Of a stretch of 64,000 nucleotides of DNA, positions 1 to 64,000 are shown one piece after another. Position 1 is the first letter of the stretch. The number at the start of each line of letters is the position of its first letter. The translations under genes and the position numbers were made by a program. Below the pieces are notes generated by a model. The model ran no database searches. It was not told where the DNA came from and saw only the letters and a list, made by a program, of their open reading frames with translations. Source of the DNA: Desulfomonile tiedjei (GTDB taxonomy: Bacteria > Desulfobacterota > Desulfomonilia > Desulfomonilales > Desulfomonilaceae). The DNA lies in NCBI GenBank assembly GCA_016218715.1, contig JACRDG010000040.1, positions 1-64,000 on the forward strand. Direction: 5' to 3'.

Positions 1-1
1 C

Positions 2-3000
2 CAGATCACGGGTGCCCCCGGCCACGCGCAGGCCACCGGAGCAGCAGCGGCGCCAAGCGTCCCCACGAGCTACGACCACGTCTTCAACGAGGACTTGAAC
101 GTGGTCCTCATCTCCAATCAACTGGCTGACGTGCAGACCATCTCCGACGCTGCGGCCGCCAATGCGAAGGTGATCGTGTACGACGCGCAGCACGACAACC
201 TGAGCACCATTAGCGCCCAGCTCCAGGACCTGGTGAACTCCACCGGGCACAAGATCGATAACCTCGCGATCGTGGGGCATGGATCGGCCGGCGTACTCTC
301 CCTGGGCACAGACCAGATCATGTACTCCAGCCTCACCCAGTTTGAGGGGACATTCCAGGCGCTCTCGGCCAGTTTGAGCGAAGACGCGCAGATTCAATTC
401 TACGGCTGCTCTCTGGCCGCTGACGCCTCCGGGAAGGCCCTGGTGGACAGCATTGCGACCTTCAGCTCGGCTGATGTCTTTGCAAGCACTGACACCACCG
501 GCGGGAACGCGCATGACTGGACCCTGGAATACGCGTCGAACTCGACCGTGGCGATGCACACCCTGTTGAACGCGGACGCGCTCGCCGCGGACAACACGCC
601 GCTGGCCGGCGCTTCGGTTCTCAAATACCTTTCCACGGACTCGACGAGCAGTCCCACCAACTACGTGACGATCGGAACCAAGGTCTACTTCGCTGCCGAC
701 GATCAGGCACACGGAAAAGAAATCTGGGTGTATGACACGGTAGCCCGCACGACCAGTTTGTTGTACGACCTCAACGCGACGAACTATTCCAGCATAAACG
801 CAACAAGTATCCAGAGCAACCCTCTGTACTTGACCGTTGTCACCAACCCTGGCGACGGACATCAGGTGTTGTTCTTCTCCGCCACTGATACTGGCATAGT
901 GGCTCAAGCGGGTCAACACGGCCAGGAACTCTGGATGTACGACCCTGCTTCAGGCCAACCCCCTCAGTTGGTCGAGGACATCTACAGCGCCACTCCCAGC
1001 TCGAGCAGCAGTCCCGCTTCACTCGTGGATGTCAATGGCGCCCTGTACTTCACCGCTAACGACGGAACGGGGGTTGCCCTATGGAAGAGCACTGACGGAA
1101 CGGCCGCGAACACCGTAAAGGAGACCAACACACTAGGCCTCACTGCGCCGGCGAACCTGACCAACGTCAACGGGACCCTCTTCTTCACCGGCACTACAAC
1201 GGCCACCGGCACCGAGCTGTTCAAAGTTAATGCCGGCGGCAGTATAGAACTCGTCAAGAATTTCAATGGTACGGCCACTGCAAGCAGTCCCGCTTCGTTA
1301 ACCAACGTCAATGGCACCCTGTACTTAACGGCCAATGATGGAACGGGCGTAGCCCTCTGGATGAGCACCGACGGCACCCCCGCAAACACGACAAAGGTTA
1401 CCAACACACTGGGCCTCACTGCTCCGGCGAACTTGACCAACGTCAATGGGACCCTTATGTTTACCGGGACTACGACGGCCACCGGCACCGAGCTGTTCAA
1501 AGTTAATGCCGGCGGCAGTATAGAACTTGCCAAGGACTTTAATGGTACGGCCACTGCAAGCAGTCCCGCTTCGTTGACCAACGTGAACGGCACCCTGTAC
1601 TTGACGGCCAATGATGGGACGGGGATCGCCCTTTGGAAGAGTACTGACGGCACCCCGGCAAACACCACAAAAGTTGCCAACACCGCTGGCGTGACCGCCT
1701 TCGCGAGTCTGGCCAACATCAACGGCACGCTCTTCTTCGCAGGGACAAGTGCAGCGACAGGCTCGGAGCTTTATAAGGTCGACGCTACCAATGGTGTCAC
1801 CCTCGTGCAGGATATATACAGCGGCACGTCAGCCAGCGGTCCCAGTGCCTTGACGGACATCGGGGGCGGCAAGCTGGTCTTTACGGCCAATGGCTGGTCG
1901 GGAGCCTTCGATGCCGGAGCCACCGGGAACGAGCCCTGGGTATACGATCCGGCAGGCGGGGCGACGCTACTGAAAGACATCATGATCTCCCACCAAGGCC
2001 TGAATGGCGGCGACCCGGCAGCGCCGGTTAACGTCAACGGTACCATTTACTGGATTCAGACGATAGACAGTGTGCACGGGGCCAAGTTGATGAGATACGA
2101 TGGCACCACCACATCGGTTGTTCCCGGCGTCACCCCGGATTCTGGCCGTCCACTGACGAACGTGAATGGGACTCTGTTTTTCAACGGGAATGACGGGGTC
2201 CACGGAAGTGGGCTCATGATCATCGATGCGAACGGCAATCCGCAATTTGTGGCTGCGGGGAATAGCGTTAAGTTGGCCACCGCGGCAGAGAACATTCTCT
2301 ATTATACCACGTGGAGTGACAGCCTGCTGCATCAGAGTAACGGCACAGCAGCAGGAACCATCACGGTCAGCGGCCCTGCCGGATTCTCCATCGGCGGAAT
2401 GACTCCCCAGATGACCAACGTCAATGGAACGATGTATTTCAACGCGTACACCTCGACATCGGGCTGGGAGCTGTTCCAGACTAACGGCAACGGGACGGCC
2501 ACCATGGTCGCGGATATTAACCCAGGATTGGGAGCTGGAAGCAACATACTCAATATGACCAACGTGAACGGCACTCTGTTCTTCTCAGCGCTCACTTCAG
2601 CGAACGGCCAGGAGCTTTATAAGTTTGATCCCACTACAGACACTGCGCCCGTGCTCATAGACATCAGCACCGGTACCGGTTCGAGTAGTCCTTCTAACTT
2701 CATCAATGTGAACAACACGCTGTACTTCACTGCGACTGACGGTACCTCTGGCATCGAGTTGTACACGACCGACGGTCTCACTGCGACCAGGGTCGCAGAC
2801 ATCAACCCGGGCGCTGGGAACAGCAATCCGACGCAATTGACCAATGTGAACGGTACCACCTATTTTGTGGCTACTGATGCAACAGGAAGCGGCCTATGGC
2901 AGACTGACGGCACGACGACCACAAAGGTCACCAACACTCCTGCTCTCACGGGCTTCTCAACCCTGTTCAATGCGAATGGAACCCTCTTGTTCATGGGGTA

Positions 3001-6000
3001 CAACGCCACGACCGGCCAGGAGCTCTACAAGGTCGATCCTACGAACGGGGTAACGCTGGTCCAAGACATTTACACCGGGGCAACGGGTAGCAATCCCTCC
3101 GGCTTCACGCTTCTCGACGGGATCACCTATTTCAAGGCAACAGACGCGACGAGCGGTACGGAGCTGTGGCAGTACAACGGGACGAGCGCCGGGCTGGTTC
3201 AAGACCTCTATCAGGGGCCTTATGCCCACGGCAATCCAACCTACCTGACGGCCGGTAACAACGCGGTGTTCTTCAGAGCAGCAGCCGTCGGCGGGGGCAG
3301 CATCTACGGGGACCAAATATGGAAAGTTGACGGCGCCGGCACCAACGATCTTCCGACCGCCACGAACCTGAGCCAGGCTGTGACAATGGAGGAAGATTCC
3401 GGATCCGTTGGCCTGACGCCCATAGTGGTTGGCGATGCAGACGGTGACACGATCACGGCCACTCTGTCGCTCGGCACTCCTTCCTCTGGTGCTCTCTCTG
3501 TCAGCGGTGGAGCGACCTACAATCCGATTACAGGCTTCTGGAGCATCACTGGTGATGCGACGACAGTGAGCACTGCACTGGCGGCTGTGACGTTCACCCC
3601 GGTTGCAGACTGGAACGGAACGGTCAACATCATCACCCACGTGCAGGATGCCAAGGGTACCAGTCCCATGAATGGACTCGCCACGATCACGGTGACGCCC
3701 GTGAACGATGCAGCCTCAGCCAACGCGGCGTCGGTCGCCCTGAACGAGGACCCGGGGGCTCCTGTTGCGGTGGTATTGAGCGGCAACCCCGGTCCTGCCA
3801 ACGAGCAGGGTCAGATCCTGAGCTATACGCTCGATCTGACCGGCATGAGCGGGAAGCTGTTCAGCGATGCCGGCGGTCTCAACCAGTTGGCACAAGGGGC
3901 CACGGTGACTGCCGGTGCGCAGGGCCAGACTCCGGTGACGGTCTATTACCTCCCTGATGCGGACTACGCGGGTCCGACGAGCTTCTCGTACACCGCCAGC
4001 GACGACGGCGGCACGCCGGTTCAGGGGACGAGCACTCCTGCTGCGGTGACGGTCGGCGTGGCCGCGGTGAACGATGCGCCCGCGCATGTCAACATCCCGG
4101 CAGGGGTGCTGACGACCACCGAGGATGCGGCAGTGGTCTTCTCCACCGCCACCGGGAATGCGATCTCCATTTCCGACGTGGACCTGACCTACGGCACTGC
4201 ATCACAGCCGTATACGGTAACCTTCACCACCGCGAAGACAGGGGTCGGTGACATTAGCTCGGTGCCGTTGTACCTCGGCCAGATCGCGAACACGGGCAAC
4301 GTGTACGTGGCGCCGACGGCAGGGGTGACCATCACGGGGAACAACAGTGCGACGGTAACCCTGAGCGGCACCCTTGCCGACATTAACACAGCCCTGAGCA
4401 CTGGCCTCGAGTTCCGGCCGTACGCGGAAGGGTACGCGTACTCGGGTGCGTCCAACGCCCTCTTGACCATGGTAACGAGCGATAACGGCAACATCTTCGA
4501 CCCGCCCAACGCCGCGACACCGCTGACCGCGACCAGTGCGATCAACGTCACGGTCACCCCGGTCGCGGATGCGCCGGTGAACACTCTCGGCACGTTCAGC
4601 GTCCCCGCGGGGACGACACAGTTGACCTTGTCGCCGAACGGCATCAGTGTGCACGACGGCGACGTGAATGACACCCTGTTCGTGGAAGTCGAGGCTGGGA
4701 CGGGGGTTGCAGGTATCGGTTGGGGTGCGAGAGCGAAGTTTTCGCCCGCCTATGTGTACGTAGGGACGGAGTCGATGCTCAACTCGTTGCTGAACGGGAT
4801 CACGGCGAGCTTCCAGCCCGGTTTCTTCGGCCAGGCGACCGTCCTGGTGACGACTACTGATATCAGCGGTGCTACTACCACCGGCACGGTGACGATCGAC
4901 GTGGCCCCGGGCCAACTGCCGCCGCAGGTCACCACGGGAGCGACCGGATACCAGATCTGGGAGGATGACGCACCTCCGTTGAACCTCGGGAACTGCGTGA
5001 CCGTATCCGATCCGAATGGTGACCCGCTGATCGTCGATCTCGTGGCCCCGGTCGGTTCGGGGTGGAGTTCCTTAAACGCCACGGGTTCGGGCGCCGCGGT
5101 GGTAACAGGCGGTGGGACGACCTCGCTCCACATTACCGGCACCATGGTGGACGTGCAGAACACACTGCTCTCACTTAGTGGAACCTTGAGCCCCAATTTC
5201 AACGGAACCTCGGCCATCAACGTCACCGCGACTGACGGACACAGTCCTGTGGTGAATGCGGTAGTGAATCTTCCCGTCCAACTGGTGAATGATGCGCCGG
5301 TGGCGAATGCGGGGATCGTGGCCACAGGGAACGAGGATGCGGCAATCGCGGTGACCCTGAGCATGACCGACCCGCAGGATGCTGCGTTCGCCGGAGGCCC
5401 GAACTCCCTGCTCTCTGCGAACATCGTGACGGGTCCTGCTCACGGGACCCTGACCCAGGTAGGCCCCAACCCGGGCGACTGGTCGTACACCCCGAACGCA
5501 GACTGGTACGGCACCGACTCTTTCACCTATACGGTGACGGATAACGGCGGCACCGTCTGGGGCGGGCAGAACACCAGCGCAGTGGCGGAGACCGTGACCA
5601 TCAACGTGAACTCTGTGAACGATGCGCCTGCGCCTGTTGCCGGGAGCACCTCAGTTACCCTGGGTGCTTCAGTTCCGGTCACCCTGGCGCTGACCGACCT
5701 AAACGATGCGGCCGGTCCGGGCGGGGCGAACGCCCTCTTGGGTGCGACCATTGTGACGGCTCCTGCCCACGGGACCTTGAGCTTTGTCGGCCCCAACCCG
5801 GGCGACTGGGTGTACACCTCGGACGGGATCTTTACCGGAGTTGACACCTTCACGTACAACGTGCAGGACAACGGAGGCGTCACGAACGGAGGCGTAAACA
5901 CGAGCGTAACGCCTGCAACCTTCAGCATCAACGTGACTGCGGCCCCGAACGTCGCGCCGACTGCGACGAATATGACGCAGCCGCATACGATCCTGGAGGA

Positions 6001-8062
6001 CTCGGGTGCGCTCAACCTCACCGACATCGTGGTGACCGATCCGGATGTCGGTGACACCATCACGGCGACCTTGACCCTCAATCAGCCGGCGGCAGGCTCG
6101 CTTTCCGCCAATAACGGAGCGACGTACAACCCGGTGACGGGGGTGTGGAGCATCAACGGTACCGCGAGCGCAGTGAATCTCGCGCTGGCCAACGCGACCT
6201 TCAGCCCCACGGCCAACTGGAACGGGACCGCTACCATCGCCACCCATGTGGCGGATGCGGCCCTGAGCGGCCCGGCTGACGGTCTGATCACGGTGAACGT
6301 AACGGCGGTCAATGATGCTCCGGTGGCGAACGCAGGCATCGTGGCTGCGGGGAATGAGGACGCCGCCATCGGCGTCACGCTGGGAATGACCGACCCGACC
6401 GATGCAGCCGGTGCGAGCGGGCCGAACAGCCTGTCCGGGGTCACCATCGTGACGGGCCCGGCTCACGGGATCCTGACCCAGGTGGGCCCCGGTCCGGGTG
6501 ACTTCTCGTACACGCCGAACGCGAACTGGTACGGGACCGACAGCTTCACCTACACGGTGACGGATAACGGTGGCGTACTCAACGGCGGCGTGGACACGAG
6601 CTCTCCGGCGACGCTGGTCACCATCGATGTGGCCTCGGTGAACGATGCGCCCGCGGCTCTGCCGGGTAGTACCAGCGTCACTGTGGGTGGTTCGGTTCCC
6701 GTCACCCTGGCGCTGACCGACACGAACGATGCTGCAGGTCCGCCCCCGGGAGGGAATAGCCTGTTGGCCGCCACCATCGTGACCGGTCCGGCCCACGGGA
6801 CCGTGACCTATGTCGGCCCCAACCCGGGCGACTGGGTGTACACCTCGGACGGGATCTTTACCGGCATTGACAGCTTCACGTACAACGTGCAGGACAACGG
6901 AGGCGTACTGAACGGCGGGGCGGACACGAGTGTAGCTCCGGCGACCTTCACCATTAACGTGAACCCTCCGGGGAACACGGTTCCGATCGCGACAAATATG
7001 ACCCAGAATCACACGATCCTGGAAGACTCGGGTCAGCTCAACCTGACGGACATTGTGGTGACCGATCCGGACGCCGGTGACACCGTCACGGCGACCTTAA
7101 CCCTCAATCAGCCGGCGGCAGGCTCGCTCTCCGCCAATAACGGAGCGACGTACAACCCGGTGACGGGGGTGTGGAGCATCAATGGTACGGTGAGCGCGGT
7201 GAATCTTGCTCTGGCCAACGCGACCTTTACCCCCGCGGCCAATTGGAACGGGACTGCCACCGTCACCACCCATGTGGTGGATGCGGCCCTGAGCGGTCCG
7301 GCCGATGGTCTGATCACGGTAGGGGTAACTACGGTGAATGATGCGCCGGTGGCCAACGCGGGGATCGTGGTTTCGGGGAATGAGAATACAGCAATCCCCG
7401 TTACCCTCGGGATGACCGACCCGACCGATGCAGCCGGTCCCAGCGGACCGAACAGCTTGTTGCAGGCCAACATTGTGACCGGTCCGGCACACGGCACGGT
7501 GACCCAGGTGGGCCCGGGTCCGGGCGACTGGTCGTACACCCCCGACCTGAACTGGGCCGGGACCGATACGTTCACCTACACGGTGACGGATAACGGAGGC
7601 ACAACCAACGGCGGCGTGGCCACCAGCGCTCCGCCGACGCTCGTCACGATAAATGTGGCCGCGGGGAATGACGCGCCGGTGAACACCGTGCCGCTCACGG
7701 TTCAGGACGTCAGCCAAGGCCAGTCGTTGATCTTTACCGGCAGCAATGCGATTTCCGTGACTGATGCTGATGCGGGGACAGCAGCAATCCAGATGGATCT
7801 GACCGCGACGCATGGCACCATGACTCTTGGAGGACGGCCTCCCGCCAGCCTGACGATAACCGGAAATGGGACGGCCTCGATCCGGTTGGTAGGATCCCAG
7901 GCTGATATCAACACGGCCCTCAACGGGATGACGTTCTTCGCGGATGGATGGTACTTCGGTCCCGCGACCATCACGGTGGCTACCAATGACCTGGGCCATA
8001 CTCCTCCGCCGGCTACTACCGACACCGATGTGGTCAACATCAACGTGATTCGGTTGAGGTAG
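2..8062 (+). CDS. Giant repetitive surface/secreted protein, 5' end outside window (DUF4347, ELK repeats, cadherin-like repeats)
   Basis: The reading frame is open from base 2, so the gene starts upstream of the window. A TTG at 95 is only the first possible start inside it and lies within the conserved domain. Counting from that TTG, residues ~1-165 match the DUF4347 domain found near the N-terminus of very large bacterial adhesins (motifs VGHGSAG and FYGCSLA). Residues ~185-1085 are repeats with the pattern NVNGTLFF..GTELFK, three of them near-identical in DNA. Residues ~1090-2655 are cadherin-like/tandem-95 domains (NEDxA, FTYTVTDNGG, VNDAP) arranged as a ~341-residue super-repeat. The protein ends abruptly without RTX repeats. 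Such proteins are normally exported by type I secretion and act in adhesion or biofilm formation; no transporter is in view. The next gene lies on the other strand. Confidence 0.88.
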   Translation, partial: QITGAPGHAQATGAAAAPSVPTSYDHVFNEDLNVVLISNQLADVQTISDAAAANAKVIVYDAQHDNLSTISAQLQDLVNSTGHKIDNLAIVGHGSAGVLSLGTDQIMYSSLTQFEGTFQALSASLSEDAQIQFYGCSLAADASGKALVDSIATFSSADVFASTDTTGGNAHDWTLEYASNSTVAMHTLLNADALAADNTPLAGASVLKYLSTDSTSSPTNYVTIGTKVYFAADDQAHGKEIWVYDTVARTTSLLYDLNATNYSSINATSIQSNPLYLTVVTNPGDGHQVLFFSATDTGIVAQAGQHGQELWMYDPASGQPPQLVEDIYSATPSSSSSPASLVDVNGALYFTANDGTGVALWKSTDGTAANTVKETNTLGLTAPANLTNVNGTLFFTGTTTATGTELFKVNAGGSIELVKNFNGTATASSPASLTNVNGTLYLTANDGTGVALWMSTDGTPANTTKVTNTLGLTAPANLTNVNGTLMFTGTTTATGTELFKVNAGGSIELAKDFNGTATASSPASLTNVNGTLYLTANDGTGIALWKSTDGTPANTTKVANTAGVTAFASLANINGTLFFAGTSAATGSELYKVDATNGVTLVQDIYSGTSASGPSALTDIGGGKLVFTANGWSGAFDAGATGNEPWVYDPAGGATLLKDIMISHQGLNGGDPAAPVNVNGTIYWIQTIDSVHGAKLMRYDGTTTSVVPGVTPDSGRPLTNVNGTLFFNGNDGVHGSGLMIIDANGNPQFVAAGNSVKLATAAENILYYTTWSDSLLHQSNGTAAGTITVSGPAGFSIGGMTPQMTNVNGTMYFNAYTSTSGWELFQTNGNGTATMVADINPGLGAGSNILNMTNVNGTLFFSALTSANGQELYKFDPTTDTAPVLIDISTGTGSSSPSNFINVNNTLYFTATDGTSGIELYTTDGLTATRVADINPGAGNSNPTQLTNVNGTTYFVATDATGSGLWQTDGTTTTKVTNTPALTGFSTLFNANGTLLFMGYNATTGQELYKVDPTNGVTLVQDIYTGATGSNPSGFTLLDGITYFKATDATSGTELWQYNGTSAGLVQDLYQGPYAHGNPTYLTAGNNAVFFRAAAVGGGSIYGDQIWKVDGAGTNDLPTATNLSQAVTMEEDSGSVGLTPIVVGDADGDTITATLSLGTPSSGALSVSGGATYNPITGFWSITGDATTVSTALAAVTFTPVADWNGTVNIITHVQDAKGTSPMNGLATITVTPVNDAASANAASVALNEDPGAPVAVVLSGNPGPANEQGQILSYTLDLTGMSGKLFSDAGGLNQLAQGATVTAGAQGQTPVTVYYLPDADYAGPTSFSYTASDDGGTPVQGTSTPAAVTVGVAAVNDAPAHVNIPAGVLTTTEDAAVVFSTATGNAISISDVDLTYGTASQPYTVTFTTAKTGVGDISSVPLYLGQIANTGNVYVAPTAGVTITGNNSATVTLSGTLADINTALSTGLEFRPYAEGYAYSGASNALLTMVTSDNGNIFDPPNAATPLTATSAINVTVTPVADAPVNTLGTFSVPAGTTQLTLSPNGISVHDGDVNDTLFVEVEAGTGVAGIGWGARAKFSPAYVYVGTESMLNSLLNGITASFQPGFFGQATVLVTTTDISGATTTGTVTIDVAPGQLPPQVTTGATGYQIWEDDAPPLNLGNCVTVSDPNGDPLIVDLVAPVGSGWSSLNATGSGAAVVTGGGTTSLHITGTMVDVQNTLLSLSGTLSPNFNGTSAINVTATDGHSPVVNAVVNLPVQLVNDAPVANAGIVATGNEDAAIAVTLSMTDPQDAAFAGGPNSLLSANIVTGPAHGTLTQVGPNPGDWSYTPNADWYGTDSFTYTVTDNGGTVWGGQNTSAVAETVTINVNSVNDAPAPVAGSTSVTLGASVPVTLALTDLNDAAGPGGANALLGATIVTAPAHGTLSFVGPNPGDWVYTSDGIFTGVDTFTYNVQDNGGVTNGGVNTSVTPATFSINVTAAPNVAPTATNMTQPHTILEDSGALNLTDIVVTDPDVGDTITATLTLNQPAAGSLSANNGATYNPVTGVWSINGTASAVNLALANATFSPTANWNGTATIATHVADAALSGPADGLITVNVTAVNDAPVANAGIVAAGNEDAAIGVTLGMTDPTDAAGASGPNSLSGVTIVTGPAHGILTQVGPGPGDFSYTPNANWYGTDSFTYTVTDNGGVLNGGVDTSSPATLVTIDVASVNDAPAALPGSTSVTVGGSVPVTLALTDTNDAAGPPPGGNSLLAATIVTGPAHGTVTYVGPNPGDWVYTSDGIFTGIDSFTYNVQDNGGVLNGGADTSVAPATFTINVNPPGNTVPIATNMTQNHTILEDSGQLNLTDIVVTDPDAGDTVTATLTLNQPAAGSLSANNGATYNPVTGVWSINGTVSAVNLALANATFTPAANWNGTATVTTHVVDAALSGPADGLITVGVTTVNDAPVANAGIVVSGNENTAIPVTLGMTDPTDAAGPSGPNSLLQANIVTGPAHGTVTQVGPGPGDWSYTPDLNWAGTDTFTYTVTDNGGTTNGGVATSAPPTLVTINVAAGNDAPVNTVPLTVQDVSQGQSLIFTGSNAISVTDADAGTAAIQMDLTATHGTMTLGGRPPASLTITGNGTASIRLVGSQADINTALNGMTFFADGWYFGPATITVATNDLGHTPPPATTDTDVVNINVIRLR
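1011..1725 (+). repeat. Intragenic tandem repeat, 276-bp period
   Basis: The string GTCCCGCTTC recurs at 1011, 1287 and 1563, exactly 276 bp (92 codons) apart, and the flanking DNA is nearly identical between the second and third copies. This indicates recent duplication or gene conversion of the ELK-type repeat inside the giant protein gene. Confidence 0.85.
5297..8000 (+). repeat. Intragenic super-repeat, ~1023-bp period
   Basis: The block beginning CCGGTGGCGAA or close variants starts at 5297, 6320 and 7346. Each ~341-residue unit contains three cadherin-like domains in the same order. Copies are highly similar at the protein level but show scattered silent changes, so they are older than the 276-bp array. 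The third copy is incomplete. Confidence 0.8.
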
Positions 8063-8115
8063 ACCGACGGACCGGTACTGCTTCGCCCAGTTCGGAGACT
8101 TCAGCGCTCCGGCAA

Positions 8116-8146
8116 TTGGGAAGGGGAAACCATGTCCCCTTCCCAA
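8116..8146 (+). terminator. Rho-independent terminator of the giant protein gene
   Basis: A perfect 12-bp stem (TTGGGAAGGGGA with TCCCCTTCCCAA) encloses a 7-nt loop and is followed by ACTCTTTT. It lies 54 bp after the stop codon. Confidence 0.88.
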
Positions 8147-8155
8147 ACTCTTTTC

Positions 8156-8201
8156 ATTATGATTCCGGGAGATGGCGCTTGTCCCGGTGCACGGTTACCC
8201 C
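8156..8201 (-). repeat. ~45-nt dispersed intergenic repeat, copy A
   Basis: Read on the minus strand, it runs from GGGGTAACCGTGCACCGG to CGGAATCATAAT. The same ends occur in copies at 13159-13205 (minus), 46543-46586 (plus) and 62145-62188 (plus). The ends are conserved and the centre is variable. Confidence 0.6.
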
Positions 8202-8567
8202 AGGAGCCAGAACGGAATAATCGGCCCATTCCTCTCCTTTCCCTTCCCTATCCTCATCCTCGAGACATTTTGATCTTTTCGCTATCGATCGGGGCTGGTT
8301 TTGCAGGTGACCAATCTACCGTGATCTTGAAAGCTGCTGAAACAGGCTACCTGGAACAGATCTAGAAATGACTGGCTGCATAGGCCTATGTGAACGCCGT
8401 TGGTAATCATACACATGCTGCAGGCTGTTGCCTGTAATTTATCGACAACCGAGACTCCTTTTCCACCAATTCATAGCCGAGGTTGATGCGTCTCCCGAAC
8501 ACAGGAATCGGACAAGAATTCCGGCAACGGCCGCGTGACCTGTGTGGTGCTTCCGTGTCGGCATGCG
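8202..8567. other. Intergenic region, no gene seen
   Basis: Convergent intergenic space between the giant protein gene and the marR-type gene. I find no convincing start site, promoter or RNA structure here. Short open frames in it lack ribosome binding sites. Confidence 0.6.
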
Positions 8568-9038
8568 TCACATATGCGGCTGTTTGTGCCTCGTTTGCTT
8601 CAGGATTTCTCGCAATGTCTCCAGGAGCGCGGACTTTTCTTCATCGGAATATTTCATCAGGTATCTTTTCACATTTCGCTCTTTGAGGTCGGAGATGGCC
8701 TTGAGCACCTGCACTCCTGCAGGAGTGATCCGCAACCTTTTCAAACGGTCATCGTCTGGATGGTTTGTTCGAACAATAAAGCCGTTCCTTTCCAATCTCT
8801 TGGCAATGCCTGTCATGTTGGCGCTTGAAACCAGCATGATTCTGTTCACGTTCTTCATGGTGTTTTGGCCGTCTTGCGAGGCATCCAAGACTCTGAGCAG
8901 GTTGTATTGCGAGAAGGTCAGACCCCATTTGCTGACGAGGGCTGAGGAGTTCTTTTTGAATCCCTCCGCGACCCGTACGATTGCCATCATAACCTTCTCG
9001 TCAATGCTCATATCGCTCTTGTAGACACTATCAGACAC
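8568..9038 (-). CDS. MarR-family transcriptional regulator
   Basis: A winged-helix regulator of 156 residues, typical for MarR proteins. The recognition helix region is around SSANMTGIAKRLERNG, followed by the wing signature HPDDDRLKRLRITPAG. I chose the GTG at 9038 because AAGG sits 9 nt upstream; a longer frame from 9122 would run back through the promoter at 9076-9104. MarR proteins usually repress nearby catabolic or efflux genes and are relieved by aromatic or CoA-type ligands. This one is the distal gene of the co-directional catabolic block, so it is the natural candidate regulator of that block. It has its own promoter and may be transcribed alone. The ligand is unknown. Confidence 0.88.
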   Translation of the reverse strand: MSDSVYKSDMSIDEKVMMAIVRVAEGFKKNSSALVSKWGLTFSQYNLLRVLDASQDGQNTMKNVNRIMLVSSANMTGIAKRLERNGFIVRTNHPDDDRLKRLRITPAGVQVLKAISDLKERNVKRYLMKYSDEEKSALLETLREILKQTRHKQPHM

Positions 9039-9075
9039 GCTGTGCCACCTTCCCCAGTAGAGTGTTTCTCGCTCG

Positions 9076-9104
9076 ATGCTAGAAAGTAAGAGGCGAATTG
9101 TCAA
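9076..9104 (-). promoter_or_regulatory. Sigma-70 promoter of the marR-type gene
   Basis: On the minus strand, TTGACA (9099-9104) and TAGCAT (9076-9081) are separated by exactly 17 bp. The predicted start is ~30 nt before the GTG start codon. The -35 overlaps an AATT...AATT symmetry that could be an autoregulatory operator. Confidence 0.75.
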
Positions 9105-9210
9105 TGAATTAGGCGGCGCCAATCGTAATGCCCAAAGGTATGGCCGACAGCCTGAGGGAGTCCCTCATACCGATCCGCTTTTCAACATGTAATAGTCGAG
9201 AGCGTGCCAA

Positions 9211-9312
9211 GGGCTTTTCCTGGAAGGTCTCCTCCGCTACGAACGGCACAGCCTGACTGCGCTCCGGAGACCTCCCAGGAGCGCCCATTGGCAGTACCAT
9301 TTCTTGAATCGC
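9211..9312. repeat. 102-nt palindromic intergenic element, copy 1
   Basis: The first 76 nt match 29012-29087 at 74 positions, and similarity continues for ~26 nt more. The arms (GGGCTTTTCCTGG and CCAGGAGCGCCC) pair with each other, so the element folds into a long imperfect hairpin. It carries no coding capacity and looks like a REP/MITE-type element. Confidence 0.8.
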
Positions 9313-9398
9313 GAATTGGTATCAGGCCGTCGTGGTGAAACCGTCAGGCAATTTGGCAACTGCAGTGTGCGACAAGCGAATCTCGACCTCGGCAACCG

Positions 9399-11672
9399 CT
9401 ATGAGCCCTTCTTCAAGGCATTCAGAATCTTTTCCGGGGTTATCGGCAATTCCTTGCACCGGTAACCGATTGCGTGGTAGACCGCGTCGGAAATGGCGGG
9501 CGCAGTCGGGGATGCGAGGCCTTCGCCTGCCTCTTTGGCCCCCATGGGTCCCTCAGGTTCATACGTATCGACGTGGACCACATCACTCGGTGGCATGTCC
9601 AGAGCCATGGGCATCTTGTAGTCCGCAAAGTTGGTATTGAGCGTCTGCCCTCCGTCCATGACGAATTGTTCTGAAAGGGCATATCCGAGCCCCATCTGAA
9701 TGGAGCCGGCGAGCTGTCCCTCGACGCTCCGAGGATTGATCACCGTTCCGCAGTCATGGGCCGTCCACATGTGCTTGACTTCCACAAGGCCCGTTTCCGA
9801 GTCAACCTCGACTTCGGCTACTTGAGCGCCAAAACCGAACGCAGGGGTTACCAATCCTTTGCCCCTCGGCGTGTACGAGCCGCGGGCGACAAGCGGTTCC
9901 CCTCTGTTGGCCTTTTGCACCATGGCCACCGCCTCGCCGAAGCTCAAGCTGTACTCGCTTTTCGCTTTCGCTTGTACCCTGCCATCCTTGCATTCCAGCT
10001 CGTGAATGACATTCAGATTGAACCTGGCGGAAACTGCGCCGAAGAGCTGTTCTTTGATCTTCCTGGCCGCGTCGATGACCGCATTTCCCGCCATAAGGGT
10101 GATCCTGCTTCCCCACGCGCCCAAGTCGGCCTGGGGGGTCATGGAGGTGTCCGCGGAAGTCATCCGGATGTCCTCCATCCGTAACCCCAATTCTTCCGCC
10201 AGGATCTGCTTCAGGACCGTATCCGACCCTTGACCGATGTCGGCAGCCATGGTGAGCAGATGGACAGTACCGTCAGAGAATGCTCTGACCTCTGCCGCAG
10301 AGAACGGATACTGGGTATTGAACCAGTTGAACACGCCGCCGGAAATAAAACTGTAGCATCCGATACCAATGCCGTGCCCGGGTTTAAGGTTCTCGCGCTT
10401 TTCCTTCCATCCACTCATCTCGGCCACGGCCTTTATCGATTCAATGAAGCCGCAGCTTGAGATGGTTGCCACGTCGGGGATTTTATCGCCGCTCACTTGG
10501 GCGTTCTTGATCCTCAGATCGATCGGATCCATCCCCAGATCCTCCGCGGCCATATTCATCTGGATTTCCGTGGCGTAAAGCGATTGGGGCGCGCCGAAAC
10601 CGCGCATGGCGCTGGCCGGCGGCTTATTCGTATACACGTGCTGCCCGTGAAAGCGGTAGCTGGGGTAGCGGTAGAGCATGGCCCCGAAGTTTCCGCAGAG
10701 GAACGTGGCCGTAGGCCCCATGGCGTTGTACGCTCCGCCGTCCAGTTGAATCCTCAGGTCCTTGGCCACGAGCGTCCCGTCCTTTTTGAACCCCACCTTG
10801 GAGTGGATCTTCATGGGGTGTCTACGCCTGCCTGCAAGAAACTCCTCTTCCCTGCTCAAGGTGAACTTCACGGGGCGCCCCGTCATCTTTGCCATAAGCG
10901 CGGCGCAGAACTCCCAAGTGCGTAATTCCATCTTCCCGCCAAAGCCGCCGCCGATAAAAGGCTTGATGACCCGGACGTCGTTTTCGCGCATACCAAGCGT
11001 TGAAGCCAGGAGACACTGTATGATGTACGGGACCTGGGTGGAGGTCCAGAGGGTAATGCGGCCGTCCAGATCGACCTGCGCCAATGCCGAGCAAGGTTCG
11101 AGGTACGCATGGCTCACTGCATGCACCGTGAACGTGTCTTCCCGCACATAGTCGGATTCGGAAAACCCCTTTTCCACGTCCCCATATTTGATCTTTCGAT
11201 TGACGCTGATGTTGGTCGGGCAGTAGTCATGGAGGACCGGTGCGCCCAGCTGCATGGCCGCATCGATGTCGAATACGCTCGGCAGTTCTTCGTATTCCAC
11301 CTGGATAAGTTCAATGGCTTCTTCTGCCGTGTCTTTGTCTATGGCAGCCACAGCCGCTACTTCGTCCCCTATAAACCGCACCTTGTCAACCGCCAAGGGA
11401 TACTCGTCCTGAGTCTCGGGAAACAGCCGCCAGTTACCGTACTTGATCTTCGGGGTGTCTTCCGCGGTGACGATGCACTTCACGCCGGGCAGGGCCGCGG
11501 CCCGGCTCGTGTCGATATGCTTGATACGCGCGTGGGCCAGGGGACTTCTCACAATTCTTCCATAGAGCATTCCCGGCAGTTTCATATCGTCAGTATAGAG
11601 GGCAGAGCCCCTTGCTTTGGCTGGGCCGTCGGTCCTCGGTACGTCCGTCCCGACAACACTGAATTGCTTCAT
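9399..11672 (-). CDS. Molybdenum hydroxylase, large molybdopterin-binding subunit (4-hydroxybenzoyl-CoA reductase/xanthine dehydrogenase family)
   Basis: A 757-residue protein of the CoxL/XdhA/HcrA family, the catalytic subunit that binds the Mo-molybdopterin cytosine dinucleotide cofactor. Visible motifs are GGGFGGK (241-247), AMRGFGAPQ (355-363), GQGSDT (480-485) and GAKEAGE (711-717), whose last Glu corresponds to the catalytic glutamate. The GAKEAGEG form is more like 4-hydroxybenzoyl-CoA reductase and relatives than xanthine dehydrogenase. The full length fits the family. It is the third gene of a small-medium-large cluster, 21 bp after the FAD subunit. The substrate is not readable from sequence; an aromatic or heterocyclic acid or its CoA ester is a reasonable guess given the neighbouring acyl-CoA synthetases. 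Confidence 0.9.
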   Translation of the reverse strand: MKQFSVVGTDVPRTDGPAKARGSALYTDDMKLPGMLYGRIVRSPLAHARIKHIDTSRAAALPGVKCIVTAEDTPKIKYGNWRLFPETQDEYPLAVDKVRFIGDEVAAVAAIDKDTAEEAIELIQVEYEELPSVFDIDAAMQLGAPVLHDYCPTNISVNRKIKYGDVEKGFSESDYVREDTFTVHAVSHAYLEPCSALAQVDLDGRITLWTSTQVPYIIQCLLASTLGMRENDVRVIKPFIGGGFGGKMELRTWEFCAALMAKMTGRPVKFTLSREEEFLAGRRRHPMKIHSKVGFKKDGTLVAKDLRIQLDGGAYNAMGPTATFLCGNFGAMLYRYPSYRFHGQHVYTNKPPASAMRGFGAPQSLYATEIQMNMAAEDLGMDPIDLRIKNAQVSGDKIPDVATISSCGFIESIKAVAEMSGWKEKRENLKPGHGIGIGCYSFISGGVFNWFNTQYPFSAAEVRAFSDGTVHLLTMAADIGQGSDTVLKQILAEELGLRMEDIRMTSADTSMTPQADLGAWGSRITLMAGNAVIDAARKIKEQLFGAVSARFNLNVIHELECKDGRVQAKAKSEYSLSFGEAVAMVQKANRGEPLVARGSYTPRGKGLVTPAFGFGAQVAEVEVDSETGLVEVKHMWTAHDCGTVINPRSVEGQLAGSIQMGLGYALSEQFVMDGGQTLNTNFADYKMPMALDMPPSDVVHVDTYEPEGPMGAKEAGEGLASPTAPAISDAVYHAIGYRCKELPITPEKILNALKKGS

Positions 11673-11693
11673 GGTCCGTCCTTTCCGTGTGCG

Positions 11694-12569
11694 CTATGCG
11701 TTCTGTGCCCGCTCTTGGGCTTCTCGAAGTGCCCGCTGCGTCAGCACAGCCACCATATTTTTGCGCCATTGCGCGCTTGCTCTGATGTCGGAGATGGGCT
11801 TGGCTTCTTCGGCAGCTTCGTTCCCTGCCTTTTCAATGAGTTCCTGGGTCCATGCCTGCCCCAGCAGCAGACCCTCGGTTTTCATCGCACGCAAGGGAAT
11901 CGGGGCAACTGCGCCAAGGACCACGGCGGCCTTTTTGCAGACCTCCCCGTCAAAGGTTGCCGTGGCTCCCACGCCTACCGCTGCAATATCCACCCCGCAG
12001 CGGGCTGAAATGCGCTTGTACGATGCACCCGACCGCGGGGGCGGGACGGGAACGCGTATGGAAGTCATAATCTCCCCATGCTCCATGAGGGTGAATCCGG
12101 GGCCGGTAAAGAACTGGTCCAGAGAGAGCCGTCTTTCACCCTTCAGGCTGGCCAGCGTAACTTCCGCGCCCATGACGATGAGAGGCGGTGCGCTGTCCGC
12201 AGAAGGGGCCGCGTTACACAAATTCCCGGCGACCGTGCCCATATTGCGGACCTCCACGTTCGCCATTGACAGAATGGCCTGCGCGAGGGCGGGGTAGTAC
12301 TTCAATACGTCGGAATGGGAAGCGACAGCCGCCAATCGGGCGGTTGCGCCGATGGTCAGGCCTTCCGCGGCATCGAATCGGACCCCCTCCAGGCCTTCTA
12401 TCTCCTGGAGCGCGACGATCGCCCTGGGCTTCAAGCGGCCATGAGTCATCTTCACCATCACGTCCGTCCCGCCCGCCATCACGTGCGCGTCCTGTCCCTG
12501 TTCAATGAGTAGGTTCAGGGCAGCTTCCAGGGTCCTGGGCGCAAAATACTCGAATTTCGGCAATCTCAT
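11694..12569 (-). CDS. Molybdenum hydroxylase, FAD-binding medium subunit (CoxM-like)
   Basis: A 291-residue flavoprotein that passes electrons from the iron-sulfur subunit to the external acceptor. Both family FAD-binding signatures are present: AGGTD at 32-36 and TVAGNLCNA at 112-120, the latter followed by PSADSAPPL. The length fits CoxM-type subunits. There is no ~40-residue four-cysteine insertion of the kind that carries the extra [4Fe-4S] cluster in true 4-hydroxybenzoyl-CoA reductase beta subunits, which argues against the low-potential reductive reaction. The start is 4 bp after the stop of the 2Fe-2S subunit gene, so the two are translationally coupled. Confidence 0.9.
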   Translation of the reverse strand: MRLPKFEYFAPRTLEAALNLLIEQGQDAHVMAGGTDVMVKMTHGRLKPRAIVALQEIEGLEGVRFDAAEGLTIGATARLAAVASHSDVLKYYPALAQAILSMANVEVRNMGTVAGNLCNAAPSADSAPPLIVMGAEVTLASLKGERRLSLDQFFTGPGFTLMEHGEIMTSIRVPVPPPRSGASYKRISARCGVDIAAVGVGATATFDGEVCKKAAVVLGAVAPIPLRAMKTEGLLLGQAWTQELIEKAGNEAAEEAKPISDIRASAQWRKNMVAVLTQRALREAQERAQNA

Positions 12570-12573
12570 CGCT

Positions 12574-13062
12574 CTACCTCTTCCGGTTGGGGTCTCTCAT
12601 GGTTTCTGCAGCTGTCGAAACCGCTTCCACGATCTGATTGTATCCCGTGCACCTGCACAGATGGCCGGAAAGACCGGCCCGAATTTCTTTTTCTGTAGGC
12701 GATGGATTGTGCGCCAAGAGGTGCACGGCAGCCATCTCCATACCAGAGGTGCAGTAACCGCATTGAATGGCGCCAGTCTTGACGAAGGCGTCCTGCACGG
12801 GGTGAAGCTCTTCGCCCGAAGGGGCCAGGCCTTCCACCGTCTTCACGGACTTCCCGTTTACCGAGACCGCCAGCGTCAGGCATGAACTGACGATACGGTC
12901 GTCCACCATGACCGCGCAGGTCCCACAATCGCCGGTGCCGCAGCCGAGCTTGGTACCGGTCAGGTTCAGGTCGTCGCGAAGCACTTCATTTAACGTCCGC
13001 CAGGGGTGCACGGCCAGCGAGTACTCGTCCCCATTCACTTTGATTTTGATCTGGTGTTTCAT
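12574..13062 (-). CDS. Molybdenum hydroxylase, [2Fe-2S] small subunit (CoxS-like)
   Basis: 162 residues with an N-terminal plant-type ferredoxin domain (Cys41, 46, 49 and 61 in GCGTGDCGTC...C) and a C-terminal helical [2Fe-2S] domain (Cys101, 104, 136 and 138 in CGYC...CRC). These two clusters wire the Mo site to FAD. I chose the ATG at 13062 because AAGGAG lies 10 nt upstream; a longer open frame starts 13 codons earlier without a site. It is the first gene of the three-subunit operon and is preceded by ~425 bp of non-coding DNA with a dispersed repeat, so it may have its own promoter. Confidence 0.92.
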   Translation of the reverse strand: MKHQIKIKVNGDEYSLAVHPWRTLNEVLRDDLNLTGTKLGCGTGDCGTCAVMVDDRIVSSCLTLAVSVNGKSVKTVEGLAPSGEELHPVQDAFVKTGAIQCGYCTSGMEMAAVHLLAHNPSPTEKEIRAGLSGHLCRCTGYNQIVEAVSTAAETMRDPNRKR

Positions 13063-13158
13063 TCCTTCTCGTCTCCTTGCGGGTCCCGACAAGCGGCCCA
13101 AGCCATACGTTTCGCCGGGTCTCTTTGCACTCTTGGCTCACTTAAAGTGGCTTCACCC

Positions 13159-13205
13159 ATTATGATTCCGAGGGGGTCACGTTCATCCCGGTGAACGGTT
13201 GCCCC
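13159..13205 (-). repeat. ~45-nt dispersed intergenic repeat, copy B
   Basis: Shares ATTATGATTCCG and CCCGGTGAACGGTTGCCCC, with the middle divergent, with the copy at 8156-8201, and matches reverse complements of the copies at 46543 and 62145. Confidence 0.65.
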
Positions 13206-13487
13206 TGAAGTTCCGTCAGTTCAGGGTATACGATTTCTCTCCCAATCTCAACCCTGGATTGCCTCCTCGTCGAAAGCCCACGAGCCTTCGACGATCGCCT
13301 CGGCATGTGCCGCTTCAACGAGTAATGCCCGGTTGGACGGTCGCCTACCTGGCGGGCTCCCGATCGAAGGCATAACGGCTTTGCTTTGTCCGAAGGGAGG
13401 AAGCCTCCACGTTCATCGGGGTGAACCGGGCTGAAGTCTTGGCAACTCTCAAAAAATCGTCGCCCCGGTTTGACCCTCCCGCAATTC
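13206..13487. other. Intergenic region with hairpin, no gene seen
   Basis: Between the second acyl-CoA synthetase gene and the 2Fe-2S subunit gene. It holds an imperfect 10-bp inverted repeat (CGTCGAAAGC at 13268-13277 and GCCTTCGACG at 13284-13293), which could end the synthetase transcript. A second block at ~13405-13430 (GTTCATCGGGGTGAACCGG) partly resembles the ~45-nt repeat. No promoter stands out. Confidence 0.45.
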
Positions 13488-15059
13488 TCAAATTGCTCCA
13501 ATGGTGACCCTGCTTGCTCCACCGTTCCCGTATTGCTCTCTGAGCATTCGCTTGAGGATCTTACCCGTCGGACTCTTGGGAAGCCGCTGCATGAACTCGA
13601 CGGACCGGGGCTTCTTGTAGCTGGCAATGGTGTGTTTGCACAGGCTGATGATTTCCTCTTCCGTAGCGTTCATGCCATCCTTCAACACAATGCAGGCCTT
13701 GACCGATTCTCCCCAATAGTCATCGGGAATTCCGATGACCGCGGCCTCCAGAACGGCTTCATGGGTATAAATGACCTCTTCGATTTCTCTGGGATAGATA
13801 TTCTTGCCGCCACTGATAATCATGTCGTGCTTACGGTCTACGATGAACACGTAACCGGCGGCGTCGAATTTACCGAAGTCCCCCGTGTAGAGCCACCCGT
13901 CTTGAATGGCCCTTGCGGTCTCTTCGGGAAGTTCCCAATATCCGACGGTCATGGCCTCACTGCGTACAATAATCTCTCCCACTTCCCCGACAGCCACGTC
14001 CTTTCCTTCTTCATCGACTATCCTGAGTTCATAATCCAGAACCGGACGCCCAGCGGAGGCCAGTCTGGCCATTTGAGCCTCTGATCCATCGAGCACGTGG
14101 TCCTCCGGTGCCAGGGCCGTCGTGCAGGGTCCGGTTTCGGTCTGCCCGTAGAGTTGAAAGAACTGGCACTTGAATCTGTTCATGGCCTTCTTGAGCAATT
14201 CCACGGGCATGGGCGAGGCTGCATAGAGGAGCAGTCTGAAGCGGCTTAAATCAAATTCTTCCAGGCTGTCTTCCTGAAGCATGGCGTTGATCATGGTCGG
14301 CACGAACTGACAGACCGTGACCCCCTCTGTGGACAGCAGATTCAAGACTCTCCGAGGATCAAAGCCGCCTTCTCGTCTGATGACGATGGTATTGGACATG
14401 AGAATGTGGCGCAAACTGTCCGCGAACGTCACGTGATAGAACGGGAACAGGAGTAGCGCCCGGTCCTCATGTCTCAGTCCCAACTCGAGCGCGCAGCTCA
14501 TTATGTTGATCGTATCGTGACGATGCGTTCTCATCGCGCCCTTCGGCCGTCCTGTTGTGCCTGATGTCAGGAATATGCTGACGAGGTCGTCATCCGAGAC
14601 CGTCACACTCGGTTCCGCGGGAACCCCTTGGTCCACGAGATCGCCATATTGCTTGAACGCGGTAGTTTCGCCACCAAGGACTATGGGGAATTCGATGGAT
14701 TTCAGCTCAGCCGCATTCGATTGAACTATCTCGATGAACTCTTCGTCAAAGATGAAAAAGCGAGGCCGAATGTATTCGAAGATTTGCAGGAATTCCTTCT
14801 GCTTGAGGAGATTATTTATAGGGACGAAGGTGCCTCCGGACTTGGCGCAGGCAAAGTACAGCTCGATGAACTCGGGACAATTGTGCAACAGCACAGCGAC
14901 CCTGTCGCCCTTCTTGAGCCCCATCTTCACTAGGCTGTTGGCCACGCAATTGACTCGCCGATTCAGATCGGCATACGTGATTCGCCGATCCTTGGAGATC
15001 AGTGCAAGCTTATTCGGGAAGTTGAAAGCGCAGCGTCGAAGAACATTCCCAACACCCAT
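13488..15059 (-). CDS. Acyl-CoA synthetase (AMP-forming, FadD-like)
   Basis: A 523-residue ANL-superfamily enzyme that activates a carboxylic acid to its CoA thioester with ATP. The P-loop-like motif TSGTTGRPKG is at 165-174, the adenylate motif YGQTETGP is mid-protein, YTGDFG and DRKHDMIISGGKNIYP mark the hinge region, and the acyl-transfer lysine is ~K500 in PTGKILKR. The start is set at the ATG at 15059 because GGGAGG lies 8 nt upstream; the ATG two codons earlier is too close to it. The acid substrate cannot be told from sequence. The neighbouring acyl-CoA dehydrogenase and Mo hydroxylase suggest that its product feeds an oxidation route. Confidence 0.9.
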   Translation of the reverse strand: MGVGNVLRRCAFNFPNKLALISKDRRITYADLNRRVNCVANSLVKMGLKKGDRVAVLLHNCPEFIELYFACAKSGGTFVPINNLLKQKEFLQIFEYIRPRFFIFDEEFIEIVQSNAAELKSIEFPIVLGGETTAFKQYGDLVDQGVPAEPSVTVSDDDLVSIFLTSGTTGRPKGAMRTHRHDTINIMSCALELGLRHEDRALLLFPFYHVTFADSLRHILMSNTIVIRREGGFDPRRVLNLLSTEGVTVCQFVPTMINAMLQEDSLEEFDLSRFRLLLYAASPMPVELLKKAMNRFKCQFFQLYGQTETGPCTTALAPEDHVLDGSEAQMARLASAGRPVLDYELRIVDEEGKDVAVGEVGEIIVRSEAMTVGYWELPEETARAIQDGWLYTGDFGKFDAAGYVFIVDRKHDMIISGGKNIYPREIEEVIYTHEAVLEAAVIGIPDDYWGESVKACIVLKDGMNATEEEIISLCKHTIASYKKPRSVEFMQRLPKSPTGKILKRMLREQYGNGGASRVTIGAI

Positions 15060-15183
15060 GAGCATCGCCTCCCATTGGAATTCGCGTTGGCAGTCGAAAA
15101 GCCGGTAGAACCCCGCATATATCGTACGTGTCGAGGCATGAATCTCATTCGGACAGGGGCTCCCGACAAACGATTACAACACA

Positions 15184-15669
15184 TCAATAGTAATACCGGG
15201 GAAACTTCGAGTTCGTATCGTCGTCTTCCCACAATACGCCAAGCCTCTCCTTGAAAAAGGAGCCAAGACGTTTGAATAGTCTGGCCCAGTGCGTTTGTCC
15301 GCGCTCCAAATCTTCAAGTATTTCGGCCACGAGTTCAGGCAGTCGCCCAAGTTCTTCTTTAGGGAGGAATGACACTGCCCCCAGCTTGACCGCCAGGTTG
15401 AGGCTTTCGATGTTGATGGCGTGGGCCGTCAACATGGCTGCAGGAAGTCTCTTGGCCCGACAGGCATCGAGAAGCGCGAACCCATTTACGCCCATAATGT
15501 CCAGAATGACGAGATCGAAGGATTCTGCAGCAATAAGCTCGCGAGCCTCGCTAAAACTGGATGCAGCGACGACGTGCGAGGTGGCAAGGGCCTCCGCCAC
15601 GATGTCGAGAACATCCGGCTCGTCGTCTACGACCAGAATCCTCTTTCCGACCAGTATTTGGCCGCCCAT
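15184..15669 (-). CDS. Receiver-domain-only response regulator
   Basis: A 161-residue protein with a CheY-like receiver domain: acidic pair D15-D16, phosphoacceptor D57 (LVILDIMG), T81 and K104 (FLPKE). It is followed by a ~45-residue basic helical tail (LFKRLGSFFKERLG) and an aromatic-rich end. No DNA-binding output domain is visible. The start at 15669 is preceded by GGGAGG, 5 nt away. It sits 29 bp after the acyl-CoA dehydrogenase gene and is probably co-transcribed. Its kinase is not adjacent. It may act by protein contact or within a phosphorelay; the role is unknown. Confidence 0.82.
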   Translation of the reverse strand: MGGQILVGKRILVVDDEPDVLDIVAEALATSHVVAASSFSEARELIAAESFDLVILDIMGVNGFALLDACRAKRLPAAMLTAHAINIESLNLAVKLGAVSFLPKEELGRLPELVAEILEDLERGQTHWARLFKRLGSFFKERLGVLWEDDDTNSKFPRYYY

Positions 15670-15698
15670 TTCGTCCTCCCGCTCGTGTTCCGGCAAGC

Positions 15699-16847
15699 TT
15701 ATGGATTGAGCCCGAGCCGGCGGCTGATGATCAACTTCATGATCTCGCTCGTGCCTGCGAAGATGGACAGGCAACGCACGTCTCGATAGAGCTTGCAGAC
15801 TCGGTATTCTTCCATGTACCCGTACCCTCCGTGCATCTGGACCGCTTGATAGGCGATGCGATTCACCATTTCGCCGAGCCAGTATTTTGCCATGGAGACT
15901 CTCTGCACGATGTTCTTGCCTGCAATGTGGTCCCTGATGAGGCTATCCAAGAACGTGCGGCCCAGCTCGACTTCTGTGGCCATATCAGCCAGCCGGAAGG
16001 CGGTGTATTGAAAGTTTCCGATCGGTTTGCCGAACGCCTCGCGCACCTTCACATAGTTGAGTGCCTCTTTGAGGGCTTCCTCGGCCAGTACCTGGCACTT
16101 GATGGAGACTTCCAGACGCTCCTGCTGGAGCTTTTCCATCATGTATGTGAAACCCTGTCCTTCCTCTCCGAGCAGGTTGCCTGCAGGGACCCGGCAGTCT
16201 TCGAAGAAAAGCTCGGCCGTGTCCTGCATGTGATACCCCATCTTGTCCAACTTGCGGCCACGGTGAAACCCAGGAGCGTCCTTATCCACCAGGATGAGGC
16301 TGATGCCTCGATGACCGGCATCAGGATCGGTCTTCACCGCGAGAACAATCACATCCGCGAAATAACCGTTGGTGATGAAGGTCTTCTGCCCGTTGATAAC
16401 GTAGGAATCGCCGTCCTTCACCGCTCTCGTTCGAATGGCTGCGAGATCTGACCCGGTATTGGGCTCGGTCAGTCCGATGGACGTAATCACTTCTCCGGTC
16501 GTGCATCCGGGAAGCCATCGCTTCTTCATTTCCGTAGAGGCAAACGAATAGATATAGGGGGTAGCGACGTCACTGTGCAAGGGGACTTCCACGCCGAATG
16601 CGTTCCCTCGCAGCAGTTCCTCATTGATGATGACCGAGTATTCGAATCCTAATCCAAGGCCTCCGTATTCCTCGGGAAGCCAGGGGCACAAATAGCCCTC
16701 CTCACCCATCTTGAGCCATATGCTCCGCGGCACGGCACGGTTTGCCTCCCATTCCGGGACGTGGGGCGTGATCTCGCGGGCCACGAATTTCCTGAAAGAT
16801 TCACGGAAGATCCTGTGTTCCTCAGTATTGAAAAGCATATCGTCCAT
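15699..16847 (-). CDS. Acyl-CoA dehydrogenase (long-chain/isovaleryl type)
   Basis: 382 residues, full length for the FAD-dependent acyl-CoA dehydrogenase family, which introduces an alpha,beta double bond and passes electrons to ETF. Signatures are LTEPNTGSD (126-134) and MHGGYGYMEEY near the C-terminus. The usual catalytic Glu position of short/medium-chain enzymes is Ala here (IFAGTSE). Instead, LQQERLEV carries Glu243, matching the alternative catalytic base of long-chain and isovaleryl-CoA dehydrogenases. It is therefore probably active with a different base position. It lies 42 bp after the TRAP large-subunit gene. No ETF genes are in the window. Confidence 0.92.
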   Translation of the reverse strand: MDDMLFNTEEHRIFRESFRKFVAREITPHVPEWEANRAVPRSIWLKMGEEGYLCPWLPEEYGGLGLGFEYSVIINEELLRGNAFGVEVPLHSDVATPYIYSFASTEMKKRWLPGCTTGEVITSIGLTEPNTGSDLAAIRTRAVKDGDSYVINGQKTFITNGYFADVIVLAVKTDPDAGHRGISLILVDKDAPGFHRGRKLDKMGYHMQDTAELFFEDCRVPAGNLLGEEGQGFTYMMEKLQQERLEVSIKCQVLAEEALKEALNYVKVREAFGKPIGNFQYTAFRLADMATEVELGRTFLDSLIRDHIAGKNIVQRVSMAKYWLGEMVNRIAYQAVQMHGGYGYMEEYRVCKLYRDVRCLSIFAGTSEIMKLIISRRLGLNP

Positions 16848-16889
16848 TCAGTACACCTCTTGAATCCTTCTCAATCTCCGCAAGGCCCA

Positions 16890-18191
16890 CTATTTCATCA
16901 TCACGCCGGGCAGATAGGTGGCGAGTTGCGGGAATATGAACAACAGCATCATGCATACGATCATGGATATCAGGAACGGGTAGACGCCGCTGTATATGAG
17001 CCCGTACGATTCCTTGGTGATGTTCCTCACCACAAATACGCAGATGGCCACCGGAGGTATTACCGATCCGATACATACGGTGCAAGCTACCATAATGCCC
17101 GCCCACAAGGGATCGTATCCCAATTTCATGATCACGGGAAAGAAGATCGGGGTTGCCAGGATCATGAAGGCAAGATCGTCGATAAAGGAGCCGCCCAGAA
17201 GATAGACCAGGAGAATAATAATCATGATCGCAGCGCGGTGGAATGGCAGAGCCATAATCCAATCGGCAGAGACCTGAGGAATATTCGTCACGGCAATGAA
17301 ATGTCCCAGAACCGCGGAGAATGCAATGAGCAGGAGCACCATACAGGCCGTACGCAACGCCTCGCGGAGGGATCGTACGTACCCCTTCAGCCCCAGATCT
17401 TTCTTGATGATGCACAGAACCAGGACAGCGAAGGCTCCGATGCTTCCCGCTTCGGTCGGCGTAAAGAAGCCGTTGGTAAGCCCGCCTATCAGAATAAGAA
17501 ATATGACGATGGGCCATATCACATCGGGAAGGGACTTCCACCTTTCCGGCCAGGTAAACCTCGTGCTTTCCGGTCCCAGACGTGGGTTGATTCTACACCA
17601 CCCGAAGATGATGACGATAAAGAAGGAGGACATGATAAGGCCTGGGAAAACTCCGGCCATGAACAGCTTACCGATAGACTGTTGGGTGATGATGCCAAAA
17701 ACGATGAGGGTGATACTCGGCGGGAGGAGGACCCCTAATGTTCCCACCGTGGCTACTATCCCCGTGGAGAGCTTCTTGCTGTACCCGTAGCGATCCATCT
17801 CGGGAATGGCAACGCTGGCGAAGGTAGCCGACGTGGCCACCACCGACCCACAAATCGCTTTGAAAACTGTGGCGCCGACCACCGTTGCCATGGCAAGTCC
17901 GCCCGGAATGTGCCCGAGGAATTTGTGCGTCGTGTCGTACAGCCGCCTTGCAAACCCTGCATTGAATGCGATCTGCCCCATGAGCACAAAGAGGGGTATG
18001 GCTGTCAGGCCGTAGGATGCCAAGGAATCGAGGAAATCATTGGCAAAGAGGCAGAGGGCCGTGTCAAACCCATTAAGTGCGGCAAATCCGACAAAACCAA
18101 CGGCGGCCATAGCGAAGGCGAGTTCGATCCCCGTCAGGAAGAGGGCGAGGAGTACAAGAAGGGCCAGACCCCCAAAAGCTACCTCAGTCAT
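16890..18191 (-). CDS. dctM: TRAP transporter large permease (DctM)
   Basis: A 433-residue, very hydrophobic DctM-family protein with about 12 membrane segments, forming the Na+-driven translocation channel of a TRAP importer for organic acids. Recognisable family stretches include LPPSITLIVFG and PTEAGSIGAFA. Its start overlaps the end of the small-subunit gene by 8 bp, indicating translational coupling. It works with the binding protein and small subunit immediately upstream. Substrate specificity lies in the binding protein. Confidence 0.93.
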   Translation of the reverse strand: MTEVAFGGLALLVLLALFLTGIELAFAMAAVGFVGFAALNGFDTALCLFANDFLDSLASYGLTAIPLFVLMGQIAFNAGFARRLYDTTHKFLGHIPGGLAMATVVGATVFKAICGSVVATSATFASVAIPEMDRYGYSKKLSTGIVATVGTLGVLLPPSITLIVFGIITQQSIGKLFMAGVFPGLIMSSFFIVIIFGWCRINPRLGPESTRFTWPERWKSLPDVIWPIVIFLILIGGLTNGFFTPTEAGSIGAFAVLVLCIIKKDLGLKGYVRSLREALRTACMVLLLIAFSAVLGHFIAVTNIPQVSADWIMALPFHRAAIMIIILLVYLLGGSFIDDLAFMILATPIFFPVIMKLGYDPLWAGIMVACTVCIGSVIPPVAICVFVVRNITKESYGLIYSGVYPFLISMIVCMMLLFIFPQLATYLPGVMMK

Positions 18192-18669
18192 GTTCCCCTC
18201 CGAAGACTGCTGCCAGGGTTCCTGTCAGCAGGACCATGCACTCGACTGCGCAGCAGAAGGACAATCCGTAGGCAACAGGATAGTAAGGGACCTGCAGAGT
18301 GAGAGAAACCTCTCCGGTGTTGTACAGGTCATTCCCTTTCGCAAACAGAGCCCAGGCGAGCAGGGCAAATATCGAGACGCCTATGACTCTGTTGAAGACG
18401 AGGAGGACCTTCCTTTTGCCCGAAGAAATCGCACTGACAAAAATATCGACATTCACATGGGCTCCATCCAGAGAACTCTGCGCGAGAGCCAGACCGGTCA
18501 CCAATGCCCCGGCAAAGGACATCAGCTCGAATGTCCCCGTAATGGGCCTTCCGAGGTAACGCAGAATGACATCAACCACTGTGAGCAGCATCATGAGGGT
18601 AAGCAGGACCGCGCCGAGCCCGTTCAGCGCTATGCTGAATCTGGAGGTCACACCAAGAATTCGTTGCAT
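18184..18669 (-). CDS. dctQ: TRAP transporter small permease (DctQ)
   Basis: 161 residues with four predicted membrane helices, typical of DctQ subunits that pair with DctM. The stretches VDVILRYLGRPITGTFEL and AHVNVDIF are family hallmarks. It lies between the binding-protein and large-permease genes in the standard P-Q-M order. Confidence 0.9.
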   Translation of the reverse strand: MQRILGVTSRFSIALNGLGAVLLTLMMLLTVVDVILRYLGRPITGTFELMSFAGALVTGLALAQSSLDGAHVNVDIFVSAISSGKRKVLLVFNRVIGVSIFALLAWALFAKGNDLYNTGEVSLTLQVPYYPVAYGLSFCCAVECMVLLTGTLAAVFGGEHD

Positions 18670-18731
18670 TCCGTCCTCCTCATCTCCTGCGGAGGCCCGG
18701 CACGGAGTCCCGGTGCCGAACCGTTCTCTGC

Positions 18732-19763
18732 CTATTTCTTGTACTCCTTGAAGGACTCTGTGAGGAATGCCACCGCTTCCTCACCCGGAAGGCCCTTTGC
18801 CTTGGTGTCTTTGATGTATGCCTCGACCAGCGGTTTTGACCCTTTCTCATACCAGCGAGACTCTTCCTGAGCACTGAGGGGGATGATCTCGACGCCTCTG
18901 CTGATGAGCCATTCCTTGCCTTTGGCATCTATCTCGGTCCACATCTTGGCATACTTCTCGATGTATTCGGGGCTCATCTCATCGATGAGCTTCTGGACTT
19001 CCGGAGAGAGCGAAGCCCAGGTCTTCTTGTTCATTGCAACGACAAACGCGGCGGAATATGCGGTGTCCAAGTTCTCGGTGCAGTATTTTATGTGCTCGCC
19101 GGTGCGGAAACCGTGAAGTGCCTCATAGCTGGACAGGCAACCGTCCACCACTCCTTTTGCCAGGGCGTCGTACACATCGGGCATGGGCATGGCCACGGGC
19201 GCTGCGCCCACCAAGCCGACAAATTTGGCATTCGATCCATAGCAGCGCAGCTTCAGGCCTGCAATGTCTTCGACCTTTCTCACAGGCTTGGTTTTCGTGT
19301 GAACGAGGCCGTACGGCATTGCGTGGAACCACAATATCTTTACATCGTCAAATTCTTTCGGCTTGAATTTCTTATAGACCTCGTTGGCGATTTTCGTCGG
19401 GCCAGGGCCTGCCGGGAAACCTATCGGCAGGTCCAAGACTTGAGAGAAGGGGAATCTTCCCATCGTGTAACCCATGACATGGTTACTCACATCCGCAATC
19501 CCCTTCACTACCGCGTCGTATGACTGCGCCGCGGGAACAAGGGTGCCGCCGGCGTAGTAATTGACCTTCACTTTGCCGTTGGACCGCTTTTCCAGTTCCT
19601 TACCCCACTCCTGCAAGAGCACATCCTGCTTGTGGCCCACAGGAAACCAGTTGCTGACTTTCAAGGTTACGACCTTTTCTTCAGCGAAGCCAACCGTGGC
19701 CACCGTGCAGGTGGCTGCCAACACCAACAGCACGAAAAGATGGATACCGACCATGCGTTTCAT
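18732..19763 (-). CDS. dctP: TRAP transporter periplasmic solute-binding protein (DctP)
   Basis: 343 residues with a cleavable signal peptide (basic start, hydrophobic core, cleavage probably after VGFA). A DctP fold follows, with motifs PIGFPAGPGPTK and a conserved Arg in LKLRCYG that normally clamps the ligand carboxylate. The start at 19763 is chosen for the GAAGGAAG 4 nt upstream; a longer frame has no site. The 98-bp gap upstream contains a -24/-12 promoter-like sequence, so the TRAP genes may be separately induced. Presumably it imports the acid metabolised by the flanking enzymes. Confidence 0.92.
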   Translation of the reverse strand: MKRMVGIHLFVLLVLAATCTVATVGFAEEKVVTLKVSNWFPVGHKQDVLLQEWGKELEKRSNGKVKVNYYAGGTLVPAAQSYDAVVKGIADVSNHVMGYTMGRFPFSQVLDLPIGFPAGPGPTKIANEVYKKFKPKEFDDVKILWFHAMPYGLVHTKTKPVRKVEDIAGLKLRCYGSNAKFVGLVGAAPVAMPMPDVYDALAKGVVDGCLSSYEALHGFRTGEHIKYCTENLDTAYSAAFVVAMNKKTWASLSPEVQKLIDEMSPEYIEKYAKMWTEIDAKGKEWLISRGVEIIPLSAQEESRWYEKGSKPLVEAYIKDTKAKGLPGEEAVAFLTESFKEYKK

Positions 19764-19797
19764 AGATCTTCCTTCCTTCGTTGTTCGTTCATGGCAA

Positions 19798-19813
19798 GGC
19801 AATCGAGTTGCCA
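19798..19813 (-). promoter_or_regulatory. Sigma-54 (-24/-12) promoter candidate before the TRAP genes
   Basis: The minus strand reads TGGCAACTCGATTGCC: GG and GC are 10 bp apart and it is close to the consensus TGGCACG-N4-TTGCW. The predicted start is ~24 nt before the dctP start codon. Sigma-54 control is known for some dicarboxylate transport genes. Confidence 0.55.
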
Positions 19814-19861
19814 TACTGGGGCAATGTTTTTCTCCCCACCGTTAGCACCCGAAAAGCATCA

Positions 19862-21484
19862 TCAGGATTCGGGTGCGGCTTTGCTCGGCGTTTCCTGTTG
19901 TTCTTCCCTATGAGTCGTATCGCTGTAACGTGCCCTGAGCACACGATGGAGGATCTTCCCCGTACCGGTTCTCGGCATCTCTTCCTGTCGGATGAAGGTG
20001 ACGCTCTTCGGTCGCTTGAATCCGGCGATTTTTCCTCGCGCGAAATCGATGATTCCATGAGCAACTGCGCCTTCGGGCGGCCATCCTGGATTCAACACCA
20101 CAACGGCCTTGATCGCTTCACCCCATTTTTCATCGGGCACGCCGATCACTGCGACCTCCTGGACAGCCGCGTGGCCGCGGAGCACGCCTTCCACTTCCGA
20201 AGGGTAGACGTTTTCGCCCCCGGTAATGATCATGTTCGCTTTCCGGTCGACCAACGTGTAGTAGCCGTCTTCGTCGCGTCTTGCCATATCACCTGCCGAA
20301 AACCACGCTCCTTCAAAGGCCTGCTTTGTCCTCTCAGGATCTTTCAGGTATTCCTTGAATACGCATGGGGCCCGGTAAAACAGCTCCCCCACCTCTCCGT
20401 CCGGGACCTCGCGGCGGTCTTCATCAAGAAGCCTGATTCGATCTATGCCGAAGATTTCTTTTCCGATGGAACCGAGTTTTCTCAATTGGTCTTCCGGTCT
20501 CAGGAGAGTCCCCAGCCCACCTTCCGTGCTCCCATAAGCCTCCCAAAGCTCCGCGTTCTGGAAATAGTCCATGATGGCGAGCTTCAACTCTTTGCTCGCG
20601 GGTGCTGAGGAGATGAGCAGTTGCCGAACGGAAGAAACATCCGCCCGTTTTTTCACATCATCGGGCAAGTCAAGGATCATGCGATAATGGGTGGGGACCA
20701 GTGAGGTAAACGTGATTCGGTTCCGATCGATAGTTTTCAGTAAGTCTTCAGGATCGAAGCTCACTGTGTTGTAGACATAGACTGGCGCGGCAACCAGCGT
20801 GTACGGGAACGAGTATTGTATGGAATTTACATGGCACATGGGCATCACGAGCATTACTTTGTCGGTCGGCCGTACTCCCATGTTGATGTTGCTCAGCATG
20901 TAGTGGGCTATATGGCTCTCATGGGTCCGCACCACCCCCTTGGGCCGCCCGGTGGTGCCGGAGGTGTACATGATGTTCCAGACGTCATCCCCATGAACGA
21001 CGCTTTCCGGCTCGTCAGGTGAAGACCGTGCCAGCAGTTCGTCGTACGCGACATACCCTTCAGGGGTCGGCCCGTCTCCCAGATAGATGTAAGCGTCTTC
21101 GGGTACCGGAAGCTTATTTCGGATGCTGTCGATCAGCTCCACAAAGGGGGCTTCGACGATAAATCCTTTGCATTCAGCGTGATTGACGATGTACTCGATT
21201 TCAGGCCCGGCCAACCGAAACATGATCGGAACGACCACCTGGCCGCGCTTGGCACAGCCGGCATAGATATCCATCCATTCGCCGCGGTTGTAGGAAATCA
21301 CCGCAAACGTGTGCCCAAAACCCACGCCCAACGCTTGTAAGCCGTTTGCGATACGGTTGGCCCTGCCGTTCCACTCTTCGAAGGTGAATGTTCCGGCTGC
21401 ATCCTGCCATCCCACCTTCTTCGGATAGTTGGAGGCATTCATCCTCAACACAGCGCCGACGTGGATCCAGTTGCTCCTGCTCAT
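19862..21484 (-). CDS. Acyl-CoA synthetase (AMP-forming)
   Basis: A 540-residue ANL-family ligase. TSGTTGRPKG is at 174-183, YGSTEGG is the adenylate-binding motif, DRKANMIITGGENVYP spans the hinge, and the catalytic lysine is K510 in TGTGKILH. It has an extra ~25-residue charged C-terminal tail. It is clearly a different clade from the synthetase at 13488-15059 (low identity outside the motifs), so the block may activate two acids or two pathway intermediates. It sits 27 bp after the PanE-like gene in the same transcript. Confidence 0.9.
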   Translation of the reverse strand: MSRSNWIHVGAVLRMNASNYPKKVGWQDAAGTFTFEEWNGRANRIANGLQALGVGFGHTFAVISYNRGEWMDIYAGCAKRGQVVVPIMFRLAGPEIEYIVNHAECKGFIVEAPFVELIDSIRNKLPVPEDAYIYLGDGPTPEGYVAYDELLARSSPDEPESVVHGDDVWNIMYTSGTTGRPKGVVRTHESHIAHYMLSNINMGVRPTDKVMLVMPMCHVNSIQYSFPYTLVAAPVYVYNTVSFDPEDLLKTIDRNRITFTSLVPTHYRMILDLPDDVKKRADVSSVRQLLISSAPASKELKLAIMDYFQNAELWEAYGSTEGGLGTLLRPEDQLRKLGSIGKEIFGIDRIRLLDEDRREVPDGEVGELFYRAPCVFKEYLKDPERTKQAFEGAWFSAGDMARRDEDGYYTLVDRKANMIITGGENVYPSEVEGVLRGHAAVQEVAVIGVPDEKWGEAIKAVVVLNPGWPPEGAVAHGIIDFARGKIAGFKRPKSVTFIRQEEMPRTGTGKILHRVLRARYSDTTHREEQQETPSKAAPES

Positions 21485-21511
21485 AGCCAGACCGTCCCTC
21501 TTCAGTGAGTA

Positions 21512-22456
21512 CTACTGTTGCTTGGGCAAATAAGCGTCCTCCATTGCCTTCACCAGATTCGTCATGGCTATGTAAAAGGGGGTCGGGATGCCCAGTTCCC
21601 GACCGTATTGGACGACTTTCCCTCCCAGGAAATCGATTTCCGTGGGCGTTTTGTGCGCGATGTCGTAGCACATGGAATCTTTGTGCAGGCCTACCTTTTC
21701 CAGATAGCCGAAGGCCGTGCGGAGATAATCGTCCCCAAGGTCATAGCCCTTGGCCTTGGCCACCGCGAGGACTTCCTTGAAGGAGTTCTCCGCTATTTCC
21801 CTCGTAGGCGGAAAATCGATAAGCTCCTTCAGCGTCCGATCGGTGACCGCACAGATGGAGGCCATGGTGCATTTCATGACCATCTTCTTCCAGACGTAGA
21901 GCTTGATGTCATCGACGCATTCGGTATCCAGGCCACCGTCGGTAAGCATTTTCGCGACTTCGGACCCCAGTTTCTTATTCGACTCAGTCAGGCCTCCCAG
22001 GTGATTGGGTCGATTGAAAAAGGCCATTGCAACCTCGGTTGGGCCTTTCAGGGAGACACCATAATTCAATGACATGCGGAACGCCGCGTCCGCTCCGAAG
22101 GTTTCAGCAATGAGATCCTCCGTGCCTAGGCCGTTGTGGGTACTGACGATCTTTGTTCCTTCCTTGAACACGGCCTTCAGCTCCTCCAGAACCATCGGGA
22201 GATGAAACGTCTTCGTGGAGAGGAATATGAGATTCGGCCTGAAATCTTTCATCATTTCAATCCGCTCGAAGAAATGACGAACGGGGACATGCCAGGAGAC
22301 CTCTCCTGAAATCGCTAGGCCGCTTTCCTTGATGCTTTCTCCTAAACCGGGTCTGGGATCTACGAGTATTGTGTCAGGATCCTGGTTGATCAGGGCTGCG
22401 GCCAAAACAGCGCCTGTCGCCCCAACCCCCACCACGGCAGTTCTCAGGTCATCCAT
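21512..22456 (-). CDS. Ketopantoate reductase-like (ApbA/PanE family) oxidoreductase
   Basis: 314 residues with an N-terminal Rossmann motif GVGATG (10-15) and the PanE C-terminal helical domain; a lysine in the VWKKMVMKC region is the likely general acid. The family reduces 2-oxo acids such as ketopantoate with NADPH. Because it sits between FAD oxidases and an acyl-CoA synthetase, 18 bp from the former, I infer a catabolic 2-oxo/2-hydroxy-acid step rather than coenzyme A biosynthesis. The true substrate is unknown. Confidence 0.82.
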   Translation of the reverse strand: MDDLRTAVVGVGATGAVLAAALINQDPDTILVDPRPGLGESIKESGLAISGEVSWHVPVRHFFERIEMMKDFRPNLIFLSTKTFHLPMVLEELKAVFKEGTKIVSTHNGLGTEDLIAETFGADAAFRMSLNYGVSLKGPTEVAMAFFNRPNHLGGLTESNKKLGSEVAKMLTDGGLDTECVDDIKLYVWKKMVMKCTMASICAVTDRTLKELIDFPPTREIAENSFKEVLAVAKAKGYDLGDDYLRTAFGYLEKVGLHKDSMCYDIAHKTPTEIDFLGGKVVQYGRELGIPTPFYIAMTNLVKAMEDAYLPKQQ

Positions 22457-22473
22457 GATTCACCTCACCTCTG

Positions 22474-24075
22474 CTACTTCGGCAAATCGTCCGGGGATTC
22501 CCAATCCTTCATGTGGTGCATCCACGGCGCGCGTTCGACAAAGACATCGTGAGCAAGCGGCACCGGCGGATGGGATTTCCATTTGGGGTCGAACTCGTTT
22601 TTCACCTTGAGGAGAAATTCGTGGTAGTTGGGTCCGTATTGTGGTCCGGTGAGATAGAGCGGTTGATGCGGGCCCAGGAGAGAGGTGTAGAACCGGTTCT
22701 TAATGTTCATCTTGGACGTGTCGACGTAGAACTGGTCGACCGGGTTGGTGTCGTCGTCCTGATCCCAGTACACCAGGAACTCCGAGTACCCCTGGTGTCC
22801 CAGCTCGAAGCTCTGGAACCAGCCGGGATCGCCATAATCAGGCATGAGCGGCGGTGTGTATTTTCTCTTGAGATCAGCATAGGAGGGGCCGTGGTCCGGT
22901 GACTGGGAGAGCGTTTCAATAACATAGTCCACGGAGACATATCCACCGCACATCAGCCACATACCGGCCGAGTCCGCGTTCTTGATCCAGGACTCGTCGC
23001 TCGGCTTGGTCCGACGTGCAATCCCTCCGACCTCGCTCATGATGTCCATCAGGACGCGTTCGTCGTATTCCATCTGCTCTTCCGATGTGTACCCGATGAG
23101 GAGGACGCGGACGATGAAGAAATTCGCGACGGTCTCCTCGTTCTCCTTGCTCCAGAGGTCCCAGAACTCCTCTTTGCACTCCGCCTTGGCAATGGCGCGC
23201 CAGAAGAGGGGAACCTTGGTGACCGCTCCGGCAATCTCGGCATGGCCGATCTCCCGCATGGCCTGCACCTGGGCATCCTTCGAGGGGACGACGAAGTTGA
23301 TCCACTTGACCCGTTTTTCCGGGAGAGCCAATGCGGTATTGGGGGAGATACCCGTGGGTTCGAGACGTTCGGGTTGAAACGGAAGGGTCTTGATCGCCAT
23401 TCTCGTGACGATCCCGAGGCAGCCGCGCAGCCCGGTGTAACCTCGCAAGAGCCCTCGGAGGTCCGGTCCGGGGCCTTCACCCCAGAAGGGATCATCCCCT
23501 TCAGCCAGAGAGCCGAGCTTGAGCAGCTCGCCATCGGGCATGACCACCTCGGTTCCAAGGATGCGGCGATGAGGGAGCCCGATCCGGTGGCTCAAGGGAG
23601 ACCAGCCGTCGCCGATCAGATTGGCGATAGCTGAAGCCTGGGCCCCTCCTCCCCCGATCACCACGTACGCTCCGTGTTTCATGCACTCTTCTTGGATGGG
23701 CGAGTAAATCATGCCGGGGCCTACTTCCACGTAGAAGTGCTTCTCGTCGAGCTTGAAATCGTTCATGCGCTTAAGATCGATGAGGAGAGCATCCTCGACG
23801 TGAGGATGGGAGCGCGAACCGTAGAACCCCGTGCTGTAAGGAACATAGGGAACATCGTTCCGGTAACAAACCTTGACGATCCGCTGGACCTCTTCAGTCG
23901 TCCTGGGCATGATCACGCAGCCTGGGACCTTGGTCATGACCCGTTCGTATCCCAGGCCGCTTTCGTATCCTCCGGGACCGCTCCGATATCCCTCGCAGAT
24001 CACCGGGTCATCGGAGATATACTGGGAACCGACGACTGCCTCTAATGCCTTATAGATTTCTTTGGATATCGCCAT
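22474..24075 (-). CDS. FAD-linked oxidase, p-cresol methylhydroxylase/vanillyl-alcohol oxidase-like
   Basis: 533 residues. The N-terminal half is an FAD_binding_4 (PCMH-type) domain with VVIGGGGAQASAIANLIGDG and RGCLGIVTRMAIKT; the C-terminal half resembles the VAO/PCMH substrate domain in length and ending. The PP-loop that normally reads with several Gly (RGGGT) is VPYSTGFYGS here. Family members oxidise 4-alkylphenols, aromatic alcohols or 2-hydroxy acids. It is 14 bp after the Fe-S protein gene, with a paralogous flavoprotein on the other side, so it probably donates electrons to that Fe-S protein. There is no signal peptide, so it is cytoplasmic. Confidence 0.82.
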   Translation of the reverse strand: MAISKEIYKALEAVVGSQYISDDPVICEGYRSGPGGYESGLGYERVMTKVPGCVIMPRTTEEVQRIVKVCYRNDVPYVPYSTGFYGSRSHPHVEDALLIDLKRMNDFKLDEKHFYVEVGPGMIYSPIQEECMKHGAYVVIGGGGAQASAIANLIGDGWSPLSHRIGLPHRRILGTEVVMPDGELLKLGSLAEGDDPFWGEGPGPDLRGLLRGYTGLRGCLGIVTRMAIKTLPFQPERLEPTGISPNTALALPEKRVKWINFVVPSKDAQVQAMREIGHAEIAGAVTKVPLFWRAIAKAECKEEFWDLWSKENEETVANFFIVRVLLIGYTSEEQMEYDERVLMDIMSEVGGIARRTKPSDESWIKNADSAGMWLMCGGYVSVDYVIETLSQSPDHGPSYADLKRKYTPPLMPDYGDPGWFQSFELGHQGYSEFLVYWDQDDDTNPVDQFYVDTSKMNIKNRFYTSLLGPHQPLYLTGPQYGPNYHEFLLKVKNEFDPKWKSHPPVPLAHDVFVERAPWMHHMKDWESPDDLPK

Positions 24076-24089
24076 GATCCACCTTCCTC

Positions 24090-25415
24090 CTAGCCTTCAA
24101 TGGATGCGCAGATGACTTCCGAGATATCCAGCACCTGCACATCAGCCGCGCCGGCTTTGGCGGCCTGGGCGAAATTGTTCTTGCACCACGGGCAGGAGGA
24201 GACGAGCGTTTCCGCGCCGATCTCCTTCACCTCATCAAGCCGATGCGATGCGGCCCACTCTGCAAAATCGGGAAACGCTTCCCGGACTCCTCGACCCGCG
24301 CCGCAGCAGAAGGCGTTTTCCCTGGTCCTCGGCATTTCTACGAGGTTGACGCCGGGGATCGCCTTGAGGATGTCTCTCGGCTTGGCATAGATCTCTTGAT
24401 TGCCCCGCCTTCGCGTGAGTCTCGGTTCCACACACCCCATCCAGCCCCGTTTTCCTTCATAAGGGGTCCAGGGGTCACTCAACCGCGCGAGACCGCAGGA
24501 ATCGTGATAGGTCAGCCGCGTTTCCAGGGGCTTCTTCATCTTCAGGACGCCGCTTTTCATCTTCTCGTCCACATACTCGACGAGGTGGATGACCTGGAAA
24601 CCCAGATCCGCAGTGGAGATGTTCAGCACCTTGGGATAGTCGACCTTCCACATCCGATAGCACTCCGCACAACTCGTGAGCAGCGTCTTCACTCCCGTCT
24701 GCCGAACTTGGTCGATGTTCCGCTGAGCCAAGGCTTTGGCCTCATCAAACAGCCCCACGGAAAACACGGTGTTCCCGCAGCACCATTCGTCCGGCATGAG
24801 CATGAACGCGGTTCCGGCAGCCTGGAGAATCTTTGCCGTGGACTGGGCGATTTCCCGGTTCACATAGGAAGCGGTGCACCCCGCGAAGTACAGCACCTCG
24901 GCCTTTTGTGCGGGCGTGATCCCTTGAGGGAGCCACTCGGTCCGTTTTTCGGACGGAGCGCCGTACAGGTTGTGCTTCTGCGCGATGCTCTCGGCGATCC
25001 GCTTGTGCGCGGGGAGCGGGCCGACGCCGTCTTGCACCGCCTTTACGCGGAGCGCCTCCAGGGAAAGCCCGACCTCCAGGTCCAGGTTCCGCTTGCACCC
25101 AACGTCGCAAGCTCCGCACAACGTGCAGGCATACAGTACCTCCAGGGCTGTCTCGTTCCAGCCGAGTCGCCCTTCGGCCATGGCGTGCCCGATGCGCATC
25201 TTGCCGTATGCTCCGTACGCGTCAAATTCGTACTTCGCCGCGCTGGGACATCGCGTCATGAACTTCGGACCCGGCATATACGTATGGTCCACCCACGTGC
25301 AGCCCTTGCATTTGATGCAGCGGCTCATGTCGTAGACGAAATTCTTCACGTCCGTAATATCGAGTTTGAACTCCGCGGCTGGCTTGTAATATCTGACAGG
25401 CGATGGATCGGCCAT
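24090..25415 (-). CDS. CCG-domain (HdrD/GlpC/GlcF-like) iron-sulfur oxidoreductase
   Basis: 441 residues, soluble. An atypical first 4Fe-4S motif (CIKCKGC, then CP after a long loop, residues ~33-57) is followed by a canonical one (CTLCGACDVGC). Two CCG domains come next: C...CCGN...CAEC and HDSC...CCGAG...CPWC, the kind that bind non-cubane clusters in heterodisulfide reductase. Proteins like this collect electrons from a flavoprotein dehydrogenase (GlcF, LldE, GlpC). It lies between the two FAD oxidase genes with 13- and 14-bp gaps, so a three-part complex is likely. The final acceptor is unknown because no membrane subunit is adjacent. Confidence 0.88.
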   Translation of the reverse strand: MADPSPVRYYKPAAEFKLDITDVKNFVYDMSRCIKCKGCTWVDHTYMPGPKFMTRCPSAAKYEFDAYGAYGKMRIGHAMAEGRLGWNETALEVLYACTLCGACDVGCKRNLDLEVGLSLEALRVKAVQDGVGPLPAHKRIAESIAQKHNLYGAPSEKRTEWLPQGITPAQKAEVLYFAGCTASYVNREIAQSTAKILQAAGTAFMLMPDEWCCGNTVFSVGLFDEAKALAQRNIDQVRQTGVKTLLTSCAECYRMWKVDYPKVLNISTADLGFQVIHLVEYVDEKMKSGVLKMKKPLETRLTYHDSCGLARLSDPWTPYEGKRGWMGCVEPRLTRRRGNQEIYAKPRDILKAIPGVNLVEMPRTRENAFCCGAGRGVREAFPDFAEWAASHRLDEVKEIGAETLVSSCPWCKNNFAQAAKAGAADVQVLDISEVICASIEG

Positions 25416-25428
25416 GATCTCTCCCTCC

Positions 25429-26886
25429 CTAGAAGCACAGGTTTGAAGGATTCATGATGTTGTTGGGATCAAATACCTTCTTGATCCGCTTGAGCGCGGC
25501 GGCGTAGGAAGCGGCTCGCTCGTACACGATGGGGGCCAGGTCTCCGTACGGCCTGGTAAACACCGCTCCTTCTTTAAGGAGCGCCGCGGCGGCCTCACGG
25601 TACAGTGCGCGAATCGTCGCCGTCTCATCTTCATCCGCGGGATTGTAGAAGAACGTGAATTCAGGCCTGCACGCTCGGTTGTGTTCGATCGGCTGGATGT
25701 ATATGCCGATATCTTGGCCGGGGTACCCGTACCGGGCCGCGATCTCGTTCACCTTGGTCACAAATTGCTGTGCCTTGCCCGGGCGTGTGTGGAAGAAGAG
25801 ACTCTGGCACGCGCCCTTGACGCGGTTCTTCCAGTGCGGCACGTCTGCGGGCCAGGGATTGCGCAGTATGGGCAGGAGCCTGTTTCGCAGGCCCGGGAAG
25901 CCGGGAAGATTCTCTCCCAGCCTGAGATCGGAGAACTCGTTTCTCGTTACCTGATCCAGAAAGCTCTCTTCGTAGGCGAGCTTTTCTTCGGGTCGCCTCA
26001 GGAGCCCGCTGATTACCAGGATCAGAGTCCACGGCGGCAGCGCGTCCTTCAGGCGGGTAAAGTCGCCCGGCCATTCCTCGGCCAGAATCGCTGCCAGGTC
26101 CACCTGGTTCAAGAGCAGAACCTCCTGGCCGATCCTACGCGGCAGGATGCGATGCAGGAAATCCATGACGTGATCGAGGTCATCGATCGGTGCAAAGAGG
26201 ATCTTATCCCTCTTCGGGATGGATTCGATCTTCAGGTTCGTCCAGGTAACCACGCCCATGGTCCCCTGAGCACACTGAAAGAACCGGTAGAAATCGAGTC
26301 CGGGCCCTGACGGGTTCCCTCCCTTCGAGGGGGAGTCCGGATAACCGTTGACGCTTGCCGAACCCATTCTGAAGATCTCACCGGTGGGCCATACGACCTC
26401 CATGGCCTGGAGAGGCTCTCCATAATCGTAGACCTGGTTCGTGGGCTCTTCCCGCTCCAGGAAATCGGTGAGAACGGAACGTTGGGCAGGCGGGGTCAGG
26501 GGCATGATCACGCGAAAGCCCTTTTCCTTCAATTCCCGGGTAAGCTGCCCCCAGGTCACCCCGGCCTCAAACCTCACCCGGCGGTTGTCCGGATCGATCT
26601 CCAGGACTTTGGCCATTCTTGACAGGTCAAGGACCAGACCACCTTCCTTCGGAATGGTCGCTCCGTAGAAGTGGACCTGGGAACTGCAGGGCACGACGGG
26701 GATGCGGTTTTCGTTGCAGAGCTTAACGATCCCTGCAACCTCCTCCGCGCTTGCGGGTTTGGCGACATAATTTGCAGCCCCTGCGGGGGTGTAGCTGAAA
26801 TCGCTCTCATAGATCCGCAGTTGAACAGGGTCGTCGGAGCAGTTGTCAGCTCCGACGATTTCACAGAGTCTCGATCTGACGTCCAC
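25429..26886 (-). CDS. FAD-linked oxidase, glycolate oxidase-like, first gene of the catabolic block
   Basis: 485 residues with an FAD_binding_4 domain and a GlcD-type C-terminus ending KKVFDPNNIMNPSNLCF. Its PP-loop is VVPCSSQVHFYGAT, unusual in the same way as the other flavoprotein here, which suggests that the two are diverged paralogs. The start is a GTG with GGAGG 6 nt upstream. It is the first gene after a clear promoter/palindrome at 26944-26997 and precedes the Fe-S gene by 13 bp. It may oxidise a hydroxy acid or act as the second flavin module of the complex. Confidence 0.85.
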   Translation of the reverse strand: MDVRSRLCEIVGADNCSDDPVQLRIYESDFSYTPAGAANYVAKPASAEEVAGIVKLCNENRIPVVPCSSQVHFYGATIPKEGGLVLDLSRMAKVLEIDPDNRRVRFEAGVTWGQLTRELKEKGFRVIMPLTPPAQRSVLTDFLEREEPTNQVYDYGEPLQAMEVVWPTGEIFRMGSASVNGYPDSPSKGGNPSGPGLDFYRFFQCAQGTMGVVTWTNLKIESIPKRDKILFAPIDDLDHVMDFLHRILPRRIGQEVLLLNQVDLAAILAEEWPGDFTRLKDALPPWTLILVISGLLRRPEEKLAYEESFLDQVTRNEFSDLRLGENLPGFPGLRNRLLPILRNPWPADVPHWKNRVKGACQSLFFHTRPGKAQQFVTKVNEIAARYGYPGQDIGIYIQPIEHNRACRPEFTFFYNPADEDETATIRALYREAAAALLKEGAVFTRPYGDLAPIVYERAASYAAALKRIKKVFDPNNIMNPSNLCF

Positions 26887-26943
26887 TGTTGACCTCCGTT
26901 TCTCTCAGAAAGTGCCGAGCGACGAAGTCACTTACATGTTGAT

Positions 26944-26959
26944 AGTTAACGTGTTAACT
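26944..26959. promoter_or_regulatory. Perfect palindrome, probable operator
   Basis: AGTTAAC-GT-GTTAACT is a perfect 7-bp inverted repeat with a 2-bp centre. It lies just downstream of the predicted transcription start of the catabolic block, a position suited to a repressor such as the MarR protein at the other end of the block. Confidence 0.65.
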
Positions 26960-26968
26960 AATGGTTCC

Positions 26969-26997
26969 ACCCTACCCACCCCTCAGATCTTTGTCAA
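26969..26997 (-). promoter_or_regulatory. Sigma-70 promoter of the catabolic block
   Basis: On the minus strand, TTGACA (26992-26997) and TAGGGT (26969-26974) are 17 bp apart, with an A-rich tract upstream of the -35. The predicted leader is ~75 nt and contains the palindrome at 26944-26959. Confidence 0.7.
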
Positions 26998-27084
26998 GTT
27001 TTTTTCGCGCGGGTCGGCAAATCTGCCGTACAAGAGGGCAAGCACGTCTTTTCTGTCTTCAGTCCGCCCGATTAGCCGGCGTAG

Positions 27085-27111
27085 GGTGCGGTGAGCGAAG
27101 CGAACCGCACC
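27085..27111. repeat. REP-like hairpin
   Basis: GGTGCGGT and ACCGCACC form an 8-bp stem around GAGCGAAGCGA. The motif GGTGCGGT...GAACCGCACC is a common intergenic repeat type in bacteria. The rest of 26998-27273 contains a second, degenerate GGTGCGGTTCG block and no gene. Confidence 0.55.
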
Positions 27112-27273
27112 GTCCGAGGCATTCACGGCGAGCAATCCCGGAGTCGAAACCGCGACTGGTGCGGTTCGCACGCCACGCCCGCGCTCACCAGCAGCCTAAA
27201 TGTGCAGCTCATGGCGATGGTAGCAGGCTACCCTCTTTGCGCCACAGTGTGCCAAGCTCTCAGGCTACGGTAT

Positions 27274-27966
27274 TCAAGACTGCTGTTGAGCTCCACCCCT
27301 TACAGGTAGCTTCAACGCCAGAGTGAGGCCGTCCGCAATGGGGACCATGCTCAAGAGGATCCGATTGTCGGCGAGCAGCTTTGCATTGAAGGTCCTGATC
27401 GCGTCGGTGTCCGGGTCGTTCCCGTTCGTGTCCAGCACCTTGCCGCTCCAGAGCACGTTGTCCACCGCGATGAGGCCGCCTGGTCGCAACAATTCGAGCG
27501 AGCGCTCGTAATAGCCGTCGTAGTTCTCTTTATCCGCGTCGATGAAGACAAAGTCGAAGGTTCCGGCATGGCCCTCTTCCAGGAGGCTGTCGAGCGTCTC
27601 CATGGCCGGTGCGAGCCGGAGGTCCACCTTGTGAGCCACGCCGGCTTCAGCCCAGTACCGCCTGGCAATGCGGGTCCATTCCTCGTTGATATCACAGGCT
27701 ATGATCTTCCCATCGGAAGGGAGGGCCAGTGCCACGCACAACGAGCTGTAACCGGTATAGACGCCCAATTCTATGGTCCTGGTCGCGCCGAGCAGGCGTA
27801 TCAAGAGCGCCATGAATTGGCACTGGTCCGGCGAAATCTGCATGACGGAATAGGGGTGCGGCGCGGTCTCTTCTCGCAGGCGGCGCAGTATCTCAGGCTC
27901 CCGCAGGGAAGCGGAGAGGATATAATCATACAACTTCACAGAAACCTTGATCATTTTCTTCGGCAT
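27274..27966 (-). CDS. Class I SAM-dependent O-methyltransferase (caffeoyl-CoA OMT family)
   Basis: 230 residues. Motif I is ELGVYTGYSS, the metal-binding segment is FIDADKENY, and VDNVLWSGKV follows, the standard set for divalent-cation-dependent O-methyltransferases acting on catechol-type hydroxyls. GGAGG lies 9 nt before the ATG. It stands alone with its own promoter, 387 bp upstream of the catabolic block, so co-function with it is only a guess. Bacterial members are often promiscuous. Confidence 0.88.
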   Translation of the reverse strand: MPKKMIKVSVKLYDYILSASLREPEILRRLREETAPHPYSVMQISPDQCQFMALLIRLLGATRTIELGVYTGYSSLCVALALPSDGKIIACDINEEWTRIARRYWAEAGVAHKVDLRLAPAMETLDSLLEEGHAGTFDFVFIDADKENYDGYYERSLELLRPGGLIAVDNVLWSGKVLDTNGNDPDTDAIRTFNAKLLADNRILLSMVPIADGLTLALKLPVRGGAQQQS

Positions 27967-28001
27967 GCCGTTCTTCCTCCAACGATTGAGGATCTGAGAA
28001 G

Positions 28002-28030
28002 AATATAGGAATGCCGTGATGACTGTTCAA
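28002..28030 (-). promoter_or_regulatory. Sigma-70 promoter of the O-methyltransferase gene
   Basis: TTGAAC (28025-28030) and TATATT (28002-28007) on the minus strand are spaced 17 bp apart. The leader is ~30 nt. Confidence 0.65.
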
Positions 28031-28131
28031 CCCTGGTCGGCCGACAGGCAACCTTCCAAAGCCACTCGCGCTGTGGAGCTGCCAAATGGAGTTCTGTAAT
28101 GGGTATGGCTTTAGTGGGGCGGGGATGGAAA

Positions 28132-28848
28132 TTATTCCGGGCAGACGAGAATGACCGTGATGTTGTCTGCGCCGCCTCTCTCGTTGGCGTCCTCTATCAG
28201 ACGCGTGCACGCCTCTGCCGGCTCGCGGGATGAATGAATGACTGCGAGTATTTCCTCATCCGTCAGCATGTCGGTCAGTCCGTCGGAGCAAAGCAGGAGG
28301 CACGCATTTTTCTCCCGAGGCCAGATCCCGATTTCGGTTTCTGCTTCGTCGGTTATTCCCAGCGCCTCCGTGAGCCCGTGTCGCTGATGATGAGTCCGTG
28401 CCTCTTCCTTCGTGATACGCCCTTCTTTGAGCCACTCTGCCACGAAGGTATGGTCCTGAGTGAGCTGTCGGATGTCTCCATGCACGACCGTGTACGCACG
28501 GCTGTCCCCCACGTGGGCAACGATCATCCGGTCCTGGGTGAGCAGTGCCAGCACCAGGGTCGTCCCCATTTCACTCCAGCCGGCCCGATGGAGGGACTTT
28601 TGGAGAATGACCTCGTTCGCCCTGGCTATGGAACTGCGGACCAATTCCACAAGGTCTGCCGCAGAGTCAAGACGCTCTTCGATGAGGGCCGCAACGAGGG
28701 TCACCGCTAGCTTGCTGGCCACCTCGCCCGCGTTATGACCGCCCATGCCGTCCGCGATCATGAACAGGCCCAGATCCTCGTTCAGGTACAGGCTGTCTTC
28801 ATTCAACTCTCTCGCTTGTCCGATGTCCGACAGGTACGCGACTTTCAA
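28132..28848 (-). CDS. PP2C-type serine/threonine protein phosphatase
   Basis: 238 residues with the full PP2C metal-site set: NEDS near the N-terminus, IADGMGGHNAGE, VGDSRAY, CSDGLTDM and the C-terminal GGADNITVI. It dephosphorylates Ser/Thr phosphoproteins using two Mn2+/Mg2+ ions. The start is a TTG with GGGGAA upstream, and the frame is open a little further back, so the exact N-terminus is uncertain. No partner Ser/Thr kinase is in the window. The protein is soluble. Confidence 0.92.
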   Translation of the reverse strand: MKVAYLSDIGQARELNEDSLYLNEDLGLFMIADGMGGHNAGEVASKLAVTLVAALIEERLDSAADLVELVRSSIARANEVILQKSLHRAGWSEMGTTLVLALLTQDRMIVAHVGDSRAYTVVHGDIRQLTQDHTFVAEWLKEGRITKEEARTHHQRHGLTEALGITDEAETEIGIWPREKNACLLLCSDGLTDMLTDEEILAVIHSSREPAEACTRLIEDANERGGADNITVILVCPE

Positions 28849-29011
28849 GGCGGCTTCCCCGGCGAAATATCCCGGCAGCAGGGGTCGAAGCGGCTTGCGC
28901 TCCCGCGCTTATATATACTCAGGTCCGGCCGTCCTGACAAGTCCGGAGATGGGGTGATCACGACTGATACCAATGTGCAGTTCAATCTATAACATCCAAG
29001 GAGTCTACTCT

Positions 29012-29113
29012 GGGCTTTTCCTGGGAAGTCTCCTCCGCTACGAACGGCACAGCCTGACTGCGCTCCGGAGACCTCCCAGGAGCGCCCTTCAGCAGTATTA
29101 CTCATTGAATCGC
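29012..29113. repeat. 102-nt palindromic intergenic element, copy 2
   Basis: Direct-orientation copy of 9211-9312; 74 of the first 76 nt are identical. It fills much of the 328-bp gap between the P-ATPase and PP2C genes, where no other feature is seen. Confidence 0.8.
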
Positions 29114-29176
29114 ACATGAGAGCAGCGCTTGGTTTTACGCAGCCCCCTTTACTCCTTCAAGATTGTCCTGGTCAAA

Positions 29177-32122
29177 TCACGCGACTGCCCCGACCGTTTC
29201 CTTTCTCCTTAGACACCACTTGGTGATCTCCTCCGTCACCGCCGGAATGAGTGCCAGTCCCATTACGACTCCCCATTCGTTCAAGGTGAGTGGGTGAGTG
29301 TCGAAAATAGGCTGAAGGAAGGGTGCCAAGACGGTCGGCACAAGGAGTGAAACGGACAACAGAAACGCTCCCACCAGCCAGGGGTTGGAAAACACTCCTA
29401 TCTGGAAGATCGAGAGACGTTCCGACCGACAGGTGAAGGACCGGAACAACTCGCACATGGACAGCGTGACAAAAGCCATGGTCTCTGCAGTCTTCACGTC
29501 GATGCCCGTCCAGTCATACCTGAAGAGCAAGAAATATGGGTTGGCCTCGGCTGGAATGGCATTGGTCGCCTGGAGATGCCAGACGAGACCCACGGCAAAC
29601 GCGCCAAGGGTCGCGAAGGTTTGCGCGAAGGTCTGTATAAGGATGCCCAATCGCACAGGACCATGAATAATGGGCTCTGTCTTTGGCCGAGGTGGATGCT
29701 TCATCGCATCCGGGTCCCCACGCTCCTTGGCGAGAGCCAGCGCCGGCGCGCCGTCAGTCACCATGTTGAGCCACAAGAGCTGAATGGCTGTGAGCGGGCT
29801 GGGCATACCGAAGAGCGTGGGCAGGAAAATGATCATGATCTCTGCTACGTTAGAAGAGAGGAGGAAGAATACGAACTTGCGGATGTTGGCGTAAATGATG
29901 CGCCCCTGTTCTACGGCAGCCACAATACTCACGTAATTGTCGTCGGTCAGCACCATGTCCGCGGTCTCCTTGGCCACGTCGGTGCCAGTAATGCCCATTG
30001 CAATCCCGATGTCCGCGCGTTTGAGCGCTGGAGCGTCATTGACCCCATCGCCAGTCATGGCCACCACTTCCCCGCGCTCCTTGAGGGCGTCCACGATCCG
30101 CATTTTGTGCTCGGGGTTCACGCGCGCGAATGCGTCGGTGGTCTCAAGTGCCTTCACCAGCCCTGCCGCATCCAGTCTGTCGAGCTCCGCGCCCGACATG
30201 ACCTTATGCCCAGGCTCCAACAGACCGATCGCCTGTCCGACAGCCGCGGCAGTGTCAGGGTAATCCCCGGTGATCATGATGGTGCGAATACCGGCCCTGC
30301 GTGCTGTCTCTATCGCGGGAAGCACCTCGGATCGCGGCGGGTCGATAATCCCGAAAAGCCCCAGGAACACCAGTCGTTGTTCGATGGCCTCGGCAGTAGT
30401 CTCTTGGGGCGGGGCGTCGGCCACCCGGTATGATACGGCGAGTACCCGCAGTGCATCTCGCGCCATTGCTTCGTTTGCGGCTATGACGCTCGAGCGGAAG
30501 GCCTCGTCAAAGGGCACCACTTCGTCGTTGACGCTTTGGTAGTGCGTACACAGCTTTACGATCACGTCGGGCGCGCCCTTGCACGCGGTCACGTACAGTT
30601 TCCCCGATGCCCGAGCCTCCTCGCCGAAAGGCCCAGGGGCCTGGCCACGAGATTCGACCACGTCCAGGACGGTCGACATACACTTGCGTTCGGAGTCGAA
30701 GGGAATCTCGCAGATTCTCGGAAATGCGGCCTCCAGTTGCGGCTTGTGCGCTCCTGCCTTGGCCGCTGCCACCACGATGGCGGCCTCGGTGGGGTCGCCA
30801 ACGACGCGGTAGCCGGCCCTGTCCTCCGAGGGGCTGGGTTCCTCAAGGTAGGCATCTGTGCAAAGCGTCCCTGCCCAAATCGTGGTGAGCGCACCGCGAT
30901 AATCTTCCAGGTCCACTTTCTGGCCGTTTACCGTAAAATCTCCTTGGGGCGAATAGCCTTCTCCTGTCACCCCAAAAGTGTGGTGGTCCACCCACAGCCG
31001 CACCACTGTCATCTGATTCTGGGTGAGCGTGCCGGTCTTGTCGGAACAGATCACGCTGGCAGACCCAAGGGTCTCCACCGCCGCCAACCGCCGGATCAGG
31101 GCATGCCGTTTGATCATTTCGCGCATGCCCAGTGCGAGCGTGATGGTGACCACGGCAGGTAGCCCCTCAGGCACCGCCGCAATGGCCAGGCTTACCGCAA
31201 TCATGAACAGTTCGGTGATCACCGAGGTGAATTGCCGCAGGTAGACCAAGAGGCCGCCGTCGGGAGCGAAAATCAGTTTCAAGGAGGTCTGGTTGACGAG
31301 GGCGACGAGGAACACTACCCCGCAGATCCCCAGGGCGCCGTAACCGAGCTGTCTGCCAAGCTGATCCAGCCGCTGTTGGAGGGGAGTGGGTTCAGCCTCC
31401 AACGTCTGTAGCATCTCGGCAATAAGTCCCATCTGAGTATGCATGCCCGTGGCCACAACGATGCCGCGGCCGCGGCCGTACGTGATGAGTGTACCCATAA
31501 AAGCCGAGTTGTGACGGTCGCCCAAGGGGATGTCGGCCTCCAGAAACACCTGGGCGTTCTTCCCCACCGGGACTGACTCACCAGTGAGGGCTGCCTCCTC
31601 GATTCTCAAGTTCACTGCTTCTACCAGCCGTAGGTCCGCCGGCACGTAGTTGCCGGCCTCAAGGATCACGATGTCCCCTGGAACAAGCTCACGGCTGGGG
31701 ATCGTTGTGCGAGATCCTCCACGCACCACGGTCGCGTTAGGGGCTGCCATCTTTTGGAGTGCGGCGAGGGCTTCCTCGGCCTTTGATTCTTGGACCACCC
31801 CCACAATAGCGTTGAGCAGCACGATGGCCATGATGGCAGCGGCTTCCACATAGTCACCCAGCAGCGCTGAGATCACGCTTGCAACGATGAGCATGATCAC
31901 CAGGAAACTCTCAAACTGTTCCAGTAGTAGTTTCCAGAATGGTGGGCGGGGGGCCTCACGTAACTCGTTAGGGCCAACTTCTGCAAGACGTTGTTTGGCA
32001 ACCTCCGAGCTCAGTCCTTGATCCAGGTGCACGAGTAGCTTCTGCGCGACGGTCTCGATCGAATGGCTATGCCAGACCTCTCTTGAGCTGCGGGTTTGAT
32101 TATTCAATCGGGTGTTCGACAT
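29177..32122 (-). CDS. P-type cation-transporting ATPase, P2A (Ca2+) type
   Basis: A 981-residue complete P-type ATPase. TGES is at 180-183, the membrane motif PEGLPA at 318-323, and the phosphorylation site SDKTGTLT has D361; [21 protein letters not shown] is the hinge. The ion-binding residues of SERCA-type pumps are kept: Glu in PEGLP, Asn and Glu in SSNVAE (helix 5), and Asn/Asp in LWLNMVTDG (helix 6). This supports Ca2+ (or Mn2+) export rather than Na+ or H+. It has a standard N-terminal cation ATPase domain and ~10 membrane helices, and stands alone. A sigma-54-like promoter lies 58-73 bp upstream. Confidence 0.92.
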
Positions 32123-32179
32123 CGAGAAGATCTCCTCCAGGTTGCCTCTTGGCGAGGGAACCGGTATGTGCCGGACCTA

Positions 32180-32195
32180 AGCAGTGGTCTTGCCA
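32180..32195 (-). promoter_or_regulatory. Sigma-54 promoter candidate before the P-ATPase
   Basis: The minus strand reads TGGCAAGACCACTGCT. GG-N10-GC spacing is exact and two core positions differ from TGGCACG-N4-TTGCT. The predicted leader is ~46 nt. No activator site was identified. Confidence 0.4.
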
Positions 32196-32440
32196 ATTCT
32201 ATGGTCATCAGACCCCTGGCCGGTCTCGGGATGGCGCCTTTGAACACGAAACTGTGGCCCCGTGGTCCCCCCAAGTCCGGAGAGAGACAATGGCGCCGTC
32301 AGATTGCGGGAAAAGCCTTTTTCTCGGAGTTCCTAAGCGTATCCAACCCGAAGCGACTCTGTCAACCGTTTTTCGCCTCGGTGACCATCAATCGTTCACG
32401 ATGGAGAAAGAACAAACCGACAGGCAGCCGCTAACCTTCC

Positions 32441-32469
32441 TTGACAAAGGTAGCTTCCGTTCTGATAAG
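32441..32469 (+). promoter_or_regulatory. Sigma-70 promoter of the OadG/OadB genes
   Basis: TTGACA (32441-32446), 17-bp spacer and GATAAG (32464-32469). The transcript would begin ~32476, just before a strong ribosome site at 32488 and the short frame at 32502. Confidence 0.6.
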
Positions 32470-32501
32470 TAGCTTCAAGTCCCACCGAAGGAGATTTCTT
32501 T

Positions 32502-32614
32502 ATGTCCCGAAAAAAATTCACCTGACTGTCGGCGCGTTCTGTAGTATCCTCTTCGCCGTACGTCTCGTGCTCGACCGGCCGCAATTTCGCGTCCGAAGAG
32601 ACAGCTATCCTTGA
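32502..32614 (+). other. Short leader frame with A7 slippery site, possible frameshifted small membrane protein
   Basis: GAAGGAG lies 8 nt before an ATG whose frame stops after 7 codons (MSRKKFT). The codons CGA-AAA-AAA form the heptamer A-AAA-AAA, a classic -1 slippery sequence. Slipping back one base there opens a 37-codon frame ending at 32614, with a basic start and a hydrophobic stretch (LTVGAFCSILFAV). It could be a programmed frameshift, a leader peptide, a decayed gene or an assembly error. Nothing else of note is seen in 32615-32714. Confidence 0.35.
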
Positions 32615-32714
32615 GGCCTCGATCTTCACGTTCAACCGGAGGTTACCGTTTTCCAGGGACAGACGCAATCCCTCGGAATCGCGATTACTGCCGGTGACGT
32701 CCAAGGAGGAAACG

Positions 32715-32855
32715 ATGGACAAGTGGTCCTTTGGCTTCACTATGACCCTCGTCGGAATCGGGGGGACCTTCATCACCCTCGGTTTACTGATCTTGTTGAT
32801 CAATATTTTCAAGAGATTGTTTCCCGTCCGCTCGGATCGGGGTTCTCTCAAGTAA
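32715..32855 (+). CDS. Small OadG-like (Na+-decarboxylase gamma subunit) membrane protein
   Basis: 46 residues, one predicted transmembrane helix (~8-31) followed by the basic segment FKRLFPVR. The pattern TLVGIGGTF..LGLLILLIN resembles the N-terminal helix of oxaloacetate decarboxylase gamma subunits, which anchor the alpha and beta subunits. AAGGAGG lies 5 nt before the ATG. It is much shorter than typical OadG (~80 residues) and lacks the usual C-terminal tail. It ends 15 bp before the beta-subunit gene, the arrangement expected for a decarboxylase membrane module. Confidence 0.7.
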   Translation: MDKWSFGFTMTLVGIGGTFITLGLLILLINIFKRLFPVRSDRGSLK

Positions 32856-32870
32856 TAGGGGTGCCGAAAA

Positions 32871-34022
32871 ATGTTTGAGAGTGTTGTCGCCGGCTTATCG
32901 GGTCTGACTCACGGGGTATCGTTTCTCGTTACCCAGGGTTTGCCGAACGTAATCATGCTGGGGGTCGGAGGGGTGTTGATGTACCTGGCCATCAGGAAAG
33001 GGGTGGAACCCCTCCTCCTCCTGCCGATCGGGTTTGGTTGCTTCCTGGTGAATATTCCATTGAGCGAAGTCATGGATACGGGGGGCATCCTCAAGTTCTT
33101 ATATGACGTGGGCATCTCGACGGAGATCTTTCCACTCCTCATATTCATCGGAATCGGCGCGATGACCGATTTCACGCCGCTTCTCGAGAATCCCAAGATC
33201 CTCCTGTTCGGAGCCGCGGGGCAGTGCGGGATCTTCCTGACGCTGCTGCTGGCGCTCTCGTTGGGATTCAGTCAGTTGGAGGCGGTGTGCATCGGGATCA
33301 TCGGGGCCTGCGACGGACCCACGGCCATCTACGTAACCGCTCAGTTTGCCCCGCAGCTTCTCGGCCCGATCTCGGTGGCGGCCTACTCGTACATGGCACT
33401 CGTGCCGATCATTCAGCCCCCTATCATGCACGCGCTGACCAGCCCCAAGGAACGGGTGGTGCGCATGGAAGTGCCGCGAGAGAGTACAGTCTCGGATCGG
33501 ACTCGCCTCCTGTTTCCGATTGTGGTCACGCTCGTGACCGGATTGATTGCACCCAAGGGTCTTCCCTTGATGGGCACGGTCATGCTGGGAAATTTTATGA
33601 AAGAGAGCGGAGTCGTTCAACGACTCACCGGCGCTTCCGAAAACGAGATCGCGAACATTGTGACCCTCTTCCTCGGATTGGCCATCGGCGGAACCATGGA
33701 AGGCCATGTGTTCCTCAAACCTGAGACCCTCGCTATATTCGGGCTCGGCTTCGTGGCGATCTGCGTAGACACGGTCGCAGGTGTACTTCTCGGGAAACTG
33801 ATGTACCTTTTGTCCGGTGGTAAGATCAACCCCTTGATCGGTTCCGCGGGGATCTCGGCCTATCCGATGGCGGCCAGGGTGGTCCAGATGATGGGTCAGC
33901 GGTACGACAAGAAGAACTATCTGCTCATGCACGCGATGGGAGCCAACACCGGCGGACAGATCGGTTCGGTCATGGCAGCCGCGGTGATGCTGTCGGTCCT
34001 TAAGGGAATGGGGCTGATTTAG
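32871..34022 (+). CDS. Na+-translocating decarboxylase beta subunit (OadB/GcdB/MmdB family)
   Basis: 383 residues, ~9-11 membrane helices. Family hallmarks are IGIGAMTDFTPLL (93-105), GACDGPTAIY with Asp148 in the position of the key Na+/H+ carboxylate, and NPLIGSAGISA (320-330), whose Asn, Gly and Ser line the ion path. The beta subunit decarboxylates carboxybiotin and exports Na+. No alpha (carboxyltransferase) or biotin-carrier gene is nearby, so these must be encoded elsewhere or the pair acts with another partner. The gene follows the OadG-like frame. Confidence 0.93.
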   Translation: MFESVVAGLSGLTHGVSFLVTQGLPNVIMLGVGGVLMYLAIRKGVEPLLLLPIGFGCFLVNIPLSEVMDTGGILKFLYDVGISTEIFPLLIFIGIGAMTDFTPLLENPKILLFGAAGQCGIFLTLLLALSLGFSQLEAVCIGIIGACDGPTAIYVTAQFAPQLLGPISVAAYSYMALVPIIQPPIMHALTSPKERVVRMEVPRESTVSDRTRLLFPIVVTLVTGLIAPKGLPLMGTVMLGNFMKESGVVQRLTGASENEIANIVTLFLGLAIGGTMEGHVFLKPETLAIFGLGFVAICVDTVAGVLLGKLMYLLSGGKINPLIGSAGISAYPMAARVVQMMGQRYDKKNYLLMHAMGANTGGQIGSVMAAAVMLSVLKGMGLI

Positions 34023-34213
34023 AGCTTTGAGGTTGCCACACGACGCTACACTGAAGCGCGTGGAGAATGAACCTCATTCTCAGGAGCGCTCGCTTCTGGG
34101 TGAATCGACCAGAACCTCCAAGGATATCTCCTCGTTGTCTGAGAGAGCGAGGCCGAGGCTGCAGCGCTGACAACGCCATTCTCAATGACGTTCAGCGCAA
34201 TCATCTTCGGGGC

Positions 34214-34267
34214 TTCCCAAAATAAATCAGGCCCCTTGCGGGGCCTGTCGGCACTATTTTTTGGGAA
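34214..34267. terminator. Nested bidirectional terminator
   Basis: The inner stem AGGCCCC-TTGC-GGGGCCT (34229-34246) lies within outer arms TTCCCAAAATA and TATTTTTTGGGAA. On the minus strand the stem is followed by TGATTTATTTT. It sits between convergent genes (the OadB-type gene and the 34491 gene). The remaining 34268-34490 holds no recognisable gene. Confidence 0.7.
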
Positions 34268-34490
34268 TGGAGGAGTCTCGCGAGCCTGTATCGTCTCTGC
34301 TCAAGTAATTGAGACCTCCCGTGCGAACAATTGCGGACGACGAATCGCTCCTGGAGAAATTCTCCATCTGCGGCGCCGTCCGAGCCGCATTGGGATGTGC
34401 GCTCGCACAATCCCTTTCCTCTCTTAATATAATTCTCAGGACCGTCGAGGGCGGAGGTCATGCCGAAACCTCCGCCGTGCCGTAGAAAGC

Positions 34491-34997
34491 CTATTCCGGG
34501 GAATCCGATATCCGCAGACCCGGTACGGGCATCGCCCTTAAGGGCTGAAGCTGTGACGCTTGACCGGTCGGCGGTAACTGGATCGACACCTCACCGGATA
34601 CGTTCGAGGGGATGGACAAGACAACGACCAGGGATCGTGCCGATTCCGGCCCCGCAACTCCTGAGGAGTCAGTTACAATCTTGACTGAAAGACCTTTGCC
34701 CACATCCACTCCATGGTTGCCCGGCGTTCCCGGAGACACCTGGGTGTACACGGCAGTTCTGCCGTACGCAGGCTCGCGCGGGACTGCCGGCGGCTCAAAT
34801 GTGATCTCATGTCCCGCCGTCTGATCGTTTATCGCAAACCGGCCCCGCGGTGTTGACGCACTCAAGGGCTGTATGGTTTGTCCAGGTATCACCACGACCC
34901 GTATCTCGATAGATGATTGCGTCAGTCCCGGAGTCGGGAGGGCGACCAAGGCCCCCAGCGCCAACACGCAACACAGTACGAAACAGCTTGTTTTCAT
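34491..34997 (-). CDS. Secreted hypothetical protein
   Basis: 168 residues with a clear signal peptide (MKTSCFVLCCVLALG..., probable cleavage after PGLTQ). The mature part is rich in Pro, Ser, Gly and Val with alternating hydrophobic residues, suggesting beta structure. No known domain is recognised. The start at 34997 is set by GGAGG 8 nt upstream; a longer frame (to 35162) lacks a site and a sensible N-terminus. The downstream terminator at 34214-34267 is shared with the convergent OadB-type gene. It may be in one transcript with the 35180 gene, 182 bp upstream. Confidence 0.7.
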   Translation of the reverse strand: MKTSCFVLCCVLALGALVALPTPGLTQSSIEIRVVVIPGQTIQPLSASTPRGRFAINDQTAGHEITFEPPAVPREPAYGRTAVYTQVSPGTPGNHGVDVGKGLSVKIVTDSSGVAGPESARSLVVVLSIPSNVSGEVSIQLPPTGQASQLQPLRAMPVPGLRISDSPE

Positions 34998-35116
34998 CGG
35001 CCTTACCTCCAAGCCGGGCAGCCGCCTTCCCGAGGCGCGGGAAGCGGGAAAACACCCCCCAAGAAAATCTCTCCGAGACAAATCGCAACGTTCGTGGCTG
35101 AAACCTTCAAGCCTTC

Positions 35117-35165
35117 CTCGTGAGCGTTGCGGCATAGCGCATATGCCGCAACGGCCGCTCACGAG
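35117..35165. terminator. Long hairpin between two hypothetical genes
   Basis: CTCGTGAGCGTTGCGGCAT (35117-35135) pairs with the arm ending at 35165, with a 2-nt bulge. The stem is ~19 bp but lacks a U-tract, so it may be an attenuator or RNA-stability element rather than a full terminator. Confidence 0.5.
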
Positions 35166-35179
35166 CTCCCCCTACGCTG

Positions 35180-35509
35180 TCACAGACGAAACTGTGTCGA
35201 ACTCTCCACGCCTGTCACCTCAGGTGTCAGAGGTGCCTGGGTGCCGTTTCCGGCTCGTTCCACGCACGTCCCGGCTGTTGAGTATCTGGCGGCTGTCAGT
35301 ATGCCGCCCCCGGCAAGCCAGTTCAGTTTATTGTTCTGTTCGACAAGGGTACGGAAATAGAGCGTGTAGGTATGATTCGGTCCCAAGAGGTCCGAGAGGC
35401 AATCAAGTGCGGTCAGTCTCCAGCGCCGGAACGCACGTGGGTCGAAATCGCTGTCCAGCATGCACCAGCCGGTCTCGATCAACGCGTCAATTCTGTCTTC
35501 CACCGACAT
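35180..35509 (-). CDS. Conserved-looking hypothetical protein
   Basis: 109 residues starting MSVEDRIDALIETGW. The start is chosen because GGGAGG lies 6 nt upstream of the ATG at 35507-35509. The N-terminal ~75 residues are helical with conserved-type aromatic and acidic residues (ETGWCMLDSDFD, RRWRLTALDCLSDLLGPNHTYT); the C-terminal ~30 are low complexity. I do not recognise a family. The frame continues upstream to 35698 and that extension would add two hydrophobic stretches, so a membrane-anchored longer form cannot be excluded. A good sigma-54 promoter lies at 35832-35847. Confidence 0.65.
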   Translation of the reverse strand: MSVEDRIDALIETGWCMLDSDFDPRAFRRWRLTALDCLSDLLGPNHTYTLYFRTLVEQNNKLNWLAGGGILTAARYSTAGTCVERAGNGTQAPLTPEVTGVESSTQFRL

Positions 35510-36230
35510 ATTCACCCTCCCTATTACACATGCCACAGCCACGGTCAACGCGACCGAAACTGTATTCCATGCGCCCCCAATCCCCCGCGGGCTGCATGTA
35601 ACCCACACAATTGGAAACCCCCATACGATCGACAGCATCGCCGTGAGTCTAAAACGGACTCGTTGCCCATGACCCGGTGTCGTCAGGAAGATCGCCATGT
35701 GAAAGGGCCGGTCACATTCTCATCGGCAACATGCCTTGCTTGGCGACCGGCGCCAAAAGTCAACGGCATCATTCTGGCGAGCCCGTGCACCCCTTCTCAG
35801 GAGAGGTTGTCCATCGTATGCCATAGTTCAGAGCATTTTCCGTGCCAAGACTGATCGAGAGGGTAAGTTTCTGAAGACACCAATCATTGCAGCCAGTTAT
35901 ATACTGTCGGTGGCAGTGGGGTAGCGCGGCGAAGTGGGGAGCAGTCGGGGGTGGGCGTGTCGGATGTTCTGACACATTACCATGCCACGTCATGATATTA
36001 ATAACTTGCCCTGTGTTCACGCGTTGCGAAAATCGGTCACTCGTGTCCTGGATGTCCTGATTTGCTTGAGAGGATTCGCTCTGGCGGAATCACGGATGCA
36101 GGGAATCGCGCGAAATTCCGAGGAGATGAGTGGATGCCTCTGGTGGCCGCTGAAGCGTATGAGATGCGGCCCGCAGCAATCAAGCGGTCGCGTTTCCGGG
36201 GACCGTTGGCAGGTGTCGAGCGCGGTCGGT
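35510..36230. other. 720-bp intergenic region
   Basis: It contains the sigma-54-like site at 35832-35847 and an 8-3-8 inverted repeat (GTGTCGGA-TGT-TCTGACAC, 35957-35975). Several open frames of 60-86 codons exist but none has a ribosome site, and they overlap each other on both strands. No convincing gene is seen. Confidence 0.5.
35832..35847 (-). promoter_or_regulatory. Sigma-54 promoter candidate
   Basis: The minus strand reads TGGCACGGAAAATGCT, a 15 of 16 match to TGGCACG-N4-TTGCT with exact GG-N10-GC spacing. The nearest gene downstream on that strand begins at 35509, leaving a ~310-nt leader or an undetected small gene or RNA. Confidence 0.6.
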
Positions 36231-38120
36231 TCACCGGACCACGACGACCGGTATCTCCACCCCATGCCTCACCGGCGTAATGGTGCTCCCGAAGAGAATA
36301 TCGCTGATCCCCCGGTGACCGTGCCCCCCCATGACCAGGATGTCTATTCCTTCTTCCTGAACGAGACGAATCAGCTCTTTCGTCACGTCTCCGTAGCCGA
36401 GGAAGGTCTCCACCCCGACGCCTCGGTGGCTCAGAGCGACGGCCAGTTTGTCCAGGTATTGCTCGTCTTCTCGCGCCTCAGCGTCGTACGCGTCCGGGCC
36501 GAACGCTTGTCCTGCCGCCCCTTCCACCACGTGGAAAAGGCACAGGGCCGCGTCGTGCTGTCGCGCGAGCGGAAGTGCGTGGCTGAGCACCTTCTTGTCG
36601 TGATCGGCAAACGCCACTGCTACTCCCACCCGCCTGTAACGCGGGATATCCAGTTCCAAGTCGTCTTCCGGCGCCCGGATGAAGTGGTTGAGCTTCTTCC
36701 ACGCAGGGATGGCCTCCTTTCGCGGAAGGTGTACAAAAGGCTTGAGGGTGACATAGAGCAGAAGACAGCCGAGCGCGGCCAGCCACGGAAAAACGATGAC
36801 GTAGATCCATGCCGGCTCGGGGCTTGCAGCGATCCATTCGCCCAATTTATCCGCGATCAGCTTGAGGTTGAGCCCAACCAGGAGCGCGGCTCCAGACCAG
36901 GCGAGGATCTGGAGCCAGTACTTGTTTGCAAATTCCCCCATGGACGCTTTGTCACTCGTGAAATGAATGAGGGGAATGACAGCGAACGGGAGCTGCATAC
37001 TGAGGATGACCTGGCTCAAGATGAGGAGCTTGTACGAACCCTGGTCCCCCGCGTAGATGATCGTCAGCACGGCCGGCACGATTGCGAGCATCCTTGTCAC
37101 GAATCGCCGGAGGACTGGGCGCATTTTGAAATGAAGGTATCCCTCCATCACGATCTGCCCTGCCAGCGTGCCGGTGAGCGTGGATGCCTGGCCCGAGCAC
37201 AGGAGCGCGACAGCGAAGGCTATCCCCGCGAACGCGGTTCCAAGGATCGGCGAAAGCAATTCGTGCGCTTGCTGAAGTTCCGTTACGATGATCCCCCGCT
37301 TGTAAAACGCCGCGGCAGAGAGAATAAGGATCGCCGCGTTGACGAAAAACGCAGCATTCAGGGCGATTGCCGAGTCGATCAAGTTGAACTTGCACGCCTG
37401 CCGCTTCCCTTCCGGAGAGGTATCGAATGCCCGGGTCTGTACCAAAGAGGAATGGAGGTACAGATTGTGCGGCATTACTGTGGCGCCGATAATCCCGATA
37501 GCGACAAACAACGACCCTTCCGGCAGTCGAGGCACGAACCCTGCCGCTACCTGAGTCCAGTCAGGCCGCGACCAGACTACCTCGAAGAGGAAACACCCTG
37601 CGATAATCGTTATGAGGAACATGATGAAGGCTTCGAACCTCCTCATGCCGAAATTCTGGATCATGAGGAAGAGGAGTGTGTCAAAGCCGGTGATTACGAC
37701 ACCCCACACCAGAGGAACGTGAAGAAGGAGATTCAGCCCGATAGCCGTCCCGAGTACTTCGGCGAGGTCGCATGCAGCGATCTGGATTTCCGTAAGGACC
37801 CAAAGGGCATAGGTTACCGGGCGGGGATAGTTGTCCCGGCAAGCCTGGGCCAGGTCTCTCCCCGTGGCAATCCCGAGTCGTGCCGAGAGCGTCTGGAAGA
37901 CCACCGCCAGGGCATTGCACATCAGCAACACCCAGATGAGGGTGTATCCGAATCGGGCGCCTCCTTCGAGGTCGGTGGCCCAGTTGCCAGGGTCCATGTA
38001 TCCGACGCTGATCAGGTACGCAGGGCCGAAGAACGCAAACATGCGCTTCCCGATGCGGAAACCCTGCGGCACCGAGACGGTACGATGGACTTCGGATAAG
38101 GAAACGCCGGCTTTTGCCAT
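36231..38120 (-). CDS. mntH: Nramp divalent metal transporter fused to a UspA domain
   Basis: 629 residues. The first ~440 form an Nramp (MntH) transporter with the metal-binding helix 1 motif DPGNW (43-47) and MPHNLYLHSS (helix 6, ~225), so it should import Mn2+/Fe2+ with H+. Residues ~480-629 form a universal stress domain ending with the ATP-binding motif GGHGHRGISDILFGS (G-2X-G-9X-GS kept), then PVVVVR. Ordinary MntH is ~410-450 residues, so this is a fusion in which the cytoplasmic Usp domain may sense nucleotide. It has its own sigma-70 promoter with an overlapping palindrome. Confidence 0.92.
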   Translation of the reverse strand: MAKAGVSLSEVHRTVSVPQGFRIGKRMFAFFGPAYLISVGYMDPGNWATDLEGGARFGYTLIWVLLMCNALAVVFQTLSARLGIATGRDLAQACRDNYPRPVTYALWVLTEIQIAACDLAEVLGTAIGLNLLLHVPLVWGVVITGFDTLLFLMIQNFGMRRFEAFIMFLITIIAGCFLFEVVWSRPDWTQVAAGFVPRLPEGSLFVAIGIIGATVMPHNLYLHSSLVQTRAFDTSPEGKRQACKFNLIDSAIALNAAFFVNAAILILSAAAFYKRGIIVTELQQAHELLSPILGTAFAGIAFAVALLCSGQASTLTGTLAGQIVMEGYLHFKMRPVLRRFVTRMLAIVPAVLTIIYAGDQGSYKLLILSQVILSMQLPFAVIPLIHFTSDKASMGEFANKYWLQILAWSGAALLVGLNLKLIADKLGEWIAASPEPAWIYVIVFPWLAALGCLLLYVTLKPFVHLPRKEAIPAWKKLNHFIRAPEDDLELDIPRYRRVGVAVAFADHDKKVLSHALPLARQHDAALCLFHVVEGAAGQAFGPDAYDAEAREDEQYLDKLAVALSHRGVGVETFLGYGDVTKELIRLVQEEGIDILVMGGHGHRGISDILFGSTITPVRHGVEIPVVVVR

Positions 38121-38139
38121 GGATGCAGCCAGATGTCTA

Positions 38140-38161
38140 AATCGGTCCCTTAAGGCCGATT
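38140..38161. promoter_or_regulatory. Palindrome at the mntH promoter, possible metal-regulator operator
   Basis: AATCGG-N10-CCGATT, with a symmetric TTAAGG-like centre, overlaps the -10 box on its downstream side. The position suits a repressor such as an MntR/Fur-type protein, but no such gene is in the window. Confidence 0.4.
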
Positions 38162-38187
38162 ATAGTAGACCGTGTCGCCCTGGACAA
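38159..38187 (-). promoter_or_regulatory. Sigma-70 promoter of the Nramp-Usp gene
   Basis: TTGTCC (38182-38187) and a perfect TATAAT (38159-38164) on the minus strand, spaced 17 bp apart. The leader is ~35 nt. Confidence 0.75.
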
Positions 38188-38237
38188 GTCGCCGCGGCTA
38201 TGGGCTCGCGTGTCCCTTGCTTTACACTCAAGGAGTG

Positions 38238-39869
38238 TCATTCGCCGTTGCCGCGTCCATTATCGGGGGCGGGCGGCCGCGGCTCTCGGCCGCTCTTTGT
38301 GAAGGAGAGCAAGAAAATCATGCCGCCCAGCAGGATGTAACACTGCGCGAACTGGTACGGAATCTCTCGTGCGGTTCCCGTCAGGAGCCAGGGCAGGTAC
38401 ACGCTCGCGTCCGGGCACGCGGAGTGGACGACGCCAAAGAAGCTCAACACCGCGAGAATCAGCAGATAGACCGCGCTAATCCGCAAACGGCGGTCAATCA
38501 GTTCCGCGAGAAAGGCTCCCCAGAGCATGCCGGTCAGGATGAATCCGTTGCCGAGTGCTATGGTCACCAGCACTTCCGGAAGCCCATGGCCGGTCTTGGT
38601 GATGAGGTGCTCGAGGTTCTGCAGGGGGACGATGTCAGGCGTCTCATACTGGATGGACAGCAGCCGTGCCACGGTGGGGAGCATCGCGAGCACCACCGCG
38701 GAGGCGTGCCGGGCCGGTGAATGCAGGAAAGCCTGGGTGGTAATCTCCAGCGCGATGAAAACCAGGATGGGAGCCAGAACAGCCCGCGGTATCAGCTCCA
38801 CGATGAACGAAACGTATCCCAGCATGCCCCCCAGGCCGATGAAGATCCCCGTGAGGAGGGTGTATCCTGCGCGGGAGCCCATACGTTTGTACGCGGGATG
38901 GCCGATGTACGGGCACGACTGGGCCACTCCGCCGCACACGCCAGCCAGGAGCGTGGCTCCCGCTTCCGTGAGGAGGATCTGCCGCGTGCTGTAGTCGTCG
39001 CCCGCGACCCGTGCGCTCTCGGTAACGTTGATGCCGCCCACGATGGTCAGAATGGCAAAGGGAATTGCTATGGGGAGGTACTTGAGCGCGGGGACGATTC
39101 CGTCGACGAAATCCAGGGTCGGGATAGGAAGCCCGGGATGGAACTCCCAGACCGGAGGGGTGTACGTTCCGGCAGCCTGAGGGCTGAGCCCCAGCAAATG
39201 ATAGAGGTGGTAGAACACCGTGGCCAGGACCACGGCTGCCAGAACCCCGGGAATATTCTTCGGCAGGCGAATCCTCGCGATGAGCGTGTACAGGATGAGG
39301 CCGAGCGAGATCATGCCCACGATCGGCTGTCCGAAGATGTCCACCAGCGGGAAGAAACCGATCAGTACAAGCCCCACCCCGGCCAGTGACCCGAGCAGCC
39401 CCGCCCGGGGAACCACCTGTTGAATCCATCTGCCCCAGAACGACATGATGACCTTGAGCACCCCGATCATCACCATGGTGGCCATGCCGATGTACCAGGT
39501 CATGAGCGCGGCGTTTTCCGGCGTTTCACCACTCTGTTTGAGAGCTACAAAAGCGGGTCCCAGGACCGCGAGCGCAAGCCCGATGGTGGACGGTGTGTCC
39601 AGGCCCAGCGGCATCGCGGTTACTTCTTTGTTCCCCGTCTTTTTCGCGAGCCGGAACGCCATCCAGGTGTAGATGAGGTCTCCGACCAACACGCCGAAGG
39701 TGGTGCCGGGAAACATCCGCGTGTACACGACATCCGCGGGGAAGTTGAACCCGATGATCAGCGTACCCGCGAGGAACGACAGGACCGCCATGTTGTCGAA
39801 CATGAGCCCGAAAAAGCCGTTGATGTCGCCGAGGCCGATCCATCGATATCGGTCGCCGGTCTGCTCCAT
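38238..39869 (-). CDS. NCS2-family permease (xanthine/uracil/AzgA-like)
   Basis: 543 residues with ~12-14 membrane segments. N-terminal LGDINGFFGLMFDNM and later GGVAQSCPYIGHPAYKRMG resemble the substrate-site helices of purine permeases (AzgA-like branch), though the sequence is divergent. It should import a purine base, pyrimidine or related anion by H+ or Na+ symport. It stands alone; no purine enzyme genes are adjacent, so specificity is open. A small hairpin (ACACTC-AAG-GAGTGT) lies just after its stop. Confidence 0.82.
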   Translation of the reverse strand: MEQTGDRYRWIGLGDINGFFGLMFDNMAVLSFLAGTLIIGFNFPADVVYTRMFPGTTFGVLVGDLIYTWMAFRLAKKTGNKEVTAMPLGLDTPSTIGLALAVLGPAFVALKQSGETPENAALMTWYIGMATMVMIGVLKVIMSFWGRWIQQVVPRAGLLGSLAGVGLVLIGFFPLVDIFGQPIVGMISLGLILYTLIARIRLPKNIPGVLAAVVLATVFYHLYHLLGLSPQAAGTYTPPVWEFHPGLPIPTLDFVDGIVPALKYLPIAIPFAILTIVGGINVTESARVAGDDYSTRQILLTEAGATLLAGVCGGVAQSCPYIGHPAYKRMGSRAGYTLLTGIFIGLGGMLGYVSFIVELIPRAVLAPILVFIALEITTQAFLHSPARHASAVVLAMLPTVARLLSIQYETPDIVPLQNLEHLITKTGHGLPEVLVTIALGNGFILTGMLWGAFLAELIDRRLRISAVYLLILAVLSFFGVVHSACPDASVYLPWLLTGTAREIPYQFAQCYILLGGMIFLLSFTKSGREPRPPAPDNGRGNGE

Positions 39870-39956
39870 ACCACTCCTTATGTGAACCGGGATGCCAAGG
39901 CCCTATTTCTCTAAGTACACCATTTCAGAAGTCCGGTCGCGGATTTTAGGTTTCTT

Positions 39957-40015
39957 GGTGGGACAGGCATCTTGCCTGTCACTTCTCAATGGACCGGCAG
40001 GATGCCGGCCCCACT
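39957..40015. repeat. Imperfect palindromic intergenic repeat (GTGGGACAGGC type)
   Basis: GTGGGACAGGCATCTTGCCTGTC is followed by GGACCGGCAGGATGCCGGCCCCAC, a type of short palindromic repeat seen between genes in many bacterial genomes. It occupies part of the 304-bp gap 39870-40173, which otherwise shows no gene. Confidence 0.65.
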
Positions 40016-40173
40016 GTACTGCCAAGAGCAGAGCCTCCAAGCGAGACCGTATTTATGAAAACGAGTGCCTAGTATGGAGTCCCGTAAATGACTTTCAGAA
40101 TGGAGTGGCAACCGTTATTACCGGAGCAGTCACTCGGCCGACAACTTCTGAAATCTATTTCTGGGACAGCACA

Positions 40174-41796
40174 CTAGCGAGCGTTGAGGAGACCCACGAT
40201 CTTTCTGTGCCCGCACACCTGTGCGATCTTCAGGGCTGTCTCGCCACGCCTGTTCTTAGCATCAACATCAGCGCCCTCGTCCAGAATTATTCGCACCGCT
40301 TCCGGGTTCCCTCCCCACGCGGCATCCATGAGCGCGGTGAAGCCGTCTTCATCCTGTGCGTTGACCGCGGCGCCCTTGTCGAGAAGCAGCCTCACGATTT
40401 CCGCATGCTTTCGAATCGCGGCCAACATGAGAGCGGTCCTGCCATGCTCGTCCTTCGCGTTCACATCCGCGGCCTTTTCCAGGAGCAATTTCACCATGTC
40501 CACGCGGCCTTCCCCGGCAGCATACATGAGGGCTGTCGGTCCCTTCTCCGGATTTATCGGTACGCCCCTGTCCAGAAGCGATGTGACAAGCTCCTGGTGA
40601 CCATCCTCGGCTGCCTTCATCAGGGCTAACCAGCCGAACTCGGCGTCCATCTCAGCGCCTCTTTCCAGGAGCAGTTTCACCACATCCCAGTTACGTCGGC
40701 TGGCTGCCCAGGTGAGGGCCGGCCAGTAACTCGTGTCTTCTGCATTGACCTTAGCGCCCCTGTCGAGAAGCACTTTCACCACGTCCAGGTGCCCTGCCTC
40801 AGCAGCCTGCTCCAGTGCCGTCCCCTGATACTCGATCAGCTCGTTTACATCAGCGCCACCGTCGAGGAGAGCATCTATCGTTCCCGCGTCACCGGCCGCG
40901 GCAGCTTCCATCAAAGGGGTGCGATACGGGCCCGATAGTTTGCTATCCGCACCGCCTTCTGAAGAAGGTGCTGATGCTCCCTTCTGACAGACTTCGGAGG
41001 ATCCTCCGCACGTCCAGCCTGAACCGTCGTGCTTGATGCGCGCGACGATGTCCCCCTGAGCCAACACTTCGACAGTTGAGGAGTCCGACCATTGATAAGA
41101 ATTGAAACAATAACCTTCCAAACGCCATTCTCTGGCAATGCCCTTGCTTGACAATGTCCAGATCTCGGTGTCACAAGGGCTTTCACCGGGATAGCCGATA
41201 GACAGAAAGCGCGTTTTGTCGGGAGAAAAGGGACCGGCCCCTCGTACTCCCGCTACTGCCCCAGTGTCTCGATTGAAGAACTTGAATCCGTCGCCCTCAA
41301 AGTACTGTTCGTGAATTACGTACCAGGGGTCGATGAAATCAGTAAATGCATGACCGACACGCACTTCGCCAGTGGAATCTGTGTACCCATCTTGCTGGGC
41401 AGGCGGAGTGCTCCTCCTGGATACTATTGTCCCGTCCATCATTCGGAAGAAAACCTCCGCACCTCGACGTGCGACCCTATCGCCGTACCTGGCCATCCGA
41501 AGGCCCTCCGCGGTGTCAACTCCAAGGTCTCGGAGGAAATGCTCGATCTCCTTGTGGCCCTTGTGCTGGGCAATTTCCAAAGGCGTGAAGCCGTCCTTGT
41601 CCATTGCATTGACATCAGCACCGCTCTTCAAGAGGGTCTTGACCTGACCCAAGTCGCCTGTCACGACCGCCTGGAACAACTGCTGATTCCTGTCGTCGGC
41701 ACCGGCAATTCCGTGAGAAGCAGCGAGCATGAGGGACAGGCCAAGAGCCAGGATTGCTCCACCCAACCGGAGAACACGACCCCTTTGCAGCGACAT
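40174..41796 (-). CDS. Secreted ankyrin-repeat protein with an inserted beta-rich domain
   Basis: 540 residues. A signal peptide (GGAILALGLSLMLAASHGIAGA) is followed by about two ankyrin repeats (~35-97), a ~170-residue non-ankyrin segment (~98-270) with paired cysteines (CDTEIW, WRLEGYC, WTCGGSSEVC), and about seven or eight more ankyrin repeats to the end (TPLMEAAAAGD, TALMYAAGEGR and so on). The middle segment looks like a small beta-domain; I do not recognise it. Periplasmic ankyrin proteins often bind partner proteins, for example in oxidative stress protection. It lies 29 bp after the 41826 gene, so the two are probably co-transcribed. Confidence 0.88.
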   Translation of the reverse strand: MSLQRGRVLRLGGAILALGLSLMLAASHGIAGADDRNQQLFQAVVTGDLGQVKTLLKSGADVNAMDKDGFTPLEIAQHKGHKEIEHFLRDLGVDTAEGLRMARYGDRVARRGAEVFFRMMDGTIVSRRSTPPAQQDGYTDSTGEVRVGHAFTDFIDPWYVIHEQYFEGDGFKFFNRDTGAVAGVRGAGPFSPDKTRFLSIGYPGESPCDTEIWTLSSKGIAREWRLEGYCFNSYQWSDSSTVEVLAQGDIVARIKHDGSGWTCGGSSEVCQKGASAPSSEGGADSKLSGPYRTPLMEAAAAGDAGTIDALLDGGADVNELIEYQGTALEQAAEAGHLDVVKVLLDRGAKVNAEDTSYWPALTWAASRRNWDVVKLLLERGAEMDAEFGWLALMKAAEDGHQELVTSLLDRGVPINPEKGPTALMYAAGEGRVDMVKLLLEKAADVNAKDEHGRTALMLAAIRKHAEIVRLLLDKGAAVNAQDEDGFTALMDAAWGGNPEAVRIILDEGADVDAKNRRGETALKIAQVCGHRKIVGLLNAR

Positions 41797-41825
41797 GGCA
41801 ACACCCCCTTAATTCCTAGAAGAAT

Positions 41826-42302
41826 TCATTTCGCTTCCTTCGGCGGGCGCTTTCGGCGGGGGAGCTTCTCCAGCCTCAGCCCTTCGAGTTGGACCACGAT
41901 CCGGTCCACTTCCGCGGTAATCGTCTCCCGAGGAGTGCCTTTTGCCTCCAGATCGTCCAGCACGGTCGCGATCGCTTTCGCGTAGTCGTTGCGAAACCGA
42001 CGATTGAGCTGCTTCCACGGTATTCCGGACAACAGAGCCGCGGCGTCTTTGCTGAAATCGAGCCTCCCCAACTGCATGAGCACAGCGACGATCGGATACC
42101 CCGTGTATCCCTGCCAGTACGAGGCATTGTCGTTCGACGTGATCTGCCGCAGGTCTTCTGACCACTCCACGAGATACGTCTTCGACCCGTCTGAAGAGGC
42201 CACCTGAGCCTGACCCGGCTCTACGATGGTGACCCGGCCGTCTCCGATCGCGCCGAGGGCCTCGTAGATCTTCGCCTTCGGAGGGAGTTTCCATTCAGCC
42301 AT
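41826..42302 (-). CDS. Conserved hypothetical protein
   Basis: 158 residues, soluble, ending in a very basic tail (PRRKRPPKEAK). The N-terminal ~65 residues look like a small beta-domain (GDGRVTIVEPGQAQVASSDG, YLVEWSED); the segment NDNASYWQGYTGYPIVAVLMQLG and IPWKQLNRRFRNDY are distinctive and look conserved. No known function is recognised. AGGTG lies 4 nt before the ATG. It is the first gene of a likely two-gene transcript with the ankyrin protein. Confidence 0.75.
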   Translation of the reverse strand: MAEWKLPPKAKIYEALGAIGDGRVTIVEPGQAQVASSDGSKTYLVEWSEDLRQITSNDNASYWQGYTGYPIVAVLMQLGRLDFSKDAAALLSGIPWKQLNRRFRNDYAKAIATVLDDLEAKGTPRETITAEVDRIVVQLEGLRLEKLPRRKRPPKEAK

Positions 42303-42325
42303 CGGTCACCTGCACGGTTCGTGAC

Positions 42326-42396
42326 GTCACCCCGGCGAAGGCCGGGGTCCAGAAGGCATTGAAGAAACTGGATTCCGGCCTCCGCCGGAATGACGG
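42326..42396. repeat. Paired palindromic repeats (CCGGCGAAGGCCGG / CCGGCCTCCGCCGG type)
   Basis: GTCACCCCGGCGAAGGCCGGGGTCC and GATTCCGGCCTCCGCCGGAATGAC are two hairpin-forming units in inverted arrangement, separated by ~20 nt. Repeats of this type are widespread in proteobacterial intergenic DNA. It lies immediately upstream of the 41826 gene. Confidence 0.75.
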
Positions 42397-42432
42397 CCGA
42401 CAGAACAGGGCTGCTTTAAGACCCTGTGGGGT

Positions 42433-42470
42433 TCGGGGGGAACTTCTTTGCACAAAGAAGTTCCCCCCGA
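42433..42470. terminator. Perfect 17-bp hairpin (GGGGGAAC family, copy 1)
   Basis: TCGGGGGGAACTTCTTT (42433-42449) pairs perfectly with AAAGAAGTTCCCCCCGA (42454-42470) around a 4-nt loop. It lies 3 bp after the stop of the sigma-54 regulator gene. No U-tract follows. Related hairpins lie after the genes ending at 50161 and 61183. Confidence 0.65.
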
Positions 42471-42473
42471 TTC

Positions 42474-43934
42474 TCAGCGCGATTCACTCAGATCGAGGGG
42501 CATATGGTACTTTTTCATCTTCTTGTACAGGAGCGTTCGATGTATGCCCAGCAAGTCCGCGGCCCGAGCCTTGTTGTTGTTGGTTACTGCCAGAGCGGAC
42601 CGGATCGCCTCTTCTTCGGCCCTCCCCTGCACGCGCTTGAGCGAGCATCGATCCGCTTCGGAAGCAGCCTTTTCGTTATGGAAGAGATGGAACGGAAGGT
42701 CGCACAGACGCACGGTATCTCCTTCTTTGAACGAGGAAATTCTCTCCAGCACATGGTAGAGTTCGCGTACGTTCCCGGGCCAATCGTAATTTTTCAGAAC
42801 CTGTTCCGCCTCGAGGTCGATGGCTATCTCGCCACCGGGCGCGTCGTGGACGATCTGCCGCAGGATGTGCCGCGCCAGGGGGATTACATCGTCTTTGCGC
42901 TCCCTGAGCGGTGGGATGTGGAGCGGTATTACGCTGAGCCGGTAGAAGAGATCTTTTCTGAATAGCCCCTCCGCGATCATCCCCTCGAGGTCCTGATTGG
43001 TTGCGGCGATCAACCGGAAATCGACCCGCTTCACCGAGGTTCCGCCAATCCGCTCGATCTCTCTTTCTTCGAGCACGCGCAGGAGCTTCGGTTGCATCTC
43101 GAGTGGGAGGTCGCCGATTTCGTCGAGAAAGACCGTTCCGTGGTGCGCGAGCTCGAATTTCCCGGGTTTGCCCTTGTTCTGAGCGCCGGTGAACGCTCCC
43201 GGCTCGTACCCGAACAGCTCCGATTCAAGCAAATCCCGCGGAATGGCCGCGCAGTTGATCCGGACGAAAGGCGCCAGCCGCCGATGGCCGGCACTGTGTA
43301 TCGCTTGTGCTACAAGTTCCTTGCCGGTCCCTGATTCCCCGGTGATCAGGACCGGGAAGTTGATAGCCGCGGCCCTGAGCGCTTCTTTCTTGAGCAGTTT
43401 CGTGGATTCGCTTACCCCGACGATGTTCTCGACGGTATATCGGGTGGAACGCAGCGAGACGAGTTCCTTCTCGTACAGCTCGACCTTCGACTCCAGGAGA
43501 GAAAGCTGTTGAGCCAGTTTTCCCACGTCCCGCACGTCCTTGAACATCACCTGGCCGAAGACCGCGATGACCTCACCGTCCTTCTCGATCGGAATGCGCT
43601 GGACGACCATGTCCTGGCCCTTGATCCGGTGGGTATGATTGATTTCAGCCTTACCGGTCTTGGCCACAATATGCATGCGGGTGTTCTCGATGACTTCGGT
43701 GCAGTGTTTGCCGATCTGTTCGCGCGCGTCGATCCCGAGAAAGCGGCCGTACGGGGTGTTGAAATGAGTGATATACCCCTGCGCGTCGGTGACCATGACT
43801 CCGTTGTAGATGTTGTCCAGGATCAGGCTGAGCAATTCCAGTTGCGGACAGACGTCGGACTTGCCGTCCCGGAGATAGGTGCATTCTTCCGGTGGGGTGA
43901 TCCGACGAGGATAAGGCAGGCGTCTCGCTTTCAT
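42474..43934 (-). CDS. PAS-domain sigma-54-dependent transcriptional activator
   Basis: 486 residues. A PAS sensor domain (~33-135) and short coiled coil (~138-162) are followed by an AAA+ domain with Walker A GESGTGKE (199-206) and the sigma-54 contact loop GAFTGA (246-251), then a Fis-type helix-turn-helix (~440-475, NNNKARAADLLGIHRT). It binds upstream of -24/-12 promoters and drives open-complex formation with ATP. There is no receiver domain, so it senses a ligand directly. It is divergent from the SDR/ABC operon, whose promoter at 44103-44118 is of the right type, and is therefore its probable activator. Confidence 0.93.
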   Translation of the reverse strand: MKARRLPYPRRITPPEECTYLRDGKSDVCPQLELLSLILDNIYNGVMVTDAQGYITHFNTPYGRFLGIDAREQIGKHCTEVIENTRMHIVAKTGKAEINHTHRIKGQDMVVQRIPIEKDGEVIAVFGQVMFKDVRDVGKLAQQLSLLESKVELYEKELVSLRSTRYTVENIVGVSESTKLLKKEALRAAAINFPVLITGESGTGKELVAQAIHSAGHRRLAPFVRINCAAIPRDLLESELFGYEPGAFTGAQNKGKPGKFELAHHGTVFLDEIGDLPLEMQPKLLRVLEEREIERIGGTSVKRVDFRLIAATNQDLEGMIAEGLFRKDLFYRLSVIPLHIPPLRERKDDVIPLARHILRQIVHDAPGGEIAIDLEAEQVLKNYDWPGNVRELYHVLERISSFKEGDTVRLCDLPFHLFHNEKAASEADRCSLKRVQGRAEEEAIRSALAVTNNNKARAADLLGIHRTLLYKKMKKYHMPLDLSESR

Positions 43935-43984
43935 GTCAACGCTCCTGTATCATCCCGGCGACAGGTGTCCTCTTCTTGCTACAC

Positions 43985-44014
43985 ATTCTACACGCCGTCC
44001 GGATCGGAACTCAA
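43985..44014 (-). promoter_or_regulatory. Sigma-70 promoter of the PAS activator gene
   Basis: TTGAGT (44009-44014), 18-bp spacer and TAGAAT (43985-43990) on the minus strand, ~50 bp before the start codon. Confidence 0.5.
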
Positions 44015-44102
44015 CGAAATTTTCGTCACGGCAAAAGCTGCGATCGTCAGAATCCGCTCTTGATGCCGACTCCAGAAGATCGCCCCGCGATCGGGAGCAC
44101 GT

Positions 44103-44118
44103 TGGTACGCCGCTTGCT
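44103..44118 (+). promoter_or_regulatory. Sigma-54 promoter of the SDR/ABC operon
   Basis: TGGTACGCCGCTTGCT matches TGGCACG-N4-TTGCT with one core change and exact GG-N10-GC spacing. The predicted start is ~34 nt before the ATG at 44163. A perfect inverted repeat GATCGC-CCC-GCGATC (44078-44092) lies just upstream and may bind the divergently encoded activator. Confidence 0.75.
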
Positions 44119-44162
44119 TCGCTCGGATCGGCAGGTCATCATCTCTCTGCAAGGTGGGAACC

Positions 44163-45002
44163 ATGGACATCGCAGAGCCGACGATAAAGCGGGAGGAAGT
44201 CCTCGTCCTGTCGGACGAAGATTTCAACCAGGATAACGTCTGTGTGGTCACGGGAGCCGCGGGCGGGATCGGCAGAGCCATCGCGGTCGCTGCTGCAGCG
44301 AACAAACTCATGACCGTGGGCCTGGATATCAATGAGGAGGAAGGGAAGAAGACTCAGCAGATGGCGAGAGAAATGGGCGGCCAGATGATCTTCCTTCCTG
44401 CGAACCTGTCCAAAGACGAAGATATCGAGCATGCCGTTGCTGAGGCCGCCAAGCTCGGTACGATCAAGTATCTCGCAAACGTTGCGGGGGTTCAACATAT
44501 CGATTCCATCGACAATTTCCCGATGGAAAAGTACGATCTGATGCAGAAAATTATGCTCAGAGCACCTTTTTATCTGTCCAAGCTTACCTTGCCTCACATG
44601 AAAAAGAGTCCCTCGGGCACGGGGGTCATCGGCAACATGGCTTCCGTGCATGCACACATTTGCACCAGGAACAAGCCAGTGTACAACATCACGAAATTCG
44701 GCTTGAGAGCGCTCACTCAATCGATCGCAGCGGAAGGGGAGGGGAAGATAAGATCCTTTTCAGTCAGCACGGGCTTTGTTCGGACCGGCCTGGCTTTGAA
44801 ACAGATCCCCGCGCAGGCTGAACAGAGAGGGATCACGCCCGAGGAGGTTGTTCGCGACGTCATGATGGGAACCTCGCGGGTGAAAGAAATGATGGCCCCC
44901 ATAGAGGTGGCGAACCTTTTCATCTTCGGTTTTTCGCGGTTTTCCCGATACCTCATCGGTGGGGACCTGCTCTTCGACGGCGGCATGGTCTTGACGTACT
45001 AG
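44163..45002 (+). CDS. Short-chain dehydrogenase, 3-hydroxybutyrate dehydrogenase-like
   Basis: 279 residues. The NAD(P) motif TGAAGGIG is at 30-37, NVAG at 106-109, and the catalytic set S161 (NMASVHAH), Y174 and K178 (YNITK) is complete. The C-terminal part RTGLALKQIPAQAEQRGI...VVRDVM resembles D-3-hydroxybutyrate dehydrogenases. It has an unusual ~22-residue N-terminal extension. The ATG at 44163 is preferred to a GTG nine bases earlier because GGTGGG lies 4 nt before it. As first gene of a sigma-54 operon with an ABC importer and acyl-CoA synthetase, it probably oxidises a hydroxy-acid intermediate or substrate. Confidence 0.85.
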   Translation: MDIAEPTIKREEVLVLSDEDFNQDNVCVVTGAAGGIGRAIAVAAAANKLMTVGLDINEEEGKKTQQMAREMGGQMIFLPANLSKDEDIEHAVAEAAKLGTIKYLANVAGVQHIDSIDNFPMEKYDLMQKIMLRAPFYLSKLTLPHMKKSPSGTGVIGNMASVHAHICTRNKPVYNITKFGLRALTQSIAAEGEGKIRSFSVSTGFVRTGLALKQIPAQAEQRGITPEEVVRDVMMGTSRVKEMMAPIEVANLFIFGFSRFSRYLIGGDLLFDGGMVLTY

Positions 45003-45217
45003 GGGACGGACGGGGACTTTATTCACGGGTCGATTCCGGCGCTCTCCATCGGCTGAGAGAGCGAATTCTTCGACTCCCGAGTGCGCGACCGCCCTCATGA
45101 AGACGAGTACTGGGGAACGAGTATGGGATCGCGCTTCACAGCAGCTTGAGAACGTGAACTGGTGTTCGAGTTCGCGGGCTCACGTGAGGCGCACAGCTAC
45201 CAAGTCTGGAGGTCAAT

Positions 45218-46447
45218 ATGAAACGAATGTGTCTGAAGGTCTCGATCATCGCCCTTTCGGTTTTCATGCTCGGCGCATGGGGGTTCACCGGCAACGCCGC
45301 GGCTGCGGATACCATCAAGCTGGGCTTCGTTGCCGACATATCAGGGGTCGGGGCTTCCTTCTACAAATCCCAGAAGGCAGCCATCGATCTCTTCATAGAG
45401 CAGACCAATGCTGCCGGTGGCGTGCTCGGGAAGAAACTGGAAGTCGTCGCGCGTGACGCCCAGCTCAAGCCCGACGTCGGCGCCAACGTGGCGAGGGAGT
45501 TGATCCTGAGCGAGAAGTGCGATTTCCTTATCGGGCCCACCAGCAGCGCAGTGGCTCTGGCAGTAACGAAGGTGGCCAAGGAATTCAAAAAGATCGTCTA
45601 CTTTCACACGTCCAACACGGAGGCACTGACCACTACCGATTTCCAGCCCTACATGTTCCAGGTGGTCCCGAACACCGGGATCGAAGCCAGAGGTATCGCC
45701 CTCTTTCTCTCTGACAAGCCATACACGAAATATGCGTACATCGGTCCCGATTACGCGTACGGCCAGACTCAGTGGGCAAGTTTCAAAGCCGAACTTGAGA
45801 AACGGAAACCCGATGCGAAAATCCTCGAGATCGTCTGGGTCAAACTGGGAGAATCCAATTATTCACCATACATTCCGACCCTTATGGCAAAAGGTCCTGA
45901 AGTTATCTTCAGCAGCTTCTGGGGAGGCCAGTTGAGCGGCTTTATCAAACAGGCGATCCCGTATGGGCTCTTCAAGAAAGCAACGATCACCTCGCTCTTT
46001 GACCTCGATATGCTCAGGGCTGCCGGCAAGGATATGCCCGAAGGGCTGCTGGGATATGCTCGCTGCCCGTTCTATGCGGTGGATAACCCCCAGATGGCCG
46101 CTTTCGTAAAGACCTATTATGAGAAGAACAAGGAGTGGCCTGCGGACTGGGCCATTATGGCGTATGACGGGCTCATCGCCCTGACCGAGGCGATCAAGAA
46201 GGCGAATTCGACCGACTCGGACCAGGTCGTCAAAGCCCTCGAGGGCCTCAAGTTCAAGTCGCTTCGCGGCGAGCGGTTCATTCGGCCCGAAGACCACATG
46301 GCAAATGTGGGCATCTACGTGGGCACTACTACAAAGGACCCGAAGTATGAGGACTTCCTCATTATGAAGGACGTCGTGGAAGTCCCGGCCGAAAAGGTCT
46401 GGCTCCCCGTCGACGAGGTTAAGAAGCTGCAAGGCGGGAACAAGTAA
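45218..46447 (+). CDS. livK: Branched-chain amino acid-type ABC substrate-binding protein (LivK family)
   Basis: 409 residues with a signal peptide (cleavage probably after NAAAA) and a type I periplasmic binding fold: IKLGFVADISGVGASFY at the mature N-terminus, LIGPTSSAVALAV and YIGPDYAYGQTQW. LivK-like proteins in anaerobes with acyl-CoA synthetases often bind aromatic or aliphatic acids rather than leucine; that is inference here. It is the second gene of the operon, 215 bp after the SDR, and is followed by a hairpin that would raise its expression above that of the permeases. Confidence 0.92.
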   Translation: MKRMCLKVSIIALSVFMLGAWGFTGNAAAADTIKLGFVADISGVGASFYKSQKAAIDLFIEQTNAAGGVLGKKLEVVARDAQLKPDVGANVARELILSEKCDFLIGPTSSAVALAVTKVAKEFKKIVYFHTSNTEALTTTDFQPYMFQVVPNTGIEARGIALFLSDKPYTKYAYIGPDYAYGQTQWASFKAELEKRKPDAKILEIVWVKLGESNYSPYIPTLMAKGPEVIFSSFWGGQLSGFIKQAIPYGLFKKATITSLFDLDMLRAAGKDMPEGLLGYARCPFYAVDNPQMAAFVKTYYEKNKEWPADWAIMAYDGLIALTEAIKKANSTDSDQVVKALEGLKFKSLRGERFIRPEDHMANVGIYVGTTTKDPKYEDFLIMKDVVEVPAEKVWLPVDEVKKLQGGNK

Positions 46448-46460
46448 CACGGATGACGGT

Positions 46461-46504
46461 GGTTACTCCCTCCGGTACAGTGGTACAGTCCGGCGGGAGT
46501 AACC
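46461..46504 (+). terminator. Hairpin after livK (attenuator or mRNA stabiliser)
   Basis: GGTTACTCCCTCCGG (46461-46475) pairs with CCGGCGGGAGTAACC (46490-46504) with one mismatch, starting 13 nt after the stop codon. There is no U-tract. Such hairpins after binding-protein genes commonly set the high binding-protein-to-permease ratio. Confidence 0.6.
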
Positions 46505-46542
46505 GTTCGCCCAAGTCCTGATAAGCGTTTTCATTGAACGGC

Positions 46543-46586
46543 GGCAATCATTGACCGGGATAGGCCCAACGGGATGGAAGCACGAT
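46543..46586 (+). repeat. ~45-nt dispersed intergenic repeat, copy D
   Basis: GGCAATCATTGACCGGGATAGGCCCAAC... ends with GGAAGCACGAT. It is closest to the copy at 62145-62188, with which it shares ATAGGCCCAAC. It lies in the 345-bp livK-livH gap, which also holds GGCTGC-AAA-GCAGCC (~46606) and no gene. Confidence 0.6.
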
Positions 46587-46792
46587 GGGGGAGGCTTGGA
46601 GGGGCGGCTGCAAAGCAGCCGGGGTGTCGCCGAGAGGTCGGAAAGGCTCTGAGAAGAAGCTAGGCACCTCACTGCAAGCTGGCAACGGGTCTGATCAAGT
46701 CTCTCGGCAGTTCCCCCAGGGCGCCCCCTCCATCCTCACCGGGCGCCGAGCCGCCTCAAGCCTGGTGAACTACTACGGGCGGTGGAATAACC

Positions 46793-47677
46793 ATGACCAA
46801 GGAATACCTCCTCTTTATGCTCATCAATGGCCTGAGCGAAGGGATGCTCCTGTTCATCATCGCATCGGGGCTTTCGCTGGTTTTCGGGGTGCTCAGAGTG
46901 ATCAACTTCGCTCACGGGTCCCTGTATATGATCGGAGCATTTGTCGCTTATTCGCTCTCGACGCTCCTTACCACCGGATCGCTCATGAGTTTTCTGGTCC
47001 TGCTCCTGGTGGTTCCTCCGGTGATCGCGGTGCTCGGCTTCTTTCTCGAGGTGACCCTGTTTCGGCGGGTTTACCGGGAAGAGCACCTGTTGCAGCTTCT
47101 GCTGACGTACGCTCTCGTACTCATCCTTGACGACGTGGTGCGAGTTATCTGGGGCGGAGACCCGCGCAATGTAGCCCGTCCGGAGCTCCTGGCCGGTTCG
47201 GTGGACATTCTGGGATTGGCGCTGCCCACCTACAACGTCTTCATCTTAGGTGTCGGGCCCGTCGTTGCGATTGGATTGTGGCTTCTGCTCTACCGGACCC
47301 GGTCCGGGAACATTATTCGAGCGGCGGTTTCCTATCCTGACACTCTGGGAGCGCTGGGAGTCAACGTCTCCTGGGTCATGACCGCGACCTTCATGCTGGG
47401 ATGCTGGCTTGCAGGTTTGGGCGGTGTGCTGGTGGCATCTCTCGCGAGCATCGACCTGGGCATCGGCATGCAGAAGATCATAGAGTGCTTTGCCGTGGTT
47501 GTCATCGGCGGCCTCGGAAGCGTCGGCGGAGCCCTCCTCGGATCACTGATCATCGGGACCGGGATAACCTTCTTCCAACTGCCTTTCGGCCGATGGGCAC
47601 TCATTTTCCCGTACCTCATGATGGCCGTCGTCCTGATCGTGAGACCGTGGGGTCTCTTTGGAAGACCAGAACGGTGA
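46793..47677 (+). CDS. livH: Branched-chain ABC transporter permease LivH
   Basis: 294 residues, ~8 membrane helices. LivH signatures are ASGLSLVFGVLRVINFAHGS at the N-terminus and VVIGGLGSVGGALLGSLIIG near the C-terminus. It pairs with LivM to form the membrane channel. GGTGGA precedes the ATG by 6 nt. It ends 9 bp before livM. Confidence 0.93.
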   Translation: MTKEYLLFMLINGLSEGMLLFIIASGLSLVFGVLRVINFAHGSLYMIGAFVAYSLSTLLTTGSLMSFLVLLLVVPPVIAVLGFFLEVTLFRRVYREEHLLQLLLTYALVLILDDVVRVIWGGDPRNVARPELLAGSVDILGLALPTYNVFILGVGPVVAIGLWLLLYRTRSGNIIRAAVSYPDTLGALGVNVSWVMTATFMLGCWLAGLGGVLVASLASIDLGIGMQKIIECFAVVVIGGLGSVGGALLGSLIIGTGITFFQLPFGRWALIFPYLMMAVVLIVRPWGLFGRPER

Positions 47678-47686
47678 TGGTGAAAG

Positions 47687-48667
47687 ATGGACAGTCAAGC
47701 CGTTAATCAGTCGCAGTCCGGGAACCTGAATCGTCCGGGAACTGTCGCGATCGTCGTGGCTCTGGTTTTGCTCCCGTTTATCTTAAGCCAATTCGGCCGA
47801 ACAGGGGAGTTCTGGATCTGGGTTACCACGGAGATGATCATCACGGGGCTATTCGCCATGAGCCTCAACCTCATTCTCGGTTTCGGCGGCATGGTGAGTT
47901 TCGGCCACGCGGCCTTTTTCGGAGTTGGCGCTTATACGGTGGCTCTCCTCATGAAGAAGGCCGGCGTACCGCTGTTTCTGGCCCTATTGGCCGCGCCGGT
48001 TGCCGCAGCTATCGCGGCGGCAATCATCGGCTGGTTTTGCGTGCGTTTGATTGGGCTCTATTTTGCCATCCTTACGCTCGCGTTCAGTCAGCTCCTGTAC
48101 ATGATCGTATTCCAGTGGTACACCTTTACCGGAGGTGACGACGGCATACACGGGATTCCCAGGCCGGAGTTTCTCGGGCCGACCAGCTATTACCTCTTGT
48201 GCCTGGCCATTTTCCTCGTCTGTTTCATGCTCATGCGCATGATCGTCAATTCCTCCTTTGGTTTGAGCATTCGGACCATCCGAGAAAACATGGAACGGGC
48301 GAAATTCATCGGTATCAACGTCAGGCGGTACCAATGGATCAATTTCATTATCGCCGGTGCGTTTGCTGGACTGGCGGGAGGGTTGCTCTGCGAGCTGAAC
48401 CGGTTCGCCCAGACGGAGTTCCTCCATTGGAGCAAGTCCGCGGAGCCGATTCTGGGCAGTCTCGTGGGCGGTATGTACTCGCTGGCAGGTCCCGCAGTGG
48501 GTTCAGCTGTCCTGATCTTCATGAAGATTATCCTCCAGCAGCTACACAGGAGCATGGTCGAAATGTGGGCGATTGTGCTCGGCTCCATATTGCTGGTGGT
48601 GGTCCTGTTCGCGCCCGGTGGTTTGGCAAGCCTGTACCAGAAACTGTTTCGCAAATCCGACTCGTGA
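47687..48667 (+). CDS. livM: Branched-chain ABC transporter permease LivM
   Basis: 326 residues, ~9-10 membrane helices. The hallmark LNLILGFGGMVSFGHAAFFG is present, as is the EAA-like loop RTIRENMERAKFIGINV that contacts the ATPases. It is 9 bp after livH and 31 bp before livG in the same operon. Confidence 0.93.
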   Translation: MDSQAVNQSQSGNLNRPGTVAIVVALVLLPFILSQFGRTGEFWIWVTTEMIITGLFAMSLNLILGFGGMVSFGHAAFFGVGAYTVALLMKKAGVPLFLALLAAPVAAAIAAAIIGWFCVRLIGLYFAILTLAFSQLLYMIVFQWYTFTGGDDGIHGIPRPEFLGPTSYYLLCLAIFLVCFMLMRMIVNSSFGLSIRTIRENMERAKFIGINVRRYQWINFIIAGAFAGLAGGLLCELNRFAQTEFLHWSKSAEPILGSLVGGMYSLAGPAVGSAVLIFMKIILQQLHRSMVEMWAIVLGSILLVVVLFAPGGLASLYQKLFRKSDS

Positions 48668-48698
48668 TGCATCCCCATGGTGGACGGTAAAGCTCAAA

Positions 48699-49454
48699 AT
48701 GGCCAATCATATTCTGAGCATCGAGCACGTATCCAAGTCATTTGAAGGCCTCCAGGTCTTCAACGACGTGAGTTTTGCCATTGCCGAAGGAGAACTGAGT
48801 TCTATCATCGGGCCCAACGGCGCGGGCAAGACGACCCTCTTCAATCTGATCACCGGGTACCACATCCCTGACGACGGCAAGATCGTTTTCGAAGGAAGAA
48901 ACATCGCGGGGATGCAGCCATTCGACATTGTACGGCTCGGGATGGCGCGGGCCTTTCAGCGGACCAACATCTTTCCCCGCATGTCTGTGCTGGAGAATGT
49001 GCTCACGACAGTCATTACCCGGCAGAAGGGAAACCTGAACTTCGTAACCCCCACAAGGAATCTCAAGTCAGCGCACGATCGGGCGTACGAGATCCTGGAG
49101 GGGGTTGGGCTCGCGGACATGGCCCAGCGACTGAGCGGCACCCTGGCACACGGGAACCAGAAGCGGCTCGACATTGCCGTAGCCCTGGCTTTGGAGCCGA
49201 AACTGCTTCTCCTGGACGAGCCGACCGCCGGGATGAGCCCGGAAGAGCGCTGGCAAACCGTGGAATTGGTCAAGCAGCTTTGGGAGCGTCTGAAAATAAC
49301 CATGCTCTTCATCGAGCACGACATGGACATCGTGTTCGGCATTTCGCAGACCGTACGGGTCCTGTGCTACAAGACGCTCCTTGCGGAAGGGACCCCGAAG
49401 GAAATCTCGGCCAATCAGCAGGTCATCGAAGCATACCTGGGGGAAGAGGTTTAG
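48699..49454 (+). CDS. livG: Branched-chain ABC transporter ATP-binding protein LivG
   Basis: 251 residues. Walker A is GPNGAGKT and Walker B is LLLLDEPTAGM. The ABC signature reads LAHGNQKRLDIA rather than the usual LSxGxQ, as in other LivG proteins. The C-terminal EEV... end is of LivG type. The start is the ATG at 48699; frames opening earlier overlap livM in another frame. It ends 2 bp before livF. Confidence 0.93.
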   Translation: MANHILSIEHVSKSFEGLQVFNDVSFAIAEGELSSIIGPNGAGKTTLFNLITGYHIPDDGKIVFEGRNIAGMQPFDIVRLGMARAFQRTNIFPRMSVLENVLTTVITRQKGNLNFVTPTRNLKSAHDRAYEILEGVGLADMAQRLSGTLAHGNQKRLDIAVALALEPKLLLLDEPTAGMSPEERWQTVELVKQLWERLKITMLFIEHDMDIVFGISQTVRVLCYKTLLAEGTPKEISANQQVIEAYLGEEV

Positions 49455-49456
49455 CC

Positions 49457-50161
49457 ATGCTGTTGCAGGTCCAAGGAATCAACACCTATTATGGACTGAG
49501 TCATGTCCTCTTCGATGTCTCCCTGGAAGTGGACCGAGGAGAGGTTGTGGTACTGCTCGGCAGGAACGGTGCGGGAAAGACTACAACGATGCGCAGCATC
49601 ATGGGCCTGACCGCGCCTAAGGAAGGGAAAGTCCTTTTCAATGGCCGGGATGTGACCGGATTGGTCCCGTACAAAGTCGCGCGGCTGGGAATGGGCTTTG
49701 TGCCCGAAGATCGCCGGATCTTTCCCGACCTCACCGTGGCTGCCAACCTGGATGTGGGGCACAAGGAGACCAGTGGCAAGCCGAAGCAGTGGACGGTCGA
49801 GCGCGTCTACGAATTCTTTCCGCGGCTCAAGGAGCTGTCCAAACGTCGCGGCGGCTATCTAAGCGGCGGCGAACAACAGATGCTCACCATCGCTCGAACC
49901 CTTATGGGCGATCCGGATCTCCTCCTCCTCGACGAACCATCCGAAGGTCTCGCGCCGATCATCGTCAAGGTGCTCGGCGAATTCATCGACGTGATGAAGA
50001 AGGAAGGGATGACCATTCTCCTGTCGGAACAGAATGTGAAGTTCTCGCTGAAACACTCCGACCGCGCGTACATCGTGGACAACGGCCACATCAAGTACCA
50101 GGGAACCATCTCGGACTTGGAAAAGGACGAAGAGATCAAGAAGCGCTACCTGGCGGTCTGA
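49457..50161 (+). CDS. livF: Branched-chain ABC transporter ATP-binding protein LivF
   Basis: 234 residues. Walker A is GRNGAGKTTT, the signature is LSGGEQQML, Walker B is LLLLDEPSEGL and the switch His is replaced by Gln in LLSEQN, as usual for LivF. GINTYYGLSHVL is the standard N-terminal strand. It starts 2 bp after livG, so the two are translationally coupled. A GGGGGAAC-type hairpin follows. Confidence 0.93.
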   Translation: MLLQVQGINTYYGLSHVLFDVSLEVDRGEVVVLLGRNGAGKTTTMRSIMGLTAPKEGKVLFNGRDVTGLVPYKVARLGMGFVPEDRRIFPDLTVAANLDVGHKETSGKPKQWTVERVYEFFPRLKELSKRRGGYLSGGEQQMLTIARTLMGDPDLLLLDEPSEGLAPIIVKVLGEFIDVMKKEGMTILLSEQNVKFSLKHSDRAYIVDNGHIKYQGTISDLEKDEEIKKRYLAV

Positions 50162-50184
50162 TATCCCTGCACGATCGAAGACGT

Positions 50185-50236
50185 AAATTTAGGGGGAACC
50201 TCTTTTGACAACGTTCTCCCTAACTTACTTCTTTGA
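50185..50236 (+). terminator. GGGGGAAC-family hairpin, copy 2
   Basis: AGGGGGAAC (50191-50199) pairs with GTTCTCCCT (50213-50221), one G-U pair, followed by TTACTTCTTTGA. It lies 24-30 bp after the livF stop. It shares its start (TAAATT.GGGGGAA) and tail with 61181-61236. Confidence 0.6.
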
Positions 50237-50281
50237 TGGCGAACCGATATCAGACGCCCTGTGGCGTACTGAGGTAGTACC

Positions 50282-50302
50282 GCAAGCGCTTCCGGCGCTT
50301 GC
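50282..50302. repeat. Perfect 8-bp inverted repeat before the acyl-CoA synthetase gene
   Basis: GCAAGCGC-TTCCG-GCGCTTGC. It could be an operator or a processing hairpin in the 249-bp livF-synthetase gap. Confidence 0.45.
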
Positions 50303-50410
50303 AATCTCAAGAGTTTTGGGGAAGAGGAGTGCGGAGAGAAGCCCTTTTGCAAATGGGCGTCTTCCCGCAATGCTTCCGCAAGATCTTGGGGTTCCAACCA
50401 GGAGGCCGCA

Positions 50411-51946
50411 ATGAATCTTGGGACATTGACTGCTCGGCATGCCAGATGCATGCCGGATCGCCTGGCGGTTGTATTCGGTGACAAGCGTCTGACCTGGCGG
50501 GAATTCAATCAGCGGGTCAACCGGCTGGCCAATGCGTTCCTGGGCCTTGGAATTGCCAAGGGAGAGAAGATCGCGACGATCCTCCCCAATTCGCTGGAAT
50601 TGCTCGAAACCTACTGGGCGGTGGCGAAGATGGGTGCGGTTGTGGTACCGCTCAGTCCGCTCACCCGGCGCCGTGGCCTGATTAGCATGCTGAACAACTC
50701 CGACTCCGTTTGCGTGATCACCGATTCGGCCTTTGTCGAGCACCTGAACGCGGTGCGTTCGGATTTGAACATCCTCGCGGATCGGTTCCTGGTGACCGAT
50801 GCGGCCGATCTCGCCGGTTATCGGCATTATGCGGCCCTGACCTCAGCCGCCGGTGCGGACGAGCCGAGAAGGGTCGAGATCGCGGATTCCGATCTGTTCA
50901 ACATCATGTACACGAGCGGAACGACCGGCGACCCAAAGGGGATCGTTCACACCCATTACGTGCGGGGCATGTACTGTTCCCTCATGGCCTCAGCGTACCG
51001 CATGACCCCCGAAAGCGTGGTGTTGCACTCAGGGGCAATAGTCTTCAACGGTGCGTTTGTTACGCTCATGCCGAGCTTCTTTCTCGGCGCGACGTATGTG
51101 CTGGAGAAGCAATTCAACGCGGAATCCTTCGTCGAAGTGGTCAGGCGCGAGCGCGTCACGCATACCATGATGGTGCCGTCACAGATCGTCTCGTTGTTGC
51201 ACACGCCAAGTTTTTCCGTTGAAGCGCTCGAGTCGCTGGAAATGATCCTGTCGCTGGGAGCGCCGTTGCACCAGGAGCACAAGGACGAGCTGTGCCGTCG
51301 GCTTCCAGGAAGGCTGTACGAGCTGTATGGGCTCACCGAAGGGTTCGTCACGATCCTTGATAAGAACGACGTGGCAGCGAAGCCTTCGTCGGTTGGGGTG
51401 ACGCCGCCTTTCTTTGAGATGCGCATCGTCAACGAGCAGGGCAGGGACGTTCCACCCGGCGAGGTCGGAGAGATCGTCGGCCGCGGACCGATCCTCATGC
51501 CAGGTTACTACAAGCGCCCTGATCTCACCGCAAATGCGATCGTTGACGGTTGGCTCTACAGCGGAGACATGGGGTACGTGGACGACGATGGATACCTGTA
51601 CCTCGTGGACCGCAAGAAAGACCTGATCATCTCCGGTGGAATAAACGTCTATCCTCGAGATATAGAGGAAATCGCGGTTCAGCACCCAGCAGTACGGGAA
51701 GCAGCGGTTTTCGGCATCCCCCACGACCGGTGGGGTGAGACCCCGCTCGCCGCGGTGATACTCCACGAACCGGGTAGCGCCACCGCCGAGGAGCTGCGCG
51801 ACTGGATCAACCAGCGCATCGAGGCCCGGTACCAGCGAGTCGATGCTGTGGTCGTCGTGGACGATTTCCCAAGGAGCACTGCGGGTAAGACCCTCAAGCG
51901 GGTAATGCGGGAACCCTACTGGGCTGAGCGCGGGACCAAGATTTAG
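50411..51946 (+). CDS. Acyl-CoA synthetase (AMP-forming), last gene of the ABC operon
   Basis: A 511-residue ANL enzyme. TSGTTGDPKG is at 168-177, LYGLTEG is the adenylate motif, YSGDMG and DRKKDLIISGGINVYP span the hinge, and K493 in TAGKTLKR is the acyl-adenylation lysine. AGGAGG lies 4 nt before the ATG. It is distinct from both synthetases in the 9-27 kb block. It presumably activates the acid imported by the Liv-type transporter. It ends 20 bp before the convergent usp gene; no terminator is seen between them. Confidence 0.9.
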   Translation: MNLGTLTARHARCMPDRLAVVFGDKRLTWREFNQRVNRLANAFLGLGIAKGEKIATILPNSLELLETYWAVAKMGAVVVPLSPLTRRRGLISMLNNSDSVCVITDSAFVEHLNAVRSDLNILADRFLVTDAADLAGYRHYAALTSAAGADEPRRVEIADSDLFNIMYTSGTTGDPKGIVHTHYVRGMYCSLMASAYRMTPESVVLHSGAIVFNGAFVTLMPSFFLGATYVLEKQFNAESFVEVVRRERVTHTMMVPSQIVSLLHTPSFSVEALESLEMILSLGAPLHQEHKDELCRRLPGRLYELYGLTEGFVTILDKNDVAAKPSSVGVTPPFFEMRIVNEQGRDVPPGEVGEIVGRGPILMPGYYKRPDLTANAIVDGWLYSGDMGYVDDDGYLYLVDRKKDLIISGGINVYPRDIEEIAVQHPAVREAAVFGIPHDRWGETPLAAVILHEPGSATAEELRDWINQRIEARYQRVDAVVVVDDFPRSTAGKTLKRVMREPYWAERGTKI

Positions 51947-51966
51947 AGCTAGGTAGGGCAAAAACG

Positions 51967-52665
51967 CTATTGGAGCTGACCGAGCGGTTCTCGTTCCGAG
52001 ACGATGACGAGCGGGATGGAGAGTCTTCGGGAGATTTTCTCGACCATCCGTTGCCGGCCGCGGCTCCCTGCCGAGTGTTCTGTCGGTTTACTCGGATCGT
52101 AGACCGCCATGACGATGTCGGTGTGCCGGGTCGCATACCGGTAGAGCCTTTCCCGCACGTCGCCCGAGCGCACGGTCACTCGGAAGGGAATCCTTTCGGT
52201 CTTCAGCTGTTGCAGCAGGCCGCTTAGCCTTTCGGACAGCTCTGTCCCCATGCGCGTCAACCGTGCAGCCTCGAGTTCGTCGGCAGATTCGTCGATGAGT
52301 TGGAGAATGTCCATCTGCGCACCCGTTCGCTTGCACGCGCCCAGCGCGTACTGGAACGCCGCCTCATCAGGGGTCTTTCCTTCGATCACCAGCAGTACGG
52401 TCCTCTGCCTCTCCGCGGGGTGTAGCGTCTCCGTGGCGGTCTGGAAGTCCCCGGCTTGAGCGAACACAGAAGCAGTCACGTGATCCTGCAACTTCTGAAA
52501 GAAGCTCCGCGACTCCGACTCGCGCACGGCATGCGCGCGCCGGTTTTCCTGCGCGTGCAGAGACTGCGCCTCCTCCATGTATTGTCGTGCCGTCTCGTGT
52601 TCTCCCGCTTCCGCAAAGGTGATAGCGTTGAGCATGGCCGTGATTTTTTCCTTTGCTCTCTTCAT
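51967..52665 (-). CDS. UspA-like protein with helical N-terminal domain
   Basis: 232 residues. The N-terminal ~88 are helical and charged (EAGEHETARQYMEEAQ, AQAGDFQTATETLH look like two TPR-like repeats). The rest is a universal-stress-type alpha/beta domain (TVLLVIEGKTPDEAAFQYAL ... IPLVIVSE). The ATP-binding motif G-2X-G-9X-G(S/T) is missing (YDPSKPTEHSAG), so it probably does not bind ATP. The ATG at 52665 is chosen because GGAGG lies 5 nt upstream; the earlier ATG overlaps that site. A sigma-54-like promoter lies 33-48 bp upstream. Confidence 0.8.
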   Translation of the reverse strand: MKRAKEKITAMLNAITFAEAGEHETARQYMEEAQSLHAQENRRAHAVRESESRSFFQKLQDHVTASVFAQAGDFQTATETLHPAERQRTVLLVIEGKTPDEAAFQYALGACKRTGAQMDILQLIDESADELEAARLTRMGTELSERLSGLLQQLKTERIPFRVTVRSGDVRERLYRYATRHTDIVMAVYDPSKPTEHSAGSRGRQRMVEKISRRLSIPLVIVSEREPLGQLQ

Positions 52666-52697
52666 GGTGACCTCCATATTCTCCTCATCGCTCCCCT

Positions 52698-52713
52698 AAC
52701 AAGTTTCGTGCCA
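52698..52713 (-). promoter_or_regulatory. Sigma-54 promoter candidate of the Usp-like gene
   Basis: The minus strand reads TGGCACGAAACTTGTT: a perfect -24 box and TTG of the -12 box, but GT instead of GC at -12. The leader is ~21 nt. It faces away from the NtrC-type regulator operon across the same intergenic region. Confidence 0.5.
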
Positions 52714-52857
52714 ACTCGAGGATGCATCCATATTCTACCGAAAAGATAGGAATAAGTGCTTCGGTTCCCTGGGCCAGGACGTGCCGGTAGTACACGATTG
52801 CAACGCGATCGGGCCAGGACGGGCAATAATCCAGCATAATCGGTATGATACATATTT

Positions 52858-53036
52858 GTTGCATCGCGAGGCATTATGTTGCATAATGTAACGTGAGGGT
52901 TCCGCGTGAATCCTTCGCGGAAGGAAGTGACGGCCGCTTGCTCGGTTTGCAGACTCCTTCCAGCCATGGGGGCCATGACGGAGCGCCGGAGGAATCCCCG
53001 TGGAATGAAAGTTGCATATCGTAACGCGAGAGGTTC
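52858..53036. repeat. Set of GTTGCAT...CGYGAG direct repeats upstream of the kinase gene
   Basis: Units begin at 52858 (GTTGCATCGCGAGG), 52878 (GTTGCATAATGTAACGTGAG) and 53011 (GTTGCATATCGTAACGCGAG). The 52878 unit overlaps a perfect inverted repeat, ATTATG-TTG-CATAAT. The array lies within the 410-bp divergent intergenic region and ends 40 bp before the kinase start, as expected for binding sites of a regulator. Confidence 0.6.
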
Positions 53037-53075
53037 ACCCACTCCACCCAGAGGAACCACGCGAGGGACCGATCC

Positions 53076-54512
53076 ATGGGAAGAGGAGTTTTTAGCATTA
53101 GGCACAAAGTCGTCATCGCGGTGGTGGCAGTCTATCTCTGTATGGCCGCCACCATCATGGGTAGTTACTATTTCATGCAGCGGCTGGAAGGGAAGATAGC
53201 GTTTCTTGAGGACGCGGGCAAACTGGAAGAGGATGTCCTCGAGATTCGCCGATTCGAGAAGAATTTTTTTCTGTACGGCGACCCCGAGTCGTTGAAAACC
53301 GCCCTCTATCACCTGGTAAGAGCCCGGAGCCTCCTGGACAGGAACGAGGACACTCTCGTGACGCTCTATTCAGGGGAAAAGACCGCCCAGTTCAAGCAAG
53401 ATCTTGTCGCGTACGGGAGGATGCTCTCCGACTGTTCCTCGCTCACGGCTCAGGGGACGTTGGCCACCGATCCGGAATGCAAGGCCGACTATGAGGCCCG
53501 GATACGGAAAGTCGGCACATCCATCGCGGACTTTGCCACCAACGCGGCTCAGCGGAAGCGTGAGTCCATCAAGAAGCTCATGGCAACCACTGTCGAGCTT
53601 CAGGTGGCCGGCCTCATAGTGGTAGGAATCGGTCTGGTCGCGATCGGCGGTTTTCTCGTCGTCAAGGTGACCAGGCCACTGAAGCTTCTGGAACAGAGCA
53701 CCACCAAAATCGCCAAGGGGGAATTTGAGCCCATCGAAGCACTGCCGCAAGAAAAAGAGGTCCGGGAGATCTTCGATTCATTCAACAAAATGGCACGCCA
53801 ACTGAAACAGCGAGAGGAACAGTTGGTGGAATCCAAAAAGCTTGCATCCCTCGGGACCATGTTGGCCGGGGTGGCCCACGAAGTGAACAACCCTCTCTCC
53901 AACATCTCGTCATCGTGCGAAATCCTACTCGAGGAGGTGGACGATGGTGACAAGGAGTTTCAGAAGAAAGTTCTGAGAAAGGTCCTGGAACAGGTCGATA
54001 AGGCGCGGATTATCGTCCTGAATCTGCTCGAGTTCTCTCGGCACAAAGAGTTCTGCCCCGAATCTCTGGACCTCAAGGAGATGATCGAAAAGACCTTGAG
54101 CCTGATTCGCGGTCAAAAACCGCCCGGGGTCAGAATCGTCACGCACATAGACGAAGGCTTGCGGATACGCGCGGACAGACAGCGCATCGAGCAGGCCTTC
54201 ATGAATCTGATTTCTAATGCGTTTCAGGCCATTGAAGGCGATGGTGAAGTGATCATCCGCGCTATCTCGTCGGATGAGGGGTTCGTCAAGGTTAGAATAC
54301 AAGACACAGGAAAAGGTATCCCCACGGAGGTGCTCCCGCGCATCTTCGATCCGTTCTTCACCACCAAAGATGTCGGCCAGGGGACCGGCTTGGGACTCTT
54401 TATCACCCATGACATCATCGTCAGGCACCGCGGGAACATACGCGTCGAAAGCGCCCCCGGCCACGGGACCGTGTTTTGCGTCAGCATTCCTGCGGAGGAG
54501 CAATCCAAATGA
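53076..54512 (+). CDS. Membrane sensor histidine kinase
   Basis: 478 residues. Transmembrane helices at ~10-33 and ~177-196 bracket a ~140-residue helical periplasmic domain ([10 protein letters not shown] resembles four-helix sensor domains). It is followed by HAMP (~197-250), HisKA with H268 in [13 protein letters not shown], and an HATPase domain ([25 protein letters not shown]). It belongs to the NtrB/AtoS-like group that partners NtrC-type regulators, and overlaps the regulator gene by 4 bp (ATGA). GAGGGA lies 7 nt before the ATG. The signal is unknown. Confidence 0.92.
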
Positions 54513-55870
54513 ACAACCCGCCGAAACTGCTCATCATCGATGACGAAGAAATGGCACTGATGAACCTCGAGCACATTCTCATGAAGAACGGCTATGACAT
54601 CGAGACGGCCGATACGGGACCCCGAGGGCTCAGCCTCCTCAAGAGCAACCACTTTGACGTGATTCTCACTGACTTGCGCATGGAAAAGATTGACGGCATG
54701 CGCATCCTCGAGGAGTGCCGGCGCCACCATCCGCGGAGCGAAGTCATCATGATCACCGGCTATGCGACCGTGGACTCGGCCATTGAAGCCATGAAGCAAG
54801 GGGCGTACCACTACATCGCCAAGCCGTACCGGATCGAAGCGGTTCGCAAGGTGGTGGCCGAAGCACTGGAAAAGATCCGATTGCGTGACGAGAATCTCCA
54901 ACTCAAACACGATCTGGAAGTGCTGCGGGAAGCGGGCCAGGTGAAGATTATCACTAAAGATCCTACCATGGTGCGGATCCTCGAAACGGCACGCCAGATA
55001 GCCGCGACCGACTGCAACGTGCTGATCACCGGCGAGTCAGGCACGGGCAAAGAACTGCTGGCCAGGTTCCTGCACGAGCACAGCAAGCGAAGCCAGGGCC
55101 CTCTCCTGGCGGTAAACTGCGGTGTGTTCAACGAAGAATTGCTCACCAACGAACTGTTCGGCCATGAAAAGGGCGCCTACACAGGGGCGGACACCGGAAA
55201 GCCCGGAATCATGGAACTGGCCAAGGGAGGAACGCTCTTCCTGGATGAGATCACCGAAATGTCCACCAACATGCAGGCGAAGCTCCTCAGGGTGATCCAG
55301 GAGCGGCAGCTCATGCGAGTGGGCGGGACTGCGACGATCAAGGTGGACTTGCGGTTGATTGCCGCGACCAACCGGAACGTCCAGGAAGCGGTTCAGGCGA
55401 ACCACTTCCGCAAAGATCTCTACTACAGGTTAAACGTGGTCTCTTTTGAGCTGCCGCCGCTGGCCGCGCGCAAGGGGGACATCCCGTTGCTCGCTCAATT
55501 CTTTCTCGAGAAGCACGCGAAACTGATGGCAAAGGAGATGCCGTCACTTTCTCGCGAGGTGATAGACATTCTCAAAGACTACGATTATCCCGGCAACGTC
55601 AGGGAACTGGAGAACATCATTGAGCGGGGGGTGGCTCTCACGACGGAGAATGTCATCGAGCCTCAACACCTACCCGATGACATCAGGGATCTGAAGATCC
55701 TTACGTTTCGCCGGAAAGATGGGGCCATGCCTACGCTGGAGGAGCAGGAAATCCTCTACATCAAACAGGTCCTGGCGGAAACGGCGGGGAACAAGACAGC
55801 CGCGTCCGAAATCCTCGGCATAGATCGCGTATCGCTGTGGCGAAAGATCAAGCGGTACGGACTGGAATAG
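54509..55870 (+). CDS. NtrC-family sigma-54 response regulator
   Basis: 453 residues. Receiver domain with D11/D12, phosphoacceptor D55 (LTDLRM) and K105; AAA+ domain with GESGTGKE (175-182) and GAYTGA (222-227, the F-to-Y variant of the sigma-54 loop); C-terminal Fis-type helix-turn-helix (NKTAASEILGIDRVSLWRKIK). It is phosphorylated by the overlapping upstream kinase and should activate -24/-12 promoters, candidates for which occur at 19798, 32180, 35832, 44103 and 52698. The start is set by the ATGA overlap. Confidence 0.93.
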   Translation: MNNPPKLLIIDDEEMALMNLEHILMKNGYDIETADTGPRGLSLLKSNHFDVILTDLRMEKIDGMRILEECRRHHPRSEVIMITGYATVDSAIEAMKQGAYHYIAKPYRIEAVRKVVAEALEKIRLRDENLQLKHDLEVLREAGQVKIITKDPTMVRILETARQIAATDCNVLITGESGTGKELLARFLHEHSKRSQGPLLAVNCGVFNEELLTNELFGHEKGAYTGADTGKPGIMELAKGGTLFLDEITEMSTNMQAKLLRVIQERQLMRVGGTATIKVDLRLIAATNRNVQEAVQANHFRKDLYYRLNVVSFELPPLAARKGDIPLLAQFFLEKHAKLMAKEMPSLSREVIDILKDYDYPGNVRELENIIERGVALTTENVIEPQHLPDDIRDLKILTFRRKDGAMPTLEEQEILYIKQVLAETAGNKTAASEILGIDRVSLWRKIKRYGLE

Positions 55871-56261
55871 AGCGACAGCCAACCGTTCCGGTGCGGGTCC
55901 CCGCGAGGCCGGCCGCGCAAAGATTGTGCTCGTGCGAAACAGATCTTCCCGTCATTTCCATGGGTGATTGGTTATTGGGATATACCCTCTTCCTTCCAGT
56001 TTAACTATGTGCTATCATAATTATTGCATATTGGTCTTGTCCCCAGTGCGACGGGCCTACCATTTTCTTCCTCGCTAGAAGGTTACTGATGCCGGTCGGC
56101 ACCGGATGAGTTCGGAGCGGCCGGAGCTACGAGTGGATCGGAGCTGAATAGTTACCAGCTCGGCGCTCGAGTTGCCACGTCAGGTCGGGAGCAGCTTGCC
56201 TCTTGATGACGAGTGAGCAGACCGCCGGACCCTGCCAATTACGGTTTGCAGCGAGGCCGCG
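55871..56261. other. 391-bp intergenic region
   Basis: AT-rich stretch ~55950-56035 (CTATCATAATTATTGCATATT), probably the promoter region of the binding protein/hybrid kinase operon, but no clear -35/-10 pair. No terminator or gene is seen beyond a 14-codon frame without a ribosome site. Confidence 0.45.
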
Positions 56262-57410
56262 ATGAAATTTACCAAAGCTGGAATCATTGGTGCGATTGTC
56301 CTTATCGGACTTCTGCTTCTGGCCACCGTGGTGAGTCTCCTGAAATCGGACACGAACCATCGCCTCGCTTCGGCCACTGTGGACCTCAGTCGGCACCTGG
56401 TTTACGCCTCGTACCACTTCGAGAAGGACGACAAGATCATTCATATAGGGGTTCAGCCGCTCTGGATCTTTGAGGGCAATGTTGCCGAAATCATGAAGCG
56501 TGACAATCTACTCCAGGAGAGGCTCGCGCGACTGGGGCTAGAAATTCGGCTCCATTCCTTCCTCAAAGGTGATGATATCAACTTCTTCATCCGGAGGGGC
56601 GATCTCCACGGAGGCATGTTGGGAGACATGCCGACGCTCACCCTCGCGGCTGAGGCAGACGTGGTCATTCCTGCCCTGGTCGATCGGGGATTCAATTCGA
56701 TCGTAGCCGCTGGTTTCGTCTTGGTGAGAGACCTGAAAGGACTGCGCATCGGCTATCCGTTCGGATCGTTTTCACACCACGCGTTGTTGGAGGCCTTGTC
56801 AGCCGACGGTCTGACCGAGCGACATGTCGATCTACGGCCGATGGATGTCACGGAGATTCCTGAAGCCTTTCGCAAGGGAGAAATCCAGGTTTTTGCGGCC
56901 TGGGAGCCTGCTGTTTCTATCGCCCGGAAAAAGAACCCGAAAGGAGTCGTCATCCATCGGAGCCGTTACCTGGGGTTTATGGTATTCCGCAAAAACCTGC
57001 TGGACAATCATCCTGACGCGGTGCGAGAGATTCTGGCTTCAGAGATTCGTGCTCTCCGATGGATTCAGCACGATGGGCACAACCTTAACCAGTCCAGCGA
57101 ATGGGCTCTGGAAGCCGGCAAGGTCCTCACTGGGGGTGGTATGGAGATCTCTGCCGAACAATCTGACCAGATTATTGCCCAGGGAAATGACATGAACCTG
57201 GTCCCCCTGATTCCCGCAGGAGCCCTTCAGGACAACGGGCACTTGCATCGGGAGTTCACGTTTCTCAAGAACTTGGGCCGTATTGCCAAAACCAGTGCAT
57301 GGGACGTGGTGGTACGGAAGTTTGATCGCGACCTCACCGCAGAGGTCCTTGCACAGCCGGGCAAATACCGCCTCGACGAGTTCGATTATGACACCGGGAG
57401 ACGGAGATGA
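56262..57410 (+). CDS. Membrane-anchored periplasmic binding protein (NMT1/TauA-like), probable sensory partner
   Basis: 382 residues. One N-terminal hydrophobic helix (~6-28) without an evident cleavage site suggests a membrane-anchored periplasmic protein. The body resembles ABC-type substrate-binding proteins of the nitrate/sulfonate/thiamine-precursor class: IHIGVQPLWIFEG, then FFIRRGDLHGGMLGDMPT, LRIGYPFGSFSHHALLEAL and GEIQVFAAWEP. No ABC permease or ATPase is nearby. The gene overlaps the hybrid kinase start by 4 bp (ATGA), so a role in presenting ligand to that kinase is likely. The ligand is unknown. Confidence 0.82.
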   Translation: MKFTKAGIIGAIVLIGLLLLATVVSLLKSDTNHRLASATVDLSRHLVYASYHFEKDDKIIHIGVQPLWIFEGNVAEIMKRDNLLQERLARLGLEIRLHSFLKGDDINFFIRRGDLHGGMLGDMPTLTLAAEADVVIPALVDRGFNSIVAAGFVLVRDLKGLRIGYPFGSFSHHALLEALSADGLTERHVDLRPMDVTEIPEAFRKGEIQVFAAWEPAVSIARKKNPKGVVIHRSRYLGFMVFRKNLLDNHPDAVREILASEIRALRWIQHDGHNLNQSSEWALEAGKVLTGGGMEISAEQSDQIIAQGNDMNLVPLIPAGALQDNGHLHREFTFLKNLGRIAKTSAWDVVVRKFDRDLTAEVLAQPGKYRLDEFDYDTGRRR

Positions 57411-60400
57411 GCGACGATCCTGCTGTGAATTCCAGACCGGCCGACGCAAAAAGGTTCTTCGGCCTGCGGTCACAGATGCTACTCGGATTCTGCCTACCGC
57501 TCGCCGCGACCGTGGTATTGATGGGTCTCGTCGTCACCTTCGGCATACCATTCACCAGCTATGAAGGGACCTACGATCGGCAGCGAGGCCGAGTGTTGGG
57601 AGACATGAGCCTGATCGCCGACTTGAAGAAAGATCGGTTCGAGCTGTGGTTGGGCGAGCGCAAAGACGATGTCAGGACGCTCTGTGAGGAGGCTTCGCTG
57701 CTGACGGCTGTTGGTAAACTCCGCGATAGTATTGCTCGGAACGCGACAGCCGCGGAAACGAGCATCGCTCCCGACGACCACATCCGGAAAGGACCAGATT
57801 ATCAGGCGCTCCTTCAGAAGCTCACAGCAGTTACGACCGCGCACAGGGCGCTTCAGAAGATAGAGGTGGCGGATGCTGTGACGGGCGTGATTTTGGTTTC
57901 TACCGATAGAGGGGAAGCGGGCCTCAGGGTCTCCGACAGGAAATTCTTTCGCTCAGCACTCGATAATGGCTATGACGAATCCGTTGAGGTCGAAAAAGAC
58001 CCGACGACCGGCAAAATCTATCTCATCGTTTCGCGGATCGCGAGAGGTCTGGTCCTGGATAGGGACGGCACGCGCCCTGCGCTCGCGGTGGTCTCCGTGT
58101 ACACGGATACGGAAGAGTTCCTCAAGCCGATGCTGTACGCGGGGAGCACCTTGGGAGAAAAAGGGGAAATTGTCCTGGTCGATCACCACGGCACGATTCT
58201 GATGTCCCTGAAACATCTCCTCCCGGACGGGAGTAAGGCCAAGGTGTTGGAGTATCAGTTGAAAGCCAAGCCTGCCATGCTGGCTATCCGAGGCAAAGAA
58301 GGGCTCGCTGCCACGGAGGACTATCGGGGCGTTCCGATTCTTGCTGCCTATCGTTACCTCAGGGTGTCCCCCGATACAGGGTGGGGGATGGTGGTGAAAC
58401 GTGACCAGGCTGAGGTCTTCGCCCCTCTTTGGCGGCAAGTGCTCTATATCTGCCTCGTGAGTCTGTTCGGCCTATTAGCCGCTATGGGGCTGAGCGTCTT
58501 CCTGGCGAACCGCATCTCGCGACCGATCAGGAACTTGTGCGCGACCGCACTGGAAGTGAAAGCCGGTAACCTCGACGCGCGAGCGCCCGCAGGGGGTTCA
58601 GATGAAGTCGGCATTTTGGCTGCAACGCTAAACTCCATGATCGATCGCGTTCAGCATTGGCATCGGGATCTCGAGGAACAGGTCAGGGCAAGAACGGCAC
58701 AACTGAACCGAGCGAACGAAGAACTCACCGCCGAGGTTGTACAACGGACGCGTGCAGAAAAGTCGCTCATCAAGGCAAACCGCGCCTTGAAGACCCTGAG
58801 CCATTCCAATCAGGCTGCCATAAGAGCTGAGAGTGAATCCGCGCTCATGACGGAAATGTGCCGAGGGATCGTCGAGATCGGGGGATACTCACTCGCCTGG
58901 GTCGGATTCGCCGAGCAGGATGCCGCAAAGACCGTGCGGCCTGTAACGAAATACGGGACGGACAGCGGTTCCCTGGACAAGATGAAATTTTCGTGGGCCG
59001 ACGACGATTCCGGCCGCGGGCCCACGGGGACGTGCATCAGAACCCAGGCTCCTTGTGTGATCCACGATGTCGCGAACGATTCCAACGACATTTCCTGGCG
59101 GCAGGAAGCGGGCAAACTCGGCTATAGAGCAGCCCTGGCACTACCACTGATGGAAAATGGTACGTGCTTCGGTGCGCTCAACATTTATGCAGCTCAGGCG
59201 GACGCCTTTGACGACGAAGAGGTCGAACTGCTCCAGGAATTGGCTGCGGATCTGTCGTTTGGGCTCACCGCGATCAGGACCAAACAGCAGGTCCTGGAAC
59301 TGAAAGAGTTCTATGAAACGATTCTGGAAAACATCAATGACGGGATCTGGGTCAGCGATGAAAAGGATGTCATATTCTATGTCAATTCCGCCATGGCTAA
59401 AATCGCGGGCGCAGGAAAGAATCGGATTGTGGGACCGCTAGGGGATTTTCCCGAAAGTACGCCCGCACAATTGCATGGCTCCTATTTGCGTGCGAAAGAA
59501 TCGCTCATACCCGTCTATTATGATTCCCTTCGCTTCGTTACCCCTCTCGGCCGCGAGTCTTTCCAGTCAGGCTGGCTGATACCTGTGGTCAGACAGGGCC
59601 GCTTCGCGGGAATGATTTGTACCGCGCAAGACATTACCGGCCATAAGCGCTCGGAAGAGGCCCAGAAGCGGCTGGCTACGGCGGTGGAACAGGCTGCCGA
59701 AACCATCGTGATCACCGACACCGAGGGGACGATCCTCTACGTCAACCCCGCATCGGAACGGTCGAGCGGCTACGCGCGAGAGGAAATCATCGGCACCCGA
59801 ACGAAAGATTTCATGAGCAGTGAACAGGTAGGCGACTTTGGTGCAGACATGTGGGACACGCTTGCCGGTGGCAAGGTGTGGTCCGGTCGATTCGTCAGCA
59901 AGAAGAAGGACGGGAGCCTCTTCCACGAAGAAGCGACCATTTCTCCTGTGCGGGATTCCAGTGATAACACTATCAATTTTGTGGCTGTGAAACGAGACAT
60001 AACAGAACATCTCAAGCTCGCCGCGCAACTTCAGCAGGCACAAAAGATGGAGGCAATCGGCACCCTTGCGGGAGGAATTGCCCACGATTTCAACAACCTG
60101 TTGACCATCATACTGGGGTTCTCAGAAGTGCTTCTCGCTGAGAGACAAGGGAACGAGCCTGACTACGACGATCTCAAGAAGATACTCCATGCCGGTAAGA
60201 ACGGAGCAGAACTCGTGCAGCGATTGCTCACGTTCAGCCGAAAGGTGGAGCCCAAGCTTGTTCCCCTCGACCTCAACCGGCAGATCAGGCAGGTCGAGAG
60301 ACTTCTGAGGCGCACGATTTCCAAGATGATCGAGATTCGACTCGATCTGGCCGACGACCTGGAAGAAATCAATGCCGATCCTTCTCAAATGGAACAGATC

Positions 60401-61183
60401 CTGATGAATCTTGCGGTCAACGCCCGGGATGCCATGCTTGAAGCGGGCACGCTTACTCTCCGGACAGAAAACGTCGTGCTGGATGAGGAGTACTGCAAAT
60501 ACCATCATGGAACCAGGCCAGGACAATACGTTTTGCTCACCGTGTCCGATACCGGGCATGGCATGGACGGGGAAACGGTCGAGCACATATTTGAACCGTT
60601 CTATACCACCAAGGAGCTGGGTCGTGGCACAGGGTTGGGGCTTGCCATGGTGTACGGGATCGTGAACCAACATCACGGTTACGTCACGTGCTACAGTGAA
60701 GTCGGTCGCGGTACCGCGTTCCGGATCTACCTGCCTGCTGTGGAGCGCCGAGGGGAAGACAAACCGGAGAAGACGGAAATGGCACCCGCATTCGGAACAG
60801 AGACGATCCTGTTGGTTGACGATGAAGAATCCATCAGAGAACTAGGAGTGCGAATTCTCGGGAAAGCCGGTTATACCGTGCTCACCGCGAGGAACGGCAA
60901 CGAAGCCCTGGATATGTTTCAACGAGAGCGACAGAGCATTTCGCTCGTCATTATGGACTTAATGATGCCTGGGATGGGAGGCAAGGAGTGTCTAAAGAAC
61001 CTTCTCCAGATAGACCCCAGGGCTAGAATCCTTGTCGCCAGCGGCTATTCCGGTGATGCCTCCACGCGGGAAATGGTCGAGTTGGGTGCGTGCGGTTTTG
61101 TCGGAAAGCCCTTCAGGATGAACGATCTGCTCCAACAAGTGCGCCAGGCCCTGGACAATCCCGCGTCGCATTCCAAAGAGTAA
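57407..61183 (+). CDS. Hybrid sensor histidine kinase (Cache-HAMP-GAF-PAS-PAS-HisKA-HATPase-REC)
   Basis: 1258 residues. Transmembrane helices ~25-48 and ~345-367 flank a large periplasmic double-Cache-type domain. HAMP (~368-420) is followed by a coiled coil, a GAF domain (~470-625), two PAS domains (~632-760 and ~765-885), HisKA with H893 (GGIAHDFNNLL), an HATPase domain (NLAVNARDAM, DTGHGMD, GRGTGLGL) and a C-terminal receiver with D1184 (VIMDLMMPG). No output domain is present, so phosphate should pass to a separate phosphotransfer protein or regulator. Its start overlaps the binding-protein gene. A GGGGGAAC-type hairpin begins at the stop codon. Confidence 0.93.
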   Translation: MSDDPAVNSRPADAKRFFGLRSQMLLGFCLPLAATVVLMGLVVTFGIPFTSYEGTYDRQRGRVLGDMSLIADLKKDRFELWLGERKDDVRTLCEEASLLTAVGKLRDSIARNATAAETSIAPDDHIRKGPDYQALLQKLTAVTTAHRALQKIEVADAVTGVILVSTDRGEAGLRVSDRKFFRSALDNGYDESVEVEKDPTTGKIYLIVSRIARGLVLDRDGTRPALAVVSVYTDTEEFLKPMLYAGSTLGEKGEIVLVDHHGTILMSLKHLLPDGSKAKVLEYQLKAKPAMLAIRGKEGLAATEDYRGVPILAAYRYLRVSPDTGWGMVVKRDQAEVFAPLWRQVLYICLVSLFGLLAAMGLSVFLANRISRPIRNLCATALEVKAGNLDARAPAGGSDEVGILAATLNSMIDRVQHWHRDLEEQVRARTAQLNRANEELTAEVVQRTRAEKSLIKANRALKTLSHSNQAAIRAESESALMTEMCRGIVEIGGYSLAWVGFAEQDAAKTVRPVTKYGTDSGSLDKMKFSWADDDSGRGPTGTCIRTQAPCVIHDVANDSNDISWRQEAGKLGYRAALALPLMENGTCFGALNIYAAQADAFDDEEVELLQELAADLSFGLTAIRTKQQVLELKEFYETILENINDGIWVSDEKDVIFYVNSAMAKIAGAGKNRIVGPLGDFPESTPAQLHGSYLRAKESLIPVYYDSLRFVTPLGRESFQSGWLIPVVRQGRFAGMICTAQDITGHKRSEEAQKRLATAVEQAAETIVITDTEGTILYVNPASERSSGYAREEIIGTRTKDFMSSEQVGDFGADMWDTLAGGKVWSGRFVSKKKDGSLFHEEATISPVRDSSDNTINFVAVKRDITEHLKLAAQLQQAQKMEAIGTLAGGIAHDFNNLLTIILGFSEVLLAERQGNEPDYDDLKKILHAGKNGAELVQRLLTFSRKVEPKLVPLDLNRQIRQVERLLRRTISKMIEIRLDLADDLEEINADPSQMEQILMNLAVNARDAMLEAGTLTLRTENVVLDEEYCKYHHGTRPGQYVLLTVSDTGHGMDGETVEHIFEPFYTTKELGRGTGLGLAMVYGIVNQHHGYVTCYSEVGRGTAFRIYLPAVERRGEDKPEKTEMAPAFGTETILLVDDEESIRELGVRILGKAGYTVLTARNGNEALDMFQRERQSISLVIMDLMMPGMGGKECLKNLLQIDPRARILVASGYSGDASTREMVELGACGFVGKPFRMNDLLQQVRQALDNPASHSKE

Positions 61184-61236
61184 ATGTGGGGGGAATGTCT
61201 TCGTGCAATGAAGTTCCCCCTCACATTACTTCTTTG
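61181..61236 (+). terminator. GGGGGAAC-family hairpin, copy 3
   Basis: GTGGGGGGAA and TTCCCCCTCAC form the base of a stem (61186-61224), followed by ATTACTTCTTTGA. The repeat begins with the TAA stop of the hybrid kinase gene. It lies between convergent genes. Confidence 0.6.
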
Positions 61237-61250
61237 AAAGCACACGGGTG

Positions 61251-62108
61251 TCAATCGCCATGCTCTCGGCTCTTGTCCCTGAACACAAGCACGGGGCGGG
61301 TCGTGGATCGCACGAGATTCAGCGCCTCATCGCTTATCAGTTGTCGGAGCTTCGACCGCTGATGTCCGTACGCGCCCAAGACGACCAGGTCACAGCGTGA
61401 ACCGATCACCTCCTTGACCACTTCGTCCACGAAACTCCCCTTGCGCGTCACGGTCAGCGGCGCGTGGCCGAGCTGTTTCAGCGTTTCATCGCCTTCCAGC
61501 AGGCAGGCCTTGCCGAATTCCTCCGCGTCCGGACGGTCGCTCTCTTCCACGTGAAGAACTGTTATCTCCGGCTTCTTCCGTGCAAGCAGCGGAGCGATAA
61601 ACTCGAGAGCTTTCTGGTCGCAGGCTGAACCGCGGTATGCGACGAGAACGCGGTGGATCTCGCGAAAATCCCGCACGATCAGGACCGACTGGGTCGCGTG
61701 ATGGAGGATCTTCGCGTGAACCGCGCCGAGCAGAAAACCCTTGAGCGCCGAGTAACCGTGCGATCCGAGCACTATCAGGTCGTAATCGCCGTCCGATGCG
61801 GCGTCCAATATGCCTTCCGCGGGATCGCCCAGCGAAACTTCAGGCTCACACGGCACCTTGCCCGCCAGGCAGTAAGAACACTCCTTGACCACGTCTTCCC
61901 GGATCTGGAGTTTTTGCTTGTCTATCCACTTGTCGAGCCCTTCCTGCCCGACAAACGGCGCGTAAAAGACCTCGGGAGCGATCGCGATGCCATCGGGCTG
62001 CACGTACAAGGCATGCACTTCCGCGTCAAAATGTTCCAGGAGGTGGCATACATAGGCGAGAGCGAGGTGAGATTCCTGGCTGTTATCCACGCCAACAAGT
62101 ACTTTCAT
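61251..62108 (-). CDS. Tandem UspA-domain protein
   Basis: 285 residues made of two universal stress domains (~1-140 and ~148-285). The first ends with GSHGYSALKGFLLGA, a near-intact ATP motif with GA in place of GS. The second (GAYGHQRSKLRQLIS) has lost the final Gly. An unusual CSYC pair sits in an insert of the first domain. The start is the ATG at 62108 with GGGGG 7 nt upstream. It is downstream of the other tandem-Usp gene on the same strand. Confidence 0.9.
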   Translation of the reverse strand: MKVLVGVDNSQESHLALAYVCHLLEHFDAEVHALYVQPDGIAIAPEVFYAPFVGQEGLDKWIDKQKLQIREDVVKECSYCLAGKVPCEPEVSLGDPAEGILDAASDGDYDLIVLGSHGYSALKGFLLGAVHAKILHHATQSVLIVRDFREIHRVLVAYRGSACDQKALEFIAPLLARKKPEITVLHVEESDRPDAEEFGKACLLEGDETLKQLGHAPLTVTRKGSFVDEVVKEVIGSRCDLVVLGAYGHQRSKLRQLISDEALNLVRSTTRPVLVFRDKSREHGD

Positions 62109-62144
62109 GGTGTATCCCCCTTGAAGATCGCTACCGACCATTAA

Positions 62145-62188
62145 GGCAACCGTTCACCGGAATAGGCCCAACCGTCTGGAATCACGAT
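62145..62188 (+). repeat. ~45-nt dispersed intergenic repeat, copy C
   Basis: GGCAACCGTTCACCGGAATAG...CTGGAATCACGAT, the best-preserved end sequences of the four copies. It lies between the two tandem-Usp genes. Confidence 0.65.
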
Positions 62189-62204
62189 GAGGAACAATTA
62201 TTCG

Positions 62205-63056
62205 TCACGATCGGGTCACCAGGACCGGGCACCTCGCGTGACCGACGACACGTTCCGTCACGCTCCCCATCAACAGCCTACCCAATCCCGATCGGCCATG
62301 CGAGCCGATAACGATCAGTTCGATGTGCTGTTTTTCAGCAATGTCGGTAATAAGTTGTGCCGGATCGCCTTCCCGCAGCAATGGCTCGATGAGCACCCCC
62401 GCAGCGTCAGCTTTTTGCTCCACTTGTACCAGATTCTCTCGTGCGTTGGCAATTATTCCCTCCGCTGCCGCTGGCGATACCCCGTAAAGGTGGGAAGGCA
62501 CATTTGCCACGGAAAGGGCGTAGAGTTTGCTGCCGTAGGTGCGGTGGAAATCGAACGCGCGTTGCATGGCTCCATCGCTGAACTTGGAGCAGTCGATCGC
62601 GAAAAGGATCGTGTCCAGCCCGAAGGTTCCGTTCAGGGGAACTACCAGGATGTCAGTGCGACTGTATCCTATGACCCGGGCGGTCAAGCTCCCCATGAGC
62701 AACTGGTCCGCGGGATTGCATCCCCTCACTCCGACGACGATCAGGTCACAATGCTCCGATTCTGCCAGTTCGACAATCGTCTCGTGTGGTTCCCCTTCTT
62801 CGCACGAGGCTTGTATACGAACACCATGAGCCTCGGCCGTCTTCGCGGCGTCGATGAGAGCCTTTTGGTAAGGCTGCCGCATCAGTTCAACTACATGCTG
62901 TTTCACTCCGACCAGGCTGAGTTCCCCCTCGTACGGGGGGACCACAGAGACGACTCTCACCGTACTCTTCTCGGCCCTGGCCAGTCGAAACGTTTCACGC
63001 AATGCGTGCAAACTCGATTCGGAACCGTCCAGGGCAACGAGAATTTTGTCATACAT
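62205..63056 (-). CDS. Tandem UspA-domain protein, coupled to a TauE-type permease
   Basis: 283 residues, two universal stress domains. Both ATP-binding motifs are intact: GVRGCNPADQLLMGS and GSHGRSGLGRLLMGS (G-2X-G-9X-GS), so both halves should bind ATP. The start codon overlaps the end of the TauE/SafE gene by 8 bp, which implies translational coupling. This suggests a soluble regulator of that permease or shared stress induction. Confidence 0.93.
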   Translation of the reverse strand: MYDKILVALDGSESSLHALRETFRLARAEKSTVRVVSVVPPYEGELSLVGVKQHVVELMRQPYQKALIDAAKTAEAHGVRIQASCEEGEPHETIVELAESEHCDLIVVGVRGCNPADQLLMGSLTARVIGYSRTDILVVPLNGTFGLDTILFAIDCSKFSDGAMQRAFDFHRTYGSKLYALSVANVPSHLYGVSPAAAEGIIANARENLVQVEQKADAAGVLIEPLLREGDPAQLITDIAEKQHIELIVIGSHGRSGLGRLLMGSVTERVVGHARCPVLVTRS

Positions 63057-64000
63057 GTTCGTAACTTTCCGAGGAAACCCGCGCCGGCGCGGTGCCGTAC
63101 GCAGCCTGCTCCGCTGCTCTCTTCCCTTTGATCATCGCACCGAGGATAATAACTGCGCCAACCCCGAGTGCAAAACACATGGTGAGAAAGCTGACGATGC
63201 TCAAGATCGAGAGCACCTGCGGGGTCACGGAGATGACCTTCAGTTGGACCAGGTACTCCGGGACAGCGAGGGCTCTGCTCACCGCGACGATCACCATGAT
63301 CGTGCCCATGACCACCTTGATCATGTGCTCCTTCACGTACGTGGTTCCGATCGCTCCCAACTGCACGCCCAGGAGCGATCCGGCAAGGATGATCAGGGTC
63401 AATCTAATGTCCACCATTCCGTGCATGGCCCACTTCACCGTGCCGCCCAAGCCCATGAGAAACGCGATAACCAGCTCCGTAGCCGAAGACATCAAGCCGC
63501 CGACCCCAACCACGTAGATCATGCCGGGCACGCCGATGAATCCGCCCACGGCTATGGTTGCGGCCAGCATTCCTGTGGCAAACCCCACGGGAATGGTAAA
63601 CCACAACGAGATACGCACATTCGCGGTCTTGAAGTGAATCATGGGGGGCAGGTTGATTCCCTGAAGCTTCTTGGCGAGGGCGCCAACCGGGTCCGCACTC
63701 CCGTCCCCTTTGGCGGTCCACGCGTCGTAAAACACGTATCCACCTACGATTAGCAATACTGCGACAAACGAGACACTTACGTACAGGTTCGATCCGGCTT
63801 CTCCCCAGCGCGTGAGGATCATCTCTTGGATTTTGATCCCGGCCTGGACCCCCACCGTCGCGGAGGCAGCCATCACAAGCCCGAGTTTTATGTCTACCTG
63901 ACCGTACTTATATCTCTTGTACGCACCGACCATGGCCTTGGGGAATTTGTGACACATGTTACTCGCGACCGCAACCGCTGCGGGAACCCCCAGGCTCATC
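63049..64000 (-). CDS. TauE/SafE-family anion permease, 5' end outside window
   Basis: 316 residues are visible with ~8 membrane helices. The frame is open at the right edge and the first visible residues (LGVPAAVAVASNM) are an internal motif of the family (normally preceded by a Gly-rich TP segment), so the N-terminus is missing. TauE/SafE proteins move sulfite, sulfonates, sulfoacetate or related organic anions. The second half repeats the motif (GGFIGVPGMIYVVGV...SSATELVIAF). A long cytoplasmic linker (AWTAKGDGSADPVGALAKK) separates the halves. The gene overlaps the downstream tandem-Usp gene. Confidence 0.88.
   Translation of the reverse strand, partial: MSLGVPAAVAVASNMCHKFPKAMVGAYKRYKYGQVDIKLGLVMAASATVGVQAGIKIQEMILTRWGEAGSNLYVSVSFVAVLLIVGGYVFYDAWTAKGDGSADPVGALAKKLQGINLPPMIHFKTANVRISLWFTIPVGFATGMLAATIAVGGFIGVPGMIYVVGVGGLMSSATELVIAFLMGLGGTVKWAMHGMVDIRLTLIILAGSLLGVQLGAIGTTYVKEHMIKVVMGTIMVIVAVSRALAVPEYLVQLKVISVTPQVLSILSIVSFLTMCFALGVGAVIILGAMIKGKRAAEQAAYGTAPARVSSESYEHV

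Follow-up and report, generated by a model that had tools for sequence, protein, structure and literature searches.

Three adjacent genes of Desulfomonile tiedjei, here called flavA, CCG, and flavB, probably encode a single heterotrimeric FAD/iron-sulfur/FAD oxidoreductase, which in this organism would most likely oxidize an aromatic compound. They lie within the window (the whole stretch of DNA analysed, 64,000 nucleotides of contig JACRDG010000040.1) and are separated by 13 nt (flavA/CCG) and 14 nt (CCG/flavB):

26886-25429, minus strand, flavA, 485 aa with a GTG start, Pfam FAD_binding_4 and FAD-oxidase_C
25415-24090, minus strand, CCG protein, 441 aa, Pfam Fer4_8 and two CCG domains, TfrB/HdrB-like
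24075-22474, minus strand, flavB, 533 aa, Pfam FAD_binding_4 only, loop YSTGFYGSRSHPH

FAD_binding_4 exceeded its cut-off in both flavoproteins (84.0 bits for flavA, 77.4 bits for flavB), placing them in the VAO/PCMH superfamily (PF01565 fold). Their AlphaFold2 models (mean pLDDT 91.1 and 79.9, respectively) are predicted to share the VAO/PCMH/D-lactate dehydrogenase fold, with Z scores among the best 50 structure matches of 31.6-37.5 for flavA and 26.3-30.1 for flavB. Outside its loop, flavA conserves Q398-P, C406, E409, R445-P-Y-G, and a C-terminal LCF in the alignment. The CCG protein carries a first Fe-S motif of C33-x2-C36-x2-C39-x16-C56-P and a second of CxxCxxCxxxC. The long x16 spacing confirms the atypical first motif reported in the first-pass annotation and is conserved in a 29-row alignment, in which the first-motif cysteines are retained in 28 to 29 rows and the two rows with short spacing belong to the outgroup.

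The flavA-CCG-flavB set is an old unit. The first-pass annotation had proposed a two-flavin complex rather than a simple glycolate oxidase and had staked this in part on the three proteins occurring together elsewhere. They do so in all but four of the 47 close loci (43 complete triads; the other four end at a contig edge) and in 27 of 34 distant loci, as compared to 1 of 15 outgroup loci (counts made after four near-duplicates, L036, L123, L134, and L136, were dropped; neighbourhoods were taken from 20 of the 33 flavB-bearing genomes). The owners span several bacterial phyla and archaea, and the cultured ones include Desulfonema magnum (L013) and Agrobacterium vitis; Dehalococcoidales loci L045, L047, and L067 (plus L044, on a short contig) hold flavA and CCG with no flavB nearby. 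Because A. vitis, which carries the triad on a plasmid, is an aerobe, membership in the family does not depend on an anaerobic route for aromatics. In the phylogeny, flavB rows form a single clade (support 99) and triad flavA rows are separate from GlcD/GlcE and the outgroup; Escherichia coli GlcD and GlcE group with the outgroup, on long branches. Pairwise distances of the three proteins, compared in the 63 complete triads only, correlate at 0.949-0.969 (best permutation 0.333), and in one genome (G048) a single 992-aa frame joins CCG (55% identity to that of the window) to flavB (62%), beside flavA. Co-occurrence, co-variation, and this partial fusion, together with the motifs missing from flavA that are described below, support the two-flavin proposal well, and we infer that the three proteins form a complex. 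As regards the individual observations, distance correlation and gene order could stem from joint operon inheritance without a physical complex, and the fusion, being a single case, could be a sequencing artefact.

The FAD loops read earlier as PCSSQVHFYGA (flavA) and PYSTGFYGS (flavB) were found at their places. It had also been claimed that both proteins share the same atypical loop; neither indeed has the usual Gly-rich loop, but the two loops differ and FYG is not conserved. The flavA loop, CSSQVHFYGA, is conserved at S68-S69 and H72-F73-x-G75, whereas Tyr74 of its FYG is Tyr in 18 of 49 rows and otherwise His, Asn, Arg, Gln, Phe, or others. The flavB loop (STGFYGPRSH in the close family) is shorter and conserved differently, with Tyr85 being Tyr in 28 and Trp in 14 of 46 rows. 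A shared FYG signature was thus ruled out because the Tyr varies in both alignments. Over the ten aligned loop columns, flavA has one Gly, flavB two, E. coli GlcD five, and E. coli GlcE two; among 40 further FAD_binding_4 domains from the phylum (selected by hand to cover the range, with few of the weakest matches), at least three were found in 33, two in six, and one in one. The concern that such loops might be common in ordinary GlcD/VAO enzymes was therefore borne out in part, as E. coli GlcE and other flavB relatives also have loops poor in Gly. Berberine-bridge-type loops carry a His, which made covalent FAD attachment at flavA His72 worth considering; since the corresponding His in a GGGH loop (L198) is displaced by one position in the alignment, and His72 is retained in only 38/49 rows, such attachment is no more than a possibility.

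The triad is followed on the same strand by the remainder of the operon:

21512..22456, minus strand, apbA, ketopantoate-reductase family, above the TIGR00745 cut-off
19862..21484, minus strand, lig1, AMP-forming acyl-CoA ligase by family search
18732..19814, minus strand, presumably a dctP-like TRAP solute receptor (named from sequence)
18184..18669, minus strand, presumably a dctQ-like TRAP small membrane subunit
16890..18191, minus strand, presumably a dctM-like TRAP large membrane subunit
15699..16847, minus strand, acyl-CoA dehydrogenase by family search
15184..15774, minus strand, response-regulator receiver protein; the listed TTG start overlaps the preceding gene and the real start is probably further in
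13488..15065, minus strand, lig2, AMP-forming acyl-CoA ligase by family search
12574..13062, minus strand, [2Fe-2S] subunit of a xanthine-oxidase-family molybdenum enzyme
11694..12569, minus strand, FAD subunit of the same enzyme, with three scattered Cys only
9399..11672, minus strand, molybdopterin subunit of the same enzyme; nearest NCBIfam model 4-hydroxybenzoyl-CoA reductase alpha

Relatives' triad neighbourhoods also hold apbA (L117, L118, L135) and homologues of the dctP-like gene (L117, L118, L120, L135), the dctM-like gene, and the response regulator (L117, L120, L121). The molybdenum trio scores below the 4-hydroxybenzoyl-CoA reductase cut-offs (alpha 767 vs 994.55 bits, beta 125.6 vs 404.55). 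The beta subunit of that reductase has an extra [4Fe-4S] insertion, which the FAD subunit, with its three scattered Cys, therefore lacks, and we rejected this identity for the trio on both grounds. Molybdenum-hydroxylase genes are near the triad in 25/47 close, 1/34 distant, and 0/15 outgroup loci; the other 22 close loci have none in the stretch examined, partly because contigs end. Corrinoid/URO-D/RACo genes occur in 2/47 close and 5/34 distant loci, and UbiD/UbiX in 2/34 distant loci (first count, near-duplicates included). BamA, a benzoyl-CoA marker, is present in the window's own genome and in 21 of the 33 genomes with close flavB vs 82 of the 362 lacking it (Fisher p = 2e-6, kinship ignored), or 18/26 vs 51/220 by genus (p = 4e-6); no BamA was seen in 12 of the 33.

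The substrate of the complex would be an aromatic compound, probably a carboxylate that the TRAP genes import or else a phenol. Hydride would pass from it to the flavin in flavA or flavB and the CCG protein's clusters would carry the electrons away, the other flavin serving as a relay or a second site; the CoA ligases, acyl-CoA dehydrogenase, and molybdenum hydroxylase could then take the product into the benzoyl-CoA pathway. Both the aromatic nature of the substrate and this direction of electron flow are putative assignments.

Two papers of 2026 present heterotrimers as candidate benzene-activating enzymes in ORM2a and BzS1 (PMC13101534, PMC13416013), and the two-flavin heterotrimer idea is no longer new. 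There, ORM2a 'Magic' proteins #24-26 are modelled as a GlcDEF-like heterotrimer (Toth et al. 2026) and BzS1_12970/80/90 account for about one-fifth of the detected proteome (PMC13101534, PMC13416013). As described there, both sets share with the window the order FAD oxidase, Fe-S protein (HdrC-like/CCG), FAD oxidase, a FAD-linked oxidase C-terminal domain on the first flavoprotein and none on the third, and irregular Cys motifs in the Fe-S protein; the proteins are of similar size (54.5, 46.5, and 65.8 kDa in BzS1), but the third BzS1 protein is larger than the 533-aa flavB. Their described neighbours are an AMP ligase, MaoC, and type III CoA transferases or beta-oxidation genes, whereas those in the window are the molybdenum hydroxylase, ApbA, ligases, acyl-CoA dehydrogenase, and TRAP genes. 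By described gene order and domains, the window's complex is of the same kind, though apparently on another branch. We recognised no further description of a FAD/CCG/FAD set in the accessible literature beyond the two benzene papers, and a term search of the available text of a Desulfatiglans single-cell paper (PMC6129605) gave no occurrence.

A possible but doubtful reading, itself a narrower form of our preferred explanation, is a PCMH/VAO-like phenol side-chain dehydrogenase that attacks a p-hydroxybenzylic carbon via a quinone methide, the Fe-S protein taking the role that cytochrome c or oxygen has in those enzymes. Among PDB sequences, the flavA close-family profile matches p-cresol methylhydroxylase (PCMH) best, at full length (E = 2.5e-37); the loop YG aligns with its GYG, and the flavA FYG Tyr and Arg445 (retained in 41/49 rows) fall at PCMH Tyr95 and Arg474, which we take to be phenol-binding positions. 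In the same alignment, at ∼20% identity, the PCMH Tyr473 position is Thr in 27/49 and Ser in 12/49 rows and that of the covalent Tyr384 is Asn in the window's flavA. Compared with the phenol-binding triad given for VAO in the available text (Tyr108, Tyr503, and Arg504; PMC10404669), flavA keeps the Arg, but at ∼20% identity the first Tyr is variable, as noted above for Tyr74, and the second is Thr or Ser. Although the fold is shared with PCMH, vanillyl-alcohol oxidase, and eugenol oxidase, there is no cytochrome partner in the operon. Best flavA Z values are alike for VAO (37.5), PCMH (36.0), and D-lactate dehydrogenase (36.7); because they tie, the fold cannot choose between PCMH-like and D-lactate-like chemistry, and ranking folds for this end was dropped.

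We consider it unlikely that the complex is a flavin-based electron-bifurcating or -confurcating machine, in which one flavin would meet the substrate and the other split or join electrons between acceptors of unlike potential. Two flavoproteins with an Fe-S wire would suit such a machine, and EtfAB genes adjoin the triad in distant relatives (4/34 distant loci and 6/20 further distant regions), but they do so in 0/47 close loci, and Pfam finds no Etf or NAD-binding domain in flavA, CCG, or flavB. Ldh-EtfAB of Acetobacterium woodii (LctD, 7qh2) pairs a GlcD-like flavoprotein with EtfAB, as the neighbourhoods suggest for some distant relatives and unlike the close triad family; we know of no second FAD paralogue plus CCG protein of the triad kind in that enzyme. 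In the accessible parts of the 2026 papers, the BzS1 authors discuss the bifurcation analogy, but Toth et al. call GlcDEF, the nearest architecture, non-bifurcating (PMC13101534, PMC13416013).

E. coli GlcDEF likewise combines a pair of FAD paralogues with one CCG protein in a single operon, and GlcE shares the low-Gly loop, so that an ordinary 2-hydroxyacid dehydrogenase (for glycolate, lactate, aryl-lactate, or mandelate) drifted in sequence has to be weighed; we find this quite unlikely. There are matches to the GlcD equivalog model TIGR00387, and D-lactate dehydrogenase structures tie for or top the fold lists, but the scores (93.1 bits for flavA, 64.7 for flavB) are far under the cut-off of 567.9 bits. 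The metal-site motifs of D-2-hydroxyacid dehydrogenases of the GlcD and LDHD type are HxGDGNxH and EHGxG; HAGDGN is present in Bacillus and E. coli GlcD-type rows and EHGVG in Bacillus rows, and at these places flavA has PIEHNRAC and FTRPYG. GlcDEF also differs in gene order and in the length of GlcE (350 aa), and flavA falls outside GlcD/GlcE in the tree, where the E. coli proteins sit with the outgroup on long branches. A plain glycolate or D-lactate dehydrogenase was thus ruled out as the leading reading by motifs and scores.

A role of the window's own complex in activating benzene or some other arene without substituents, the function suggested for the ORM2a and BzS1 proteins, is very improbable despite the match in described gene order and domain make-up, given that the type III CoA-transferase and MaoC flanking the ORM2a set are absent among annotated operon genes and that, in the accessible portions, ORM2a #24-26 match proteins beyond their own clade at 22-29% (Table 3) and the NaphS2 and Desulfosarcina variabilis homologues, at 23-42%, are believed to have other functions (PMC13101534, PMC13416013). 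With Agrobacterium and archaea among the owners, a benzene-only role for the family is also unlikely. A search of the phylum for an ORM2a/BzS1-type set gave no CaiB or MaoC match in 20 selected distant triad regions; its seeds, three for CaiB and two for MaoC, came from the window's genome, so that weak relatives could escape it. The window's complex is probably an aromatic-compound dehydrogenase of the ORM2a/BzS1-kind family with a substrate other than benzene, and the operon around it looks made for such a compound.

The way in which anaerobes activate benzene has long been debated, and no relative of the two 2026 candidates is characterised. Tying the window to their family shows that family to be far broader than those benzene degraders, with dozens of genomes, and tractable relatives among the cultured owners could settle its role. 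A bolder idea, which we regard as improbable, is that the whole family beyond the benzene branch performs flavin-based, O2-free functionalization of unactivated aromatic C-H bonds, with flavA and flavB providing two dissimilar flavin sites that the Fe-S protein connects. Were it true, the enzyme encoded in the window's operon would act in this way on an aromatic acid, and the chemistry would extend across several bacterial phyla and the archaea and reach aerobic rhizobia as well. Within the close branch, flavB is the slowest-evolving subunit (mean identity 75.7% vs 64.2% for flavA), and in the distant branch this is reversed.

The triad is real and compact, with intergenic gaps of 13 and 14 nt, and its extent and order, two flavoproteins flanking an iron-sulfur protein, are those claimed in the first-pass annotation (domains from Pfam):

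26886-25429, minus strand: flavA, FAD_binding_4 and FAD-oxidase_C
25415-24090, minus strand: CCG protein, Fer4_8 and two CCG domains
24075-22474, minus strand: flavB, FAD_binding_4 without FAD-oxidase_C

As one branch, it belongs to a recently proposed, putative family of two-flavin Fe-S oxidoreductases, and its role here is most likely the oxidation of an aromatic compound. The two FAD loops had been described as sharing one atypical variant. Both are indeed poor in Gly (one in flavA and two in flavB across ten aligned columns, versus at least three in 33 of 40 other FAD_binding_4 domains of the phylum; the loop of E. coli GlcE is likewise low in Gly), but they are not a common variant, as different residues are kept: Ser-Ser, His-Phe and one Gly in the flavA family, with a variable Tyr (18 of 49 rows), and STGFYGPRSH in the close flavB family (Tyr in 28 of 46 rows, Trp in 14).

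As suggested, this is not a plain glycolate oxidase: in the alignment flavA has no metal-site motifs of D-2-hydroxyacid dehydrogenases. AlphaFold2 models (mean pLDDT: flavA 91.1; flavB 79.9, dropping below 50 in parts of 191-215 and over 358-370) match both VAO/PCMH and D-lactate dehydrogenase structures with tied Z scores (37.5 vs 36.7 for flavA, 29.5 vs 30.1 for flavB). For the close flavA family profile PCMH is the best sequence match, over the full length, and the alignment places the FYG Tyr on Tyr95 and Arg445 on Arg474, PCMH residues that bind the phenol. VAO binds its phenol through three residues (PMC10404669), and the two PCMH residues correspond to two of these. The remaining phenol-site residues are not conserved in flavA when aligned with PCMH; with this site incomplete and the metal-site motifs missing, flavA fits neither known chemistry by its residues.

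The atypical spacing noticed in the first CCG protein motif, CxxCxxC-x16-CP, is a family trait: each of its Cys is present in at least 28 of the 29 aligned rows, and the long spacing occurs in all displayed rows except the two outgroup rows. The window protein keeps both the first Cys of motif 2, replaced by Asp in 6 of 29 rows, and Cys252 of the first CCG domain, replaced by Gly in 10 of 29. The Asp rows (YADPLCGACD; loci L018, L024, L026, L027, L030 and L031) possibly have an Asp-ligated cluster with altered potential. For ORM2a protein #25, a benzene-activation candidate, Toth et al. (2026) likewise report that conserved Cys are absent from two motifs.

The gene set also recurs outside this genome. 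From a scan of genome contigs with flavA as query we retained the best 80 of 388 relatives, added 20 regions picked from 33 flavB-bearing genomes of the phylum, and removed four near-duplicates; complete triads were found in 43 of 47 close, 27 of 34 distant and 1 of 15 outgroup loci, and all four incomplete close loci run into a contig edge. The best 80 of 388 comprise Desulfobacterota, Dehalococcoidia and other Chloroflexi, Acidobacteria, Spirochaetes, Firmicutes (Desulfosporosinus, Pelotomaculum and others), archaea (Freyarchaeota, Jordarchaeia, Lokiarchaeota, Nezhaarchaeota) and GlcD-like outgroup loci from Bacillus relatives. Close flavB is patchy, occurring in 33 of 395 genomes of the phylum (E 1e-80) and 3 of 42 of the class (E 1e-60). 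A diverged flavA–Fe-S–flavB triad lies on plasmid pAvCG78a of the aerobic, plant-associated Agrobacterium vitis (L138, 8974-13468); upstream of it are genes for an AMP ligase and an aldehyde dehydrogenase. Genomes G042, G116, G074, G243, G343 and their relatives each hold several flavB-like genes, which indicates paralogous triad families in some lineages. Loci L249, L250, L251 and L253 carry two consecutive flavoprotein sets, one with CCG; in the other (flavA-flavB, second protein ~564 aa) no CCG gene was detected.

Several observations bear on whether the triad acts as one unit. Triad flavB rows form a single clade (support 99) and flavA rows a separate one, beside which E. coli GlcD, GlcE and outgroup rows sit on long branches. 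Across 63 triads the three proteins diverge in step, their pairwise distances showing correlations of 0.949 to 0.969 versus at most 0.333 in 999 permutations, although joint inheritance of the operon would give such a correlation too. Physical association is hinted at most directly by a natural CCG-flavB fusion in genome G048 (L219:4793-7771, contig G048:C21), a single 992-aa frame adjoining flavA, with CCG at residues 2-430 (55% identity) and flavB at 444-959 (62%); it is a single case, and an assembly error could also produce it. Of the three subunits, flavB varies least in the close branch (75.7% identity vs 64.2% in flavA, with flavB ahead in 834 of 861 pairs) and most in the distant branch (36.7% vs 41.2%), a pattern suggesting that flavB function became fixed in the close branch.

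The same gene set is described in two 2026 papers (Toth et al. and Musat et al.; PMC13101534, PMC13416013). ORM2a #24-26 are the three most detected proteins of a benzene-degrading methanogenic culture, modelled as a GlcDEF-like trimer (Toth et al.), and BzS1_12970/80/90 make up about one fifth of the proteome detected in a benzene-degrading sulphate reducer, with syntenic homologues, 23-42% identical, in organisms unable to use benzene, for which other functions are supposed (Musat et al.); hits of the ORM2a proteins outside their own clade lie at 22-29%. Because the window proteins share 73-88% identity with their Desulfonema magnum counterparts, their gene neighbourhood is unlike that of the benzene sets, and ORM2a out-of-clade identities are so low, we infer that the window triad most likely belongs among the other-function homologues.

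The rest of the window operon encodes an ApbA-family reductase, TRAP proteins, two AMP-forming CoA ligases, a response regulator, an acyl-CoA dehydrogenase and one complete trio:

9399-13062: xanthine-oxidase-family trio, nearest to 4-hydroxybenzoyl-CoA reductase

The trio scores under the cut-offs for that reductase and is without its extra iron-sulfur cluster insertion. Close loci have molybdenum-hydroxylase genes nearby in 25 of 47 cases, compared with 1 of 34 among the distant loci and 0 of 15 in the outgroup; distant relatives have corrinoid demethylation genes, UbiD/UbiX, aldehyde-ferredoxin oxidoreductase or EtfAB as neighbours. BamA, a marker of the benzoyl-CoA pathway, is present in the window's own genome and, by statistics that ignore kinship, in 21 of 33 genomes with close flavB vs 82 of 362 others. 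Elsewhere in the window, 40174-41796 encodes a 540-aa protein consisting mostly of ankyrin repeats.

Follow-up and report, generated by a model that had tools for sequence, protein, structure and literature searches.

A solute-binding protein of the NMT1/SsuA type and a dCache hybrid histidine kinase as a probable two-part receptor in Desulfomonile tiedjei

The window, which is the whole stretch of 64,000 nucleotides from Desulfomonile tiedjei that was analysed, carries a gene for a solute-binding protein (SBP) followed by a gene for a hybrid sensor histidine kinase. Both open reading frames are real, and they share the ATGA at 57407-57410 that was pointed out in the sequence-only reading of this DNA. 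The features of the pair are as follows.

56262..57410, plus strand: gene for an NMT1/SsuA-TauA-type SBP of 382 aa (open reading frame, profile matches and full-length relatives)
56283..56342, plus strand: hydrophobic helix at the SBP N-terminus, spanning roughly residues 8-27, a probable membrane anchor judged from hydropathy
56385..56420, plus strand: N-terminal motif LSxHxxYxxYxF of the SBP, residues 42-53, shared by all 14 closest members but by neither of the two nearest ABC-linked homologues
57407..57410, plus strand: ATGA in which the SBP stop codon and the kinase start codon overlap
57407..61183, plus strand: gene for a hybrid sensor histidine kinase of 1258 aa (open reading frame and domain matches)
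57548..58426, plus strand: periplasmic dCache domain between two membrane helices, limits approximate (Pfam dCache_1 match under the cut-off; AlphaFold and Foldseek)
58499..58654, plus strand: HAMP domain (profile match)
58829..59266, plus strand: GAF domain (profile match)
59306..59641, plus strand: first PAS domain, end approximate (profile match)
59669..60001, plus strand: second PAS domain (profile match)
60059..60739, plus strand: HisKA and HATPase_c transmitter (profile match)
60806..61141, plus strand: C-terminal receiver (REC) with no output domain (profile match)

The SBP passes the curated Pfam cut-offs for NMT1 (PF09084, 26.2 versus 20.5 bits) and OpuAC, in agreement with its initial description as a TauA/NMT1-like protein. 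The SsuA_fam profile matches it at 1e-20, which is under that model's own cut-off, and it also falls under the NCBIfam equivalog cut-offs for SsuA and TauA transport proteins (TIGR01728, 74.2 versus 163.5; TIGR01729, 46.1 versus 304). Among proteins of solved structure, it is closest to TauA, a nitrate transport protein and SsuA. An AlphaFold model of the SBP based on five sequences was poor (pLDDT 44) and was kept out of the fold search.

The kinase has two membrane helices around the dCache domain, followed in order by HAMP, GAF, PAS, PAS, HisKA, HATPase and a terminal REC. It had been read as a Cache-GAF-PAS-PAS hybrid kinase, and all of its domains score over their cut-offs save the Cache domain, which reaches 23.8 of the 45 bits required by Pfam. 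We assign it to dCache because Pfam dCache_1 is over its cut-off in the relatives at loci L035, L165, L166 and L167 and because the model of the domain (pLDDT 65) matches dCache sensors in Foldseek, namely the DctB, KinD and LuxQ sensor domains of the tandem-PAS (dCache) fold. The kinase does not reach the CckA cut-off (NF046020, 406.8 versus 1000 bits), and its likeness to CckA is confined to the catalytic part.

Several other genes were noted in the window. An AtoS/AtoC-like kinase and a sigma-54 activator, overlapping by 4 nt, occupy 53076-55870 and end about 390 bp before the SBP; these were left out of the system, as other pairs have no such fixed neighbour. No convincing site was detected ahead of the pair in scans for sigma-70 promoters and terminators or with a sigma-54 pattern. 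Just past the kinase, the opposite strand at 61251-63999 encodes, as judged by eye, two proteins of universal-stress type and a membrane protein with multiple spans that is similar to sulfite/sulfonate exporters. At the other end, a very long open frame of 2686 codons (2-8062) runs off the window start.

Relatives of the SBP were sought in two steps. The first collection scan gave four full-length relatives with 39-42% identity, hosted by Kuenenia, two other Planctomycetota and one 'Deltaproteobacteria' genome, and each of the four is immediately followed by a kinase that shares the dCache domain. The profile searches, which covered two phyla, found three members in 343 Planctomycetota genomes, eleven SBPs in nine of 62 genomes of the Kuenenia order, one member among the 42 genomes sampled from the window's class, and the family in 21 of 277 genomes of the class to which the L038 genome belongs. 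Membership is well separated, with E-values of at most 1e-58 for members and about 1e-27 for the next best matches in the phylum samples. Since phylum searches centred on the L038 genome and on the window gave the same genomes, the two appear to belong to one phylum, and the SBP family is thus known here from two phyla.

Altogether we read 35 loci in 31 genomes, of which one (L164) is cut by a contig end, leaving 34 readable loci, for some of which the flanking sequence read spans only about 1.5 kb. At each of the 34, a dCache kinase gene encoded on the same strand comes immediately after the SBP gene, and at 17 the two overlap by exactly 4 nt. The co-occurrence search for the two-gene pair, proposed in the sequence-only reading, thus shows a conserved pair, and the arrangement is not due to chance. 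As the pairing recurs in every readable relative and in two phyla, the pair is very probably a real two-part receptor.

At three loci, two tandem SBPs precede a single dCache kinase (L201, 7444-9647; L202, 7747-9904; L203, 6774-8986). The tandem SBPs represent two old paralogous branches, and loci L204 and L205 retain one of the two. It is possible that the tandem loci encode dual-ligand receptors.

The mode of anchoring varies within the family. Residues 8-27 of the window SBP are strongly hydrophobic, with no obvious signal peptidase site near behind them by hydropathy. The uncleaved N-terminal helix proposed earlier is therefore likely for this protein, but anchoring is not fixed across the family, in which some members have a helix, others a lipobox and others a signal that is likely cleaved. 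For instance, most SBPs of one sub-branch carry a lipobox (LCAC, LCGC, LFGC or VAGC), while several SBPs of the Kuenenia order look cleavable by eye. The helix and the lipid anchor would thus have separate origins, a hint that membrane retention may be useful. At locus L094 (kinase 4186-7662, SBP 7698-8861), the kinase carries a pair of dCache domains that belong to another branch, and the first 28 residues of the SBP are clearly copied from a membrane-helix segment of its own kinase (z ~14, with 0 of 500 shuffles as good). A helix common to the SBP and its own kinase was found at L094 only and does not occur in the window pair.

The family was also compared with SBPs that serve transporters. 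With TauC/TauB-like permease and ATPase queries, no NMT1-type ABC permease or ATPase genes were found beside the family loci, the window pair included, as the sequence-only reading had stated for this pair. Among distant NMT1 homologues, a permease or an ATPase occurs within about 1.5 kb at 47 of 65 distinct loci. The query matches in the stretches examined were LivFG in the window, an OpuC-like operon at L167, an ABC-F-like ATPase at L206 and, at L200, an unrelated ATPase some 6 kb away from the SBP and kinase genes. Two of them were considered and rejected as transport partners: the LivFG-type ATPases, ~6 kb upstream in the window, belong to a self-contained branched-chain transporter run, and the OpuC-like operon, ~5.5 kb from the pair at L167, is likewise self-contained. 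A tree of 54 SBPs places the 30 kinase-linked proteins in one clade with 100/100 support, present in all bootstrap trees and apart from all 18 ABC-linked SBPs. Orthologous SBPs with ABC permease genes, which would have spoken against the initial proposal, do not occur in this clade. A single kinase-linked clade is the pattern expected from one change from transport to signalling.

It is quite unlikely, in our judgement, that the SBP serves both transport and signalling by feeding an ABC permease encoded elsewhere. The D. tiedjei genome does encode further SBPs of the NMT1 type, together with at least one ABC operon of this type (L002), and a precedent for such a dual role is provided by citrate-loaded BctC, which serves its transporter and the BctE kinase alike (PMC9602780). 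However, no clade member adjoins ABC genes, the clade is distinct from the ABC-linked SBPs, and the additional N-terminal motif of the 14 closest members is not found in the nearest ABC-linked relatives. The earlier suggestion that ligand capture is devoted to signalling is supported by the pairing at 34 of 34 loci and by the ABC-free clade, with contact and binding as its presumed steps.

The distances between pairs indicate which parts of the system evolve together. For ten pairs, pairwise SBP distances correlate with dCache distances at r = 0.93 and with transmitter distances at 0.64; the partial correlation equals 0.88 for SBP and dCache with the transmitter held constant, and 0.20 for SBP and transmitter with the dCache held constant. 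For 25 pairs, the SBP-dCache correlation is r = 0.855, a value reached in 0 of 5000 permutations. The cytoplasmic half of the kinase is swapped between loci and consists of HisKA-HATPase alone or includes one PAS or GAF-PAS-PAS, and receivers occur as a fused REC, as a set of four, or as the product of a small separate gene. The unit that evolves together is the SBP plus the dCache, with the cytoplasmic half exchanged.

Linked genes can co-evolve without touching, which counts against a reading based on direct contact. Of 11 kinases proven to be SBP-activated, 10 have adjacent SBP genes, while the Pseudomonas aeruginosa kinases AgtS and AruS have SBP genes near them and no interaction was found (PMC11113362). 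The latter cases indicate that SBP and kinase neighbours may be functionally unlinked, as would apply here if the two genes were merely co-transcribed with no direct interaction. We consider this very improbable for the present family, in which adjacency is kept at 34 of 34 loci in two phyla despite the exchange of the cytoplasmic half. Our preferred reading is that the two genes encode one receptor, in which the SBP probably acts as the dCache-docking co-receptor of the kinase through a predicted physical contact. With no more than modest confidence, we also lean towards a history in which the clade left ABC transport once to become obligate co-receptors of dCache kinases, with the SBP and dCache forming an interchangeable cassette and one sub-branch having two ancient SBPs per kinase. 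If this is true, a single receptor of the tandem-SBP sub-branch could respond to two ligands or to their ratio.

Five dCache kinases of the same clade have no SBP in the flank examined, although one of them (L096) is cut 5' by a contig end. They include a paralogue in the D. tiedjei genome itself (contig C41, locus L144) and two kinases in one genome of the same family. At L144 (5152-10013) the paralogous kinase is followed, as judged by eye, by a small receiver and a REC-PAS-sigma54 activator; in principle, this paralogue could share the window's SBP. The SBP-linked kinases do not form one clade in the dCache tree (p-AU 0.004). The simplest account of the SBP-less kinases is an old pairing from which the SBP was later lost in some paralogues. 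Two alignment columns separate SBP-linked from SBP-less dCache domains, a number (expected 0.28, shuffle maximum 3) that we do not count as evidence.

The existence of same-clade kinases without an SBP implies that this dCache type is able to work SBP-free, and the dCache may possibly also sense directly. The kinase would then be a two-signal coincidence sensor, with a ligand of its own for the dCache and the SBP as a second input or modulator; the cytoplasmic GAF and PAS domains are further possible inputs. On the other hand, the tracking of SBP and dCache distances over all pairs suggests that the SBP matters to the input, which is still compatible with a second ligand. We regard this two-signal arrangement as unlikely, and return to the reading of the SBP as a dedicated co-receptor.

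Residues of the putative ligand pocket were compared with those of TauA, in which Gln30, Gly61 and Gly79 coordinate the sulfonate and Glu106 and Asp205 bind the taurine amine (PMC6906117). The three sulfonate-coordinating residues correspond to Q65, G103 and G121 of the SBP, all invariant in the 14 closest members. In place of Glu106 and Asp205 these members have S146 (14 of 14) and G238 (13 of 14), so the taurine-amine residues are not kept. Gln30 is equated with Q65 on the basis of a shared motif and of the TauA sequence. Further invariant residues are D105, D122, H172, W214 and E215. From these positions we infer a ligand with an oxyanion-like head group, other than taurine. The window SBP departs from its family at 170-171, with FS for NA, and its ligand may therefore differ from that of the family.

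In the proposed mechanism, the SBP would capture a small, probably oxyanion-bearing molecule in the periplasm and dock on the kinase dCache as a dedicated co-receptor. Docking would alter autophosphorylation across the membrane via HAMP, GAF and PAS, and the fused receiver would take the phosphate from the HisKA histidine and hand it on, probably to an HPt protein or a response regulator whose gene lies elsewhere. Physical contact, the direction of the response, the ligand class and the relay partner are all predicted components of this scheme.

The receiver indeed has no output domain, as first described, but the relay partner then thought to be missing calls for no special explanation: the situation is ordinary, since several relatives use a stand-alone receiver in place of a fused one and HPt domains are found elsewhere in the genome. 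Seven HPt matches were obtained in the D. tiedjei genome, one of them in a 163-residue open reading frame on contig C81. The downstream parts of the kinase vary across loci, so an output-less receiver in the window fits the family. Neighbours at family loci include REC-PAS-GGDEF-EAL and REC-KaiB proteins, and no target genes conserved beside the pair were found at these loci, where the output partner is not fixed. At L037 (11213-11908), the kinase gene is followed by that of a response regulator in which a receiver is joined to a KaiB domain. At L198, L199 and L207, a gene resembling CheR-type methyltransferases (by eye) precedes the SBP, and a REC-HK protein follows the large kinase.

The family is large and well bounded, in the Kuenenia (anammox) order and other bacteria, and automatic annotation would probably call its SBPs orphan ABC transporter parts. 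Built-in controls are available, since some related SBPs still work with ABC transporters and some related kinases have no SBP. The conversion from transport to signalling, the dCache-contacting surface and the feeding of one kinase by two SBPs thereby become testable. A 2022 survey counted only about ten characterised SBP-activated kinases (PMC9602780). In the literature searched we found no published description of a pair of an NMT1/SsuA-type SBP and a dCache kinase, and we do not claim the first NMT1-type case.

Known systems share different aspects of the pair. Association of the SBP gene with a kinase gene, which is the criterion for SBP-activated kinases, is seen at all 34 readable loci and also for BctC/BctE and other such kinases (PMC9602780, PMC11113362); in contrast to the window clade, which has no adjoining transporter genes, BctC remains a transporter part. 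TauA and SsuA belong to the same SBP superfamily, and the sulfonate-coordinating positions of TauA are kept in the window SBP, whereas the latter is kinase-linked and has neither the taurine-amine residues nor ABC partner genes. In the arsenite-sensing AioX/AioS/AioR system, an SBP of an ABC-type family has been diverted to signalling and adjoins a kinase gene (PMC5908839). The window SBP likewise comes from an ABC-serving family and lies beside a kinase gene; however, it is of the NMT1/SsuA type, while AioX is PhnD-related and tied to arsenic enzyme genes and a defined response regulator.

By analogy, the pair would most likely work like LuxP/LuxQ, built on an NMT1/SsuA-type SBP. LuxP belongs to another SBP family, and the window SBP gave no LuxP-family Pfam match. 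Contact and ligand are proven for LuxP/LuxQ, whereas both are predicted for the window pair. The likeness lies in the architecture: the Vibrio AI-2 receptor consists of a separate periplasmic SBP and a hybrid kinase with a tandem-PAS/dCache periplasmic part (PMC8534201), the window pair likewise combines a separate SBP with a hybrid dCache kinase, and LuxQ is among the fold matches of the window dCache.
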